Counted from the stretch's first letter, positions 1 through 64,000 are shown. The stretch is DNA of 64,000 nucleotides from Colwellia sp. (GCA_029938115.1 JAPYOP010000017.1:10971-74970), one strand, 5' to 3'. Translations and numbers: made by a program. Notes: generated by a model not told the origin, from the letters alone.

Positions 1-522
<522 letters not shown>

Positions 523-818
523 GCCAAACCTTAAATATATCCGAGTGTTCAGAAAAATATAATGCCCTAATGACATTAATTAAAACTATTTATATCGACT
601 TAGCTAACACATGGCTAGACGTTTAATAACGATTGAAATAACTGAACTTAGTTCTCCTTTTGGTATATATGCCAATAGGTATCTAAACGGCATTACTCCT
701 AATGTCAGGTAAAGAGCATAAATACACGGCTAAATTATTCAAACGATAACTTACCCTTCGCACAATTGGTCATGTAGTGTTATTTAATGCTGTGAATAGA
801 CAGAATAATTAAGATATA

Positions 819-843
819 AAAACGGAGCTAAATTAGCTCCGTT
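819..843 (-). terminator. Rho-independent terminator-like hairpin downstream of fucP-like gene
   Basis: AAACGGAGCTAA/ATTAGCTCCGTTT perfect inverted repeat, followed by T-rich sequence on the minus strand. Confidence 0.65.
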
Positions 844-869
844 TAAATTAACCTATTTATAAAGTAGCC

Positions 870-2294
870 TTAAGCGTTGTGAATCTTATGTGCTCTGTAG
901 CCGTAAATAGCGATTGCAATGAAGCAAATGAAAGGCAACACGAATGAGGTTTGTACCGCAGGAATATTACCTATAATTGAACCAGCGTCAATCATACTAC
1001 CTTGCAATGGCGGCATTAACGCGCCGCCGACAATTGCCATAACTAAGCCTGCAGAAGCTAAACTGGCATCATCTCCTGTATCTTTCAAAGCAATACCATA
1101 AATGGTTGGGAACATTAATGACATACAAGCAGAGGTTCCTATAAGACAATATAATCCCGTCATACCGCCAATAAAGATAGTACCTATGGTTAATATCATT
1201 CCACCAGAGGCAAGTGCCAATAATAATTGCCCTGGTTGAATGAAACCAAGCATAAAGGTACAAATAAATCTGCTTGCTAAGAAAATACCCATGGCTATCA
1301 TATTATACTGCTGAGCTTCAGCAGCACTTAAGCCAACTGAGGTCATACCGTAATGAATAACAAAGGTCCAACACATGATTTGTGCACCGACATAAAATGC
1401 TTGAGCGATAACTCCCTCACGATAACGAGCGTTGCCAATAAGTCGTGAAAAAGTATTTTTCAATACTTTTTTGGTTAGTGGTTCATCATGACTAATAGTG
1501 TCGGGTAATTTACTGAATAAAAACACACAAAAAAGTAGGCTAACAACAACGGCAATGGCTATATATGGGCCTCGTACGGTAACTAAATCTGCCGCTTGCA
1601 TTGCTTGGTGGGCTACGGTATCAGAACTTGCAAAATTGCTAAGTGCTTCAGTTAATTTACCATCAACAACTGATGGTAACATTTCGGTATATTCTGGATG
1701 AGCAGCAAGTTCGGCAGCACGAAATCCTTCAACTTTTAACTCACTTAAAATATAGTTAGAAGCAACAAACATTCCACCCAAAGAACCAATGGGATTAAAC
1801 GCTTGAGCAAGGTTTAAACGTTGAGTCGATGTTTCAGGTGATCCCATTGACAATACATAGGGGTTAGCGGTTGTTTCTAATAAAGCTAAACCACATGTAA
1901 TCACACAAAGTGCTAATAAGAAAAAGTTGAATTGCCCCGTCATACTTGCCGGTAAGAATAACAGCGCGCCTAGTGCATATAAACCTAGGCCTAGTAATAT
2001 GCCTGACTTATAAGAAAATCGGCGGATAAATATCGCCGCAGGTATTGCCATAATGCCGTAACCTAAGTAGAAGGCAAATTGCACCATAGAGCTTTGAACA
2101 TTTGTGATCAAAAATATGTCTTTAAAAGCTTTAACCAAAGGGTTAGTTATATCGTTAGCAAATCCCCATAGCGGAAATAAAGCTGCAACTAAAATAAAGG
2201 GTAATATATATTCTTTGCTTATTATCTCAGGTTTTACTGCTGTAGTTAATTCTGTTTGCTTTGTAACCGCTTCAGAACTGGTAATGCTATTCAT
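870..2294 (-). CDS. fucP: MFS sugar:H+ symporter, FucP (L-fucose permease) family
   Basis: 474 aa, 'LFPLWGFANDITNPLVKAFKDIF' N-terminal signature and 'QAFNPIGSLGG', 12 TM pattern. Confidence 0.85.
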   Translation of the reverse strand: MNSITSSEAVTKQTELTTAVKPEIISKEYILPFILVAALFPLWGFANDITNPLVKAFKDIFLITNVQSSMVQFAFYLGYGIMAIPAAIFIRRFSYKSGILLGLGLYALGALLFLPASMTGQFNFFLLALCVITCGLALLETTANPYVLSMGSPETSTQRLNLAQAFNPIGSLGGMFVASNYILSELKVEGFRAAELAAHPEYTEMLPSVVDGKLTEALSNFASSDTVAHQAMQAADLVTVRGPYIAIAVVVSLLFCVFLFSKLPDTISHDEPLTKKVLKNTFSRLIGNARYREGVIAQAFYVGAQIMCWTFVIHYGMTSVGLSAAEAQQYNMIAMGIFLASRFICTFMLGFIQPGQLLLALASGGMILTIGTIFIGGMTGLYCLIGTSACMSLMFPTIYGIALKDTGDDASLASAGLVMAIVGGALMPPLQGSMIDAGSIIGNIPAVQTSFVLPFICFIAIAIYGYRAHKIHNA

Positions 2295-2640
2295 TTTTAT
2301 ACCCCGTTTTATTTTTATTTCAGCAACTTAAAAAGCTTGCTGAATATTATTTACTTTCTCTTGTGTTCTTTGTATATAAAGTTCATTTACAAGGTAAGGT
2401 TTTGTAACATTTTTGTCAATCATAAAGATAAATTAATTTAGGAAAAAATAATGAAACTTAGCAAAGAACTCATCGCAATATTTTGAAGTTCTTTCTATTT
2501 TAATGGCAATATAGGCCTGTTTTATAGTACTCATCATAATTACGCTTTTGGTTGCTAATTTAGATGTAAGCTATTGTTCTCAAATGACAGGTATTGCTAC
2601 TGTTTTCAAATCATTGGTGTATGTAAGTTGTTGTATTTAT

Positions 2641-2674
2641 GTTGTTTATGTTGTTTATGTTGTTTATGTTGTTT
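2641..2674. repeat. Short tandem repeat, 9-bp unit GTTGTTTAT x ~4
   Basis: gttgtttatgttgtttatgttgtttatgttgttt in the intergenic region. Confidence 0.85.
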
Positions 2675-2946
2675 GGGATGGCATTCTTTACGCGATGAGC
2701 GAGCTGAAATTTTAAACGTTCCAAATACTACTAAGGCAACATCACCTCCGTCAGCTATTTTGTCGACTAATTCACCTTTGTTAATTGTTATTTTTCCTTA
2801 TCATTTTTTATTGTGGATTTGATACTTAGAAATTTTATTGTTGAACGCAATGGGTAGGGATAATTTAAGAAAGCTGATCGAATTTTACTAGTTTATAATG
2901 AATAATAAATTTTCGTTTCTATAAAGGGGTCATTGCGCAATTGTGA

Positions 2947-3984
2947 TTAAATATACCTTTTACTCATCTCACTTAACGATATTGCTTTGATTTTACTTGC
3001 ATGACCAGCACTAGAAAATGCTTGATATCTTGAAATGCAAATTTCTTTCATTGCATCAATTGATTTTTGTAGATACTTCCTAGGATCAAATTCACTGGGG
3101 TATTCACTCATGTATTGCCGTATTGCACCAGTAGCAGCTAAGCGTAAATCCGTATCAATATTTATTTTTCTAACACCATGAAGAATACTTTTTTGTAATA
3201 ATTCTACCGGTACCCCATATGTTTCAGGAATTTCACCACCAAATTTATTAATTATTTCTAACCAACGCTGTGGAATAGAAGAGGAACCATGCATTACAAG
3301 GTGAGTATTCGGGATACTTTGATGGATTGCTTTGATGCGTTGTAAATCTAAAATATCACTGCTTGGTGGGCGGGTGAATTTGTATGCACCATGAGACGTT
3401 CCACAAGCAATTGCTAAAGCGTCAACTTGTGTTTGTTCGACAAAATCTGCAGCTTCAACTGGATCCGTTAATAATTGGCTTTTAGTTAATATACCTTGAG
3501 CTCCTATACCGTCTTCTTCACCAGCTAAACCTGTTTCTAAAGAGCCTAAACAACCTAGCTCACCTTCTACTGATACTCCACAAGCATGTGCCATTTCTAC
3601 AGTGCGTTTGGTTACATCGATATTGTATTGATAACTGGCGGGGGTTTTTCCATCGGCTTCTAATGAGCCATCCATCATGACGGATGAAAAACCTAATTGT
3701 ATTGATTGTTGGCATACGGAGGGTGAAGTACCGTGATCCTGATGCATGGCCACAGGTATGTGGGGGAACTCTTCAATTGCAGCCGTAATTAAGTGACGTA
3801 AAAATTCCGAGCCGGCGTACTTTCTGGCACCCGCAGAGGCTTGCATAATAACAGGACTATTAGTGTGTTCAGCCGCTAACATAATAGCTCTGACTTGCTC
3901 CAAATTATTTACATTAAAAGCAGGTATACCGTAATTATATTCAGCGGCATGATCGAGTAGTTGCCGCATTGAAACTAAAGCCAT
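2947..3984 (-). CDS. fba: Class II fructose-bisphosphate aldolase (Calvin-type branch)
   Basis: 345 aa; '[13 protein letters not shown]', 'MHQDHGTS', 'SSVMMDGS', 'EGELGCLG', C-term '[19 protein letters not shown]'. Confidence 0.88.
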
Positions 3985-4090
3985 TTGTATTTTCCTAAAA
4001 GTTATATTCCGAGTGTAAGTGACTAATACCCACTAGCTAAGGTGTTTTCATGTTGTTAAAGCAAGACTAGCTAGTTGATGTTGTAAGCTA

Positions 4091-5638
4091 TTATTTAAGT
4101 TGCGTTTTAATGGCTGTCATTTGTTTTTTTGCATCAACTTTAAGCATGAAAGCTTGATAGCTCTTAACCGGGGCGCTATTTTTTAGCGGGTCTCCAACCA
4201 AAACTTTAAGCTCTTCTAGTTTATTGGTTAATTGAGTAATAATGACATTACTACCTTCGTTTTCTGAAATGTCTGTCATTTCCCACGGATCATTCTTTAA
4301 ATCAAACAGCACATTTTTCTTCAGCATTGGATAATAAATTAATTTATAACGGTTACTTCTCGCCATTCGTTGAAAATGACGGTAGCTTCCATAGATATAA
4401 TTATTCATCACTTCTTTCTCGCCATTTATTAGCGGGAGTATGCTGGGTCCTTGAACGGAATCTGGCACAGAAATATCGGCTAAGTCGGCTGTTGTGGCAA
4501 ATAAACTATTTAAATAAAACATGCCTTTAGTTTGTGAATTTTTTGGAATGTTTTTACCAACGATAATAAATGGCGCACGAATACTGTGATCATACATATT
4601 TTGCTTTCCGGCTAGACCATGTTTACCAACAGCTAGACCATGATCGGAAGTGAAAAGGATATAGGTATTCTCTGAAAAAGGTGAGTTTTCTAAGCTATCT
4701 AGTATTCTGCCAATTTGATTATCTAAATGCTCTATCATTGCGTAGTATTCGCTAATAAATCTTTTGGTTTGTTCTTCAGTGCGAGGAAAACTCATTAATG
4801 CTTCATCACGGTTATTATAGTCACCAGCATCAAAAGGATGATAAGGCATATAATTTGGTGGTAAATCAATATCCTCTGTAGGGTATTTATCTACGTAGGA
4901 CTGGGGTGATTGACGTGGGTCGTGCGGGGCAGTGAAGGCAACATACATTAAGAAAGGATCTTCATTTCTACTTTTTTTACTATCAAGATAATCGATTGCA
5001 GCGTCAGCAAAAGCTTCACTGGTATGTTGATTAGATTGAGATTTATTCCATTTTATATCAGGGCCAAAATCAGTTAGCCAAGGTTTCCATTGGCCTCCTT
5101 TAGACAAATGTGCCATACCTGCTTCATGAACTGCTTTTCCAATATCAAATGAACGCTTAAGTGCATCTTCACCCACATGCCATTTACCGGTAATGAATGT
5201 TTCATAACCTGATTTTCTAAAGGTTTCTCCCCAAAGAGGGTAAGGTGTTTTATTGACGTATTTTTTGTGTTTTTTATGATTGGGTGCTTTGGGTTGGAAC
5301 CCGGTAAAATGCAAATTACGACCAGTATTGATCATTTGACGACTTGGTGCACAAACTGCTCCCGACCATGAACCTTGATTAAATACATGGGTAAATGACA
5401 TTCCTGACTTTGCTAGTCGGTTTATATTAGGGGTATTTATATCCTTATTTCCAAAAGCATTTATGGTATCAATTGACTGGTCATCGGTTATGATCACTAA
5501 GAAGTTAGGCTTCTCAAGTTTATTTTCTTTTGCGTTTAAACTTTCACTCGAAAAACTTAACAATAGAAGTGAAACTGTAAATATGATTAATGATTTATCA
5601 ATGTTCATAATAGGTATTCCTGACTCAATATGTGTCAA
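4091..5638 (-). CDS. S1-family sulfatase (exported; more likely start at 5608)
   Basis: 515 aa; formylglycine motif C-A-P-S-R in 'GAVCAPSRQMINTGR', 'FLVIITDDQS', 'GKWHVG', 'TSDHGLAVGKHG'; signal peptide begins at MNIDKSLIIFTVSLLLL. Confidence 0.92.
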   Translation of the reverse strand: MTHIESGIPIMNIDKSLIIFTVSLLLLSFSSESLNAKENKLEKPNFLVIITDDQSIDTINAFGNKDINTPNINRLAKSGMSFTHVFNQGSWSGAVCAPSRQMINTGRNLHFTGFQPKAPNHKKHKKYVNKTPYPLWGETFRKSGYETFITGKWHVGEDALKRSFDIGKAVHEAGMAHLSKGGQWKPWLTDFGPDIKWNKSQSNQHTSEAFADAAIDYLDSKKSRNEDPFLMYVAFTAPHDPRQSPQSYVDKYPTEDIDLPPNYMPYHPFDAGDYNNRDEALMSFPRTEEQTKRFISEYYAMIEHLDNQIGRILDSLENSPFSENTYILFTSDHGLAVGKHGLAGKQNMYDHSIRAPFIIVGKNIPKNSQTKGMFYLNSLFATTADLADISVPDSVQGPSILPLINGEKEVMNNYIYGSYRHFQRMARSNRYKLIYYPMLKKNVLFDLKNDPWEMTDISENEGSNVIITQLTNKLEELKVLVGDPLKNSAPVKSYQAFMLKVDAKKQMTAIKTQLK

Positions 5639-6076
5639 TTATAAATAAAATACACAACTAATCAATAGATGAAAGACATCTTTACATTGAGTTTACAATC
5701 CACCGTGTTAATACTAATTGTTACCTAGCAATGAAAGTGCTTCGTTTTTTCTATTCATGTCGAGTATATATTGATTGATATTATCTTAGTATTCAAAAGC
5801 AATGTTTGAAAGATACGCTTTATTTCCAATTGGGTGTTTTATAATTAAAATTCACGTAGTCAGGTCGTTACTGTGTTGAATAAATTAGGAGATAGATTAT
5901 TTAGTTGGGATGAATTAGAAATAAAATCCATACAAAGTACTTTAAATTAACTTTAATATGGTTTAATGTGTACTTTAGCTATAATAAACATTTATTGTTT
6001 CATGTGCTTTATATAAACCTATAATCGCTTGGGCAATAGTAATAAGAATAAATAAGTCATAACGGAAGGTTTTCCT

Positions 6077-7726
6077 ATGAAGTTAAAAATGCTAACTAAA
6101 GTTGCTGCAGGCCTGACATTGATATTGTCGGTATCGGCTTGTACCACTGATGTTAAAGATACTGAAGTGAGTCAAAAGAGTGAAGCTGTTAAAAAGCTCA
6201 ATATTTTATATATTATGTCTGACGATCATACCCGCCAAGCTATTGGTGCTTATGGTGGCCTGCTTGCGCCATTAAACCCTACACCTACAATCGATGCTTT
6301 AGCAAGTGAAGGTACTCGTTTTGATAATGTTTTTGTAACTAACTCTATCTGTACTCCGAGTCGTGCTAGCATTATCACCGGCCAATATAGCCAAACTAAT
6401 GGCGCGCTAGATTTAGATGGTAAAATTGGTGTAGAGAAACAGTATTTACCTAAGCTAATGTCAGAAGCGGGTTATGAAACAGCAATGATAGGTAAGTGGC
6501 ATTTAAAAAAAGAGCCTAAAGCTTTTGATTATTATAAAGTTTTACCTAATCAAGGTAAGTATTTTGATCCAGTGTTTCGAGATATGAATGCAAAGGGAAA
6601 ATGGCCAAATAATAAAGTACAGATTAAAGGACATTCTTCCGATGTAATTACTGATTTGTCGATTGACTGGTTATCAAAACGGAATAAAACTAAACCTTTC
6701 TTTTTAATGCATCACTACAAAGCGCCGCATGATATGTTTGAAAACGCGCCACGTTATGATGAATATTTAGCTAATGTTGAAATTCCTGAACCTGCTAGTC
6801 TATATAATCAGCCTAAATGGGGCTCTAAAGCGACTAAAGGTGAAAATAATTCCTTAATAAATGAGATTGGAACCTCCGTATCAAAGCGTAATCCACGTAG
6901 AAATATGGGCATTCATATGGAAGTTGACCAAGAACTTTCTGATAATGAATATACTCATCAATCATATCAGCGCTACTTAAAGCGTTACTTACGTACAGTG
7001 AAAGGGGTTGATGATAATTTAAAACGTTTGCTAGATCATTTGAAGGCTATTGGTGAATATGACAATACCGTGATCATTTATACGGGCGACCAAGGAATGA
7101 TGCTTGGAGAACATGATTTAATTGATAAACGTTGGATGTATGAGCCATCATTACGCATGCCATTTATCGTTCGTCACCCTCAAAAAGCAAATGCACCTAA
7201 AGTGAATGATACCATTATCAATAACACTGATTTTGCCCCTCTAATGTTAGATATTGCGGGAGTTGAAACACCTGAATATATGCATGGTAAGAGTTTTGCT
7301 GACGTATTTGATAACAAACCTCTTGAAAACTGGAGAGAGGCAACGTATTACCGTTATTGGATGCACCGTGCACATCATGATGTACCATCACACTTTGGTG
7401 TACGTAGTAAAGATCATAAATTAATTTTCTTCTACGGTGAGCACTATGATAATTCCCCTGTTCAAAGTGATATAAACTACGCAGGCCGTAATTGGAGTCG
7501 CAAAGATGGTGTGATCCCTTCTAAAACACCAACACCTGCTGGCTGGGAACTTTATGACTTAAAGAATGACCCGAATGAATTGAATAATCGTTACAATGAC
7601 CCTCAATATAAAGAAGTTATTGCTAACCTTAAAGCTGAGATGTTAAAGCAACGTCAAGCCTATGGCGAAACAGATGTTAACTATCCTCATATTCAAAAAA
7701 TTATTGATAAACATTGGAATGATTAA
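6077..7726 (+). CDS. S1-family sulfatase, putative lipoprotein
   Basis: 549 aa; 'SICTPSRASIITGQY' formylglycine motif, 'MSDDHTRQAIGAYGG', 'GKWHLKK', 'GDQGMMLGEHDLIDKRWMYE'; lipobox-like VSAC. Confidence 0.93.
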   Translation: MKLKMLTKVAAGLTLILSVSACTTDVKDTEVSQKSEAVKKLNILYIMSDDHTRQAIGAYGGLLAPLNPTPTIDALASEGTRFDNVFVTNSICTPSRASIITGQYSQTNGALDLDGKIGVEKQYLPKLMSEAGYETAMIGKWHLKKEPKAFDYYKVLPNQGKYFDPVFRDMNAKGKWPNNKVQIKGHSSDVITDLSIDWLSKRNKTKPFFLMHHYKAPHDMFENAPRYDEYLANVEIPEPASLYNQPKWGSKATKGENNSLINEIGTSVSKRNPRRNMGIHMEVDQELSDNEYTHQSYQRYLKRYLRTVKGVDDNLKRLLDHLKAIGEYDNTVIIYTGDQGMMLGEHDLIDKRWMYEPSLRMPFIVRHPQKANAPKVNDTIINNTDFAPLMLDIAGVETPEYMHGKSFADVFDNKPLENWREATYYRYWMHRAHHDVPSHFGVRSKDHKLIFFYGEHYDNSPVQSDINYAGRNWSRKDGVIPSKTPTPAGWELYDLKNDPNELNNRYNDPQYKEVIANLKAEMLKQRQAYGETDVNYPHIQKIIDKHWND

Positions 7727-7760
7727 CGCTTAATTATTGACTATCTAGCTAAAACCTATA

Positions 7761-7795
7761 TTGCCAGTCAGCTTTGTTGACTGGCAATTTTTTTA
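7761..7795 (+). terminator. Rho-independent terminator
   Basis: TTGCCAGTCAgctttgtTGACTGGCAA followed by T-run. Confidence 0.8.
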
Positions 7796-8052
7796 TAACT
7801 CCCCGTAATCTTTAGCAAAAAACACCTTTAATCATCATTTTAAAGCAAAGAATAACCTTAGGACTGATATTAAAAAACAAGGCTGATAGTAAATATTATC
7901 GGCATTTTTTGTCTATAATGATTTTATATTTGCTTTTTTATTATGTGAACTTAATTTATAAAGGCCGCTTATTGTTGCCGGAATTTAATTTTTCTTACTG
8001 ATTGGTTATTACTTATATAAGACATTGTGTTTTTGGCGAGGGATAAAAATCA

Positions 8053-10947
8053 ATGAATAGCTTTAATAAAAATAAAATTCACTCAACCGTTAAATCTGCA
8101 TTAGTGCTGTTGTGCGGGGCATCTGTAGTGTTTAGTGTTTCTGCACAAGAAGTAATAAAAGATAAAAAGGAAAGCATTGAAGTTATTGAAGTAACAGGTC
8201 TCCGTGCAAGTTTAACATCAGCGCTTAATGCAAAAAAGGATTCAGATTTTATTTCTGATTCTATAATTGCAGAAGAAATTGGTAAGTCTTCGGATGAAAG
8301 TATCGCAGAAGCAATATCTCGTATCACAGGCGTTTCATTAGACCGAAATGGTGATGATACTCAAACGGTTACGGTTCGGGGGGTTAATGCTGCTTTAAAT
8401 ACGGTAACGATGAATGGTGTAACTATGACGAGTAACACTGATAACCAGGCAGTTGATTTAAGTTTATTTTCAGCCGATGTTTTAAGTCGTATTAATGTCA
8501 TTAAATCGCCAAGTGCTAATCAAGAAGAAGGCTCGTTAGGGGCATTAATTGAACTAAAAACTGTTGCACCTTTATCCACTAAATACGATGTTCAAGTTTT
8601 TTCCGCTGAAGCAAGGTATAACGACTTAAGTGAAGAAATCACACCACGGTTCTCTTTTAATATGGTTGAGCACCTACAAGATAATATCGGATTATCTGCC
8701 TCTCTTTTTTATGATCAATTAACGGTGAGAAAAGATGAATATCAACTTTTTTCAAATCGAATTAGAAATTTAAAAAATACCGGTAAAACATCTGTTACCG
8801 ATTCTTCGACGGGTGAAGCAATTGATACCCATGCTGTTATGCCTTGGTTTCTCGTCAATCGTTATAATTTAGATGAAAAAACTAAATTTGGCGGAACAGG
8901 AACCTTTGAGTATCGTCCAGATGAAGATACAGATATACGTTTTGATGTCGCATTTTCGAGAAATGAAATCGACCATACTCACTCTACAGCTCGTTTGCAT
9001 AACTTTAAAAATACTAACAATATTTTAACGGTAGATAGCAATACAGGTGGTTCATACAATGTTGACTCTGCGAGAAGTCAAAAAATTGGTGGCTTAAATC
9101 AATCGGGTCATTGGCTAAACACAACAGATACATTGGTAACAGGTATCCAATTTCAACGTATTTTCGATGATTACTGGCGTTATTCAGGACGTTTAGGTTA
9201 TTCCTCCACAGATCAAAAATTCACTGATGGTTATAGAACTGCTTGGGTACATAGTGGTATATCCGGCGCGAATGATTCATGGTGTGGTTATAATACTGAC
9301 ATTGGTCCACAAGGAGATGTCCTTTTAGTACAAAATTTTTGTAGTGTATTTAATCCTAATGTTGCTGAATCAATGAAACTTGCGGCTGTTCGTTCTGATA
9401 TACGTGACGTTAGCGATGAAAAAGTCAGCGGCTATTTTGATGTTGAAAGATCTATTGATGACTCTTTTATTACGTCAGTTGAATTTGGTGTTAAATACAC
9501 TGATCGTAGTAAACATGTTTATGCGGAAGAAGTTTTTCTAAATTCAGGAAGTTTTGAAAATACAGATGCTATTTTTGCTTCAGATGTCAGTAGTCAAAGT
9601 GCCTTTGGTGGCGGGTTTTTAGCTGGAATAGCTCCAAGTAATGCAATCAGTGATTGGTTAATGCCTGATAGCCAACAAGGCATTGATTTAGCCTTTCCTA
9701 ATGGAATTGGACCTGGAACTAATTATCCATTTTTAAAAAATGACTTAAAAGATTGGCAAGTTGATGAACTGACTTATGGTGCTTATGTGCAAGCTAATTT
9801 TGAATTTTTAGATGGTGACATTTCCGGTAACTTTGGTGTTCGATATGCAGCAACTGTAATTGACTCATATGGCTCTTTTGGCTTTAAATTTGACAAAAAC
9901 ATGCCTTTTTTAATTGATGGTAATGAATTCGTTACTAAGGCGATTACAGGTGAAAATGATTTTGATGAATTATTGCCAAGTATTACCGTAAACTGGGCTT
10001 TAAATGGGGAGGTGATTGTGCGAGTTGCAGCAGCTAGAGTGCTTGCACGAGCCAATATTAATAGTCTTAGACCAGGTATTGACGTAAAAGCACAAAATTT
10101 AAATGAAACACCTCAAGCTAATGGCGGTAATACTATGCTTGACCCGTTTTTAGCCGATCAATTTGACTTGTCAGTAGGATGGTATTTTGAAGAGGGGGCA
10201 TTACTTTCAGCAGCACTATTTTATAAAGACTTTGTTTCTTTTAGTTACGATACTGTCGGTATTGTGCAGATGGAAAATCCATTAACGAGTCAATGTGTTG
10301 TAGACCGATCTTCCTTAGATGATATAGATAAACTAACAGCGACAGCCCCTTGTGCCGATATGCCGTTTTCAACTACAGTTAATGGTGGTAGTGCAGACAT
10401 AAAAGGCTTGGAGCTTTCTTATCAGCAAAACTTTACAGCTTTACCAAGTTTATTCAAATATTTAGGTACACAAATAAATTATACCTATGCTGACAGTAAT
10501 GCCATTGTAAATCCTGAAAGCCCTGAAGATGCATTTAACAACTTACCATTTTTAAATACTTCTGAACACTCTGCCAATATTACCGGATTTTGGGATGATG
10601 ATACTACGAGTGTACGTTTAGTTTATGCCTACCGAAGTGAAGCTTTAAGTGATGTATCTCACTTTAATTCAAGTATCATTCGATATGCACGCGAAACGTT
10701 AGACTTTGCTGTTAATTATAAAGTTAATAAACACCTTAAATTCACGTTTTCAGCAACTAACTTAACTGACAGTTATGATAAATTCGTTAATGCAATTACT
10801 TTGTCTACAATTGATGAAGCGGGTACACCACTTGAGAATATTGTAAAAGAGACTCTTAGTGATCTTTCTACTGTTCCACAAAGTCGTACGCATGCACTTT
10901 ATAATTCAGGCAGAAATTATCGTTTATCTTTACGATATACTTTTTAG
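8053..10947 (+). CDS. TonB-dependent receptor
   Basis: 964 aa; signal peptide, plug motif 'IEVTGLRASLTSALNAKKDSDFISDSIIAEEIGKSSDESIAEAISRITGVSLDR', C-terminal 'YRLSLRYTF'. Confidence 0.93.
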   Translation: MNSFNKNKIHSTVKSALVLLCGASVVFSVSAQEVIKDKKESIEVIEVTGLRASLTSALNAKKDSDFISDSIIAEEIGKSSDESIAEAISRITGVSLDRNGDDTQTVTVRGVNAALNTVTMNGVTMTSNTDNQAVDLSLFSADVLSRINVIKSPSANQEEGSLGALIELKTVAPLSTKYDVQVFSAEARYNDLSEEITPRFSFNMVEHLQDNIGLSASLFYDQLTVRKDEYQLFSNRIRNLKNTGKTSVTDSSTGEAIDTHAVMPWFLVNRYNLDEKTKFGGTGTFEYRPDEDTDIRFDVAFSRNEIDHTHSTARLHNFKNTNNILTVDSNTGGSYNVDSARSQKIGGLNQSGHWLNTTDTLVTGIQFQRIFDDYWRYSGRLGYSSTDQKFTDGYRTAWVHSGISGANDSWCGYNTDIGPQGDVLLVQNFCSVFNPNVAESMKLAAVRSDIRDVSDEKVSGYFDVERSIDDSFITSVEFGVKYTDRSKHVYAEEVFLNSGSFENTDAIFASDVSSQSAFGGGFLAGIAPSNAISDWLMPDSQQGIDLAFPNGIGPGTNYPFLKNDLKDWQVDELTYGAYVQANFEFLDGDISGNFGVRYAATVIDSYGSFGFKFDKNMPFLIDGNEFVTKAITGENDFDELLPSITVNWALNGEVIVRVAAARVLARANINSLRPGIDVKAQNLNETPQANGGNTMLDPFLADQFDLSVGWYFEEGALLSAALFYKDFVSFSYDTVGIVQMENPLTSQCVVDRSSLDDIDKLTATAPCADMPFSTTVNGGSADIKGLELSYQQNFTALPSLFKYLGTQINYTYADSNAIVNPESPEDAFNNLPFLNTSEHSANITGFWDDDTTSVRLVYAYRSEALSDVSHFNSSIIRYARETLDFAVNYKVNKHLKFTFSATNLTDSYDKFVNAITLSTIDEAGTPLENIVKETLSDLSTVPQSRTHALYNSGRNYRLSLRYTF

Positions 10948-10974
10948 ATCATTCTAATCAATTCAAATTAGATT

Positions 10975-11007
10975 AAAGCAAGGTTAATATACATCCTTGC
11001 TTTTTTT
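10975..11007 (+). terminator. Rho-independent terminator
   Basis: AAAGCAAGG-ttaatatacat-CCTTGCTTTTTTT. Confidence 0.8.
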
Positions 11008-11160
11008 ATATTCGCAAAAAATGATAAATTATGAAGAAAAATGGCTAAAAGCTTTAGATTTCTTTACTGTTAACTGTTAATAAACGACAGTTTGATGTTA
11101 GTATGTGTTTATTGGTAAGGTTAGTTATACGGGTGTGTATAATAATAAGGGACGCTTTAA

Positions 11161-12066
11161 ATGAACACTTATAGTTTTTTAATCTTGAATACTATTAATC
11201 AAATCCTTAAGTTAATTGAAGAGGGAGTTATAGCCCCTAATGGTGTTCTAAAAGATAATACGATCGCTAAAAAGCTTGATGTTAGTAGAACCACCATAAG
11301 GTCGGCTATACAAGAGTTAGCTAATAAAGGTGTAGTAAAAATAACAGACTCTAAAAAAATAGTCGTTCGCACACCCAACCCAGATGATTATTTTGATATC
11401 TCTAATAAGTTCTCATCTAAAGAGGAAGTTATTGAAAAATACTTTCTTGAATTGATCAATGATGGAAAACTCCTACCCGGTGATAAATTTTCAGAATTAG
11501 AACTAGCGAAGTCATCCGGTTGTAATACCATCACAGTTAGAGAGTTTTTGATTAAATTTTCTCGTTTTGGCTTAATTGATAAAAAGCCGAGAGCAAAATG
11601 GCAAATGGTAGAATTTGATGAAAAGTTTGCAACAGAGCTTATTGAGTTCAGACGAATATTAGAAATGAATTCAATTACTAAGTTAATCACTAAACCTGAT
11701 AATGATGGTGTTTGGAAAGAGATCAGTAACTTGCTAGATGAGCATCTTGCTGTCTTAGAAGATGTTAAAAGTCGCTACACTGAATTTAGTGAATTAGACA
11801 GACGTTTTCATTTTATTATTCAACAAGCATCAGGCAATCGTTTTTTTATGCAATTCTTTGATGTAGTTTCTTTAATTTGTCATTATCATTATCAATGGGA
11901 TAAGCATGATGAATATGAAAGAAATACTGTTGCGTTAAAGGAGCATATTGAGATTATGACGCATTTACTTGCTCATAATACTTCAGGTGTCATTAATGCA
12001 TTGGAAATTCATTTAAATACATCTAAAGAAACATTATTAGGTTCAGCTAATGGTTTAGCTGCTTAG
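11161..12066 (+). CDS. GntR/FCD-family transcriptional regulator with two apparent N-terminal wHTH domains
   Basis: 301 aa; 'KLDVSRTTIRSAIQELANKGVV' and a second 'FSELELAKSSGCNTITVREFLIKFSRFGLI', then an FCD-like helical domain ('LDRRFHFIIQQASGN'). Confidence 0.8.
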   Translation: MNTYSFLILNTINQILKLIEEGVIAPNGVLKDNTIAKKLDVSRTTIRSAIQELANKGVVKITDSKKIVVRTPNPDDYFDISNKFSSKEEVIEKYFLELINDGKLLPGDKFSELELAKSSGCNTITVREFLIKFSRFGLIDKKPRAKWQMVEFDEKFATELIEFRRILEMNSITKLITKPDNDGVWKEISNLLDEHLAVLEDVKSRYTEFSELDRRFHFIIQQASGNRFFMQFFDVVSLICHYHYQWDKHDEYERNTVALKEHIEIMTHLLAHNTSGVINALEIHLNTSKETLLGSANGLAA

Positions 12067-12218
12067 CGAATCAGAGTTCAATGTAAAAGAAATTAAAATA
12101 GAGCTCAAATTAATGGGCGTTATTACAAGGTAACGTCTCTGTTTGTTGAGCCCGATTTGCGAAAAATAGCCTTGTTAACTAAACTATACCCTATCTTATA
12201 AAAAGCAGAAGATGATGT

Positions 12219-12974
12219 ATGTTTTCGATGGGTTGGCAAGATATAAGCTGCTTAAAAGTAAAATGGCTAATTCTACTTTTAGGGGGCATTTTATTTACTC
12301 ATAGTATTCTTTCTCTAGTTGAAGCAGAAGAACCTGCTCCAGCTCTTATTGTTTCTATTCCCTTTGCTGAAGAACAGTTGGCAGCAAATGACCCCAATTT
12401 TGTTGCACTTAAATTAGCATTTAAGCGCTTGTTCATTGATGTTGATTTTGTTGTTTTGCCTGGTGCAAGAAGTTTGAAAATGTTGAAAAAAGGAAAAATT
12501 GCTGGAAACTACCCAAGATTTTCTGAGATTGCCGATGCCAATAATACTATTATAAAATTGAATTATTTTAATGCCCACCACGAAATGTATGCTTTTTCGC
12601 TTGATAAAACCAAGCAGGGAAAGTTTTTTAATATACTCAACGAGCAGTCGACAAGCATTGGCGTTGTGCGAGGGGTGAAAGTTATTGAAGATAAATATAT
12701 TGATGTCAATATTCACTGGTTTACCCATATTGACCACCTTATTGGTGCGTTTAAAATAGGTCGAGTGAAATATATTCTAGAAAGAGAAGATGTTGTCTTA
12801 CCGTATGAAAAAAAAGGCTTGGTCTTTTATCGCTCCAAAAATGCAGTATTCATTGGTAAATTAACTTTAGTACTGCATGAAAGCTATCGAGACATCGCAG
12901 TACAATTAGATAACTATTTTAATGCCAATCATGTAGAGCCTCAGCCTATTAAGGCTCTACCAGTTGAAGGTTAA
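12219..12974 (+). CDS. Periplasmic solute-binding-protein-like (SBP_bac_3-like) exported protein
   Basis: 251 aa, N-terminal hydrophobic segment, 'LIVSIPFAEEQLAANDPNFVALKLAFKRL...VDFVVLPGARSLKMLKKGKI' pattern. Confidence 0.55.
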   Translation: MFSMGWQDISCLKVKWLILLLGGILFTHSILSLVEAEEPAPALIVSIPFAEEQLAANDPNFVALKLAFKRLFIDVDFVVLPGARSLKMLKKGKIAGNYPRFSEIADANNTIIKLNYFNAHHEMYAFSLDKTKQGKFFNILNEQSTSIGVVRGVKVIEDKYIDVNIHWFTHIDHLIGAFKIGRVKYILEREDVVLPYEKKGLVFYRSKNAVFIGKLTLVLHESYRDIAVQLDNYFNANHVEPQPIKALPVEG

Positions 12975-13328
12975 TTAAGGTTGCTCTGATAGCCGGAATA
13001 TCTCTTCCATAGGTAACCATTTATCTCCATTTTTAGCCCAAGGAAGTGCTTGCTGAAATTGCCACATTAATGTTTCCCATTTTTGTACTTCAGGGCAATT
13101 GTTATCAGATTTTGCTTTCTCATCTGCATCAAAATTATCATCAACGTCCATGATCATAAATAATCTGTTTGCTATGAGGTATATTTCCATTTCTATTATA
13201 CCTGCAGCTCGAATACTCTTAGCAACTTCAGGCAAGCCATTTCCAGGCTGATGATATTGTTTGTATTTTTCGATTAATTCCGGATTATCTTTTAAATCTG
13301 TAGCTAAACAGTGTCGTGTTGTTTTCAT
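12975..13328 (-). CDS. L-rhamnose mutarotase (RhaM/FucU-type) family protein
   Basis: 117 aa; 'CLATDLKDNPELIEKYKQYHQ', 'IRAAGIIEMEIYLIANRLFMIMDVDDNFD', 'LMWQFQQALPWAKNGDKWLPMEEIFRL'. Confidence 0.85.
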   Translation of the reverse strand: MKTTRHCLATDLKDNPELIEKYKQYHQPGNGLPEVAKSIRAAGIIEMEIYLIANRLFMIMDVDDNFDADEKAKSDNNCPEVQKWETLMWQFQQALPWAKNGDKWLPMEEIFRLSEQP

Positions 13329-13352
13329 TTTTCGTCCTATTGTTAATATTAG

Positions 13353-14294
13353 TTACAATGGAAGTTTGTTTAAGTGATCGGTAAAAACTCGTTTTGAAAC
13401 GATTGCACCTTTATGTTGGATAACACAAGAGGCAACATTAGCAGCAAATTTTGCAGAAGATATAACTGATTTATTCATTAAACGAGCACTAAGGTAACCG
13501 CCATTAAAAGCATCACCAGCAGACGTTGTATCAACTACTTTTTCAACAGGCTCAACATCTATGTAGGTTCTTTCACCATAGACACTAATTAACATACCTT
13601 CAGAGCCATTTTTAATGACTATTTCTTTTACACAAAGTGTTTCCAAATAGTCGGCAACATCTTCAGCCGTTTTTGCTCCATATAGTGCGATATGGTCATC
13701 GACACCCGGTAATACAATATCAGATAAAGTGAAAGCTATATTAAATGCACTTCGGGTTATCTCTATTGAGTGCCAGAGCAATGGTCGATAATTAGGATCA
13801 AATACTATAGTAGTACCATTTGATTTTAATTGAGCGATATATCGCCATAAGATAATTAAATCATCAGCCGATAATATAGCGATTGAAATACCAGAAAAGA
13901 AAAAAGTATCGATACCCTTAAGGTTTTCTACTCCACAATCTGCTTCCATAAACTGAATTAGTTTTGTTGCGGCAGAATTATCGCGCCAGTAAGTAAAGCT
14001 TCGCTCACCTTCATCATCTAGATTAATTATATACAAGCCCATTTTTTCAGTTGGGCTATGATAAAGCATGTTAGTATCAAGCTGTTCTTGATGCATCATG
14101 TCGATCATCTTGTTTGATATTTCGTCATTACCAATAACACTTAAAAAAGAGACATCGGCATTAGCTTGAACACAACGCTTTATATAGATTCCAGTATTGA
14201 ATACATCACCAGCAAAACTTTGTTTATAGACATTTTCAGTATTAGTACTACCAAACTCAACCATGCATTCGCCCATGACTACTATTTTATTCAT
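13353..14294 (-). CDS. kdgK: PfkB-family sugar kinase, probable 2-keto-3-deoxygluconate kinase
   Basis: 313 aa; 'GECMVEF', 'FDPNYRPLLW', 'KNGSEGMLISV', 'DTTSAGDAFNGGYLSARL'; start overlaps the end of the aldolase gene. Confidence 0.85.
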   Translation of the reverse strand: MNKIVVMGECMVEFGSTNTENVYKQSFAGDVFNTGIYIKRCVQANADVSFLSVIGNDEISNKMIDMMHQEQLDTNMLYHSPTEKMGLYIINLDDEGERSFTYWRDNSAATKLIQFMEADCGVENLKGIDTFFFSGISIAILSADDLIILWRYIAQLKSNGTTIVFDPNYRPLLWHSIEITRSAFNIAFTLSDIVLPGVDDHIALYGAKTAEDVADYLETLCVKEIVIKNGSEGMLISVYGERTYIDVEPVEKVVDTTSAGDAFNGGYLSARLMNKSVISSAKFAANVASCVIQHKGAIVSKRVFTDHLNKLPL

Positions 14295-14941
14295 GTACTT
14301 TGCTCCAATCTATTGATTAATTGAAGTGCTTGGGCTGTTAGATTTGATATTTGAGGCCAATCTTTTTGCGCCACTAACTTTTTATCTGCCATCCAAGAAC
14401 CGCCAACGGCAAATATACTACTAAGGCCAAAATAATCAGCCATATTGTGAGGTCCAATTCCTCCTGTAGGGCAGAATTTGACATTATTAAATACACTCGA
14501 TAATGCTTTAATGGTATTGATACCACCATATTGTTCAGCAGGAAAAAATTTAAGTTCTGTTAAACCTAACTCGATTGCTTGGGTAATTTCACTTGGTGTT
14601 ACTACGCCGGGTAACATAGGTAGTCCCGTATCAATCATACTTTTAGCAAGTGTTGTGGTAAATGAAGGACTCACTAAAAATTTTGCGCCAAGGTTAACAG
14701 AGTCTAAAATTTGTTGTTTATTGGTCAGAGTGCCAACACCGACGGTTACTTGTGGAAGTTCAGAACTAATGGCTTCAATGCAGTCCAAGGCAACAGGAGA
14801 TCTTAAAACTATTTCAACAGCTGAAATACCGCCATCATAGATCGCTTTAGTGACCTTAAGTGCATCATCAACACTCTCCATATGTAGGACAGGTAATATC
14901 GGGCTTTTTTCCACTAGGCTTGCGAAACTAGGTACTAACAT
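14291..14941 (-). CDS. eda: KDPG/KHG aldolase
   Basis: 216 aa; 'PILPVLHMESVDDALKVTKAIYDGGISAVEIVLRSP', 'VGVGTLTNKQQ', 'KFFPAEQYGG', 'FCPTGGI'. Confidence 0.9.
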   Translation of the reverse strand: MLVPSFASLVEKSPILPVLHMESVDDALKVTKAIYDGGISAVEIVLRSPVALDCIEAISSELPQVTVGVGTLTNKQQILDSVNLGAKFLVSPSFTTTLAKSMIDTGLPMLPGVVTPSEITQAIELGLTELKFFPAEQYGGINTIKALSSVFNNVKFCPTGGIGPHNMADYFGLSSIFAVGGSWMADKKLVAQKDWPQISNLTAQALQLINRLEQST

Positions 14942-16407
14942 AAGGCCTCCATAATCTTACCTAAATGGAGTTTATTTCCCATCCGTAAAGAGTTTAAGTT
15001 AGTAATTAAGTGATTTTTAATAACCGCGTTGTCCATTAAGTCTTCACTAAAAATTGAATCAATTGATAAAAATGCATCAACAATTTTTGCGGTGTCTTTG
15101 GTAAATAACACCGGCATTTGTGCAAATTTATCGGCCAAAGGGTCAACAATATCTTCACCATTTTTTAATGCTCGGCAAATAAATTCCATCCAACAAGCCA
15201 GTGAAAAACATAGCAATTTAGTCGGTCGGTTAAGTGCAATATTATCTTGAATGATGGGTAAAATACGCATTTGAAGTTTTTGCGATCCATCCCAAGCAAT
15301 TTGAGATAGAAGGTGTCTAATTTCAGGGTTTAAAAAACGCTCAATTATTTCTTTTGAATAACTTAATACATCAAGTTCTTTAGGCGCTTCGAATGAACCA
15401 ATCACTTCTCTTGTTGTTAGCTTAGTAATAAAATCATGAAATACTGCATCACTGGTTACTTCAAATATTGTTTCATAACCCACTAAAGCTCCTGCGTAGG
15501 CTAGGGTAGAGTGTAAACAGTTTAATAAGCGTAATTTTGCTTTTTCAAACCCATCCACATCGTTGGTAAATATAACACCCACTTTGTCCCAGTCAGGTTT
15601 TTCACCTTGCCAATTATTTTCAATAACCCATTGGGTAAACTCTTCACGTTGAATAGGCCAGTTATCTTGCATACCTATAGCACTTGAAACTGTATTAACA
15701 GTATATTCTTCAGTTTTAGGGGTAATGCTGTCGACCATAGAGTTTGGAAAAGCTACATTATTCTTGATCCATTTTGCTAGTGAACAGTCGACTTGTTCAG
15801 CGTAGTCCAAAACAGCTTTTTGCAATTTGTCCCCATTACCCGAGACATTGTCACAACTTAGCACGTTAAAAGCAGGAATATCCTTGGCTTTTCTTTGTTT
15901 TAGACCTTCAACAATAAAGCCAATAGCACTGATTGGTGAGCTTGAGTTGTTTAGATCGTACGCAATATCAGCATGTGTTAAATCAAGTGAGCCATCAGCG
16001 TTGAGACAATAACCTTTTTCGGTAATTGTTAATGTCACCAGTTTTGTATTTTGAGCACTGAGTCGCTCTATCACTAATTCTGATTGTTCACTTGCAACAA
16101 GTACTTCTTTTATTGCTCCAATAATTTGGTAGCTAATATTTTTATCTAAGGTGGCAAGAGTATATAGATAATCTTGTTGTGAAAGTACATCTCGGGCGGT
16201 GGCACTTCTAAGTGACACTCCACAAATCCCCCAGTTTCCACCTGATAAATTCATGGCATTTTCGGTATAAACCGCTTGATGAGCTCGGTGGAATGCGCCA
16301 GGTCCAAGGTGAACGATACCTATTTCAGTATTTTTTCGATCATAGCTTGGTATTGTTATTTTATGGGAGATAGCAACCTTAGCTACCGTTTTTTGAGATA
16401 AATTCAT
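14935..16407 (-). CDS. Mannitol dehydrogenase/fructuronate reductase-family oxidoreductase; inferred tagaturonate reductase
   Basis: 490 aa; 'GIVHLGPGAFHRAHQAVYTE', 'NVLSCDNVSGNG', 'FPNSMVDSITPKT'. Confidence 0.82.
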   Translation of the reverse strand: MNLSQKTVAKVAISHKITIPSYDRKNTEIGIVHLGPGAFHRAHQAVYTENAMNLSGGNWGICGVSLRSATARDVLSQQDYLYTLATLDKNISYQIIGAIKEVLVASEQSELVIERLSAQNTKLVTLTITEKGYCLNADGSLDLTHADIAYDLNNSSSPISAIGFIVEGLKQRKAKDIPAFNVLSCDNVSGNGDKLQKAVLDYAEQVDCSLAKWIKNNVAFPNSMVDSITPKTEEYTVNTVSSAIGMQDNWPIQREEFTQWVIENNWQGEKPDWDKVGVIFTNDVDGFEKAKLRLLNCLHSTLAYAGALVGYETIFEVTSDAVFHDFITKLTTREVIGSFEAPKELDVLSYSKEIIERFLNPEIRHLLSQIAWDGSQKLQMRILPIIQDNIALNRPTKLLCFSLACWMEFICRALKNGEDIVDPLADKFAQMPVLFTKDTAKIVDAFLSIDSIFSEDLMDNAVIKNHLITNLNSLRMGNKLHLGKIMEALC

Positions 16408-16444
16408 AATAATACTCTTGTTTATTGTGAGCTAATGCACGCTG

Positions 16445-17959
16445 TTATAACGTTACACCACCTTTCCAAATAGAAATTTCTTTGAACTGATTTAGTTCAT
16501 TCTTAGTTTTTTGACCAGAAGCAATAGCAAGCAATTGTGAAAAGAATTCTTCAATACATTCTTCCTGTGGCTTGTCAACTAACAATAGTTGTCCAGCATC
16601 GTAATCAATCCAATGTTTTTTGCGAGATGCTAAGGCAGAGTTCGAAGCAATTTTAACTGTTGGAACAGGCACGCCAAGTGGTGTTCCTCTACCGGTTGTG
16701 AATAAAACCATATTCGAACCACAGGCAGCTAAAGCCGTCGAGGATACCGCATCATTCCCGGGACCTTGCAATAAAGTGATTCCGTTAGCAATAGTCGCTT
16801 TCTCACCATATCTGATTACATCTTGTACTATGGCATTTCCGCCTTTTTGTATCGCACCTAGAGATTTTTCTTCTAAGGTTGTCAAACCACCTACTTTATT
16901 TCCAGGGGAGGGATTTTCGTAAATAGGTTGATTGTTTTCGATAAAATAATTTTTAAAGTTTTCAACTAAGGTAACTATTTTATTAAAGACTCCTTCGTTG
17001 GCGGCATTGTTCATTAAAACTTGCTCTGCACCAAACATTTCAGGGGTTTCAGTTAAAACAACTTTTGCGCCATAGCTTGATAATTTTTCCGTAATTCGGC
17101 CTAAAAGTGGATTAGCGGTTAGTCCACTTAAGCCGTCTGAGCCTCCACACTTCATCCCTACAGTTAAGTCGGAAACAGGGCATTCTTCTCTGGAATCTTT
17201 CTCCATATTAGCCAATAATTTCTTAATATGGCGCATGCCTTCTTCTTCTTCATCGTCAACTTCTTGAGCATTGAAATATGAAAAACGCGCTGAGAGCTCT
17301 TGAGGAAGTTGCTTAACAAGTTCGCTAAGTTGGTTGTTTTCGCAACCTAAACCTAACAATAAAACACCACCTGCATTGGGGTTACTGGCAAGACTAGCCA
17401 GTAACGTCTTAGTTTGAGCAAGATCATCGCCAAGTTGTGAACAGCCGAAAGGGTGGGTAACGGCAAGAAAGTCATCTGCTTGGTATGCATATTGTGCTTT
17501 ACATTGAGCAACGAGTGCTTTTGCTGTGTGATTAACACAGCCGACACTATTTATTATCCATAATTCATTACGAATACCAACTAGTCCATTTTCTCGGCGA
17601 TAACCCATAAACGTTGGTATATTACTCGATGTGTTGTCTTCAATATGTACATTGCTCTCAAACTGATACTTACTTTCACCGGTTAATGAGGTTTTCAAAT
17701 TATGGCTATGTACCCAGCTACCACGAACCACATTTTCGGTGCATTGGCCGATAGAATAACCGTACTTAATTATAGCCTCACCTTTATTTAAGTTACCTAG
17801 GGCTATTTTATGTCCTCGATCAACATTTTCAGTTATTGAAATAGACAAGTCATTAATTTTAAGTACAGTACCTTTAACTAGATCTTCAAGTGCAACAGCA
17901 ACGTTATCATCACTATGCACACGTATATATGTTCTGCTGGCAGATTCATTTAAGCTCAT
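16445..17959 (-). CDS. uxaA: Altronate dehydratase (UxaA family)
   Basis: 504 aa; N-term SAF-like 'IRVHSDDNVAVALEDL', 'FMGYRRENGLVGIRNELWIINSVGCVNHTA', 'GMKCGGSDGLSGLTANPLLG', 'TTGRGTPLGVPVPT'. Confidence 0.88.
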   Translation of the reverse strand: MSLNESASRTYIRVHSDDNVAVALEDLVKGTVLKINDLSISITENVDRGHKIALGNLNKGEAIIKYGYSIGQCTENVVRGSWVHSHNLKTSLTGESKYQFESNVHIEDNTSSNIPTFMGYRRENGLVGIRNELWIINSVGCVNHTAKALVAQCKAQYAYQADDFLAVTHPFGCSQLGDDLAQTKTLLASLASNPNAGGVLLLGLGCENNQLSELVKQLPQELSARFSYFNAQEVDDEEEEGMRHIKKLLANMEKDSREECPVSDLTVGMKCGGSDGLSGLTANPLLGRITEKLSSYGAKVVLTETPEMFGAEQVLMNNAANEGVFNKIVTLVENFKNYFIENNQPIYENPSPGNKVGGLTTLEEKSLGAIQKGGNAIVQDVIRYGEKATIANGITLLQGPGNDAVSSTALAACGSNMVLFTTGRGTPLGVPVPTVKIASNSALASRKKHWIDYDAGQLLLVDKPQEECIEEFFSQLLAIASGQKTKNELNQFKEISIWKGGVTL

Positions 17960-17976
17960 ATTACTACTTCCACTTA

Positions 17977-18915
17977 TTAGTCTTGATTTTCAGGGTAGCC
18001 TGAGTCCCAAGTACAATCGACTCCCATAAAGATAGACTTCACTTGGGAAGCTAAGTCTAAATTAAGAGGTTGTTCAAGCCATGCAATGTTTTTCAAAATA
18101 TTGTCAGGGTTCGCTGTACCTACTAAAGTTGAGGTAATGTCATCATGAGAGGTTGCAAATTGTAGTGCTAACCCTGTTATATCTATTCCGTAGTTATTAC
18201 AAAGCGCTATAGCTTTTTCAGCCGCTTTTCTAAATTGCTCAGATGCCGGATGCCAATCAGGAGCACCACGCTGTGTTAACATCCCCATGGCGGTAGGTGA
18301 GGCATTGATAATACCTACACCCTTGTCTTTTAACGCGGGAATAATTGATGATAACGCTGTGTCATGAAGTGCATAACGACAGTAAGTTAATATGCAGTCA
18401 ATATCTAACCCGCTGTTAAGAGACTCTTGAAATACATTTATTGGATAACCAGTAACACCAACATAGCGAATTAAACCTTCTTTTTTTAGTTCATGCAAAC
18501 AGGGCAGTGCTTCACTGAAAATTTGTTCAAACGAGGCAAACTCTATGTCATGCAAAAATAAAATATCTAAGTAATCAGTACCAAGTCTTGCTAAACTTTC
18601 ATGAACACTTTGACGAATACGCTTCGCTGAAAAGTCAAAATCGGCAAATTCACTGCCATACCTTCCCGCTTTAGAGGACAAAATATATTTATCTCTAGGG
18701 ATAGATTTTAGTGCTTTACCTAAAACAGTTTCAGCAACAGTTAAACCATAATAGGGTGAAACATCAATTAGATTTATGCCATGATCCACAGCAGTATGAA
18801 CTGTACGGATACCTTCTTTTTCACTGATATTTCTAAAGACACTGCCAAGAGGAGATGCACCATAACTAAGTTGTGATACGTTGAGGTTTGTGTTGCCAAG
18901 TTTTTTATACTGCAT
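17977..18915 (-). CDS. Aldo/keto reductase, L-galactose (L-fucose) 1-dehydrogenase type
   Basis: 312 aa; 'LGNTNLNVSQLSYGASPLGSVF', 'GINLIDVSPYYGLTVAETVLGKALK', 'FDFSAKRIRQSVHESLARLGTDYLDILFLHDIEF', 'INASPTAMGMLTQRGAPDWHPAS' closely match recalled plant L-GalDH segments. Confidence 0.85.
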   Translation of the reverse strand: MQYKKLGNTNLNVSQLSYGASPLGSVFRNISEKEGIRTVHTAVDHGINLIDVSPYYGLTVAETVLGKALKSIPRDKYILSSKAGRYGSEFADFDFSAKRIRQSVHESLARLGTDYLDILFLHDIEFASFEQIFSEALPCLHELKKEGLIRYVGVTGYPINVFQESLNSGLDIDCILTYCRYALHDTALSSIIPALKDKGVGIINASPTAMGMLTQRGAPDWHPASEQFRKAAEKAIALCNNYGIDITGLALQFATSHDDITSTLVGTANPDNILKNIAWLEQPLNLDLASQVKSIFMGVDCTWDSGYPENQD

Positions 18916-18924
18916 GGTAAATCC

Positions 18925-19758
18925 TTAATTAATTTGATAGAAACGCAGTGCGTTTTCACCAAAGACTTCATTCAACGCAGTTTCGTCTTGTGCTAAAATA
19001 AAATCTTTTACAATTTGTTTTACTGTTGGATATTGACCTGCCAGGAGACAAACAGGCCAATCAGAGCCAAACATTATTCGATCACTGCCAAAGTACTGGT
19101 AAACAGAGCTCATATAGGGTTGTAACTCTTCTACTTTCCAATTATTCCAGTCTGTTTCCGTGATCATGCCTGAAAGTTTGCAATAAACATTTTTGTTTTT
19201 TGCAAGTGTTTGCATATCATGTTGCCACTGTTGAAAGTCTTGCTTTGTTTTAATATTTGGTTTTGCAATATGATCGATAACGACTTTCAGTTCTGGTATT
19301 TGTTCAAGCATTTGTATCGCGGTGGGTAACTGATGAGCGTAGATCAGTAAATCATAGCGATATCCATGTTGAGCTAGTACTTTTAAGCCACTAATAAATG
19401 CAGAGTTCAACATAAAATTGGCATCTGATTCACCTTGAATAACATGTCGAAAAGCGACGAGTTTTTCTTTATTAGCTAAAGTCGCTAGTTGCTGTGATAA
19501 ATCAGCACTTTTTATATCAATCCAACCAACAACACCTTTTATCAAACTAGATTGTGAAGCTAATTGAAGTAACCAGTGCGTTTCTTCAAGGCTTTGGCGG
19601 GCTTGAACTACTATGGTGCCATCTATGTCATTCTCATCACATACTTGAGATAATTCATCAAGAAGAAAGTCTTTTCTAAGTATTGACATGGATTCATCAA
19701 TCCAATCGTACTCCTGTGCGGTATATTTCCAAAGATGGTGGTGCGCATCAATATTCAT
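18925..19758 (-). CDS. Amidohydrolase-family lactonase (L-fuconolactonase/L-galactonolactonase type)
   Basis: 277 aa; 'IDAHHHLWKYTAQEYDWI', 'VIDHIAKPNIK', 'YCKLSGM', 'DRIMFGSDWPVC'. Confidence 0.85.
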   Translation of the reverse strand: MNIDAHHHLWKYTAQEYDWIDESMSILRKDFLLDELSQVCDENDIDGTIVVQARQSLEETHWLLQLASQSSLIKGVVGWIDIKSADLSQQLATLANKEKLVAFRHVIQGESDANFMLNSAFISGLKVLAQHGYRYDLLIYAHQLPTAIQMLEQIPELKVVIDHIAKPNIKTKQDFQQWQHDMQTLAKNKNVYCKLSGMITETDWNNWKVEELQPYMSSVYQYFGSDRIMFGSDWPVCLLAGQYPTVKQIVKDFILAQDETALNEVFGENALRFYQIN

Positions 19759-19767
19759 GCTTTACTC

Positions 19768-20784
19768 TTATGTGAGTTCTATTACAGCTTTAACTACGCC
19801 AGATTCTGGTTTTACCCATTCTGGGAATATAGTTGTAAACTGATCAAATGTTGTTCTATGTGTCACCATGTTAGCGGATTTTACTTTGCCATTTTGAATA
19901 CAACTAACCACATGTTCAAAGTCTTCTTTAGTTGCATTTCTACTTCCCAGAAGTGTTGTTTCGCGTTTATGGAATTCAGGGTCACTGAAACTAATATCTG
20001 CTTTTACCACACTTACAAATACTAACGTTCCGCCATGAGCAAGCCATCCAAAAGTAGACTCCATTGCTTTTGGGTTTCCTGTGGCATCAATAATGATAGT
20101 GGGAAACTCGCCGTTTGTAAGTTCCTCTAACTTTGATTTCACATCAGTTTTACAGTCGATGATTTCATCAATGTTAAATTCTTTTTGACAGAAATCTAAG
20201 CGTTCTTCATTTACGTCGGCTACAAATACTTTTGCACCTGTTACTTTTGCAAACTGTGCTACGCCTAACCCTATAGGACCAGCACCAAGAACCATTACCG
20301 TATCTGAACTCGATGCTCTTGAACGACGGACAGCATGGGCACCAATTGCCAGACACTCTACAATAGCTAGTTGATCAAAAGGTAAACCCTCGGTAATAAC
20401 AATATGACTAGCAGGAACACATAAATATTCACACATACCGCCATCACGGTGAACACCGATAACCTCAATATTAGTACAGCAATTTGGCTTGCTGTTTCTA
20501 CAAGCTACGCAAACACCACACTCTAAATAAGGGATAACAAAAGCGGACTTGCCAATAGGAAGGTCAACATTTTCACCTAACTCAATTATTTCTCCAGCTA
20601 ACTCATGACCCAATACTCGAGGATAAGAAAAGAATGGTTGATTGCCACCAAAAGCATGAATATCTGTACCACAAATTCCAATAGCGCGTATCTTTAGTAA
20701 GACCTCTCCCTCTTTAGGGTTAGGCTTAACAGCAGACTCCATTACCAACTCACCTGGTTTTTTACAAATTATAGACTTCATCAT
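19768..20784 (-). CDS. Zn-dependent alcohol dehydrogenase, RspB/L-galactonate 5-dehydrogenase-like
   Basis: 338 aa MDR; 'GICGTDIHAFGGNQPFFSYPRVLGHELAGEI', Cys-rich structural Zn loop 'LECGVCVACRNSKPNCCTNIEVIGVHRDGGM'. Confidence 0.8.
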   Translation of the reverse strand: MMKSIICKKPGELVMESAVKPNPKEGEVLLKIRAIGICGTDIHAFGGNQPFFSYPRVLGHELAGEIIELGENVDLPIGKSAFVIPYLECGVCVACRNSKPNCCTNIEVIGVHRDGGMCEYLCVPASHIVITEGLPFDQLAIVECLAIGAHAVRRSRASSSDTVMVLGAGPIGLGVAQFAKVTGAKVFVADVNEERLDFCQKEFNIDEIIDCKTDVKSKLEELTNGEFPTIIIDATGNPKAMESTFGWLAHGGTLVFVSVVKADISFSDPEFHKRETTLLGSRNATKEDFEHVVSCIQNGKVKSANMVTHRTTFDQFTTIFPEWVKPESGVVKAVIELT

Positions 20785-21238
20785 TTTTATACCATTTTAT
20801 ATTTTTACGTTCTTTGAATGCTTATCTAATGTGTAATTTAGATAAAAACGTGTGTGTTTTTTAGTTTTTTGCAAACTATAAAAGCCACCTGTAAATGTTT
20901 ATTAGATATAAAGTACACTTTTTACTTGTGTATGGGAAGTTTTTTTGGTAAAAATTGATTACTTTAAATTAAAAACACTTTTAAAGGTCGTGAGTTTTGC
21001 CAGTTTTTAAATTGTTTTATATTTAGAATATTATTTTTTGACGGTTGTTGATAATAGTTTAAACAGTGACGGTCTGTAGGTTTTCATACTAATAAATCAG
21101 TATTAAATTAATAAAAAACAATTAAAATATGTTTATTGTTAACAAAAATCATTTACAAATGACTGGTCGTGATATAAGTTTATGTCACGCTTAATAGAAA
21201 AATAGTCAAGAATTATAAATAAAGATATTGGGGGAAGA

Positions 21239-24232
21239 ATGAAAATATTTAAGAAAAATCGGATTCATACCATATGTAGCCAGCTCTTGGTTGCAATGTT
21301 TGCGTCAAGTATTGTTTCTGCTTCAGCATTTGCCGCGCAGGCTGATGAAGTAAAAACATCGGATGAAGATCAATCACCTAAAGAAAAATTAGCAAAGAAA
21401 AAAAAGCAAGAAGACGATATTGAAGTTATTGAGATCACGGGTTCTCGTGATGCGTTAGCCGCGGCTATTGCGCGTAAACGTGAGAGTAAAAACATTAGTG
21501 ATTCAATTATAGCTGAAGATATCGGTAAAATGCCGGATGAAAATATTGCTGAAGCAATGCAGCGTATTACCGGTATATCTATTGAACGCTCAATGGGTGA
21601 AGGTTCAACGGTAAACGTTCGTGGTATGAGTGGTGAATTTAATATGGTTAAAGTCAATGGTCAAACACTTACCTCAGGTGGTGATGGCCGTAATATTGAT
21701 TTTAGCTCGATGTCGGCTGATTTGTTGTCTGCCATTGAAGTAGTTAAAACACCCAGTGCTTCTCATGATGAAGGAAGTATAGGTGCCTCAATTAATTTAA
21801 AAACCCGCCGGCCTCTTGATAGTAAAAAAGAGCAAGTTTTCTCTGCAAATATTAAAGAATCTTATAATGAACTTACTGAAGAATTCGATCCCAGCTTAGC
21901 TTTTACTTATATTCGAAATGTAGATAACGTTTTGGGTTTTACCGGCAGTGTGTCATACGAAACACGTCATGTTCGTCAAGACCAATATTTTACTCGAGGC
22001 TGGCGACCATTTGATTTAGATACGTTAACCGATGCTCATTTTTCTGCCGATAGTGCTGAAGAAAGTAAAGCCAACGTAGCAGGTGTTCCTTATGTAGGTA
22101 TGAATGAAGATAACCCAACAGGCACTCGTATAGGTTATTACCCCGATGAATTTGGCCAAAGAGTTGATTTGCAAGAGCGTGAACGTTTTGGTGCTACCAT
22201 GACTTTTCAATATCGTCCTACCGATGATATTGATACTTATGTAGATCTTACATATTCACAACTTGAAAATACCAAAACCATGTACCAAAACTGGAATCGT
22301 TTTAGGTACAACGCTTTTACCGATGATGGTAGTGGCAATCAAGTTGTTGGTGTGGAAAATATAGTTATTGATCCGAATGGTACTATGTTACACGGTGAGT
22401 TTTCTGGACATGGGCCGAAATATGCTCAACAACAAACCACATCTCGTGGTGAACGTCGTGGTGACACTAAAACTCAAAGTTTTGCCATTGGTATTGGCGG
22501 TGAATACCGTATGGAAAACTTAACCATTAGCACAGAATTGGGATATTCTGGCAGTAGAGAGAAAAATGACAATGAAAACCAATACTTATTCACTGCGAAT
22601 AACGTAACCCATGGTTTTAATGTCGGTGATGATAATTTAATTGAAATTTTTGACGCCGGCGATGCTTACGTGCCGCGCTGGGATAATCCACACAATTTAT
22701 CGCAAATTCGTGAAAATGCCCGTGATATCACTGATGATAATTTCTCCGCACAAATTGATTTTGATTACGCCATCGATAGTGAACTCTTCCCTAGCGTCAA
22801 ATTTGGTCTTAAATGGACAGATCGCGTTAAAGGCAAAGAAGATGATAGTACCTACATTAAAATGTGGCTAGAAGATATAGAGCAAACCGATAAAATACGC
22901 TCTTCATTTATGGATTCTGAAAATCCAACACCATTCCCAGTAGACGATTTTATGAATGGTTACGGCTCTAGCAATATGCATCGTGATTGGTCAGTGATTG
23001 ATTTTGATACCGCCGAGCAAAATGCTTTGAATGTATTTGGTGTTGACAGTTTTGATGAACTGCCATTTTCTAAATATCGCGATTACCGTAATTCATTTGC
23101 TTTAGATATAGAAACACGTGCGGCCTACGCCATGATTGATATTGATGCCTTAGATGGCGCTTTAGTTGGTGATTTTGGTGTTCGTTATGTAAAAACCATT
23201 AGAACCTCTAAAGGCTATGCCGGTACGCAATATAATATGCTTGAGTATCGCCCAGGCTTGGATAATTACGCCAAATTGCCAGTTGTTGATTACCGTGATG
23301 TTGAAGTTGTTAAAGAATATGACAATGTATTACCAAGCTTAAACTTACGTTATGCTTTAAACGAAGAGATGTTAGTGCGCTTTGCTACTGCAAAAGTCAT
23401 GGCGCGCCCAAATTTTTGGGAAATTGCCCCTTACTTGAAATCGTCACCTTTGATTGAACCAGCTAAAATGTGGGCAGGTAATCCAGACCTTGATGCATTC
23501 GAAGCCAATCAAGTAGATCTTTCTTATGAGTGGTATTTTGATAAAGGCGCTATGTTCAGTGTTGGCCTTTTCTATAAAGATATTACCTCATTCTATTATA
23601 ATTCGATTACTCCAGGGGTTACCCATGATTCTACAGGTGCGCCACTATGGTTAGATGGCGAAGGTGAGCCCGTAGATTTTATTGCTCATCAGCCTCAAAA
23701 TGGTGAAGCGGGGACAATTTTAGGGCTAGAAACACAATTTCAAACTAACTTTACTTTCTTACCAGGTATTTGGTCAAACTTTGGTACTTTGCTTAACTAC
23801 ACATACTCTGACAGTGAGGCGAGCTACTTAAAATTAGAAGCTGATAACGATTCACCACTGCAAGATATAGATTTACCTTTCTTAAACCAATCAAAACATA
23901 GCGGAAATGCAGCGCTTTATTATGAAGGTAAAGGCTTGAACGTTCGTCTTGCTTATACATATCGAACAGAAAGTATTTATCAGCCATCGGGTAACAACGG
24001 CAATATTTACTGGAACGACTCCTATGGTCAATTAGATTTTTCATCTGGCATCTCTATTGGCAAATACTGGGTAAGTTTCCAAGTGCGTAATATGACGAAT
24101 GAAGTGCAAAAACGTTATGCAACTTCACCATATGATGGTAATAGCTTAGAAGGTGAAGGCCCAACTAACCGTATGCTTTATATGGCTCAAACGGGCAGAA
24201 CCTACAGTTTAGGCATTAATGGCAAATTTTAG
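21239..24232 (+). CDS. TonB-dependent receptor
   Basis: 997 aa; 'IEVIEITGSRDALAAAIARKRESKNISDSIIAEDIGKMPDENIAEAMQRITGISIER', C-term aromatic. Confidence 0.94.
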   Translation: MKIFKKNRIHTICSQLLVAMFASSIVSASAFAAQADEVKTSDEDQSPKEKLAKKKKQEDDIEVIEITGSRDALAAAIARKRESKNISDSIIAEDIGKMPDENIAEAMQRITGISIERSMGEGSTVNVRGMSGEFNMVKVNGQTLTSGGDGRNIDFSSMSADLLSAIEVVKTPSASHDEGSIGASINLKTRRPLDSKKEQVFSANIKESYNELTEEFDPSLAFTYIRNVDNVLGFTGSVSYETRHVRQDQYFTRGWRPFDLDTLTDAHFSADSAEESKANVAGVPYVGMNEDNPTGTRIGYYPDEFGQRVDLQERERFGATMTFQYRPTDDIDTYVDLTYSQLENTKTMYQNWNRFRYNAFTDDGSGNQVVGVENIVIDPNGTMLHGEFSGHGPKYAQQQTTSRGERRGDTKTQSFAIGIGGEYRMENLTISTELGYSGSREKNDNENQYLFTANNVTHGFNVGDDNLIEIFDAGDAYVPRWDNPHNLSQIRENARDITDDNFSAQIDFDYAIDSELFPSVKFGLKWTDRVKGKEDDSTYIKMWLEDIEQTDKIRSSFMDSENPTPFPVDDFMNGYGSSNMHRDWSVIDFDTAEQNALNVFGVDSFDELPFSKYRDYRNSFALDIETRAAYAMIDIDALDGALVGDFGVRYVKTIRTSKGYAGTQYNMLEYRPGLDNYAKLPVVDYRDVEVVKEYDNVLPSLNLRYALNEEMLVRFATAKVMARPNFWEIAPYLKSSPLIEPAKMWAGNPDLDAFEANQVDLSYEWYFDKGAMFSVGLFYKDITSFYYNSITPGVTHDSTGAPLWLDGEGEPVDFIAHQPQNGEAGTILGLETQFQTNFTFLPGIWSNFGTLLNYTYSDSEASYLKLEADNDSPLQDIDLPFLNQSKHSGNAALYYEGKGLNVRLAYTYRTESIYQPSGNNGNIYWNDSYGQLDFSSGISIGKYWVSFQVRNMTNEVQKRYATSPYDGNSLEGEGPTNRMLYMAQTGRTYSLGINGKF

Positions 24233-24326
24233 TAATTATAAAATTAATAAATAGAATTTTAACGATTTTAAAGAGAGCAGCATTTAATACCTCTTAATAG
24301 GTATTAAATGCTAAGAGGTAATAAAA

Positions 24327-25868
24327 ATGAATTTTAAAAAATTTAGTCTAATTATAAGTACAATTTCAGTACTCACCGGTTGTGGCGATACCATAGAAGA
24401 TATGGAAAGTGCGATTGAACTATATCAAGCTGCTATTCCATTTAGTGATGAAAATCTTAAAACCTGTGTAGACAGTGGAATTATTGAACACAGTGTTACT
24501 ACTTCAAAAGAACTAACTACATTAACCTGCACACAACCGATTGCTGATGTACACGGTTTACATTATTTTTCAGAGTTGTCTACTTTAGATTTAACCAATG
24601 CAGGCATGTCTTGTGCTGCAATTAATGAAATGCAAATTCAAATAATTGAAAGAGCAGGGGTTGATGAAGATGAAAGCATCACTGAAATTATTCAACCTGC
24701 AGGTTGCTTCTATAATCAGTTTGATTTTAATGACCCATTATTTAAAGCCTGTATAGGTGAAGAAATTGCGTTAAATGCTTTTACTGCTCCAGAGCAGTTA
24801 ACTTACCTGTCTTGCTCAGCATCAGCAATTAATGACATTCGAGGAATTGAAAACTTTCCTAACCTGGTACAAATTGACTTAAGTGCTACAGCAGTGCCTT
24901 GTGCTGATTTAAGTGAGCTTGGTGAGTTATTACCTGATGCTGTTATTACTAGTCCTGATACCTGTTCTGTAAGTAATATAGCCTTTAGTGACCCAGTACA
25001 AATTTGTGTCGATGCACAAGTGCCAGCAAGCGGTTTGGTTTTAGACTTTGAAATACTGAGCTGTAATGACCCTTTAGTAATAGACTTAATGGGCCTTGAA
25101 CTACTTACTTCACTGACTAGCTTAGATTTAACTGGCACAAATGTAGATTGTATTGAGCTGTTTTATTTAAGTAAAGTATTAACAGAAACTACTATTACAA
25201 AACCAGAACAATGCATCATTACTGCTGAAACACCGTTAGCTGACTTACCACCGTTTGATGATCCTATTATGGCTGCCTGTATTTATAAAAAAGGCAATGA
25301 AGCGGCAACTTTGGTTGGTGATATTATTACGCTTAATTGTGGTGCTACCACAGGAGTTCCAGATAAAGAGTTAACCAGTTTAGGGGGATTAGAGAGTTTA
25401 ATTTCTATGACTAACCTAATTATTAACGCGACCAAGGTAGACGATTTTCAGCCATTAAAAGCACATCCATCTTTGAAAAACATTAGCTTATTTAACCTTA
25501 AACGATTAGATAATGATGATATGAGTTTTATGCACCAGCATATGACCTATTTAACAGATTTAAATATGGGCGGCGCAACCGGCATGAAAGATTATTCACA
25601 ATTTAATCAAATGACTAATCTTAATTTCTTAGGTGTGGCTAATCAAAATTTAACTGGTGTTGGCGATTTAGGTACCATTATTGAGTTAACTCAACTGAAA
25701 AAGTTAAATATTAAAGCCAACAAATTAACAACAATTGATGGTTTACATAGCTTAACTGAGTTAATTGAGCTTAATGTTACTAAGAATTCTAATTTATCTT
25801 GTGAGCAAATCAATGCCTTTAAAGCGGCGGTTCCTGCTGCTAACGTTATAATGGACCAAGGCTGTTAA
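24327..25868 (+). CDS. Lipoprotein with ~4 Cys-bracketed leucine-rich-like repeats
   Basis: 513 aa; lipobox 'LTGCGD'; repeated F-x-D-P/E-x(4-6)-C ... L-x-C ... GLexLxxLxxLDLxxTxVxC ... ITxPxxC. Confidence 0.75.
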   Translation: MNFKKFSLIISTISVLTGCGDTIEDMESAIELYQAAIPFSDENLKTCVDSGIIEHSVTTSKELTTLTCTQPIADVHGLHYFSELSTLDLTNAGMSCAAINEMQIQIIERAGVDEDESITEIIQPAGCFYNQFDFNDPLFKACIGEEIALNAFTAPEQLTYLSCSASAINDIRGIENFPNLVQIDLSATAVPCADLSELGELLPDAVITSPDTCSVSNIAFSDPVQICVDAQVPASGLVLDFEILSCNDPLVIDLMGLELLTSLTSLDLTGTNVDCIELFYLSKVLTETTITKPEQCIITAETPLADLPPFDDPIMAACIYKKGNEAATLVGDIITLNCGATTGVPDKELTSLGGLESLISMTNLIINATKVDDFQPLKAHPSLKNISLFNLKRLDNDDMSFMHQHMTYLTDLNMGGATGMKDYSQFNQMTNLNFLGVANQNLTGVGDLGTIIELTQLKKLNIKANKLTTIDGLHSLTELIELNVTKNSNLSCEQINAFKAAVPAANVIMDQGC

Positions 25869-25876
25869 ATAACTAA

Positions 25877-25911
25877 GGCATAAATAATATAATATTATTT
25901 ATGCCTTTTTT
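25877..25911 (+). terminator. Rho-independent terminator (long AT-rich perfect palindrome)
   Basis: GGCATAAATAAT-ataat-ATTATTTATGCC-TTTTTT. Confidence 0.8.
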
Positions 25912-25941
25912 GTATCTATTGTATTGAGTGATGTATTGAAA

Positions 25942-27159
25942 ATGATGAATATTAAGTTTTATGTAATTACTTTAGTCCTAACATCTTTGTTAGGTACTTC
26001 GGCAATTGCGAAGCAAGAAAATAGTATTAAACCAAGTGCCGCGATGAAGCGTTATCAAGAAATGTGGGAAAGTAAAAACCCCTACGATAATGAATTCTAC
26101 TCTTCTTTTCGTTATAAACCTTTAAAAGGTTTAGAAATGGAAGAGGGGGTTAGCCGCAGAGATGCAAGCCAAATACTTAAAGTAGCTGATACCTATTACG
26201 TCTATTATACCAAAGTTGACATGAAGAACGGTGTTGTAGGTTATGCAAAAGCGGATGCCACCACGCCGGCAAATACTTGGGATTTAGCGGATATCTTTTA
26301 TGCAACTTCAAAAGATACCTATACATGGAAAGAGCAGGGACTTGCTATACCAAGAGGGCCAAAAGGCGAGTTTGATGATCGCAGCGTATTCACTCCTGGA
26401 GTTCTAGCATGGCAGGGGAAGTATTATTTATATTACCAAGCGGTAAAAGCGCCTTATAACCAAAGAACTAAAAATGTTATCGGCATGAGTTGGGCTGATA
26501 GTCCTGAAGGGCCATGGCATAGACACCCAGAACCGGTGTTAACATCGGGTAAAAGTGGTGTTTGGCAAGGCGAAAAACCTATTCGTTCGTTAATAGAAAA
26601 AGAAGGCGATTTTGATAGTTTAAAAGTACATGATCCTTTTCTTTTAGTTTTTAATGGCAAAATACATCTTTATTACAAGGCTCACCCGATGGGGTTGTCA
26701 GGGCAGTTAAAGTTAACTTATCCGGATTTTTCAGGCGGATTAGCCATTGCTGAAAGCCCATTTGGTCCATTTATCAAACATCCACAAAACCCAGTTTTGA
26801 ATAGCGGCCATGAAGTGGTGTTATGGCCCTATAAATCGGGCGTTGCTGCTTTAGTTACCGCTAATGGCCCTGAAAAAAACACCATTCAATGGTCACCAGA
26901 CGGGGTGAACTTTGAAATTAAAGCGCATGTGGTTTTACCACCTGATGCGGCGGGCCCCTATGTACCGGATGCATATACCGATACTAAAGATGGTCAAGGG
27001 ATTACCTGGGGTATATCACATATTGCCCAACGTAAAAATCAGCCATGGCCACATTTAATGCGATTTCAAACTGATTTGACCGGAACTAATAATAGAAAAT
27101 TTAAGCGTGAAAATATACGTTTTAGTAAAGATGCACTGATTCAATCAGATAAACGCTAA
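25942..27159 (+). CDS. GH117-like 5-bladed beta-propeller glycoside hydrolase (alpha-1,3-(3,6-anhydro)-L-galactosidase family), exported
   Basis: ORF track starts at 25924 (TTG); ATG at 25942/25945 precedes signal peptide 'MNIKFYVITLVLTSLLGTSAIA'. Motifs 'VSRRDASQILK', 'VHDPFLLVFNGKIHLYYKAHPM', 'NSGHEVVLWPYKSG'. Confidence 0.82.
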   Translation: MMNIKFYVITLVLTSLLGTSAIAKQENSIKPSAAMKRYQEMWESKNPYDNEFYSSFRYKPLKGLEMEEGVSRRDASQILKVADTYYVYYTKVDMKNGVVGYAKADATTPANTWDLADIFYATSKDTYTWKEQGLAIPRGPKGEFDDRSVFTPGVLAWQGKYYLYYQAVKAPYNQRTKNVIGMSWADSPEGPWHRHPEPVLTSGKSGVWQGEKPIRSLIEKEGDFDSLKVHDPFLLVFNGKIHLYYKAHPMGLSGQLKLTYPDFSGGLAIAESPFGPFIKHPQNPVLNSGHEVVLWPYKSGVAALVTANGPEKNTIQWSPDGVNFEIKAHVVLPPDAAGPYVPDAYTDTKDGQGITWGISHIAQRKNQPWPHLMRFQTDLTGTNNRKFKRENIRFSKDALIQSDKR

Positions 27160-27189
27160 TTAACATTTCAAATAAAAGTGAGATAGAAA

Positions 27190-27423
27190 ATGAAAAGATT
27201 ATTAATACTTATAACGGCTATGGCATTTACCTGTGGCGCAAATGCTGGACAACGTGATTACGCTAAACTTGATGTTAATGATGATACCAAGTTAACGCTG
27301 GAAGAATTTATGGTTCATATCAAACCACAAGGTATTGAAAATATGACCAAAGAATTTCATCGACGTGATAAAGATCAAAATGGCACATTAACCCAAGAAG
27401 AATATACCCTTAAAAAGAAATAG
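27190..27423 (+). CDS. Small exported EF-hand protein
   Basis: 77 aa, signal peptide; EF-hand loop 'DKDQNGTLTQEE' and degenerate 'DVNDDTKLTLEE'. Confidence 0.75.
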   Translation: MKRLLILITAMAFTCGANAGQRDYAKLDVNDDTKLTLEEFMVHIKPQGIENMTKEFHRRDKDQNGTLTQEEYTLKKK

Positions 27424-27470
27424 TGATAGATTTTACCTAACCCTATTTCACCATTAAAAGAGGAATTAAA

Positions 27471-27710
27471 ATGAAAAAACTATTAATATTAATCACCGCA
27501 TTAGTTATTACAAGTTCAGTACATGCTGGACAGAGAGACTTTAATAAAGTGGATGAAAATCAAGACAGTCAGTTATCTTTAGCAGAGTTTTTGGTGCATA
27601 TTAAAGCAGACAAAGTTGACAGAATGACGGGTATCTTTAATAACCGTGATAAAAATAAAGATGGTTTTTTAACTAAAGAAGAATATACCGTTAAAACGAA
27701 AAAAGCGTAA
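27471..27710 (+). CDS. Small exported EF-hand protein (tandem paralogue of previous)
   Basis: 79 aa; 'DENQDSQLSLAE' and 'DKNKDGFLTKEE' loops; same layout as upstream gene. Confidence 0.78.
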   Translation: MKKLLILITALVITSSVHAGQRDFNKVDENQDSQLSLAEFLVHIKADKVDRMTGIFNNRDKNKDGFLTKEEYTVKTKKA

Positions 27711-27820
27711 CCGCTAACTTTAATTAAAGTGTTAACCAAATTCCTTGTTATCTATTATTGCCCAGCTGAGTTTATTAGTTGGGTAATTTTTTATCTGTAA
27801 CTATATTACTGGTGCTGTAT

Positions 27821-30016
27821 ATGCGTAATAAACGATTAATTAAACTCTTGCTATGCAGCTTAGTTGCAAGTTCACCAGCATGGGCTGCGACTAAAATACA
27901 CGTTACGAGTGATGGAACAGAAAAAGGTAATGGCAGTATAGAAAAACCATTTGCTAACTTAGATCAAGCAAGAAATAAAGTAAGACACTTGCCTAGTAGT
28001 AAAAAGAGTCAGGGTGTTGAGGTTATTGTGCATCAAGGCAAGTATTTGGTAAATAAAACAATTCAGTTTTGGAAGGCTGATAGTGGTTTGGAAAAATTTC
28101 CCATCACATATAAAAATGCAAAAGGTGAAAACCCTGTTTTTTTTGGTGGAACCATTTTACCTGCAGATAAGTTCTTGTCTTTAACCGATGCACATTTCAT
28201 TAATAACCTTGTTGATAAAAATGCGGCAAACCATATTAAAGTGATAAATCTCAAACAGCTCGGTATTACCGATTATGGAGAGATTACCCGTCATGGTTGG
28301 AATATTCATAACTCTAGTGAAAGAGTTGCCCCAGTAAGCTTGCAAGTGGCTGGCAAACGAATGACCTTAGCCCGTTGGCCAAATGTCGATGAAGATAGCG
28401 AGTTTATGACTTATCAACACTATCTACCAAAGAATAGACCATTACGCGGTTATGAGAAAAAAGTCCAAGCAATCATCGATAATGCGCATTTACCGGGTGA
28501 TGTTACTTTCACTCATGTGGTTGACGAGGGAGATAGTGCTTCACAAAAACCAAAGGGTAAAGGTGGCACTTTTGCCGTTGCATTTGACCGCATGAAGTAT
28601 TGGCAAGATATCGAGAATATCTTTGTTGATGGCGTTTTTGCCTCTACATGGGAGTGGAGTTATAACCGACTCGCTAAAGTTAATATAGATAAGCGTGAAA
28701 TTACCCTCGCTGAGCCAGAGATTAATGGCGTGGGAATAGGAGAGTCAGTCCGTTTACCACATTTTCATTTTGATAATATTCCTGAAGAAATTGATCAAGC
28801 GGGTGAATACTATATAGATCGTGTTAAAGGATTATTGTATTTATACCCCCCAGAAAACTTCCAAGCGCTAGATATTGTCTTAACCACACTAAAAGGGCCA
28901 ATGATAGCCATTGAAAATGCACAAAACATTGTCTTTGATGGTTTAAGTTTTACCAGTGGCCGTGATATTGCTTTTAAAATTAATCGTAGTCATAAAATTC
29001 ACATTAAAAATGCCACCATTGCAAACTTTACCAAAGGTGGTATTGCCATAAACGGTAATAATAATGTGGTTTATAATACTCATCTCTATGGGATTGGCGC
29101 GTACGGAGTGCACTTAAATGGTGGTAATAAGCAAACCTTAAGCCCTGCTAACAATTTGGTGCTTAATTGTCATATCCATGACTTTGGTTGGGATCAAAAA
29201 TCCCAACAACCGGGTGTTTTAATTGACGGTGTTGGTCAATATGTCAGCCACTCAAAAATACACGATGGCACTCATTTTGCCATCAGAGTGCGTAATGCCA
29301 ATGACGTGGTAATTGAGCGCAATGAAATTTTTGACTTGCCTAAGTACCATCATTTTGATGGCGGAGCGTTATATGTATTTAGTGGTTACAATGCTCAAAA
29401 TAGAGGTGTTGAAATAAGGCAAAACTATTTCCATGATATTCCAACCATTGGCGTTTACCCTGATAACTATACTTGGGGTGTTCATACTTATGAAAATATT
29501 TTCAACAATGTGGGTGTCAAAGCCAGCAGAGCTGCTGTTTTTGTTAATGCTGGAGGTGATAATCGCACTTATAATAATATTTTTATCGATACGGTTCTGC
29601 CTTATGGGCAAGGTATACAACCTAAAGCTGAGCGGTGGATGACTCACTGGAAAAAAACACAATTACGTTTTGGTCATGGAAAAGTGAACAATACGCCTTA
29701 TGCTAAATATCCCGACTTTATTAGATGGTTAGAGAAAAAAACAGTGGATGAACTCTATCGTGGTAAGAGCTATGTAAATAATAATCTTATTTATAATAGC
29801 CCTAAGGTTCAATTACTCCCTAAGGCCATAAAAAATGGCACTGTTGATCACACTAAAAGCCTACAAGTAGAAAACCAGTGGCTAACAAATACCAATCCCG
29901 GTTTTGTCGATATTGACAAGGGTAACTTTAACCTAAAAAAGAATGCGGAGGTTTTTCAGCATATTCCAAATTTTATCCAACCAGAATTTGATGACATGGG
30001 CTTGATTAAGCGTTAA
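27821..30016 (+). CDS. Right-handed parallel beta-helix enzyme, GH141-like layout, exported
   Basis: ORF track starts at 27779; ATG 27821 gives signal peptide 'MRNKRLIKLLLCSLVASSPAWA'. 'IHVTSDGTEKGNGSIEKPFANLDQARNKVR', 'VAGKRMTLARWPNVDEDSEF', 'GEYYIDRVKGLLYLYPP', multiple beta-helix rungs. Confidence 0.65.
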   Translation: MRNKRLIKLLLCSLVASSPAWAATKIHVTSDGTEKGNGSIEKPFANLDQARNKVRHLPSSKKSQGVEVIVHQGKYLVNKTIQFWKADSGLEKFPITYKNAKGENPVFFGGTILPADKFLSLTDAHFINNLVDKNAANHIKVINLKQLGITDYGEITRHGWNIHNSSERVAPVSLQVAGKRMTLARWPNVDEDSEFMTYQHYLPKNRPLRGYEKKVQAIIDNAHLPGDVTFTHVVDEGDSASQKPKGKGGTFAVAFDRMKYWQDIENIFVDGVFASTWEWSYNRLAKVNIDKREITLAEPEINGVGIGESVRLPHFHFDNIPEEIDQAGEYYIDRVKGLLYLYPPENFQALDIVLTTLKGPMIAIENAQNIVFDGLSFTSGRDIAFKINRSHKIHIKNATIANFTKGGIAINGNNNVVYNTHLYGIGAYGVHLNGGNKQTLSPANNLVLNCHIHDFGWDQKSQQPGVLIDGVGQYVSHSKIHDGTHFAIRVRNANDVVIERNEIFDLPKYHHFDGGALYVFSGYNAQNRGVEIRQNYFHDIPTIGVYPDNYTWGVHTYENIFNNVGVKASRAAVFVNAGGDNRTYNNIFIDTVLPYGQGIQPKAERWMTHWKKTQLRFGHGKVNNTPYAKYPDFIRWLEKKTVDELYRGKSYVNNNLIYNSPKVQLLPKAIKNGTVDHTKSLQVENQWLTNTNPGFVDIDKGNFNLKKNAEVFQHIPNFIQPEFDDMGLIKR

Positions 30017-30591
30017 TCCCTTTGCTTTAAATTCAACACAATGTCAGTGCAATTTAGTTATTCTCTTTTGATAAACAGCAACCAGAGAATAACGACTGTA
30101 AAAAAAGCTGACAGTTTTTGTTTGTTTAATGACAACACACTTCTTGGCGATAAATAACAGTAAAAAACCCTCAATTTCATCGTTGCTAGTGAATTTCATT
30201 TAAAGCATTCATTATCGATGTATCACTATAATCATTTGTACTGTTATCTATTAGTTTTTATAGTCAGTGCGGTTATTATAACTACAAATCATCTTGGTTT
30301 TGGTGTTTTAATTAAGACACTTTAAACTATTTAACTCTATATATGTCCATATATTCATGGTTTTATGTATTCTTATCTTTAGCTGTTGTTGTTTGTTGTG
30401 TCAGCTTTGTTTACACTTATTATTAATAAAAGACACCTGACCTTTGGGGCTTACTGTAAAGTGGTGTTTTTTATAGTTAAAAATCACCTGGCATGGGTTT
30501 TGCTATATTCCACTGTAGATATAACAACAGTTAATCGTAATACGGTTATATCGCAATAAACTAATAAATACATGTTGTGGGGATAAAGTAA

Positions 30592-31254
30592 ATGACACTA
30601 AACCAAATAATAAAAATTGTTGCCGCTGTATCGGCTTTAAGTTTAACTTCGATGTCAGCAAATGCTGGATTGATTACCGATCATGAGACTTTTGATGATC
30701 AAGATACTTACACTATTGATTTAACGTCTAATTTAGAGTGGAAAGATTTAACAAATGAAAATAAAAGCTATGATGAGTATGTTTTATGGTTAAACGGTCC
30801 TGATAACACAGATTCACAATGGAAGCTGGCAACATGGGAAGAGTATAAGGGATTGATGAATAACTGGTTCGATTTTTCCACTGAATATACTGGTTGGAAG
30901 AGAACTATTGCTGCTAATGATGCCTCTAACAATGCGTCAATACTTGCTTTTAATACCTACTTCGGCAGTACTAATAATGATTCAGCGGCAACAAATGGTT
31001 TATTACTTTCTCCTAACAAAGTAACTTTTGGTAAAGTATTAGGAAATGTAGAACCCGGATTTAGATTTATCACTTCTTTTACAAACGAAAAGTCAAAAGA
31101 TACAAAATTTAACTATCACGGTGCTTGGTTAGTACGTGATTATGTCGCTGATGTTAATCCACCAGCAGATGTACCAGAACCAGCGACTTTGGCTATTTTT
31201 GGTTTAGCATTAGCAGGTTTAGGCCTATCACGTAAAAAGTCACAAAAAAGTTAA
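30592..31254 (+). CDS. PEP-CTERM sorted protein with DUF1566/Lcl-like domain
   Basis: 220 aa; signal peptide, C-term 'VPEPATLAIFGLALAGLGLSRKK'. Confidence 0.85.
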   Translation: MTLNQIIKIVAAVSALSLTSMSANAGLITDHETFDDQDTYTIDLTSNLEWKDLTNENKSYDEYVLWLNGPDNTDSQWKLATWEEYKGLMNNWFDFSTEYTGWKRTIAANDASNNASILAFNTYFGSTNNDSAATNGLLLSPNKVTFGKVLGNVEPGFRFITSFTNEKSKDTKFNYHGAWLVRDYVADVNPPADVPEPATLAIFGLALAGLGLSRKKSQKS

Positions 31255-31280
31255 ACGAAGATTTAAGTTGATTTATTTTA

Positions 31281-31306
31281 AAAACGACCCTTGAGGTCGT
31301 TTTTTA
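31281..31306 (+). terminator. Rho-independent terminator
   Basis: AAAACGACC-cttga-GGTCGTTTTTT. Confidence 0.8.
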
Positions 31307-31422
31307 TTGTCTTAAAATCAATTTAATGATTTTAAATAACAATTAAATCAACTTGGTTAAATACTTACCTTGCTGTTATTTAACAATAAACAAATAACCT
31401 CCCAAACAGTAAATAAATGATT

Positions 31423-31434
31423 ATTGTTAACAAT
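31423..31434. promoter_or_regulatory. Putative operator ATTGTTAACAAT (perfect palindrome)
   Basis: Upstream of the likely RhaT-like start at 31501; shared with other sites in this window. Confidence 0.65.
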
Positions 31435-31500
31435 AGACAAAGTTGGGTTGATGGGATAGTATCAATACAATTAAAAAATATAATAAATGGTGAACTCAAA

Positions 31501-32520
31501 ATGAATGATTTAACAACCGGTATTGGCTTTGCGTTAGTGGCAGGGGTTATGTTGGGTTTATATGCGTTACCGCAAAAATATACCCAAGGCTTTAAAGAAG
31601 AAAACACTTGGGGCCTGTTTTTTATGCTGACGATGTTTGTTGTACCGCTAATCGCTACTTTAAGTATTATGAAAGGGCCCATGGCTATTTTTTCAGCCAT
31701 TTCCTCAGACGTATTAATGACTATGGTCGGTGCCAGTATATTGTGGGGTATAGGGGTTATGATGTGGGGAAAAGCTATTCATCACATTGGCGTATCTCTC
31801 GGTTTTAGTCTCTTTATCGGCACGGTTATTCTTGTAGGTTCTTTATTACCTTTTTTCGTCGACACTGTGCCACAAGGCAATGCGCTTATCGCAATTGTAT
31901 TAGGTCTATTCTTTGTGTTACTTGGTGTTATTGCCAATGGCCGTGCGGGTATTTTACGTGAGCGAGGCAAGGTAGTTGATGAAAATTCAGATGACTCGAC
32001 TGGCTCGATGGTCAAAGGTATCGTTATTGCCGTTGTTGGTGGTTTATTAGCGACTGGTTTTAGCTTAGCTAATGCCGTAGGACGTCCTCCACTACATCAA
32101 GCAAGTATGGCGCAAGGCAACCCTGAATGGGTCACTGCGCTTGCCGTTATGTTTCCAATATTTTTAAGTGGTGGTGTCGTTATGGCAGGCTATTTTGCTT
32201 GGCAACTCACCCGTAAAAAAGCATGGCCTTCATTTAAAACGCCACACTTTGCCAAAAATTTGGGACTGATCTTCATTATGGCCTTTTTCCATTATGCTGC
32301 TTCTGCTGTTTTTGCCTATGCTGCCTTTAAACTTGGTGCCTCGGGCAATACCGTTGGTTATGCTATTTTTAATACCGCCTGTGTTGTTACTGCCATTGTC
32401 AGTGGCATTATTTCTGGCGAATGGCAAGCCGCTCCAGCTAATGCGCGTAAAACTATGTATTTAGGTTTAGCAAGTATGGTTGTAGGTATTCTAATTATTT
32501 CTGTAGGTAATACATTTTAA
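31501..32520 (+). CDS. RhaT-like (L-rhamnose/H+ symporter, DMT-related) sugar transporter
   Basis: ORF track start 31417 overlaps the putative operator; internal ATG 31501 gives 'MNDLTTGIGFALVAGVMLGLYALPQKYTQGFKEENTWGLFF'; 10-TM pattern. Confidence 0.78.
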   Translation: MNDLTTGIGFALVAGVMLGLYALPQKYTQGFKEENTWGLFFMLTMFVVPLIATLSIMKGPMAIFSAISSDVLMTMVGASILWGIGVMMWGKAIHHIGVSLGFSLFIGTVILVGSLLPFFVDTVPQGNALIAIVLGLFFVLLGVIANGRAGILRERGKVVDENSDDSTGSMVKGIVIAVVGGLLATGFSLANAVGRPPLHQASMAQGNPEWVTALAVMFPIFLSGGVVMAGYFAWQLTRKKAWPSFKTPHFAKNLGLIFIMAFFHYAASAVFAYAAFKLGASGNTVGYAIFNTACVVTAIVSGIISGEWQAAPANARKTMYLGLASMVVGILIISVGNTF

Positions 32521-32540
32521 TAAAAATAAGGTAGTGTTTT

Positions 32541-33584
32541 ATGGATATTAGTAAACAGTTTTTTGGTGAGGTAGCAGGACAAGCGGTCGACTTATATAGT
32601 CTTTCTAACGACAATGGCATGACAGTTAAAATTACTAACTATGGCGGCATAATAACTTCAATTATTGTACCTGATAGTCAAGGGGATAGTAGTAATGTTG
32701 TTTGTGGTTTTGATACGTTAGCGGGTTATTTTAGTGAATCTTATATTAATAATGCCCCATATTTTGGTGGTATTGTTGGTCGTTATGCTGCACGCATTAA
32801 AGATGGGGCTTTTTCACTTAATAGTGAACAATACACACTCGCGACAAATAATGCGCCCAACCATCTTCACGGTGGCATTGTTGGTTTTGATAAAAAAATC
32901 TGGCAAGCAAAATCTTTTCAAGAAAGTAATTGTGTAGGGTTATCGTTAAAGTTGTTATCTGTTGATGGTGAAGAAGGTTACCCTGGTAATTTATCAGTAG
33001 AGGTGCAATACCGCTTAACCAATGAAAATGTATTAAAAATAGCGTATTTTGCGACTACAGATAAAGACACGCCAGTCTCGCTGACTAATCATACTTATTT
33101 CAATTTGTCGGGTTTTAAAGATGATATTAAAGGTCATGATTTACATATTGACGCGGATAATACTTTAGTACCTGATGAAACTAATGTACCTGTTGGCGTT
33201 ATTAAAGCAGTTGATGATATTGACAACTTTAATCAACAAAAAAATCTAGGTAATGCTATTGAACTATTAGATTTTGGTTTTGAACATTATTATATCTTTA
33301 ATAAAGGCCGTCAGATAAAAGATCACCTAGTACAGTTATCGGATCAGAAAAGTGGTCGATGCTTGAAAGTAGTGACTACTGAGCCAGGTATGTTGTTTTA
33401 TACCGGACACTTTACGTCAAATGAATTAAACCGAGAAACGGGTGAGCAATATGGACAATATCGAGCGTTATGTTTTGAAACGTCTAAGTTTCCAAATGGG
33501 CCTAATATTACTGCTTCTCCTAACAGTATTTTAGAGTCAAAAGATACTTATCACGAAGAAACTGAATTTCAGTTTAGTTGGTAG
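32541..33584 (+). CDS. galM: Aldose 1-epimerase (galactose mutarotase family)
   Basis: 347 aa; 'ITNYGGIITSIIVPD', 'YFGGIVGRYAARI', 'NHLHGGIVGFDK', 'TNHTYFNLSG', 'EPGMLFYTGHF'. Confidence 0.92.
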   Translation: MDISKQFFGEVAGQAVDLYSLSNDNGMTVKITNYGGIITSIIVPDSQGDSSNVVCGFDTLAGYFSESYINNAPYFGGIVGRYAARIKDGAFSLNSEQYTLATNNAPNHLHGGIVGFDKKIWQAKSFQESNCVGLSLKLLSVDGEEGYPGNLSVEVQYRLTNENVLKIAYFATTDKDTPVSLTNHTYFNLSGFKDDIKGHDLHIDADNTLVPDETNVPVGVIKAVDDIDNFNQQKNLGNAIELLDFGFEHYYIFNKGRQIKDHLVQLSDQKSGRCLKVVTTEPGMLFYTGHFTSNELNRETGEQYGQYRALCFETSKFPNGPNITASPNSILESKDTYHEETEFQFSW

Positions 33585-33611
33585 TCTATTTTAAAAGAGT
33601 AATAAATAATC

Positions 33612-35183
33612 ATGATTAAAAAGTTAGTAGTTTTAGCGGTAGCTTTATCACTTAGTCAAATGACAAGCGCACAAGAATACCAAGCAAACTGGGAATCGTT
33701 ATCAAAACACAACGAAACACCCGAATGGTTTCAAGATGCAAAGTTTGGTATTTATTTTCATTGGGGACCTTATTCAGTACCTGCATATGGCAATGAGCAT
33801 TATCCTCGTACTATGTATGGGCACCCGAGTGGTAAAAAACCTGTAGAGAATAAACAAAAGCGTAATTATAACTTAGGTGTTGGTTTCCAAACCTTTCGCG
33901 AGCATGAGCATCATAAAGCGGTCTATGGCGATCCGAAAGAGGTGGAATACCATGATTTGATCCCAATGTTCACTGCCAATAGCTTTAATGCCGAAGAATG
34001 GGCTGATTTGTTTTATCTCTCGGGTGCTAAATTTGCTGGACCTGTTGCTGAACATCATGATGGTTATGCGATGTGGGATTCGGCACTTACCCCTTGGAAT
34101 TCGGTTGATACCGGACCCAAAAGAGATATTGTCGGTGAAATGGCAAAAGCTATTCGAAAACGTGATATGAAGCTTATCACCACTTTTCATCATGCCAAAG
34201 CAGGTGATCCGGGTGACGTCGGTAAAAAAAGACGGCAGTGGCACTATTTCGGTCGTGAACAATATCTTTTGCGTAATAACCCCGAACATAAAGACAGTGA
34301 AGATTTGCAAAAACTTTATGGTTCAATGCCTAGAGATGAGTGGCTTGGAATGTGGAATGGTAAATTAGAAGAGGTTATTGATCAGTATCAACCGGATATT
34401 ATTTGGTTTGACTCATGGTTAGATAGGATCCCTGAAAAAAATCGTCAAGAATTTGCTGCTTATTATCTTAATGCTGCTCAGCAATGGGACAAAGACGTGA
34501 TGATTACTTACAAGCAAGAAGATATGCCTCTGTCAGTAGCGGTTGTTGATTTTGAAAAAGGTCGCATGGATAAATCAACGCCATACAGTTGGTTAACCGA
34601 CGATACCATCAGTGCTGGCACTTGGACGACTACAGGTAGTTGGTCATATACCGAAGAGTTACTTATTAAACCTAGTGCTGAAATTGTGCATACCTTAATT
34701 GATATTGTCAGTAAAAATGGTCAGTTGCTTTTAAATATATCACCAACCGCCGATGGTATAATTCCTCAGGCTCAAAAAGATTCTCTACTTGGTGTTGGTA
34801 AATGGTTAAGGGCAAATGGTGAAGCTATTTACAATACCAGACCATTCACTATTTATGGTGAGGGGCCTAAAAGAATGGCCTCATCTGGACATTTTGTTCA
34901 AATGATAGCTGCTTATAATGAAGAAAACATTCGTTTTACTACCAATGAAAATAATATTTATGCCATTCAAATGGGTTGGCCAGGCAGCCATAAAAAAGTT
35001 GTTATTAAAAGTTTGGCAACAGCTAAGTTAAATGGCCTTGAAATAACTAGGGTTTCGGTGCTTGATTCGCCTGAAGTAATTAACTGGCAAGTTACTGATA
35101 AAGGGCTAGAAATTATTAGCCCCTTTCAGGCGTCAAATAAAATAGCGATTAGTTATAAAATTGAAACCAATGGAAAGTTTTAG
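33612..35183 (+). CDS. GH29-family exo-glycosidase (alpha-L-fucosidase/alpha-L-galactosidase), exported
   Basis: 523 aa; signal peptide; 'PEWFQDAKFGIYFHWGPYSVPAYG', 'AEHHDGYAMWDS', 'GPKRDIVGE', 'DIIWFDSW'. Confidence 0.88.
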   Translation: MIKKLVVLAVALSLSQMTSAQEYQANWESLSKHNETPEWFQDAKFGIYFHWGPYSVPAYGNEHYPRTMYGHPSGKKPVENKQKRNYNLGVGFQTFREHEHHKAVYGDPKEVEYHDLIPMFTANSFNAEEWADLFYLSGAKFAGPVAEHHDGYAMWDSALTPWNSVDTGPKRDIVGEMAKAIRKRDMKLITTFHHAKAGDPGDVGKKRRQWHYFGREQYLLRNNPEHKDSEDLQKLYGSMPRDEWLGMWNGKLEEVIDQYQPDIIWFDSWLDRIPEKNRQEFAAYYLNAAQQWDKDVMITYKQEDMPLSVAVVDFEKGRMDKSTPYSWLTDDTISAGTWTTTGSWSYTEELLIKPSAEIVHTLIDIVSKNGQLLLNISPTADGIIPQAQKDSLLGVGKWLRANGEAIYNTRPFTIYGEGPKRMASSGHFVQMIAAYNEENIRFTTNENNIYAIQMGWPGSHKKVVIKSLATAKLNGLEITRVSVLDSPEVINWQVTDKGLEIISPFQASNKIAISYKIETNGKF

Positions 35184-35258
35184 CTGATCATACTTGTGTG
35201 ACAACAATTCATTTAACTTACAGTTATTGTGCGTTAAATGAATTGTATTTCAAATTGT

Positions 35259-36440
35259 TTAACGCTTTAATTTATCTTTCATATGCGCTTCAAGCACCAT
35301 TGTGGCTTGAAAAAAAGTCGCTTCATCATATCTACCCACTTGATCTCGTGGGTTTCTAAAGTAGGGATTGTTTTTCCCTTGCGTTAAGTCACAATCAAAG
35401 CGGATTAAAAACGAATTGCTTTCAACCACACGTCTAACATCATTGGGGTTAAGAGTACTTTCACTAATATGGCTTAAGCCCCAAGAAACGCCTTGTCCGT
35501 TGCCACTATCAGAAAAAGCATCAGGGCAAAATGGCCCACCAGCGACAGGGGGACAAGTTACAGAAGCCATAATGTTAAAGTTAACACCATCTTGTGCATA
35601 TTGAATGGTATTCTTTTCAGGACCATCAACACACAATAACGCAGCAATGCCTTGTTTATAAGGGAATAAAAAGGTTTCATGGCCGGAGTTAAGTAACGGG
35701 TTAATGGCTGGTTTAACATAGGGGCCTTGAGGCATTTCGGCTATGGCAACACCTTGAGCTCGAACTAAGCAATCTTTGTTTTTACTCATAGGTTGGCCTT
35801 TATAAAACAGCCATATTTTTCCTTGATAAACTAGAGGGTAGGGGTCATGAACCGCACCACTATCCCACTGATCTTTAGCACCTAACTCTACTATGGTTTG
35901 TTTGCTTCGTGTCCAAGGGCCTTTTGGTGTATCAGCCCAAGCCATACTGACATCACAATGGTCACCTTTATCGTTAGAGAATATGCCGGTGAAGCTTTGA
36001 AAGTATAGATAATATTTATTTTCGAACACTAGTATGTCAGGCGTGGTAGCTGATCTGTCACCATATTGCCCCAAAGGAGCTCTTGCAACCGCGACGCCTT
36101 GTTCTTGCCAGTCAAAGCCATCTTCACTGGTTGCATACCATATATCGGCAAGGTCCCAATCTACGGCAGGTAAATTATCACTGCAATTATCCATACCAAC
36201 AGGGCCACTGTGTGTTGCTCTGCGGGTATACCAAACATAGTAAACACCTTCAACACTTATAATTTTACTGGGATCGCGACGTGAAACTCGTTCATCTTTA
36301 CCTAAATCAGTGATACGAGAGTATTTAAAATTAGTGAAAAATTCATTGTCTCTGTCATCAGGGTTAGGCCATACATCATACAATCTCTGCATTGCATGGC
36401 TTAGTCCTTGAGGTTTTTCTTTTGATAATTTTGCCAGCAT
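35259..36440 (-). CDS. GH117-like glycoside hydrolase, no obvious signal peptide
   Basis: 393 aa; 'VSRRDPSKIISVEGVYYVWYTRR', 'VHDPYPLVYQGKIWLFYKG', 'NSGHETFLFPYKQG'. Confidence 0.85.
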   Translation of the reverse strand: MLAKLSKEKPQGLSHAMQRLYDVWPNPDDRDNEFFTNFKYSRITDLGKDERVSRRDPSKIISVEGVYYVWYTRRATHSGPVGMDNCSDNLPAVDWDLADIWYATSEDGFDWQEQGVAVARAPLGQYGDRSATTPDILVFENKYYLYFQSFTGIFSNDKGDHCDVSMAWADTPKGPWTRSKQTIVELGAKDQWDSGAVHDPYPLVYQGKIWLFYKGQPMSKNKDCLVRAQGVAIAEMPQGPYVKPAINPLLNSGHETFLFPYKQGIAALLCVDGPEKNTIQYAQDGVNFNIMASVTCPPVAGGPFCPDAFSDSGNGQGVSWGLSHISESTLNPNDVRRVVESNSFLIRFDCDLTQGKNNPYFRNPRDQVGRYDEATFFQATMVLEAHMKDKLKR

Positions 36441-36457
36441 AAAAATTTATTCCTGAT

Positions 36458-36484
36458 AAAAAAATAGACCTCTTTCGAGGTCTA
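36458..36484 (-). terminator. Rho-independent terminator of the TBDR gene
   Basis: TAGACCTC-tttc-GAGGTCTA with an A-run on + (T-run on -). Confidence 0.75.
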
Positions 36485-36516
36485 AATTACATGGGAGAAC
36501 TGTTTGTATAACTTCT

Positions 36517-39498
36517 TTAGAATGCTGCTCTAATACCTAAACGGAAAGTACGGCCATTATAACCTTGATAATGGTTACGATTCGTTGGCACTGCATCACC
36601 TTTTAACAAGTTACCTTCAGACATAGTAGATTTGAATGTTTGGTTACTTTCTTCAAGTAAGTTGCTGACACTACCAACTAAGGAAATGTTTTTGGTAAAG
36701 TTATAGCTAAATGACGCATCTAGTTGACCATATTCATCATTCCAAACAGTATAACCGTCAAGGCTGTCTGATATTGCATTTAATGATTCAGAGCGCCAGT
36801 TATAAGCAAGGCGAACCATTAATTTATCACCTTCATAAAAACCCGTTAGGTTATAGCTATGTTCAGATTGATTCTCAAAAGGTAGATCAACTTCTGGATT
36901 TGATGCACTAGCAAAATCTGCTTCACTCGATGTTAGCGTATAGTTAGCTTGAACACCATAATTTTCCATGCCAGGAATCATATCTAAGGTGGTTATAAAA
37001 CCTAACTCTAGACCTGCAATGGAACCGCCATCACCATTAACAGGCTTAGTATAGCTTTCAAAGTATAGAGGATAGTCAATAGGTTGTCCGTCTGGTGTAT
37101 CAGAACAAAGGCAAGCCATAATTTCTTGGGTATAAAATGGCGTACGGGTAAACTGCTCGGTTTCTAAGCCATCAACGACTGTTTGACCTAATGTTACATC
37201 TTCATAAATAAAAGAACTGATGTCTTTATAGAACACACCGGCTGAGAACATGCCTGTTTTACTGAAGTAATATTCGTAAGATGCATCAAACTGGTTCGCC
37301 TTATAAGGGTCTAGATACACATTACCATCTATATAGCTATCTTCATCTTGAAGGTCCCAATCAGGATCTTCTGAGGCATCAAGCTCCATCCAACCATCGG
37401 TTTGGGCCTTGCCGCCGGCAGTTGCTTGGCTAAAATCAGGTCGAGCGATTACTGTTGCCGCAGCAAAACGTAATACCATGTCGTCATTTATCTTATAACT
37501 TAAGTTAAGACTTGGTAAAAAATTGTCATAGTCATGTTTATAATGAAGCTCATTCAGTGGTCCGCCATTTCTCGCATTATAAGAGGTGCCAGTTAAACCA
37601 TGGCTCTCTAGGTCAGTTCTTACGTAACGAACACCGACATTACCAGTCAAGTCACCATCAAGTAAATAAAGGTTTGCTTGTAGATAAGCCGCTAGCGTCG
37701 TTTCTGTGTTATCGGCAGAACCACGTCTGTCTGGCGTTTGGCCGATAGTTTCATATACACTATCAAAATCCGTGAAATAAGTTCCGACACCATCATCGGT
37801 GAAACCATAAACGTCGTTCATCCAGTCAATCATGGCAGTTTCGGCTGCATCAAAGCTCTGAATCGAGTTCCAACCTGTTGGCACACCAGCACTGCCTTTA
37901 CCACCTAAAAAGTTAACTGGGTCCCAACGAACAGCAGTCTGGTCATGAAATAATGGTTCAGCGGCCATTAAGCTAACATAATCGCCAGATTCACCATTTA
38001 TGTTTATGCCCCACGGACCTAGATTTATTTTATCTGATAAGACAGTTTTTGTTCGCTCGTTCCAGCGGAGACCGGCTTCAAGCGAACTGATATAGTTGTT
38101 GTCATCAAGCGCATATTCAAAGTCAATATGAGCGGAGGTATCTTTGTCAGTATTTTGTTGTGGTGCGCGGGTAATTGAACCTTGAACTAAACGGTTAAGG
38201 TTACCGCGATTATCTGTAAAGTTTTCATCAGCATGGTTATATTGCACGCTAGGATCGTAAAATTCAGGATAATCTGCGTCGTTAGGATTAAAATAACCCC
38301 ATTGACGGTTAGCGCCCATCACGAATTTAGCGTCATGTCTATCGCCATTCCACCACCAATGGTCATAGTTGTAGATCGATTGTATGATTTCGTCAGTTTC
38401 CGCTTCAGAATAACCAATACCTGCAGAGATAGTGAGGTTATCTAACTCTAGTTCGCCCCCTAATTGCAAAGTTAAGGTATCAATATCGGAATCAGTACCT
38501 ATATCACCCGTTTGAACATATGCACTATTGGCAATAAATTCTGTGACGGTATTGGTGTTCGGGTCGGTAACAACAGAACTATCTACTATGTCGGCATAAC
38601 CACTAGGGAGCCAAGTCGTAAAGCTAGTTAGATCTGTTTTCTCACTTACTCTAGAGTAAGTGCTATCCATATATATGTTTAGATTATCAAGTGGTTGCCA
38701 TTGCAGGTTAACCATCAATGAATCACGCTCAAGGTCGCGACCTTTAGTTTGAACCCCCCAACGTGTTGGATAATGGCCTTTGTCAGATTCTGACCAGCTC
38801 CAGTTACTAATAGCATCAGTTCGGGTATTAATTTGCTCATGTGAAACAGCGGCAGCAATACCAAAAGTATCTGTTATCGGTGTTGTATAAGAAAAAGAGA
38901 AGGCGGGAGAGGTTTCCTCATTATTTTCAGTATAAACCGCTTCAACAAAAGCCGTGCCTTTTGCTTCACCAACATCTAAAGGACGGGCGGTAATAATATT
39001 AATGGTACCACCGATACTACCTTCCATTTGGCTAGCTTCAGGCGTTTTATAAACTTCAATTGCAGAGATCATTGAAGATGGCATGCTACTAAAGTCAATG
39101 CCGCGACCATTACCCGCAGAGGCAATGGTTTGACCGTTGATTGTGGTCAAGTTTAAATTTGGCGCAATACCACGAATCGTAACTTCGGTACCTTCACCAT
39201 CTTGACGGTTAATACTAATACCGGTGATTCGTTGTAGAGCTTCGGCGATGTTTCTATCAGGCATTTTACCTATGTCTTCAGCAACGATGGTATCTGATAT
39301 CACCTCACTAAAGCGTTTACGGTTAACCGCTTCAAATATTGAGCCGCGCAGGCCGGTTACTTGAATTACTTCCATTTCATCTTCTTCAACTTCCTTACTC
39401 AGTTGTTCTTGTGAGAAAACGGTATTGGCATTTAGTGTTAGTAATGCTAGTGCAGACAAGCAGGCTAAATTTATCTTACTTCGGGAGAACTGTTTCAT
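36517..39498 (-). CDS. TonB-dependent receptor
   Basis: 993 aa; 'EVIQVTGLRGSIFEAVNRKRFSEVISDTIVAEDIGKMPDRNIAEALQRITGISINRQDGEGTEVTIRGIAPNLNLTTINGQTI'; C-term 'RTFRLGIRAAF'. Confidence 0.95.
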   Translation of the reverse strand: MKQFSRSKINLACLSALALLTLNANTVFSQEQLSKEVEEDEMEVIQVTGLRGSIFEAVNRKRFSEVISDTIVAEDIGKMPDRNIAEALQRITGISINRQDGEGTEVTIRGIAPNLNLTTINGQTIASAGNGRGIDFSSMPSSMISAIEVYKTPEASQMEGSIGGTINIITARPLDVGEAKGTAFVEAVYTENNEETSPAFSFSYTTPITDTFGIAAAVSHEQINTRTDAISNWSWSESDKGHYPTRWGVQTKGRDLERDSLMVNLQWQPLDNLNIYMDSTYSRVSEKTDLTSFTTWLPSGYADIVDSSVVTDPNTNTVTEFIANSAYVQTGDIGTDSDIDTLTLQLGGELELDNLTISAGIGYSEAETDEIIQSIYNYDHWWWNGDRHDAKFVMGANRQWGYFNPNDADYPEFYDPSVQYNHADENFTDNRGNLNRLVQGSITRAPQQNTDKDTSAHIDFEYALDDNNYISSLEAGLRWNERTKTVLSDKINLGPWGININGESGDYVSLMAAEPLFHDQTAVRWDPVNFLGGKGSAGVPTGWNSIQSFDAAETAMIDWMNDVYGFTDDGVGTYFTDFDSVYETIGQTPDRRGSADNTETTLAAYLQANLYLLDGDLTGNVGVRYVRTDLESHGLTGTSYNARNGGPLNELHYKHDYDNFLPSLNLSYKINDDMVLRFAAATVIARPDFSQATAGGKAQTDGWMELDASEDPDWDLQDEDSYIDGNVYLDPYKANQFDASYEYYFSKTGMFSAGVFYKDISSFIYEDVTLGQTVVDGLETEQFTRTPFYTQEIMACLCSDTPDGQPIDYPLYFESYTKPVNGDGGSIAGLELGFITTLDMIPGMENYGVQANYTLTSSEADFASASNPEVDLPFENQSEHSYNLTGFYEGDKLMVRLAYNWRSESLNAISDSLDGYTVWNDEYGQLDASFSYNFTKNISLVGSVSNLLEESNQTFKSTMSEGNLLKGDAVPTNRNHYQGYNGRTFRLGIRAAF

Positions 39499-39656
39499 GG
39501 TTTTACCTATTTTTATTGTGTTTATAAGAAATCAAAATTAAGAGCTAACTATTCTTAAGTCTCATTCACTATTAGCTTGGGTATTAGGTTGTTTATTCCC
39601 ATAAACTTAATAGCTACTTTATATGGGATAGATATTTTATATATAGTTGACAGTAG

Positions 39657-39668
39657 ATTGTCAACAAT
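39657..39668. promoter_or_regulatory. Putative operator ATTGTCAACAAT (1 mismatch)
   Basis: Upstream of the TBDR start at 39498. Confidence 0.5.
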
Positions 39669-39936
39669 TAACATTATTGCATTTATTTGGTTTTTTATTT
39701 TAACGTGGTTATTATAGGTTAAGGTCATGCGTGTCTTTGCCTTGGTAATGTATTAGGTGAGTATGTTATCGGCTGTTTTAGTGGGGTTCACTAATGACTC
39801 AGTTTAGGGTGTTTGTGTTTATTATAGTCAATAGTCATTAAATGTTTTTTTAACTTATTTTGAATTTAAAATTGAATATGGCTTTTAATTTGAAAAGTGT
39901 TTACAGAGACAACACTAACTGATAGTTTTCTTGTAG

Positions 39937-39948
39937 ATTGTTAACAGT
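39937..39948. promoter_or_regulatory. Putative operator ATTGTTAACAGT (1 mismatch)
   Basis: 35 bp upstream of the GPH transporter start. Confidence 0.5.
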
Positions 39949-39982
39949 TAATTATTTGATTGAAATTTAATGGTAGGTATAA

Positions 39983-41377
39983 ATGACAAGTTGCATAGAA
40001 GTTTCCACTTTACAACAAGTGAATAAGCCACAATTATCTAGAAGAACAATGTTTAATTACGGCGTAGGCGATTTTGGCAATAATATAATTTGGCATATGC
40101 TGGGATTATGGCTCGCTTACTTTTATACAGATATTTATGGTTTACCTGCCAGCCATGTAGGAACAATGTATTTAGTCTTAAGGGTTTTTGACGCTGTAAC
40201 CGATCCCCTTGTCGGTTTTTGGGTAGACAGAACTCAGACTAAACATGGTAGTTGCCGACCTTTTATTTTATATGGCACTGTACCGCTTACGATTTCTTTT
40301 ATGATGGTATTTTATGTACCTGATATTAATGAAGTAGGTAAGCTAGTATATGCATATTTTAGCTTTGCATTATTAACGTTAACTTACACTATTGTTAATG
40401 TGCCATTTTCTGCGATGGCAGGATTTTTGACCCATGATTCTGATGAACGAACACATTTACAGTCATATCGTTTTGGGCTAGGAATGCTTGCCTCTGTTTT
40501 TGTTTCTTCTTCAACCTTGGTACTCGCTGATTTTTTCGGGCAGGGCGATATTCAACGTGGATTTTTTCTGACTGCAGCTTTATTTGCTGTGTTAATTAAT
40601 GTTTGTTTATTTTATTGTTTTTCTACTGTAAAGGAACGTTTTCATCCAACACCGATACAAAAAAGTAATAAAAATAATGCTAAGGGTTGGATCGATGATC
40701 TCATCAGTGCATTCAAAAACAATCAGTTAGTTGTGTTATTTTTAGCTAATATTATTTTTTTTATTACCCTAACATTAAAGGGGACTACCACAGTTTATTA
40801 TGTACAAAACGTATTAATAAACGCCGAAGACAAACTTATCCAATTTATGACTTTTGGTACTATTGGGGCAACACTTGGTGCCGCACTTTCTGCTTGGATG
40901 TGGACTCGTTTTGATAAAGTGAGAGCCTACAAAATATTAATGTTTTTTTGTGGTGTTTTAAGTGCTATTCCGTATTGGTTACCCGGCTCTGCTTATCAAG
41001 TTATTATGGTGTTAGGTGTTGTTTCTTCTTTTCTTTCCCTAAGTATGGTACCACTAATTTGGAGCATGCTGAGTGATGTTGTTGATTTTGAAAAATTACG
41101 GAACGGCAAGGATAAATCAGGTTTATTCTTTGCTTTGTTTTTATTTACTTTAAAGGTTGGTCTTGGTGTTGGGGGCGCCATTTCACTCTGGGTGCTAGGT
41201 TCAACTGGTTATGATGCTAATTTAGTAGAACAAAATCTTAGTGTAATTAATAGTTTAAATTTTATTAGTACATTGTTGCCTGGCCTGCTCTTTATTGGCT
41301 CAGGCATTATTATGCTGTTCTATAATTTAAACAAAGAGAAACGACAAGCGATGCGTTTTGCCTTATATGGTGAATGA
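39983..41377 (+). CDS. GPH-family (glycoside-pentoside-hexuronide) cation symporter
   Basis: 464 aa; 'NYGVGDFGNNIIWHMLGLWLAYFYTDIYGLPASHVGTMYLVLRVFDAVTDPLVGFWVDRTQTKHGSCRPFILYG'. Confidence 0.9.
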   Translation: MTSCIEVSTLQQVNKPQLSRRTMFNYGVGDFGNNIIWHMLGLWLAYFYTDIYGLPASHVGTMYLVLRVFDAVTDPLVGFWVDRTQTKHGSCRPFILYGTVPLTISFMMVFYVPDINEVGKLVYAYFSFALLTLTYTIVNVPFSAMAGFLTHDSDERTHLQSYRFGLGMLASVFVSSSTLVLADFFGQGDIQRGFFLTAALFAVLINVCLFYCFSTVKERFHPTPIQKSNKNNAKGWIDDLISAFKNNQLVVLFLANIIFFITLTLKGTTTVYYVQNVLINAEDKLIQFMTFGTIGATLGAALSAWMWTRFDKVRAYKILMFFCGVLSAIPYWLPGSAYQVIMVLGVVSSFLSLSMVPLIWSMLSDVVDFEKLRNGKDKSGLFFALFLFTLKVGLGVGGAISLWVLGSTGYDANLVEQNLSVINSLNFISTLLPGLLFIGSGIIMLFYNLNKEKRQAMRFALYGE

Positions 41378-41405
41378 ATATTGACGAATAATTTAGGAGG
41401 TAACT

Positions 41406-42500
41406 GTGGCAAATGTTAGTGCAGCAATGAAAAGGCATCAAGTTGATGATAGTAATAATGAACTCTATACCCGTTTTAGGTATCAGCCTATTACCGGTTT
41501 AGGATATGAACAAGGAATTAACCGCAGAGATCCAAGCACCATTATTAAAGTTAAAGATATATTTTATCTTTGGTATACCCGAAACGAATGTGCAAAATCG
41601 AGTTGGTTAGATGCTGATATATGGTATGCAAGCAGTAAAGATGGCATATCATGGCAAGAGCAAGGTCCAGCTGTTATTAGAGGGGAAGAAGGTGCATGGG
41701 ATGAGTACAGTGTTTTTACCACTGAAATATTAGTTACGGACGATAAATACTACTTATGTTATCAAGCTAAACGTAATAATGATCCGTTAAATGTTGTTGG
41801 CATGGCTTGGGCTGAAAGTGTTGATGGCCCTTGGGTTAAGCTCAAAGAGCCTATTTTAAAACCGACACCAGATGGTAAGTTAATCAATCCTACTGAGCAT
41901 GGTGATTCTAACTGGGGAGCAGCACTTGAAATAGGTTCTTGGGATAGTGGGGCAATTCATGATCCAGGCATTATTAAATTTAAAGATCAATACTATTTAT
42001 ATTATAAAGGTCACGCGATTGGTGAAAAAATGTTTACTGATTCTAAGTGGGGACTAGCAATTTCGGATCGCCCAGAAGGGCCTTATATTAAACATAAACT
42101 TAATCCGGTTTCAAATAGTGGTCATGAAACCTGGGTTTTTCCATGGAAAGAAGGTATAGCCGCTATTGTTGACTGGGCTGGCCCTGAAAAAGGCACTATC
42201 CAGTATTCACCCGATGGGATTAATTTTGAAGTCATCACTATATTAGAAGATATACCGCCGGCAGGAGGTGCTTATGTACCTGATAAGTTTATCGGAAATG
42301 GTGATGGTCAAGGTTTCTCATGGGGTGTTGCTCATTATGGCTCATCTGATTGGTCATTTTTAGTAGGCTTTACTTGTGACTTAACTCGAGAGGGTGATAA
42401 AGATTTGGCTTGGCATAATTATAAACATTACAGTGCGATTAGGGATGTTTTAAAGGACCCTGAAAAATTTGGCTTACCTAGGGATCATTTATTTAAGTAG
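41406..42500 (+). CDS. GH117-like glycoside hydrolase, no signal peptide
   Basis: 364 aa, GTG start behind AGGAGG; 'INRRDPSTIIKVKDIFYLWYTRN', 'IHDPGIIKFKDQYYLYYKGHAI', 'NSGHETWVFPWKEGIAAIVDWAGPEK'. Confidence 0.87.
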   Translation: MANVSAAMKRHQVDDSNNELYTRFRYQPITGLGYEQGINRRDPSTIIKVKDIFYLWYTRNECAKSSWLDADIWYASSKDGISWQEQGPAVIRGEEGAWDEYSVFTTEILVTDDKYYLCYQAKRNNDPLNVVGMAWAESVDGPWVKLKEPILKPTPDGKLINPTEHGDSNWGAALEIGSWDSGAIHDPGIIKFKDQYYLYYKGHAIGEKMFTDSKWGLAISDRPEGPYIKHKLNPVSNSGHETWVFPWKEGIAAIVDWAGPEKGTIQYSPDGINFEVITILEDIPPAGGAYVPDKFIGNGDGQGFSWGVAHYGSSDWSFLVGFTCDLTREGDKDLAWHNYKHYSAIRDVLKDPEKFGLPRDHLFK

Positions 42501-42551
42501 GATTAACTTTCGCGCCTTTTGAAGGTTTTGAGCATGCTTTAAAGACAAGAT

Positions 42552-42640
42552 AAAGTAGTCCATAAAAATAGAGACTACTTTGTTGAATATTAAAGTAGTC
42601 TCTAGGACGGATACGTTTAAAGTAGTCCAAGGACGGAATA
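42552..42640. repeat. Intergenic repeat cluster: perfect 12-bp inverted repeat plus two ~27-bp direct repeats
   Basis: AGAGACTACTTT(42570-42581)...AAAGTAGTCTCT(42592-42603); AAAGTAGTC at 42552, 42592 and 42619, the last two each followed by an (A)GGACGGA block. Confidence 0.8.
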
Positions 42641-42655
42641 TACGCAGGAATTCAA

Positions 42656-43264
42656 TTATTTGATGTTAGCTTTGAGCGCTTTTACTGCAGATTTACTGTC
42701 ATTATTCTTTAATGCGTTTAATATACCTTGGTGTTCATCAATACATGCATCTGCAGTATCTAGGCGTTTATAGTTCATGCGCATTCTATAGATAAATGGC
42801 TGCCACAAGTTAACCAAGTCTTCTCCTCCAGCCTTATAAACAAAAAAACGATGAAAACTAATATCTAAATCAGTGACTAAGGCATAATCTTGCTGTTCGA
42901 AAGCCTTTTGTAACTTGAGAAGTAATTCCTCTAAATAGCTAAAATCCTTATCATCCAGAGTGTTCGCGATAGTTTTTAATGCAAAGCTCTCGATATCAAT
43001 TCGGATATTAATCATTAACGGCTGTAGCGAGGTATCAGGTGCAGTATTAACACTGACACCACAATTATTTTTTGAAACCAATAAACCTTCTTTACTTAGC
43101 TGTAATAATACGTCTCGAATAGGCCCTCGAGATACACCAAAACGCTCCGCTAAAGCATGCTCTTTAAGTTTTGTATTTTCAATCAATGTGCCGTTAATAA
43201 TATCGGCTCGTAATTGATTTGCAATTTGATCTCTCACTGAAACAATTGCGTTGTTGTCAAACAT
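42656..43264 (-). CDS. GntR/FCD-family transcriptional regulator
   Basis: 202 aa; 'IANQLRADIINGTLIENTKLKEHALAERFGVSRGPIRDVLLQLSKEGLL', FCD-like 'DLDISFHRFFVYKAGGEDL'. Confidence 0.9.
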   Translation of the reverse strand: MFDNNAIVSVRDQIANQLRADIINGTLIENTKLKEHALAERFGVSRGPIRDVLLQLSKEGLLVSKNNCGVSVNTAPDTSLQPLMINIRIDIESFALKTIANTLDDKDFSYLEELLLKLQKAFEQQDYALVTDLDISFHRFFVYKAGGEDLVNLWQPFIYRMRMNYKRLDTADACIDEHQGILNALKNNDSKSAVKALKANIK

Positions 43265-43331
43265 AAATTATATTTTCCCTAAAATACTGGTGGTTTATTG
43301 TGTTAAACCACCAGTATATATAAAACAATAG

Positions 43332-43343
43332 ATTGTTAACAAT
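43332..43343. promoter_or_regulatory. Putative operator ATTGTTAACAAT (perfect), GntR promoter
   Basis: Between the GntR start (43264) and the ALDH stop. Confidence 0.65.
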
Positions 43344-43357
43344 AGCCAGTTGTTATT

Positions 43358-44812
43358 TTATTTTATATTCTTCATATAAACAGTTTTCTTATCTAGGTAT
43401 TGTTCTAAGCCATACTTTCCATCTTCACCGCCACAACCACTCATTTTTAAGCCATAATGGAAACCTTGATGTTGTTCGCCAATGCCACGGTTTACGTAAA
43501 CTTCGCCGACTTCCATTTCATCAATGCATTGTTCAATCCATTGTATGTTTTTGGTATATAGGTAAGCCGATAAGCCGAACTCACTATCGTTAGTATTTGC
43601 AATCGCTTCTTCAATACTCGATATTCTGATAACAGGCAGTACAGGGCCAAAACTTTCTTCTTGAACAATTGTCATGCTTTGAGTGACGTTTTCTAAAACC
43701 GTAGGCTCATACCAAGCGCCATTTTCAAAGCCTTTTACGATGGCTGGCTTACCACCATATGACAAAGTGGCACCTTCAGCTATGGCCGTTTTTACTTGAG
43801 AATCAATAAAGTCGACTTCGCGCTTATTTACTTTGGGTCCCATTTCACTTTCTGGATCAAGTGGGTTACCTACTTTTAATGCACTGACTTTCTTAAGGAA
43901 AATAGCCATGAATTGATCATAAATTTTCTCATGGACATATAAACGTTCGGCACAGGTACAAACTTGGCCACAATTGGCAAATCGTGCCCAAAAAGCATCT
44001 TCCGCCGCAGATTCTAAATCAGCATCGTCCATCACAATAAAGGGGGCTTTTCCACCTAATTCCAACATCACATGAGTAAGGTGCTCAGCACTGCTATGAT
44101 AAATTGATTGTCCTGCACGGGTACTACCCGTCATGGTGATCATTTTAGTTATCGGACTTTCGCATAGATATTTTCCAAGTTTAGAGCCGGTGCCATTAAC
44201 AATATTTAACACACCTGGTGGTAGGCCAGCCTCATTTGCAATTCGACCTAGTTCCATCGTTGTTAACGGTGTTTCCGCTGTAGGTTTTATTACTATGGTA
44301 TTTCCGGTGATTAAGGCAGGTCCTATTTTTCTCCCCGCTAACGCGAGTGGAAAGTTCCAAGCAGTAATACCAACAACCACACCTTTAGGGTATTTATGAA
44401 TATATATTTTTTCATCTTGATTATCTGAAGGTAAAATATCACCTTCCATAGTTAATGCATGATCACAGGCATATTCAATAAACGTTGCAGTGGCATCCAC
44501 TTCAATACGGGCAAGAGATAATAATTTTCCTTGTTCTTTTACCAATAATTCAGCTAACCCTTCAGTTTCATTGCGTATACCGGCAGCAAATGTTCTTAGA
44601 ATTTTTGCTCTTTGGCGTGCGGGTATTTTACGCCAGCTTCGCTGCGCTATTTGTGCGGTTTCAAGTGCATATTGCGCATCTTCATTACATCCTGATGGAA
44701 TACAGCCCAGTAATTCACTTGTGCTAGGTGTAAATACTTGAATTTCGCCATCTGCTTTAGAGGGTATATATTCACCATTAATGAAGTTAAGTTTATTTTT
44801 TATATCTATCAT
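43358..44812 (-). CDS. NAD(P)-dependent aldehyde dehydrogenase; candidate 3,6-anhydro-L-galactose dehydrogenase
   Basis: 484 aa AldA-like ALDH; '[30 protein letters not shown]', '[12 protein letters not shown]', '[16 protein letters not shown]'. Confidence 0.88.
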
Positions 44813-44814
44813 TG

Positions 44815-45582
44815 TTATCTCCCCATCCAGCCGCCGTCTACTAAGACGGTGCTACCATTCATGTAATTAGAAGCTTGAGATGCAAGAAATACAATTGGAC
44901 CTGCAAAATCTTCTGGTTGTCCCCATCGACCTTGTGGGATTCGAGCAAGTATTGATTCACTGCGCTGTGTATCTTTACGTAGTGCTTCAGTATTGTCGGT
45001 GGCAATATAACCAGGTGCTATAGCATTGACATTAATACCTTGGCTTGCCCACTCATTTGATAAGGCCATAACGAGTTGGCCTATCGCGCCTTTACTTGCT
45101 GCGTAGCCCGGAACGGTAATACCACCTTGGTAAGTAAGTAAGGATGCAGTAAAAATAATTTTACCTGATTTTTGAGTAAGCATTCGTTTGCCAACTTCTC
45201 GTGTTAAAATAAATTGCGAATTTAAATTAACATTCATGACATGATCCCAATATTCATCGCTGTGATCTACAGCAGGGTCGCGTTTTATTGTACCTGCGTT
45301 ATTGACCAGTATATCAATAGTTTGATGATTCGCATTCAAATCAGCAATAAAACTATATAAATTTTCTCTATCTGAAAAGTCACATTGGTATGCCGTGAAT
45401 TTTTTCCCTAACGAGATAATTTTCTTTTCAATAGTTGAATCCTGTTTTTCAAGCGATGCAGATACGCCAATAATATCGGCTCCAGCTTCGGCAAGCGCAA
45501 CCGCCATACCAAAACCAATGCCTCGTTTACAACCCGTGACCAGTGCTGTTTTACCAGTAAGGTTAAATTGTTCTAAAATCAT
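44815..45582 (-). CDS. SDR-family oxidoreductase (KduD/gluconate 5-dehydrogenase-like); candidate diketo-deoxygalactonate reductase
   Basis: 255 aa; '[25 protein letters not shown]', 'NNAGTI', '[11 protein letters not shown]', '[17 protein letters not shown]'. Confidence 0.87.
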
Positions 45583-45586
45583 AGTG

Positions 45587-46612
45587 TTAAACCTCTGCTT
45601 GACATGAAACTAAGGCTTTCATGCCTTGTGGGTTACCATCCATTGATGAGAAGGCATTATTGATATTTGTTAAAGTCGAAACAGAGCTTATATAAGGGTC
45701 TATATTTATAGCTTTTGTCGCGATAAGTTTGATTGCATTATCAAAATCTTCAGCTTCATATACGCGTGCCCCAAGTAGCTCTAATTCTTTCCAGAAGAGC
45801 TGGAACAGATCTATGGTCGGTTTTTCACTGTGGATAGCTACCATACAAATTCTAGCTCGGACGGCTGTAATTTCTGTCATGGCTTCAATGGCTTGTTTTA
45901 CTCCGGATACTTCAAAGACGACATCTGCTCCGCGACCACTAGTCCATTCTTTAACAACCTTAGTAAGGTCTTCATTTAATGGGTTGATGGTACTAATTTC
46001 ATTGTTTCTGGCAAAAGCAATGCGAGATTCGTTAACTTCTGAAATTAACACCTCAGCCCCTGCTGCTTTAGCAACTTGAGCAACAAGTTGGCCAATAGGT
46101 CCTCCGCCAATAACAACTACTTTTTCGCCCTTGGCTACTCGGGCTCGGGCAACATCATGGCAGGCTACTGCTAAAGGCTCAATTAGTGCCGCTTGTTTAA
46201 GTGAAACGGCAGCCGGTAAACGATGTAATGTTCTCGCTTTAACTGTCCATGAACTTTGAAATGCTCCCGGACTGTCAATGCCCATAAATTTTAAATTATG
46301 ACATATATGCGAATGTCCGGCCATACAAGCAGGGCATGTGCCACAGAAATCTAGTGGTCTTACTACAACCTCCTCACCAAGTTTGAATCCTTTTACATCT
46401 GTGCCCATCTCAACAATGGTACCTGACATTTCATGGCCAATAATCTGTGGCGGAGCAACACGTTGATCCATAACACCATGATAGATGTGCATATCGGTAC
46501 CACAGATACCTACATAGCCTACATCAAGGCGAACTTCATCAGAATTTGGCGTGATGGGTTGACTCGGTACTATGTTAAATTGTTTGTTGCCTATGTATTG
46601 TGCAGCTTGCAT
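45587..46612 (-). CDS. Zn-dependent alcohol dehydrogenase; candidate 2-keto-3-deoxy-L-galactonate 5-dehydrogenase
   Basis: 341 aa; 'GYVGICGTDMHIYHGVMDQRVAPPQIIGHEMSGTIVEMG', 'FCGTCPACMAGHSHICHNL'. Confidence 0.85.
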   Translation of the reverse strand: MQAAQYIGNKQFNIVPSQPITPNSDEVRLDVGYVGICGTDMHIYHGVMDQRVAPPQIIGHEMSGTIVEMGTDVKGFKLGEEVVVRPLDFCGTCPACMAGHSHICHNLKFMGIDSPGAFQSSWTVKARTLHRLPAAVSLKQAALIEPLAVACHDVARARVAKGEKVVVIGGGPIGQLVAQVAKAAGAEVLISEVNESRIAFARNNEISTINPLNEDLTKVVKEWTSGRGADVVFEVSGVKQAIEAMTEITAVRARICMVAIHSEKPTIDLFQLFWKELELLGARVYEAEDFDNAIKLIATKAINIDPYISSVSTLTNINNAFSSMDGNPQGMKALVSCQAEV

Positions 46613-46635
46613 TTTTTAATCCTTGGAAAATATAG

Positions 46636-47745
46636 TTAAAGGTTTATTTTGTGATCACGTAATAGTTCGTCATCAAATACCACTCCATGACCGGGGATAT
46701 CTGGCGCTAAGGCAAAGCCGTTTTCTATTATTAATGGATGTTTTGTGTATTCATCAATGGGAAATGAATGTACTTCTAAGTAACCAGCATGCGGCTGAGA
46801 AGCCATTAAAGAAACATGTAACTCATGCATACCATGACTACATATGGTTAAATTATTTGCTTGAGCAAGTGCGGCAACCTTTAACCACGCTGTAATACCG
46901 CCAATATTGGAGGCATCAGGTTGTAGGAAACTCAGTTGTGCTTGATCTATCGCATCTTTAAACTCATAAATGGTGTGCAAGTTCTCACCCATAGCAAGAG
47001 GAATATTTATTTTGTCTGCTATTTTTGCAAAACCTTGATAGTCATCGGGCAGGGTCGGCTCTTCAAACCAAGTAATGTCGTATTGTTCAAATGCTTGACC
47101 CGCTTTAATCGCTTGGTCTGTCGTCATTGAATAATTGGCATCAATCATGAGATCAACATCTTCACCGATTAAATTTCTGACAGCGGAAATACGTTCTACA
47201 TCGGTTCGATAGTCACTATGACCAACCTTAATTTTGACCGCATTGAAGCCTCGATCTAAATAACTTTGCACATTGCTTAACAGCTTCTTTTTTGAAAAGT
47301 TTAAGTCTATTCCACCTGCGTATGCTTTAGTTTTATTATCATTGCCACCAGCAACACACCATAATGGTAGGTCAAGGCGTTTACAGCGCAAATCCCAGAG
47401 TGCGATATCTACTGCTGATATTGCAAATGAGACAATGCCACCACGGGCAACATAATGTAGGTGCCATGTCATTTGTTCATTTAAATATTCAATTCGATTT
47501 GAATTTTGTCCTTGTAATAAGGGCTTTAACTCTTGTTCTAATATTGAATATATTGCTTGTCCACCTCTACCCCCAGTGTAGGTATAACCAACACCTTGAG
47601 TGCCATCTCGACAGGTTATCTTGCAAAGTATTAACTCAAAGTGAGTATGGTCACCATGCTTTGCATCAGATAATACTTCCGATAAAGGGACTTGATAATA
47701 TTCAATTGAAATATTTTCTATTTCACTATTGGTAGATAAACTCAT
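46636..47745 (-). CDS. Mandelate racemase/enolase-superfamily enzyme; candidate 3,6-anhydro-L-galactonate cycloisomerase
   Basis: 369 aa; 'FNAVKIKVGHSDYRTDVERI', 'MIDANYSM', 'WFEEPTLPDD', 'MGENLHT', 'QPDASNIGGIT'. Confidence 0.88.
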   Translation of the reverse strand: MSLSTNSEIENISIEYYQVPLSEVLSDAKHGDHTHFELILCKITCRDGTQGVGYTYTGGRGGQAIYSILEQELKPLLQGQNSNRIEYLNEQMTWHLHYVARGGIVSFAISAVDIALWDLRCKRLDLPLWCVAGGNDNKTKAYAGGIDLNFSKKKLLSNVQSYLDRGFNAVKIKVGHSDYRTDVERISAVRNLIGEDVDLMIDANYSMTTDQAIKAGQAFEQYDITWFEEPTLPDDYQGFAKIADKINIPLAMGENLHTIYEFKDAIDQAQLSFLQPDASNIGGITAWLKVAALAQANNLTICSHGMHELHVSLMASQPHAGYLEVHSFPIDEYTKHPLIIENGFALAPDIPGHGVVFDDELLRDHKINL

Positions 47746-47766
47746 ATTAAAAAACTCATAAAGTAA

Positions 47767-47778
47767 ATTGTTAACAAT
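47767..47778. promoter_or_regulatory. Putative operator ATTGTTAACAAT (perfect), divergent promoter
   Basis: 22 bp upstream of the enolase-superfamily gene; divergent to GH29 at 48035. Confidence 0.65.
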
Positions 47779-48034
47779 CTACTTTATGAGTTTACGCAGT
47801 TAAATTCACACGTCAATAGCTACCATAAAATATATTTCTAAATAGCTTGTGAAATTATCAATATGATATATTGGTTAAAGATTCAATTTTAATAATGAAT
47901 TTTTTTGTTTACCATTTTAATTTATGTCTGTATATTAACTATAAAGTACACATTAACGATTGTACATTTAGTATTAGATATTTGCTAATAGTAAGTTCAA
48001 AAACTATTAATAGCTAAAACCAAAAGGTTGTAAC

Positions 48035-49564
48035 ATGAAGAATTTAATTATTGCCACTTCTTTAATTTTTGCACTTAACGTAAGTGCTAATGTTAAAAAT
48101 AAGGAAGCTAATCAAACAGGAAAGTATCAAGATGATGTTCAAGCAGTACAAGATTGGGCAAAAATTGATAGCCGGCCAATTCCTACCTGGTGGCAAGATG
48201 CTAAATTTGGAATCTTTATCCATTGGGGCGTTTATTCAGTGCCTTCATATGCGGTAAAAGGTACATATTCAGAATGGTATTGGCATAACAAAGACGGCTT
48301 TCCTGTTAAGAAAAAGAAACAACTTCGCCATGATAAAACGAATGAATTTCATGATAAAAACTATGGCAAGGAAAAGCAATACTCAGAATTTGCTGAAGAT
48401 TTTACCGCGGAAATGTTTGATGCTGATCACTGGGCTAATGTTTTCCAAGATGCCGGCGCCAAGTACGTGGTTTTAACCAGCAAACATCACGATGGGTACA
48501 CTTTATGGCCAAACAAGCATGCTTCAGATAGTTTTGGTATGCCGTGGAATAGCCAAGATATTGGACCAAAGCGAGACTTGGTGGGTGAACTCACTGATGC
48601 AGTAAATAAAACCAGCGTTAAAATGGGCTTGTATTACTCTCTTTGGGATTGGTTTAACCCTGTATGGAAGAAAAACAAAGCCGAGTATGTTGATAAAGTT
48701 ATGTTGCCACAAATGTATGAAGTGGTGAATAAATATAAGCCGGAAGTGTTCTTTACTGATGGTGATTGGATCATGGAGTATTCGAAGTGGCGTAGTTTAG
48801 AGTTTCTTGATTGGCTAACAGAAGAATCGCCAGTTAAAGACAGTGTAGTATTTAACGACCGTTGGGGAAAAGTTAGAAAAAATCATGGCGGTTATTACAC
48901 TACAGAATATGGGGCAGGGTTAGCGGATAATTCTCAACCGTGGGAAGAGAATAGAGGAATAGGTTTTTCGTTTGGTTTTAATCGTAACGAAACTTTAGCC
49001 GATTATAACTCTACCCAGAAACTGGTATTGATGTTGGTTGATATTGTCAGTCGCGGAGGTAATTTTCTTTTAGATATTGGTCCTACTGCCGATGGTAGAA
49101 TTCCTGTCATCATGGAAGACCGTTTAATAGAAATGGGCAAGTGGATGAAAGTAAATGGTGAAGCTATTTACGGTTCACGTATGTGGAAACACGACTCACA
49201 ATGGTCAGCAGGAATCAATCCTGGTTTTAATGATGAAGAGAGTTTTGGTGATCGTCGCCACGGTGGTTATGACGTATTGGCCGTAACTGTGAATCCACCA
49301 GAAGGCTATGCGTATAAGGAGTTATTATTTACTCAAAAAGGTAATGATATATTTGGCATGATGCCTGTATGGCCATCGAGCAATAAAATCACCATAAAAG
49401 ATATTAACATTAGTAAAAACACTACTATAACAATGCTTGGAGTGGATAAAACATTAGTTTTTACCAAAACACCGCTCGGCATTGAAGTCACCCTACCGAC
49501 ATTTTTACCTGGTAAATTACCCGCTGAATATGTATGGACCTTAAAAGTTACTAACGCCCAATAA
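48035..49564 (+). CDS. GH29-family exo-glycosidase, exported
   Basis: 509 aa; 'PTWWQDAKFGIFIHWGVYSVPSYAV', 'SKHHDGYTLWPNKHA', 'GPKRDLVGELTDAV', 'VFFTDGDW'. Confidence 0.92.
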   Translation: MKNLIIATSLIFALNVSANVKNKEANQTGKYQDDVQAVQDWAKIDSRPIPTWWQDAKFGIFIHWGVYSVPSYAVKGTYSEWYWHNKDGFPVKKKKQLRHDKTNEFHDKNYGKEKQYSEFAEDFTAEMFDADHWANVFQDAGAKYVVLTSKHHDGYTLWPNKHASDSFGMPWNSQDIGPKRDLVGELTDAVNKTSVKMGLYYSLWDWFNPVWKKNKAEYVDKVMLPQMYEVVNKYKPEVFFTDGDWIMEYSKWRSLEFLDWLTEESPVKDSVVFNDRWGKVRKNHGGYYTTEYGAGLADNSQPWEENRGIGFSFGFNRNETLADYNSTQKLVLMLVDIVSRGGNFLLDIGPTADGRIPVIMEDRLIEMGKWMKVNGEAIYGSRMWKHDSQWSAGINPGFNDEESFGDRRHGGYDVLAVTVNPPEGYAYKELLFTQKGNDIFGMMPVWPSSNKITIKDINISKNTTITMLGVDKTLVFTKTPLGIEVTLPTFLPGKLPAEYVWTLKVTNAQ

Positions 49565-49570
49565 AAAAAA

Positions 49571-49599
49571 CACCGCAATTAATTTTATTGCGGTGCTTT
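49571..49599 (+). terminator. Rho-independent terminator-like hairpin
   Basis: CACCGCAAT...ATTGCGGTG then short T-run. Confidence 0.65.
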
Positions 49600-49641
49600 C
49601 TATTTAAATACAATAAAATTAGTTTGTAAGGCTGTCCTATA

Positions 49642-52600
49642 ATGTATTGCAACAAAAAAATAATCTCAATATTTACTGCTACTACATTGCTAAGTGCATG
49701 TGGTGGCAGTGATTCAAGCTTAGAAACACCATTACCCATCGAAGCCCCACTTTCATTTGCTATTAGCGGTGTGGTTGATCGACAAGTTAATGAAAATACG
49801 GCTTTTATAAGTAGTACTCCATCCACAAGTGGTGACACACCTATTGGTGCACTCACTTGGTCTCTTACCGGTGTAGATGTTCAATGGTTTAGCATAAATA
49901 GTAGCACTGGCGTTTTTTCTCTTGCGGCTCAAAATTATGAGTTAGCTAAAGATGAAGATACAAATAATGTTTATCAAGTAACTATTGAAACGACAGACAG
50001 TGAGAATAACAAAGCAAGTAAAGCTATTTCAGTAACGGTGCTTGATGTTGATGATGGTGAAGTGATGCCTACGCCAGATCCTACTCCTGAACCAACACCG
50101 GACCCAGTACCAGCACCAGAAGTTTGTGTTGTCTCACCTGAAGCTATCAATAGCAATGCTCTTTATGTTTCACCAACGGGTCTTGATGCTGATATTGTCA
50201 GTGGTTCAGAGGCATCGCCATATCAATCACTCTCTTATGCTTTATCAACCATTGCAACTGCAGGAGTGATTAACGAAGCAGGTTTAACCATTTATTTACG
50301 AGAAGGCGAATATCACGACTCAATCGATAGTTTAAGCTTAAATGGTAGTGAAAATAATCACTTATCGATAGAAGCTTTTCCTTGTGAAACGGTCACTTTA
50401 TCGGGCGCTGCTTCTATAGAAAGTTTTAAGCTTGGTGATTGGCAAAAATTTCATGGTGAAATTTATAAAATTGAAATTGACCGCCCGGTTTGGAAGTTGT
50501 ATGTTGATAATAAGATGCAAATGGTTTCACGTTGGCCTAATGCTAACTTTGACATGCCTTCGATAACAAACACTGCGTCAGTTTATTCTGCAGCTGTATG
50601 GGCTGAAGGCGAACAAGATAGTGGCTCTAAAGGAACGAGCAGTGATGATTGGGGCAACAAAAAGGATGGTATTATGACTAATGATATCAGCGGTTCAGAC
50701 CACCTTGTTACTTATCACAACTTATCTTCAGCAACCGACTATAAAGGTGATCTCCTTGATGTAACTGGAGCCATTATTGTCGCTAATACCGCAAGCTTTT
50801 ATACCTTTACTCGTCAAGTGAAATCTTATAACGACATGGATGATAATTTTAAGGCCTATAATGCGTTTACAGGTGCTTTGCATAATTACCCTAATAAAGA
50901 TATCGCACACCTTCCGGGTAGCAATGTTTTTACTTATGAGCCAAGTTTTAAAGCTTACAAGGCTAAAAAACTCAGTTATTTTCTTGAAGGCAAAGTTGAA
51001 TTAATCGATCAAGCTGGTGAGTGGCACTATCAAGTTGAATCTGGTAAACATTATGTCTATTTATGGCATCCTCAAGGTGGGAAGCCAGCGTCAGATGTTA
51101 ATGTGCGTGATATTGGCTACGCCTTTGATATTGCCAACAGTAACCATGTCACTATAAAAGGTATTAATTTCTTTGCTAGTACACTTCGTTGTAACCCATG
51201 TAATAACATTACCATTGCAGATAATATTTTTACTTATAGTGCCAGTGATAGACGAGTACTCAAAGAGTTTGGCACTACAGATACTGGTTATGGTAGAAAT
51301 CAATATATTGAGCTTTACTCGGCCTTAGATAAACGTATCAATAGCGGTATTGTTTTTAGAAATAACAAGGTTACCGATAGCGGCGTGCAATCGTTAATCG
51401 TTTCTGGTGGTCAATCGGTTGTTACTAATAATCTATTTAAGCGATTAGATTGGACAAGTGCTGATACAGTAACTCCTCATGCAACCGTTATGATCCGTGA
51501 TATGGCTGCGCAAAAAGTAGAGTTTAGCTATAACACCATGGATATTATTGGTAACTCAACTATGTTTGTACCAGAAGGTGGCAGCTTACATGCAACTTTT
51601 AATGATATGGGGACCGGTGGTTTTGCACAAAATGATGGCGCAAGTTTTCAACTACGAAAAGCGCAACAAGCGGCAGTAAATATGGCCTATAATTGGGCTC
51701 ATGACTCAGAAAAATATGGTATTCGCTTCGATGCGCCTTTTAATACTACAAATGAAACATCAGGTGGCCAATGGGGCATGATCCATCATAATGTCGTGTG
51801 GAATGCTAAAGGTATTATGGTCAAAGGTGACGACCATCGTGTCTATCATAATACGATGTGGAATAATAAAGATGTTGATTTACGTATGCTCATTGATAGC
51901 AACATTTTCTATCGCCATGAACGATCTATTGCAGCCAATAACGCAAGTGACTCTATGTCTTCAAAGCGAGATAGAATGACCGATGTTACAGGCTTGTATT
52001 TAGGTGAGAATATGAACGATGCACGTATGAACTTTAATGGTGCGATATTAGACGACTTTCCACTTGAACAAGTATTTGCCGATGAAGAGGCTGAATCTGA
52101 AAGGTTAGAGCCACAACTTATGGATATTCATAACCGTGACTTTAGGCCTAAACGAGGTGGCGAATTGCATGATACCGGGGCGATAATCAATAGCCCTAAC
52201 AGTTATGATAATTATCTAGGCTCTGCTCCTATGCCACAATATATTGAGTCAGTTTCGCAAGGTTTAGCATTAGACTTAGGTGCTTATGAGCTAGATTCTG
52301 CTTATTATTGGATACCCGGTTTCAAAGAAGCACAGGCGAGTTTTCCTATTCCACGTGATGAAATCACTGATAATGAAGCGTTATCGGTTACCCCAACTGT
52401 TTCGTTAATGTGGCGAGAAGCGTATCAAGCAACAGAACATTATTTGTATCTTAGTTCGTCAAAAACTGACATAGAGCAAGTAGAAATTGCTGATTTAGAC
52501 CATTCAACATATAAGGGAACCTATAGAGCGAGTGAGGCTAATATTTTTCAAGACAGTGACGGTTTGAGCGTTGGAACTTACTATTGGCGAGTTGATGCTT

Positions 52601-52653
52601 TAGTTAAAGGGCTGGTTGTTAAAGGCAGTCTTTGGCAGTTTACCGTTAATTAA
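49642..52653 (+). CDS. Lipoprotein: cadherin-like domain, Thr/Pro/Asp linker, right-handed beta-helix and C-terminal Fn3-like module
   Basis: 1003 aa; lipobox 'LSACGGSD'; 'FSINSSTGVFSL...DVDD' cadherin-like; 'PTPDPTPEPTPDPVPAPE'; 'LYVSPTGLDADIVSGSEASPYQSLSYAL' beta-helix start; C-term 'YYWRVDALVKGLVVKGSLWQFTVN'. Confidence 0.7.
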   Translation: MYCNKKIISIFTATTLLSACGGSDSSLETPLPIEAPLSFAISGVVDRQVNENTAFISSTPSTSGDTPIGALTWSLTGVDVQWFSINSSTGVFSLAAQNYELAKDEDTNNVYQVTIETTDSENNKASKAISVTVLDVDDGEVMPTPDPTPEPTPDPVPAPEVCVVSPEAINSNALYVSPTGLDADIVSGSEASPYQSLSYALSTIATAGVINEAGLTIYLREGEYHDSIDSLSLNGSENNHLSIEAFPCETVTLSGAASIESFKLGDWQKFHGEIYKIEIDRPVWKLYVDNKMQMVSRWPNANFDMPSITNTASVYSAAVWAEGEQDSGSKGTSSDDWGNKKDGIMTNDISGSDHLVTYHNLSSATDYKGDLLDVTGAIIVANTASFYTFTRQVKSYNDMDDNFKAYNAFTGALHNYPNKDIAHLPGSNVFTYEPSFKAYKAKKLSYFLEGKVELIDQAGEWHYQVESGKHYVYLWHPQGGKPASDVNVRDIGYAFDIANSNHVTIKGINFFASTLRCNPCNNITIADNIFTYSASDRRVLKEFGTTDTGYGRNQYIELYSALDKRINSGIVFRNNKVTDSGVQSLIVSGGQSVVTNNLFKRLDWTSADTVTPHATVMIRDMAAQKVEFSYNTMDIIGNSTMFVPEGGSLHATFNDMGTGGFAQNDGASFQLRKAQQAAVNMAYNWAHDSEKYGIRFDAPFNTTNETSGGQWGMIHHNVVWNAKGIMVKGDDHRVYHNTMWNNKDVDLRMLIDSNIFYRHERSIAANNASDSMSSKRDRMTDVTGLYLGENMNDARMNFNGAILDDFPLEQVFADEEAESERLEPQLMDIHNRDFRPKRGGELHDTGAIINSPNSYDNYLGSAPMPQYIESVSQGLALDLGAYELDSAYYWIPGFKEAQASFPIPRDEITDNEALSVTPTVSLMWREAYQATEHYLYLSSSKTDIEQVEIADLDHSTYKGTYRASEANIFQDSDGLSVGTYYWRVDALVKGLVVKGSLWQFTVN

Positions 52654-52716
52654 TCAGTAGGTTAAACTTAAATAAGCCGCTACTTTTATTTGGCGGTTTT
52701 TTTATGTAAAGCAATA

Positions 52717-52728
52717 ATTGTTAACAAT
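52717..52728. promoter_or_regulatory. Putative operator ATTGTTAACAAT (perfect)
   Basis: Upstream of the likely GH117 lipoprotein start (52834). Confidence 0.65.
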
Positions 52729-52833
52729 CGACAATTGTATGTAAGATTTGTTATAGTGGTAACTAGGATTACGGATTGTTTCAATACTTGTGTTCAATCT
52801 AACTTTATCCATTATTATATGAGTGTATTAACT

Positions 52834-54036
52834 ATGAAAATTTTTTGTGGAACAACCCTGTATTTGTCTCTTTTATTGCTATTGTTGACTGGGTGTGATG
52901 ATAAAGATTTAACGCTTTCAGCTGAAAAGATACCGGTAAAACCTCAACAAAGCGCGGCTATGCAAAGGCATGTGGTTAATGATAGTGATAATGAACTTTA
53001 TGGTCGCTTCAAGTATCAGCCGTTAGATGGCTTAGGTTATGAAGAAGGAATTCACCGTAGAGATCCAAGCTCGATAATAAAAGTCGATGACGTATATTAT
53101 GTTTGGTATACCCGATCTAAAGACCCAAAATTAAGCTGGCTCAATGCTGATATTTGGTATGCAACGAGTAGTGATGGCGTTAAATGGCAAGAGCAGTCTG
53201 CAGCTGTTAAACGTGGGGCACATGGAGAATATGATGATTTAAGTGTCTTCACTACAAATATCCTAGTAGCCGAGGGTAAATATTACTTAACTTACCAAGC
53301 AGAAAAAAAAGACGGCTATGAAATCAATGTTGTTGCCATGGCAAAAGCGGACTCACCTGATGGACCATGGCAAAAACTGTCAAAACCCATTTTAACGCCC
53401 ACTTATGATGGTGAATGGCAGCCACACCCTAAGTGGGATAATAAACTTGTTGCCGTAAAATCAGGCTCTTGGGATAGCCGAATGGTGCATGATCCTGCTG
53501 TCATTCCTCGTTTTGGAAAATACTTTCTTTATTATAAAGCTCATGGTATAGGCGATACCATGTGGGCTGATTCTAAATGGGGCGTAGCCATTGCGGATAA
53601 ACCAGAAGGCCCTTATATTAAAAGCCCATTAAATCCAATTACAAATAGTGGTCATGAAGTGTGGGTATGGCCATGGAAAGAAGGCATCGCTGCAATTGTA
53701 GATTGGGCAGGCCCAGAAAAATCTACGGTGCAATATAGTGCTGACGGAGTTAACTTTGACGTTAAATCAACGTTAGAAGATGTACCTCCTGCTGGTGGGG
53801 CTTATATTGCTGATAAGTTTGACGATCCTAAAAACGGTCAAGGATTTACATGGGGCTTAGCGCATTATGGGCGCAGTGATTGGACGTTTTTAGTACGGTT
53901 TGATACTCAAATGTTTCAAGGTGTGAAAAAAGATTTATCTTGGAAATCATTCCCTCATTACAGCACAATAAGAGATGTGATGGTTGATCCAGAACGTTTT
54001 GACTTGCCTAAGGGAGCTTTACTAAAACATAAGTAA
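52834..54036 (+). CDS. GH117-like glycoside hydrolase, lipoprotein
   Basis: ORF track starts at 52690 and overlaps the operator; ATG 52834 gives 'MKIFCGTTLYLSLLLLLLTGCDD'. 'IHRRDPSSIIKV', 'VHDPAVIPRFGKYFLYYKAHGI', 'NSGHEVWVWPWKEGIAAIVDWAGPEK'. Confidence 0.87.
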   Translation: MKIFCGTTLYLSLLLLLLTGCDDKDLTLSAEKIPVKPQQSAAMQRHVVNDSDNELYGRFKYQPLDGLGYEEGIHRRDPSSIIKVDDVYYVWYTRSKDPKLSWLNADIWYATSSDGVKWQEQSAAVKRGAHGEYDDLSVFTTNILVAEGKYYLTYQAEKKDGYEINVVAMAKADSPDGPWQKLSKPILTPTYDGEWQPHPKWDNKLVAVKSGSWDSRMVHDPAVIPRFGKYFLYYKAHGIGDTMWADSKWGVAIADKPEGPYIKSPLNPITNSGHEVWVWPWKEGIAAIVDWAGPEKSTVQYSADGVNFDVKSTLEDVPPAGGAYIADKFDDPKNGQGFTWGLAHYGRSDWTFLVRFDTQMFQGVKKDLSWKSFPHYSTIRDVMVDPERFDLPKGALLKHK

Positions 54037-54065
54037 TAGCCAACCTCTTTACTAATATTACCAAT

Positions 54066-54096
54066 GGAGCAGTGCTTTAAGCCTGCTCCTTTTTTA
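54066..54096 (+). terminator. Rho-independent terminator
   Basis: GGAGCAG-tgctttaagc-CTGCTCC-TTTTTT. Confidence 0.8.
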
Positions 54097-54209
54097 TAAC
54101 TATCAGTTTCTTTACATAGCCTTTACATAACTACTCTTGCAAAAAATAGCCATATTGCGTATTATTTATAAAAAACATAGTTTAAGTCGGCTTATAAAAG
54201 AAAGATATT

Positions 54210-55772
54210 ATGAAATATAACAAAATTCGATTAGCTATCAATGCGCTATTGGTCACTACATTTTCAGCTTACTCATTAATGGCTCGAGCGCTCCCTGAAG
54301 ACGGTAATGTAAAGACTGAAATGTTTGAGCCCACTATTGAGTCATTGCAACAATATAAAACACCGGAATGGTTTCGTGATGCAAAACTTGGAATTTATTT
54401 GCATTGGGGGGCATATTCTGTCGCAGAGCGTGGCGAGTGGTATGCCCGTAAAATGTATCAACAAGGCACGGCAGAATACAAACATCATGTAAAAACCTAT
54501 GGTCACCCATCCAAGTTTGGTTACAAAAATTTTATCCCGATGTGGAAAGCTGAAAACTGGGATCCGGATGCCTTAGTTGCCTTATTTAAAAAAGCAGGAG
54601 CTAAATATTTTTCTCCTGCGGCTGTTCATCATGATAATTTTGATTTGTGGGATTCAAAATACCATAAATGGAATTCTGTCAACATGGGTCCCAAACGTGA
54701 TATCACTGGTGAGTGGAAACAAGCAGCAGAAAAGCATGGTTTACGTTTTGGTGTCACCACCCATTTATCTCGTGCATATAGCTGGCTTAATGTCGCTAAC
54801 CAGTCTGATAAAAAGGGGCCGTTAAAGGGCGTGCCATATGATGGTGACAACCCTGAATTTGATGACTTTTATTTTCCAAAGCATGATGATACTCATAAAC
54901 GCGCTGCTGAAAAACCACCAAAATGGTGGCGTGATCAGTGGGCTGCCCGTATGAAAGATTTAATTGAAAAATATGATCCAGACCATTTCTATTTTGATAG
55001 TGCAGTACCTTTTCGTGGTGAAGATGCCGGTAAAACAGGCATGGAAGTTATCTCGTACCTTTATAATAACAGTATGAAAAACAATGATGGAAAACAAGAA
55101 GCGGTTATGGCGATTAAAGCGCGTCCATGGCAAGGCTTATATGCTGAAGGAATGGCAACTTTAGATTTTGAACGAGGTAAAGCAAGCCATATTTTAGATG
55201 AACCTTGGCAAACTGACGATTCTTTAGGCTCTTGGGGTTATAACACACAGTGGCCTAATGGCTTTATGGACACCAATATGGTGGTTGATAAATTCTTAGA
55301 CATGATCAGTAAAAATGGCAACATGCTATTAAATATTCCCATTAAAGCCGATGGTACTTTAGATGATAAAACGGTAAACGTTTTAGAAGGCATGGGAGAG
55401 TGGTTCGACATTAATGGCGAAGGTGTTTATGGCTCTCGTCCTTGGTATATGTATGGTGAAGGTAAAACCAATGAAGTACCTCATAAAGCAACAAAATCAC
55501 CGTTTAAGAAAACAGATATTCGCTTTACCACCAATAATGGGTATTTATATGCTTTTGTTTTGGACTGGCCAGGAGCTGGTAAAGAGGTAACGATAGAAAA
55601 TATTACCGCGATGAATAATCGATTATCTGCGGTTGAATCGGTTTCTATGCTTGGCAGTGATAGTCACATAAAATGGCGTGAGAATGGCGATGGTTTAAAA
55701 ATCACTATGCCTAATAAAAAGCCTGGTGCTCATGCTTTTACCATGAAAATAAAGTTTAAAGGGCGCTTTTAA
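54210..55772 (+). CDS. GH29-like exo-glycosidase, exported
   Basis: 520 aa; 'PEWFRDAKLGIYLHWGAYSVAERGEWY', 'AVHHDNFDLWDS', 'GPKRDITGEW', 'DHFYFDSAVPF'. Confidence 0.87.
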   Translation: MKYNKIRLAINALLVTTFSAYSLMARALPEDGNVKTEMFEPTIESLQQYKTPEWFRDAKLGIYLHWGAYSVAERGEWYARKMYQQGTAEYKHHVKTYGHPSKFGYKNFIPMWKAENWDPDALVALFKKAGAKYFSPAAVHHDNFDLWDSKYHKWNSVNMGPKRDITGEWKQAAEKHGLRFGVTTHLSRAYSWLNVANQSDKKGPLKGVPYDGDNPEFDDFYFPKHDDTHKRAAEKPPKWWRDQWAARMKDLIEKYDPDHFYFDSAVPFRGEDAGKTGMEVISYLYNNSMKNNDGKQEAVMAIKARPWQGLYAEGMATLDFERGKASHILDEPWQTDDSLGSWGYNTQWPNGFMDTNMVVDKFLDMISKNGNMLLNIPIKADGTLDDKTVNVLEGMGEWFDINGEGVYGSRPWYMYGEGKTNEVPHKATKSPFKKTDIRFTTNNGYLYAFVLDWPGAGKEVTIENITAMNNRLSAVESVSMLGSDSHIKWRENGDGLKITMPNKKPGAHAFTMKIKFKGRF

Positions 55773-55821
55773 CGTTGTGATGTTTTAAAAGTTTTGAATG
55801 TGGGTTCCCAACCGCATCATT

Positions 55822-55850
55822 GCCAAACCTAGCAGTTTGGCTTTTTTTTA
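55822..55850 (+). terminator. Rho-independent terminator
   Basis: GCCAAAC-ctagca-GTTTGGC-TTTTTTT. Confidence 0.8.
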
Positions 55851-55900
55851 GTAAAACTCTATTGGTTTAAAAAAAACAGAGTTTGTAGAATGAGAATGTT

Positions 55901-58414
55901 ATGAAAAAATTACTGCTAATACTTTTTTTCTTGCTAGCAAATAACACCATTGACGCACAAGTTTATTTTGTTGCCACTAACGGCAATGATAATGGTGATG
56001 GGTCCGTTAGGCAGCCTTTTTTAACCATTAAAAAAGGCGTAACTAAATTGAGTCCAGGAGATACACTTTATTTAAAGCAAGGTCGTTATTATGAGCAAAT
56101 TGCTGTGAATGAAAAACGCGGGACAAAATCGCATCCTATAACCATTGCCGCAGCGCCTGGAGAACACGTCATTTTAGATGGCACTGATTCATTACCCGAT
56201 AACTGGCAACTAGTAACACCAGAGTCAAGAGCAGGGAAATTAATACAAGATGCGCAATGGTCGCGTTTAAAAGGCAAGCTATACAGTCTTGAATTAACTA
56301 ACCCTATTTATTCATTAATATATAACGATAAGTTGATGAGTGATGCACGTTGGCCAAATGCTCGTTGGAATGATCCATGGCGATTAGATCGCTATATGGT
56401 GCTTCGCAGAGCGTCAGAAAAAAGTACAAAAGGTAAGATTGAAGATGCACTTTCAACTAAAAATGCTTTAGCTGAATCAAAAACATGGCTAAATTACGAT
56501 CGTAGCAAATTAAACCACCGTAATGAAACGCTGGCCAATACGGGAGTTTCATTTGAAAACTCTGTTGCTATTCTAAGTTACGCTTGGGGCAGTTGGGCAA
56601 CTGATGTTGAAGCGCATCAAGCAGGTGAAAATTCTTTCACTTATGATACAGAGTTTAAAAACAGCGGCAGTATTCAAAAAGAAGCAAAAGGGTTCTTAAA
56701 TAATCGAATTGGTTGGAATAAAGCAAAAAGCAAATTTAAACGTAGTTCTCATTCTGGACTGAGTTATTTCTTGATGGGCTTAGCCGCACTCGATATAGAA
56801 GAAGAATGGTGGTATAACCAAGCTACTAGTACCTTGTATTTTATGCCACCTGATGGACAAAAACCGACAGCAGGTAGTGTCAGAGGTAAACGTCGTGATT
56901 ACCAATTGGTGGCAAAAAACAGTCAATACCTAACTATATCAGACTTTGAATTTTATGGCGCTGCCGCATTGTTAAATGAAGTTGAAAACTCGGTATTACA
57001 AAACAGTAAATTTCATTTTTCTGCTTCTCAGAAATTTTCCGTTGGCAATTATGACATTCCAGTCACGACAAAAATAGTGAATAAATATCGTAAAAGAGAC
57101 AGAAGTATTTTACATGGTAATGTTTTGAAAAATAATCAGTTTACCTACCTTGATGGTAATGCTTTTGAAGGTAGAAGTACGGGACTTACTATTGACAATA
57201 TACTGATTTATCAAACTCAACAAACCACCTTAGGGTTGGACTCTCGTTCAATGAGTATTGATCGGCCCTTACTAGTTAGACGAGTTACTATTAGTGATGT
57301 TGGCGCATCTGTAGGTATCAAAGGGGGAGGGCTGGATTCTACTTACGAGCTTAATAATATTACGCGATTTGGCGGCTTACAATACGACGGCTCTAGTTTA
57401 CAAATGGGAGGCAGAAAGCAGTTTATTTATCGCTACAATTGGTCACACGATCACCCTAAGCGCTCTTACCGGTTTGACGCTGGGAGCTACCCTGATTTTG
57501 CTAACGCTTTTGGTGAAATGAGCTACAACGTCGCCTGGAATACTCCCGGAGGTTTTGCTATTAAAGGTGATGACCATTTAATTCACAATAATTTATTAAT
57601 AGGTGATACCGGCTTTCAACTGTTTAATATGAAGCGTTGGGCAAGTAAAAATGAACGAACCTTAGTAGCAAATAATATTGTGCCTTACTTTTCTGCCGGT
57701 AGTTATGACTGGGACAAACCTGTGCAAAAGAAAAGTACTAAATCCGCTAAGGTATATACTTCATCTGACTTTTGGTTAAAAGAAAGTAAAAGTAATAAGA
57801 AGGTTAATCAGCACAAAGAGAGCCAATTTGATGATGGTAATAAAGCTAAAAAAAGGAAGTCAGTTGTTTTAGCGATTGATAAAAATAATTATCATCAATC
57901 GGCAGATCTGGTTTTGCGTGATATTAAAAATTTAGACTTTAGACCTAAAAAAGATTCAGTACTTATTGATGCAGGTTATCAAATTAAAGCGGTTGATGTT
58001 CCATGGAAAAATATTGCGATAACAGGTAATAAATCATCCAAAGGTCGAACAATCGATATTGGTCCTTATGAATTTGGCGCACCTAACTATTGGATACCAG
58101 GATTTAAGTTTAATACTGCTTCAACGCCTATACCACCTTTGCACGCACAAAGCGTTAAAAGAGATGCGTCATTAATGTGGCTAGGTGCATATGGTGTGAA
58201 CAAGCATCAGCTTTATTGGTCTATTAACCAGGAAGAATTACGTATAGCAGATAAAGACAGTAATGCTTATAAGGGAGAATATATCAACGACCATAATGTT
58301 CACCCATTTAAGGACAAACTGCTCTCAGGACAAAAAGTGTATTGGCGAGTTGATGCTGTTAAAGGTAATGGCATAATCGTCAAGGGCGATATATGGTCGT
58401 TCACCGCAGAGTAG
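55901..58414 (+). CDS. Exported right-handed beta-helix protein with C-terminal Fn3-like module
   Basis: 837 aa; 'YFVATNGNDNGDGSVRQPFLTIKKGVTKLSPGDTLYLKQGRYYEQI', 'PITIAAAPGEHVILDGT'; C-term 'VYWRVDAVKGNGIIVKGDIWSFTAE'. Confidence 0.75.
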   Translation: MKKLLLILFFLLANNTIDAQVYFVATNGNDNGDGSVRQPFLTIKKGVTKLSPGDTLYLKQGRYYEQIAVNEKRGTKSHPITIAAAPGEHVILDGTDSLPDNWQLVTPESRAGKLIQDAQWSRLKGKLYSLELTNPIYSLIYNDKLMSDARWPNARWNDPWRLDRYMVLRRASEKSTKGKIEDALSTKNALAESKTWLNYDRSKLNHRNETLANTGVSFENSVAILSYAWGSWATDVEAHQAGENSFTYDTEFKNSGSIQKEAKGFLNNRIGWNKAKSKFKRSSHSGLSYFLMGLAALDIEEEWWYNQATSTLYFMPPDGQKPTAGSVRGKRRDYQLVAKNSQYLTISDFEFYGAAALLNEVENSVLQNSKFHFSASQKFSVGNYDIPVTTKIVNKYRKRDRSILHGNVLKNNQFTYLDGNAFEGRSTGLTIDNILIYQTQQTTLGLDSRSMSIDRPLLVRRVTISDVGASVGIKGGGLDSTYELNNITRFGGLQYDGSSLQMGGRKQFIYRYNWSHDHPKRSYRFDAGSYPDFANAFGEMSYNVAWNTPGGFAIKGDDHLIHNNLLIGDTGFQLFNMKRWASKNERTLVANNIVPYFSAGSYDWDKPVQKKSTKSAKVYTSSDFWLKESKSNKKVNQHKESQFDDGNKAKKRKSVVLAIDKNNYHQSADLVLRDIKNLDFRPKKDSVLIDAGYQIKAVDVPWKNIAITGNKSSKGRTIDIGPYEFGAPNYWIPGFKFNTASTPIPPLHAQSVKRDASLMWLGAYGVNKHQLYWSINQEELRIADKDSNAYKGEYINDHNVHPFKDKLLSGQKVYWRVDAVKGNGIIVKGDIWSFTAE

Positions 58415-58879
58415 ATTTCTGCTATTTCATTTATGATTATTAAGGTTGTGCTTATACGACCTTAATTAAAGCTTATCCACTGTTAGTTTAATTATTCACT
58501 TTCTTCATTATCTTATTAATATCTTTTGTTTTTATCTATAAAAAACGTAATTACACCCTATTGAATAGCTTTTGCAACTAGCATGAATTTTACAAGTACA
58601 AGTGAAGTATTACAGTTGTTAATAATTTATTTCTGTTTATTTATGTGTTGTATCTAGTTGATAAGTAACAAGTTGAATTGTGTTTTTATGTATTAAAAAT
58701 GTAACTTGGTGTATTTTGATGTTGACGATGAAAGTTATTGATGATAAAAAGGTTGCAATGTTTTTTATAAATTAAAATCACCTTGGCGTTTTTTAGATAT
58801 AACTATCTTTACTAATTGTATTGTATGTTTTTAAGAATGTTTAATAAGTGATTGTTTTAGCTAAGTTGTAGGGGAAAAT

Positions 58880-61800
58880 ATGAATCGTTTTACTAAAAAT
58901 AAAATCACAACAGCAATATCGACAGTGTTCATTATGTCATCGAGTTGTGTATACGCAGCAGATAATTTAATTCAGCAAGCTGATTTTGAAAATGGAGTAA
59001 TTGATCAATGGGTGTCTGCTGGCGGAACCCCTACAATCATCGATGATGCAACCTTAAATAGCAAAGTGCTGGAAGTTTCAGGACGCTCTAAAGATTCTTC
59101 TGCGGCAAAACAAACGCTTTCTGGTTTAGTTGCGGGTCATACTTATCGATTTACAAGTAAATTAAGAACGACATCCTTAGGAGCAAATGTAGGTATTGGC
59201 ATGTCTTATCGAGCTGATTTAACAAAAGCTGACGGGTCGCCGAAAGATACTTATACCACGATTGGTACACTTACTCCATCAGCAGGTGATTGGGTAGAGT
59301 ATAGTGCGGAGTTCACTTTGCCTGAAGCTTTTGATGATTCAATGCCGGCAAAAATTTGGATTAAATCTGGTGGCGGTACGGTTACTAGTGTTTATGGTGA
59401 TGATTTTAATTTAGTTGACTTAGATGGTGATAACCCACCTTCACAATATTCTAAACCAACCACATATACTGACGATGCGGGTAATAGCGAATATTGGACG
59501 GCTAATGATCTTTTAGGCAATAAGCTGGATGTAATGCGCTTGGCACATAGTGACGATTTAGTTAATCCTATAGCAGGTAAAACTTCTTTTTCTCAAATAG
59601 ATACTTGGTTAACCGAAGAAGGTAATACCGATTGGCGCTGGGCTACTTTAGCCGAAATGCAAGCCATCCATACCTTTTTTGATGGGGCTGATAACGCCAC
59701 GAATATCGCCTCGTTTTTACAATTAAACGGCGGTGCCTGGGCCCCTAAAGAGGGAACTGAAGAATGGACAGCATTGATCCCAACTGAATCTCAATCTTTA
59801 GATGAAGGAACAGATCCTCATAACGCGCCAGCCTATAAAATAGGTGTTAATAATCTCACTACTTCGTTCGGAGCGGTAAGTTATGCCAAGAACTTCAACG
59901 CTAACGGACTTGTCGGCGCAGGTTTGTTAGTTAGAGAAGTTTCAGATGCCATTACTTTAGAAATTTCAGCGCCAAGTGATATTAATGTTGAAGCTACGGC
60001 AACAGCGTCTTCAGTCACTTTGGGGACACCTGTTGTTGTCGGTGGAATCGCCCCAGTAGAAGCTGCCGTTGCAGATAATAACGGTCCATTTACTGTTGGG
60101 ACTCACACTGTTACATGGTCAGTAACTGACGCAGATTCAGTGCTTGTTACGGCAGAACAAGTAGTCATTGTTACCGATACCACAGCCGCTACCTTTGATA
60201 CATTAAGTGATATCACCATAGAGGCATCTTCACTTTCAACTGATGTTGCAATGCCCACCGTTAACGCGAGTGACTTAGTTGATGGTGATATTGTTGCGAC
60301 AAATGATGCACAAGCCAGTTATGCGGTAGGAAGTTATGTAATAAACTGGACGGCAATTGATACTGCAGAGAATCTAGCGACAACAAGCCAAAACTTAATT
60401 GTGCAAGATACCACTAATCCAGTATTTGAGGTATTGGCTGATATAAATATTGAAGTGGATGGTGGCCAAGCTAACGTCATTATTTCACCTGTAAGTGCAA
60501 GTGATTCAGTTGATGGTAGCATTATAGCAACTAGAGACTTGGCCGATGGTCTATATGATGCAGGAGAGCATATCATTACTTGGACAGCAACAGATGCTGC
60601 CGGTAATTCTCAAAATGCAAGCCAAAAGCTAATCATTATCGATATTAGCGATCCTATTGTTTTTGATGGTGTCTTAGAAACCATTAACGTTGAAGCGAGT
60701 GATACCTTAAGTGACGTTTCATTAATTGCACCTACGGCCAATGGCGGCACTATTACCGCAACTGCTGATTTTACCGGACCTTTTAGTGTTGGTGAACATA
60801 CTATCACTTGGACTGCATCAGAAGGTGAAGATTCATTAACGCAAATACAAACTGTAATTATTACCGACAGCCAAGCACCTGTATTTGGCGATTTAGCCGA
60901 CGTTCATGTTGAAGCGACCGGTGCAGAAACTGAAATAGCAATGGCTAGTATCGTGACTAACGATATCGTTGATGGAGACGTTATTGAAACCAATGATGCT
61001 CCTGCCACCCTAGTTATTGGCAGTCATGACATTACATGGACTGCAACAGATACTGCGGGCAATAGTTCAAATAAAGTGCAAAAAGTGATTGTTGAAGATA
61101 CAACCTCACCAATATTCGCTGATGCAATAAATGTGATTATAGAAGCAACAGGCATTGAAACCAATGTGGCATTAGTTGCCCCAATGGTAACGGATGTAAT
61201 TGACGCTGAATTAATCGTTGCTAATGATGCTCCTGATCTTTTCCCTCTAGGCGATACCACCGTGACATGGTCAACAGTTGACACTGCTGGCAATACGGCA
61301 ACAATTGACCAACTTATTACAATCGTAGATACCATTGCGCCAGTTTTCTCAGCGCTAACATCATTAGTGTTTGATGCGACCGATACTGGCACTGCGAGCG
61401 TTATAATTCCTAGTGTTTTAGCTATTGATAGCGTTGATGGTGAAGTTTATGCATCAGCCGATTTGGTTGATGGTGAATTTGCAGAAGGTACATACACTAT
61501 TACTTGGACGGCTATGGATGCCGCAGGTAACGAATCTACGACTAATCAAACAATCACTGTTAATGCTTTCAATGATAACCCCGAGTCAAGTTATTCAAAT
61601 AACAACTCATATAGCAGTGATGATGCTAATAATTATTGGACGATCAATAATATCGCAGGCAATAAGCTTGATATTATGAGGTTAGCTGCAAGTGATGATG
61701 TTGGTAATGAAAATGCTAGCTTTGCTACCGTAGAACTTTGGTTAAGTGAAAATACCGATTGGCGCTTTGGTACTTCTGAAGAGCTTGTTGCACTTCAAGC

Positions 61801-64000
61801 TTTTTTTGATTTAGCAACCGCCGCTGAAAATGGCAACGCTTATTTTGAATTAAGCAACAGTCAGTGGGCACCAACGTCTAGCCCTTCTTTTTGGAATGTT
61901 TTAATTCCAGCTGAAGCAAAAGACCCTGCAGATCCAAGTCCTGCATTTGGCTTTAAATTTTCTTCCTCTGTATTTGGCACTGTCGGTTACAAAAAGAACT
62001 TTAATGCCTCAGCTGCAGGCGCTGCAGTTCTATTGGTTAGAGAGGTTGCCGCTGAAGTTATTGATACCGATGGTGATGGCTATGCAGATGATGAAGACGC
62101 ATTCCCATATGATGCTGACGAATGGTTAGATACTGATAATGATGGAACCGGAAATAATGCCGATACCGATGATGATAATGATGGTGTTCTTGATACTGAA
62201 GATGACTTACCTCTAGATGCAAGTGAAACAGTTGATACTGATAATGATGGTATCGGAAATAATGCCGATACTGATGATGATGGTGATGGTGTTGCGGATG
62301 AAGATGATCAATTTCCATTAGATAGCACTGAGTGGGTTGATACCGATAATGATGGTCTAGGTAATAATGCTGATGAAGATGATGATAACGATGGTGTGCT
62401 TGATATTGATGATGCATATCCTTTAGACCCAGAAAAATGGCTAGATGACAGTCCGCCAATTCTTAATGATGTCGCAGAAATCACCATTGATGCGAAAGGC
62501 AAATTGACGTTGTTAACTCAGCATAATATTGGCCTTGTACAAGCTGTTGATGAAGCTGATGGCGTAATTGATGCTGAAATTGTTAGCGAAACTAAACTCG
62601 CGTCCGGTCGTCATGAAGTTGTTTGGCGGGCAACAGATAAAGTTGGCAACTTCAGTGAAATAACGCAAATAGTAAATATTAATCCATTGGTCAATTTTGC
62701 CATGGATAAATTGGCTGAAGCGGGTAGTGATGTAAAAGCTCGAATTTACCTTAGTGGTGAAGCCCCTACATACCCTGTTGAACTGGAACTTGTTGTCAGT
62801 GGTAGTGCCTCGGATGGTACTCATACAGCTAGTACACAGGTTATTACCCTTGACTCAACTAAGGCGGAATATACTTTCTCTATTAATGCTGATGCAGAAA
62901 TTGTGGGTGGAGAAACTATCGAGTTAACTTTATTCGCAGCTACTAATGCAGCTTTAGGATCCAAAGTTAGCCACACCACCACCTTAATTGCAGAAAATGT
63001 TGCACCTATAGTACGTGTATCAATGATACAAGGTGATAAGAAGACATTAGTCATTTCAAAAGACAGTGTTGAACCGGTAATTGTTACCGCGCACGTTAGG
63101 GATTCAAACTTAGCTGACCGTGGCAATCATAGTATTAGTTGGCATGCGTCTGACCCTGCGATTATTGATTTTATCAGCGATGAAAATTCAAGCACATTTG
63201 AATTTGATGTAAGTTTACTCGTGCCAGGTATTTATCATTTTGAGGTCAGTGCTACTGAAGATAGAGAAGATGCATTAACAACGTCGACTAATTTTTCCTT
63301 TATTGTCATTGAGTCATTACCTGAATTAATCGCTGATGCTGATAGCGACAATGATGGCATCCTTGATACAGAGGAAGGCTTCGCTGATTCTGATGATGAT
63401 GGCATTATGGATTATCTTGATAATGAAAGTGATACCAGTATTTTATCAATGGGTAACGGCAATGCAAAAGGAAAGTCTATTAATACTCAATCAGGTCTAA
63501 GTTTGAAACTTGGCCGAGCTTCTTTACTCGCTAAAGGCCTTGCCGCCAATGGTGTTTCTGTAACAGAAGAGGATCTTATGGCGCTGGGGAACAGTTTAGG
63601 TAAGGACACAAGTAAAGTAGAAGACCCTAACTATTCGTCAGTAAGTGACATTATTGATTTCGAACTGAGCGGGCTATTAGAAATAGGCTCTTCAGCTGCT
63701 ATCGTTATACCTTTAGCTGATGGCGTTAACCTGCCAGAAAATGCGGTTTATCGTAAGTTTAATATTGATACCGGCTGGAGCGATTTTATTGAAGGTAACG
63801 GTAATGCAATAGCTTCAGCTCCTGTATCTGATACTGGCTTATGTCCTGCTGTAAACTCAGTCGAGTATATAAGTGGCTTGAATGAAGGCGATAATTGCAT
63901 TCAATTAACCATGGTTGATGGTGGTGAGTATGATCATGATGGTTTGGCTAACGGAGTGATTGTTGATCCTGCCAAAGTTGCGATAGATGCGCGTAGCTTT
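58880..64000 (+). CDS. Giant exported surface protein (3' truncated): CBM4/9-like domain, DUF1566-like module A, ~6-7 HYR-like repeats, module B, thrombospondin-3-like Ca repeats, choice-of-anchor-U-like C-terminal region
   Basis: Frame 2 read open from ATG 58880 through the HYR, module B and TSP3 regions by manual translation; the rest is inferred open. Absent from the ORF track, presumably because no stop lies in the window. '[44 protein letters not shown]', repeated 'GxHxITWTATDxAGN', '[20 protein letters not shown]', '[43 protein letters not shown]'. Confidence 0.85.

Follow-up and report, generated by a model that had tools for sequence, protein, structure and literature searches.

The described system closest in fold and active site to the proteins analysed here is glycoside hydrolase family 141 (GH141), which includes BT1002, an α-L-fucosidase acting on RG-II, Xyn141E and the Wf141 endo-fucanases. 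BT1002 requires D523 and D564 (PMC10154630); DG and RxD signatures are found in marine GH141 enzymes (PMC12786026). On the pathway level, the comparison is with the porphyran PUL of Bacteroides plebeius, in which BpS1_11 and BpGH29 operate together with GH16 and GH2 enzymes (PMC12316285). The window, a stretch of 64,000 nucleotides from Colwellia sp. (GCA_029938115.1 JAPYOP010000017.1:10971-74970), encodes the same downstream L-galactose-6-sulfatase and exo-α-L-galactosidase steps, but features TonB receptors, GH117s and GH141-like β-helices instead of GH16 and GH2. On balance, we favour a reading in which two of its products, BHL-1003 and BHL-837, are paralogous secreted GH141-like hydrolases cutting an L-galactose-containing galactan.

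Genes of the galactan locus

Five genes follow each other on the + strand in the order GH29a, BHL-1003, GH117, GH29b and BHL-837, the alternation with GH29 and GH117 that the original prediction had described. The two β-helix proteins were likewise recovered with the predicted coordinates, lengths and strand, as a 1003-aa lipoprotein (49642..52653, +) and an 837-aa exported protein with a signal peptide recognised by eye (55901..58414, +). GH29a (48035..49564, +) is assigned to the α-L-fucosidase family (PF01120, 2e-109), and GH29b (54210..55772, +) has the exo-α-L-galactosidase 7ljj among its closest solved structures (2e-98). The gene between BHL-1003 and GH29b (52690..54036, +), whose true start probably lies downstream of the listed TTG, encodes a GH117-type 3,6-anhydro-α-L-galactosidase (4ak5 match, 6.5e-88), and three further genes, 40-61% identical to it, bring the GH117-like genes of the window to four. 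An S1_11-like protein (S1_11-549; 6077..7726, +; 7lha, 1.6e-193) very closely resembles the exo-L-galactose-6-sulfatase of the B. plebeius porphyran pathway. With this sulfatase, the exo-α-L-galactosidase-like GH29 and the four GH117-like genes, the locus is, as judged from its predicted products, a porphyran/agar-type galactan cluster.

Family matches also identify an aldehyde dehydrogenase, SDR, ADH and MR/MLE block on the - strand (43358..47745), found again in an uncultured Colwellia (G007) and in Labilibacter, which by family probably serves anhydro-L-galactose catabolism. By the same reasoning, the genes at 13353-20784 fit an L-fucose/L-galactose-type pathway. A third GH141-like β-helix protein, BH-745 (27779..30016, +), carries the same Asp pair as the BHL proteins (see below).

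Sequence and fold of BHL-1003 and BHL-837

BHL-1003 starts with a lipoprotein signal (49642..49701, +; lipobox LLSAC, residues 16-20, with Cys20, by eye from the translation), followed by an N-terminal Ig/cadherin-like domain, also assigned by eye, a Pro-rich linker, a GH141-like β-helix with an insertion domain and a C-terminal FnIII-like domain. BHL-837 consists of the GH141-like β-helix with insertion domain and the C-terminal FnIII-like domain, and its residues 601-653 form a disordered clade-specific insert in the AlphaFold model. BLASTP aligns the two proteins over their full extent at 26% identity (882 columns, 205 bits, 5e-59), and an expectation of this order over the whole common length excludes chance. 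The homology thus extends over the entire β-helix core and tail that had been predicted to be shared. The tail motif, YWIPG...YWRVDA...WxFT, is present in both proteins (52306..52650, + in BHL-1003; 58088..58411, + in BHL-837), and the fold matches of this module, obtained for BHL-1003 through its homologue, are FnIII domains. In an archaeal branch of the family the matches stop near profile position 600-640 of 738, leaving these members without the tail. A reading of the tail as a signature of activity was consequently rejected in favour of an FnIII-like accessory domain; the proposal of plausible β-helix enzymes of a galactan locus lacking a curated assignment was supported.

Neither protein passes a curated cut-off in Pfam or NCBIfam. 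The Pfam model GH141_M matched 8 of 14 BHL members below threshold (best 5.1e-5); BHL-1003 reached 15.9 bits, short of the cut-off of 27, and BHL-837 gave no match. For this reason membership of GH141 is not claimed. A family profile built from 14 aligned relatives retrieved 9rx2 (5e-20), a GH120 xylosidase (7e-18) and GH141 BT1002 (5mqp, 4e-16) from the PDB. The GH120 match is confined to about 100 N-terminal residues, so that the β-xylosidase XylC (3vst) has N-terminal β-helix rungs in common with BHL and no full-length relation, while that to BT1002 comprises two stretches and includes the insertion-domain motif LD..GEW. No GH174 structure was among the PDB matches of the profile; for the GH174 endo-fucanase Fun174A, the candidate residues are D119, E120 and E218 (PMC11943901).

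The AlphaFold model of BHL-837, computed with 30 relatives (pLDDT 82.5, pTM 0.86), shows a right-handed parallel β-helix as predicted catalytic domain. Foldseek returned BT1002 as the best PDB match (3e-18), followed by GH120 (2.5e-14) and, more distantly, GH136 (5e-6). Of the comparators suggested beforehand (PL6, GH82, GH110 and GH141), only GH141, represented by BT1002, held up as a relative in fold and active site. GH110 and PL6 also have a right-handed β-helix, but their fold matches are at 3e-5 and about 1e-3 or worse, versus 3e-18 for GH141; GH110 was rejected as closest fold (3.2e-5, TM 0.24), as was PL6/chondroitinase B, for which the Pfam model Chondroitinas_B reached 18.9 bits against a cut-off of 24 over 55 N-terminal residues only. 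A lyase reading was dismissed on this short sub-threshold match and because agar and porphyran (agarans), to our knowledge, contain no uronic acid on which a lyase could act. From sequence and model, the BHL proteins are very probably hydrolases.

BHL resembles GH141 in its β-helix with near-N-terminal insertion domain, in the aligned DG/RxD Asp pair and in marine GH29/S1 contexts, and differs by the sub-cut-off GH141_M score, an FnIII tail of its own and a structural identity to BT1002 of 12-13% (TM about 0.4-0.58), values at which specificity cannot be transferred. We propose BHL as a GH141-like family, placed in the GH141 superfamily, that is uncatalogued as judged against Pfam and NCBIfam models; no description of it was found in the open-licence papers searched.

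Candidate catalytic residues

In BHL-837 the predicted catalytic residues are Asp496 in a QYDG motif (57386..57388, +), the equivalent of the GH141 DG-motif Asp and invariant in all 104 members, and Asp526 in an RFD motif (57476..57478, +), the equivalent of the RxD Asp and retained in 98 of 104. Asp665 (51634..51636, +) and Asp697 (51730..51732, +) of BHL-1003 align with them and are predicted to fulfil the same role. When BHL was compared by hhalign with a GH141-like reference (A2, 98.5%) and with BH-745 (A3, 99.4%), the Asp pair was aligned in both and fell on their DG and RxD/PDN motifs. The BT1002 fragment YDVAGVYTLGSQPKSYVTENCVHS and the BHL motif YDGSSLQMGGRKQFIYRYNWSHD have the same spacing, and it is this spacing, rather than a direct superposition, that identifies the pair as the equivalent of BT1002 D523/D564. 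Lys555 (KGDDH; 57563..57565, +), about one helix rung after Asp526, is kept in 101 of 104 members, and Asp298 and Glu302 are conserved in 106 of 106. With gaps of 30 and 29 residues, positions 496, 526 and 555 would be stacked about one β-helix rung apart each, as the spacing suggests.

Distribution and neighbourhoods of the family

Scanning genome contigs with a single BHL protein yielded no relatives, and the family alignment yielded 269, the best 80 of which were taken and 76 loci kept. As one degenerate pattern and the best 80 of 269 were used, all counts are biased lower bounds. More than 100 members were found, in Bacteroidota, Planctomycetota, Verrucomicrobiota, Lentisphaera, Vibrio, Photobacterium, Colwellia, Neomarinimicrobiota and marine Euryarchaeota. 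With the BHL profile, true GH141 neighbours from the same loci reach no better than about 1e-20 and separate from the BHL members. In a tree of 104 sequences, BHL-837 groups with its Labilibacter orthologue beside Pontiella/Opitutae proteins, which adjoin a GH29b-like gene (about 60% identity), and BHL-1003 groups with proteins of other Colwellia and relatives.

Within 10 kb on each side of BHL, using the window's own proteins as references, sulfatases were neighbours at 32 of 46 loci (L040-L085), GH29 at 27 and GH141-like genes at 13; the corresponding values in a contrast set of mostly archaeal, distant loci (L086-L115) were 3/30 for sulfatases and 2/30 for GH29. That the wider family resides mainly in GH29/S1 clusters, which could target fucoidan rather than agar, was counted against the favoured reading.

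In a search of seven Colwellia genomes with BHL genes, GH117 was found in the window's genome and G007 only, and the BHLs of the other Colwellia accompany sulfatases and GH141; the BHL forms of the window thus accompany anhydrogalactose pathways.

Related clusters and the chain-cutting step

The window's cluster is present in G007, mostly at 70-87% identity. There, the BHL-1003 module (55%) is not located between GH29a and GH117 but forms the C-terminal part of a 3574-aa fusion, the rest of which matches products of genes immediately upstream of the window, namely β-helix proteins (C74:340-8240) and a protein of unknown fold (C74:8210-11077). A fusion of this kind speaks for a common substrate of these proteins. 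Its N-terminal domain, a candidate alternative depolymerase, gave an AlphaFold pLDDT of 35.5. BHL-837 was not found in G007, though the pathway is kept there, and this too was counted against the favoured reading. In Labilibacter (Bacteroidota), an 18-kb cluster encodes orthologues of BHL-837 (59%), GH29c (68%) and GH117 (69% and 58%) besides two BH-745-like genes (39%) and SusD-/SusC-like genes recognised by eye, and a second locus (L053) has a BHL beside the anhydrogalactose block.

The original prediction had listed no agarase-type GH in the window and considered depolymerisation unexplained. Among scanned window ORFs of at least 150 aa, neither GH16 nor GH2 gave a Pfam match, in agreement with the first claim as regards GH16; GH50, GH86, GH96 and GH118 are excluded less rigorously, and the GH86 model PF18206, run without a positive control, gave no match. 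Likewise, no GH16/50/86-like ORF was recognised in the 18-kb Labilibacter cluster by similarity to our own references. The second claim hence holds within the window and this cluster, but not genome-wide: the window's genome has five GH16 matches on other contigs (C209/C210) and several GH2, and GH16 is also found elsewhere in G007 (three) and Labilibacter (14). Such enzymes could depolymerise the chain in trans, and the occurrence of GH16 in all three genomes was a further count against the favoured reading. The 313-aa GH16 of C209 had no close match among the GH16 loci examined in G007 and Labilibacter. Within the cluster, which has no known enzyme for the chain-cutting step, the BHL pair may carry it out.

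Proposed function and alternatives

Family, fold, conserved Asp pair and locus type were computed and support the reading of the BHL proteins as galactan hydrolases. An agar/porphyran-type substrate is likely, and cleavage of an α-L linkage is put forward tentatively; the linkage and the endo or exo mode of action are predictions. Hydrolysis would be carried out by the Asp pair on neighbouring rungs (Asp496/Asp526; Asp665/Asp697), as proposed for GH141 BT1002. At the cell surface, lipid-anchored BHL-1003 would attack the polymer; BHL-837 would act on imported or secreted oligosaccharides. S1_11 would then take off the 6-sulfate, GH29b α-L-galactose and GH117 3,6-anhydro-L-galactose, and the adjoining catabolic genes would consume the released sugars. 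The bond cut by BHL could be α-L-galactosyl, since α-L-fucosyl bonds are the target of part of GH141 and L-galactose corresponds to 6-hydroxy-L-fucose. We infer this target, the catalytic roles and the division of labour.

Alternatively, the BHL proteins could be GH141-like hydrolases of the β-D-galactosidic backbone linkage, standing in for β-agarases or β-porphyranases. Such cleavage would expose L-sugars at the non-reducing ends, as GH29b and GH117 need, in a window free of GH2 and GH16 Pfam matches, and GH141 includes a β-xylanase (PMC5593877, PMC12786026), itself counted against the favoured reading. We consider β-cleavage rather unlikely: most bacterial BHL found adjoin GH29 (27/46) and S1 (32/46), as is also seen in α-L-fucose-type systems, and the characterised marine GH141 enzymes cut α-L-fucosyl bonds (PMC12786026). 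The GH16 and GH2 genes of the genome, and the 14 GH16 of Labilibacter, would also be compatible with BHL exo-enzymes that trim side chains or oligosaccharides, with backbone cleavage in trans left to GH16 or some other enzyme encoded elsewhere. This division appears improbable given that none of the three GH16 of G007, a genome sharing the pathway, is closely homologous to the C209 GH16, and that a polymer-facing lipoprotein and the multi-domain fusion suggest polymer attack. Action on another polymer (fucoidan, galactofucan or animal L-galactan sulfate), with incidental galactan neighbours, would suit the planctomycete, Verrucomicrobiota and Bacteroidota relatives beside GH29, GH141 and S1, as in fucoidan clusters; it is very improbable for the window, where GH117 and L-galactose-type GH29 genes alternate with both copies, an association kept in the orthologous clusters of Labilibacter and G007.

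BHL proteins form a large, widespread family, in bacteria mostly beside sulfatases and GH29, and no model covering it was found in Pfam or NCBIfam. A plasmid search returned distant relatives only, including one on a Fusobacteria plasmid beside two sulfatases. A single assigned activity would allow many marine sulfated-polysaccharide clusters to be annotated, and it might reveal a second way of opening porphyran.

Further GH141-like beta-helix proteins and their neighbours

A third GH141-like beta-helix protein (BH-745) is encoded at 27779-30016 on the + strand, and its Asp pair was found to align with that of the GH141-like beta-helix (BHL) proteins. Two larger relatives are located upstream of the window (G000:C74:340-8240). 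A CBM4_9 protein of ~955 aa, encoded at G000:C74:8210-11077 (equivalent to L039:8210-11077), extends just into the start of the window, and its end enters a run of N. Apart from CBM4_9 this protein gave no Pfam match; its N-terminal domain is conserved, and in G007, an uncultured Colwellia with the same cluster, it is fused with the BHL module. The window ends within a giant HYR-repeat protein (58880-64000), the gene of which runs on beyond it (1929 aa in L038). This protein, the G007 fusion and the beta-helix proteins encoded upstream (L039) all carry an LDIMRL-containing module of ~150 aa, which may serve them in common for binding or sorting. A 251-aa protein (12219-12974), for which no Pfam match was found at 1e-6, is kept in the G007 cluster (39%).

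Distribution of BHL relatives and a second cluster

BHL-like beta-helix proteins are also present in marine Euryarchaeota (MGII/MGIII, Poseidoniales; L086-L115), where the FnIII tail is absent and the gene neighbourhoods mostly lack sulfatases and GH29. A BHL protein was additionally observed on a contig of a Prochlorococcus single-cell assembly (L077:10043-13750), possibly originating from contamination.

Contig C209 of the window's own genome (L129-L131, G000:C209) holds a second sulfated-glycan cluster, comprising GH2 genes, GH16 and many S1 sulfatases, together with a protein similar to the lacto-N-biosidase LnbX.
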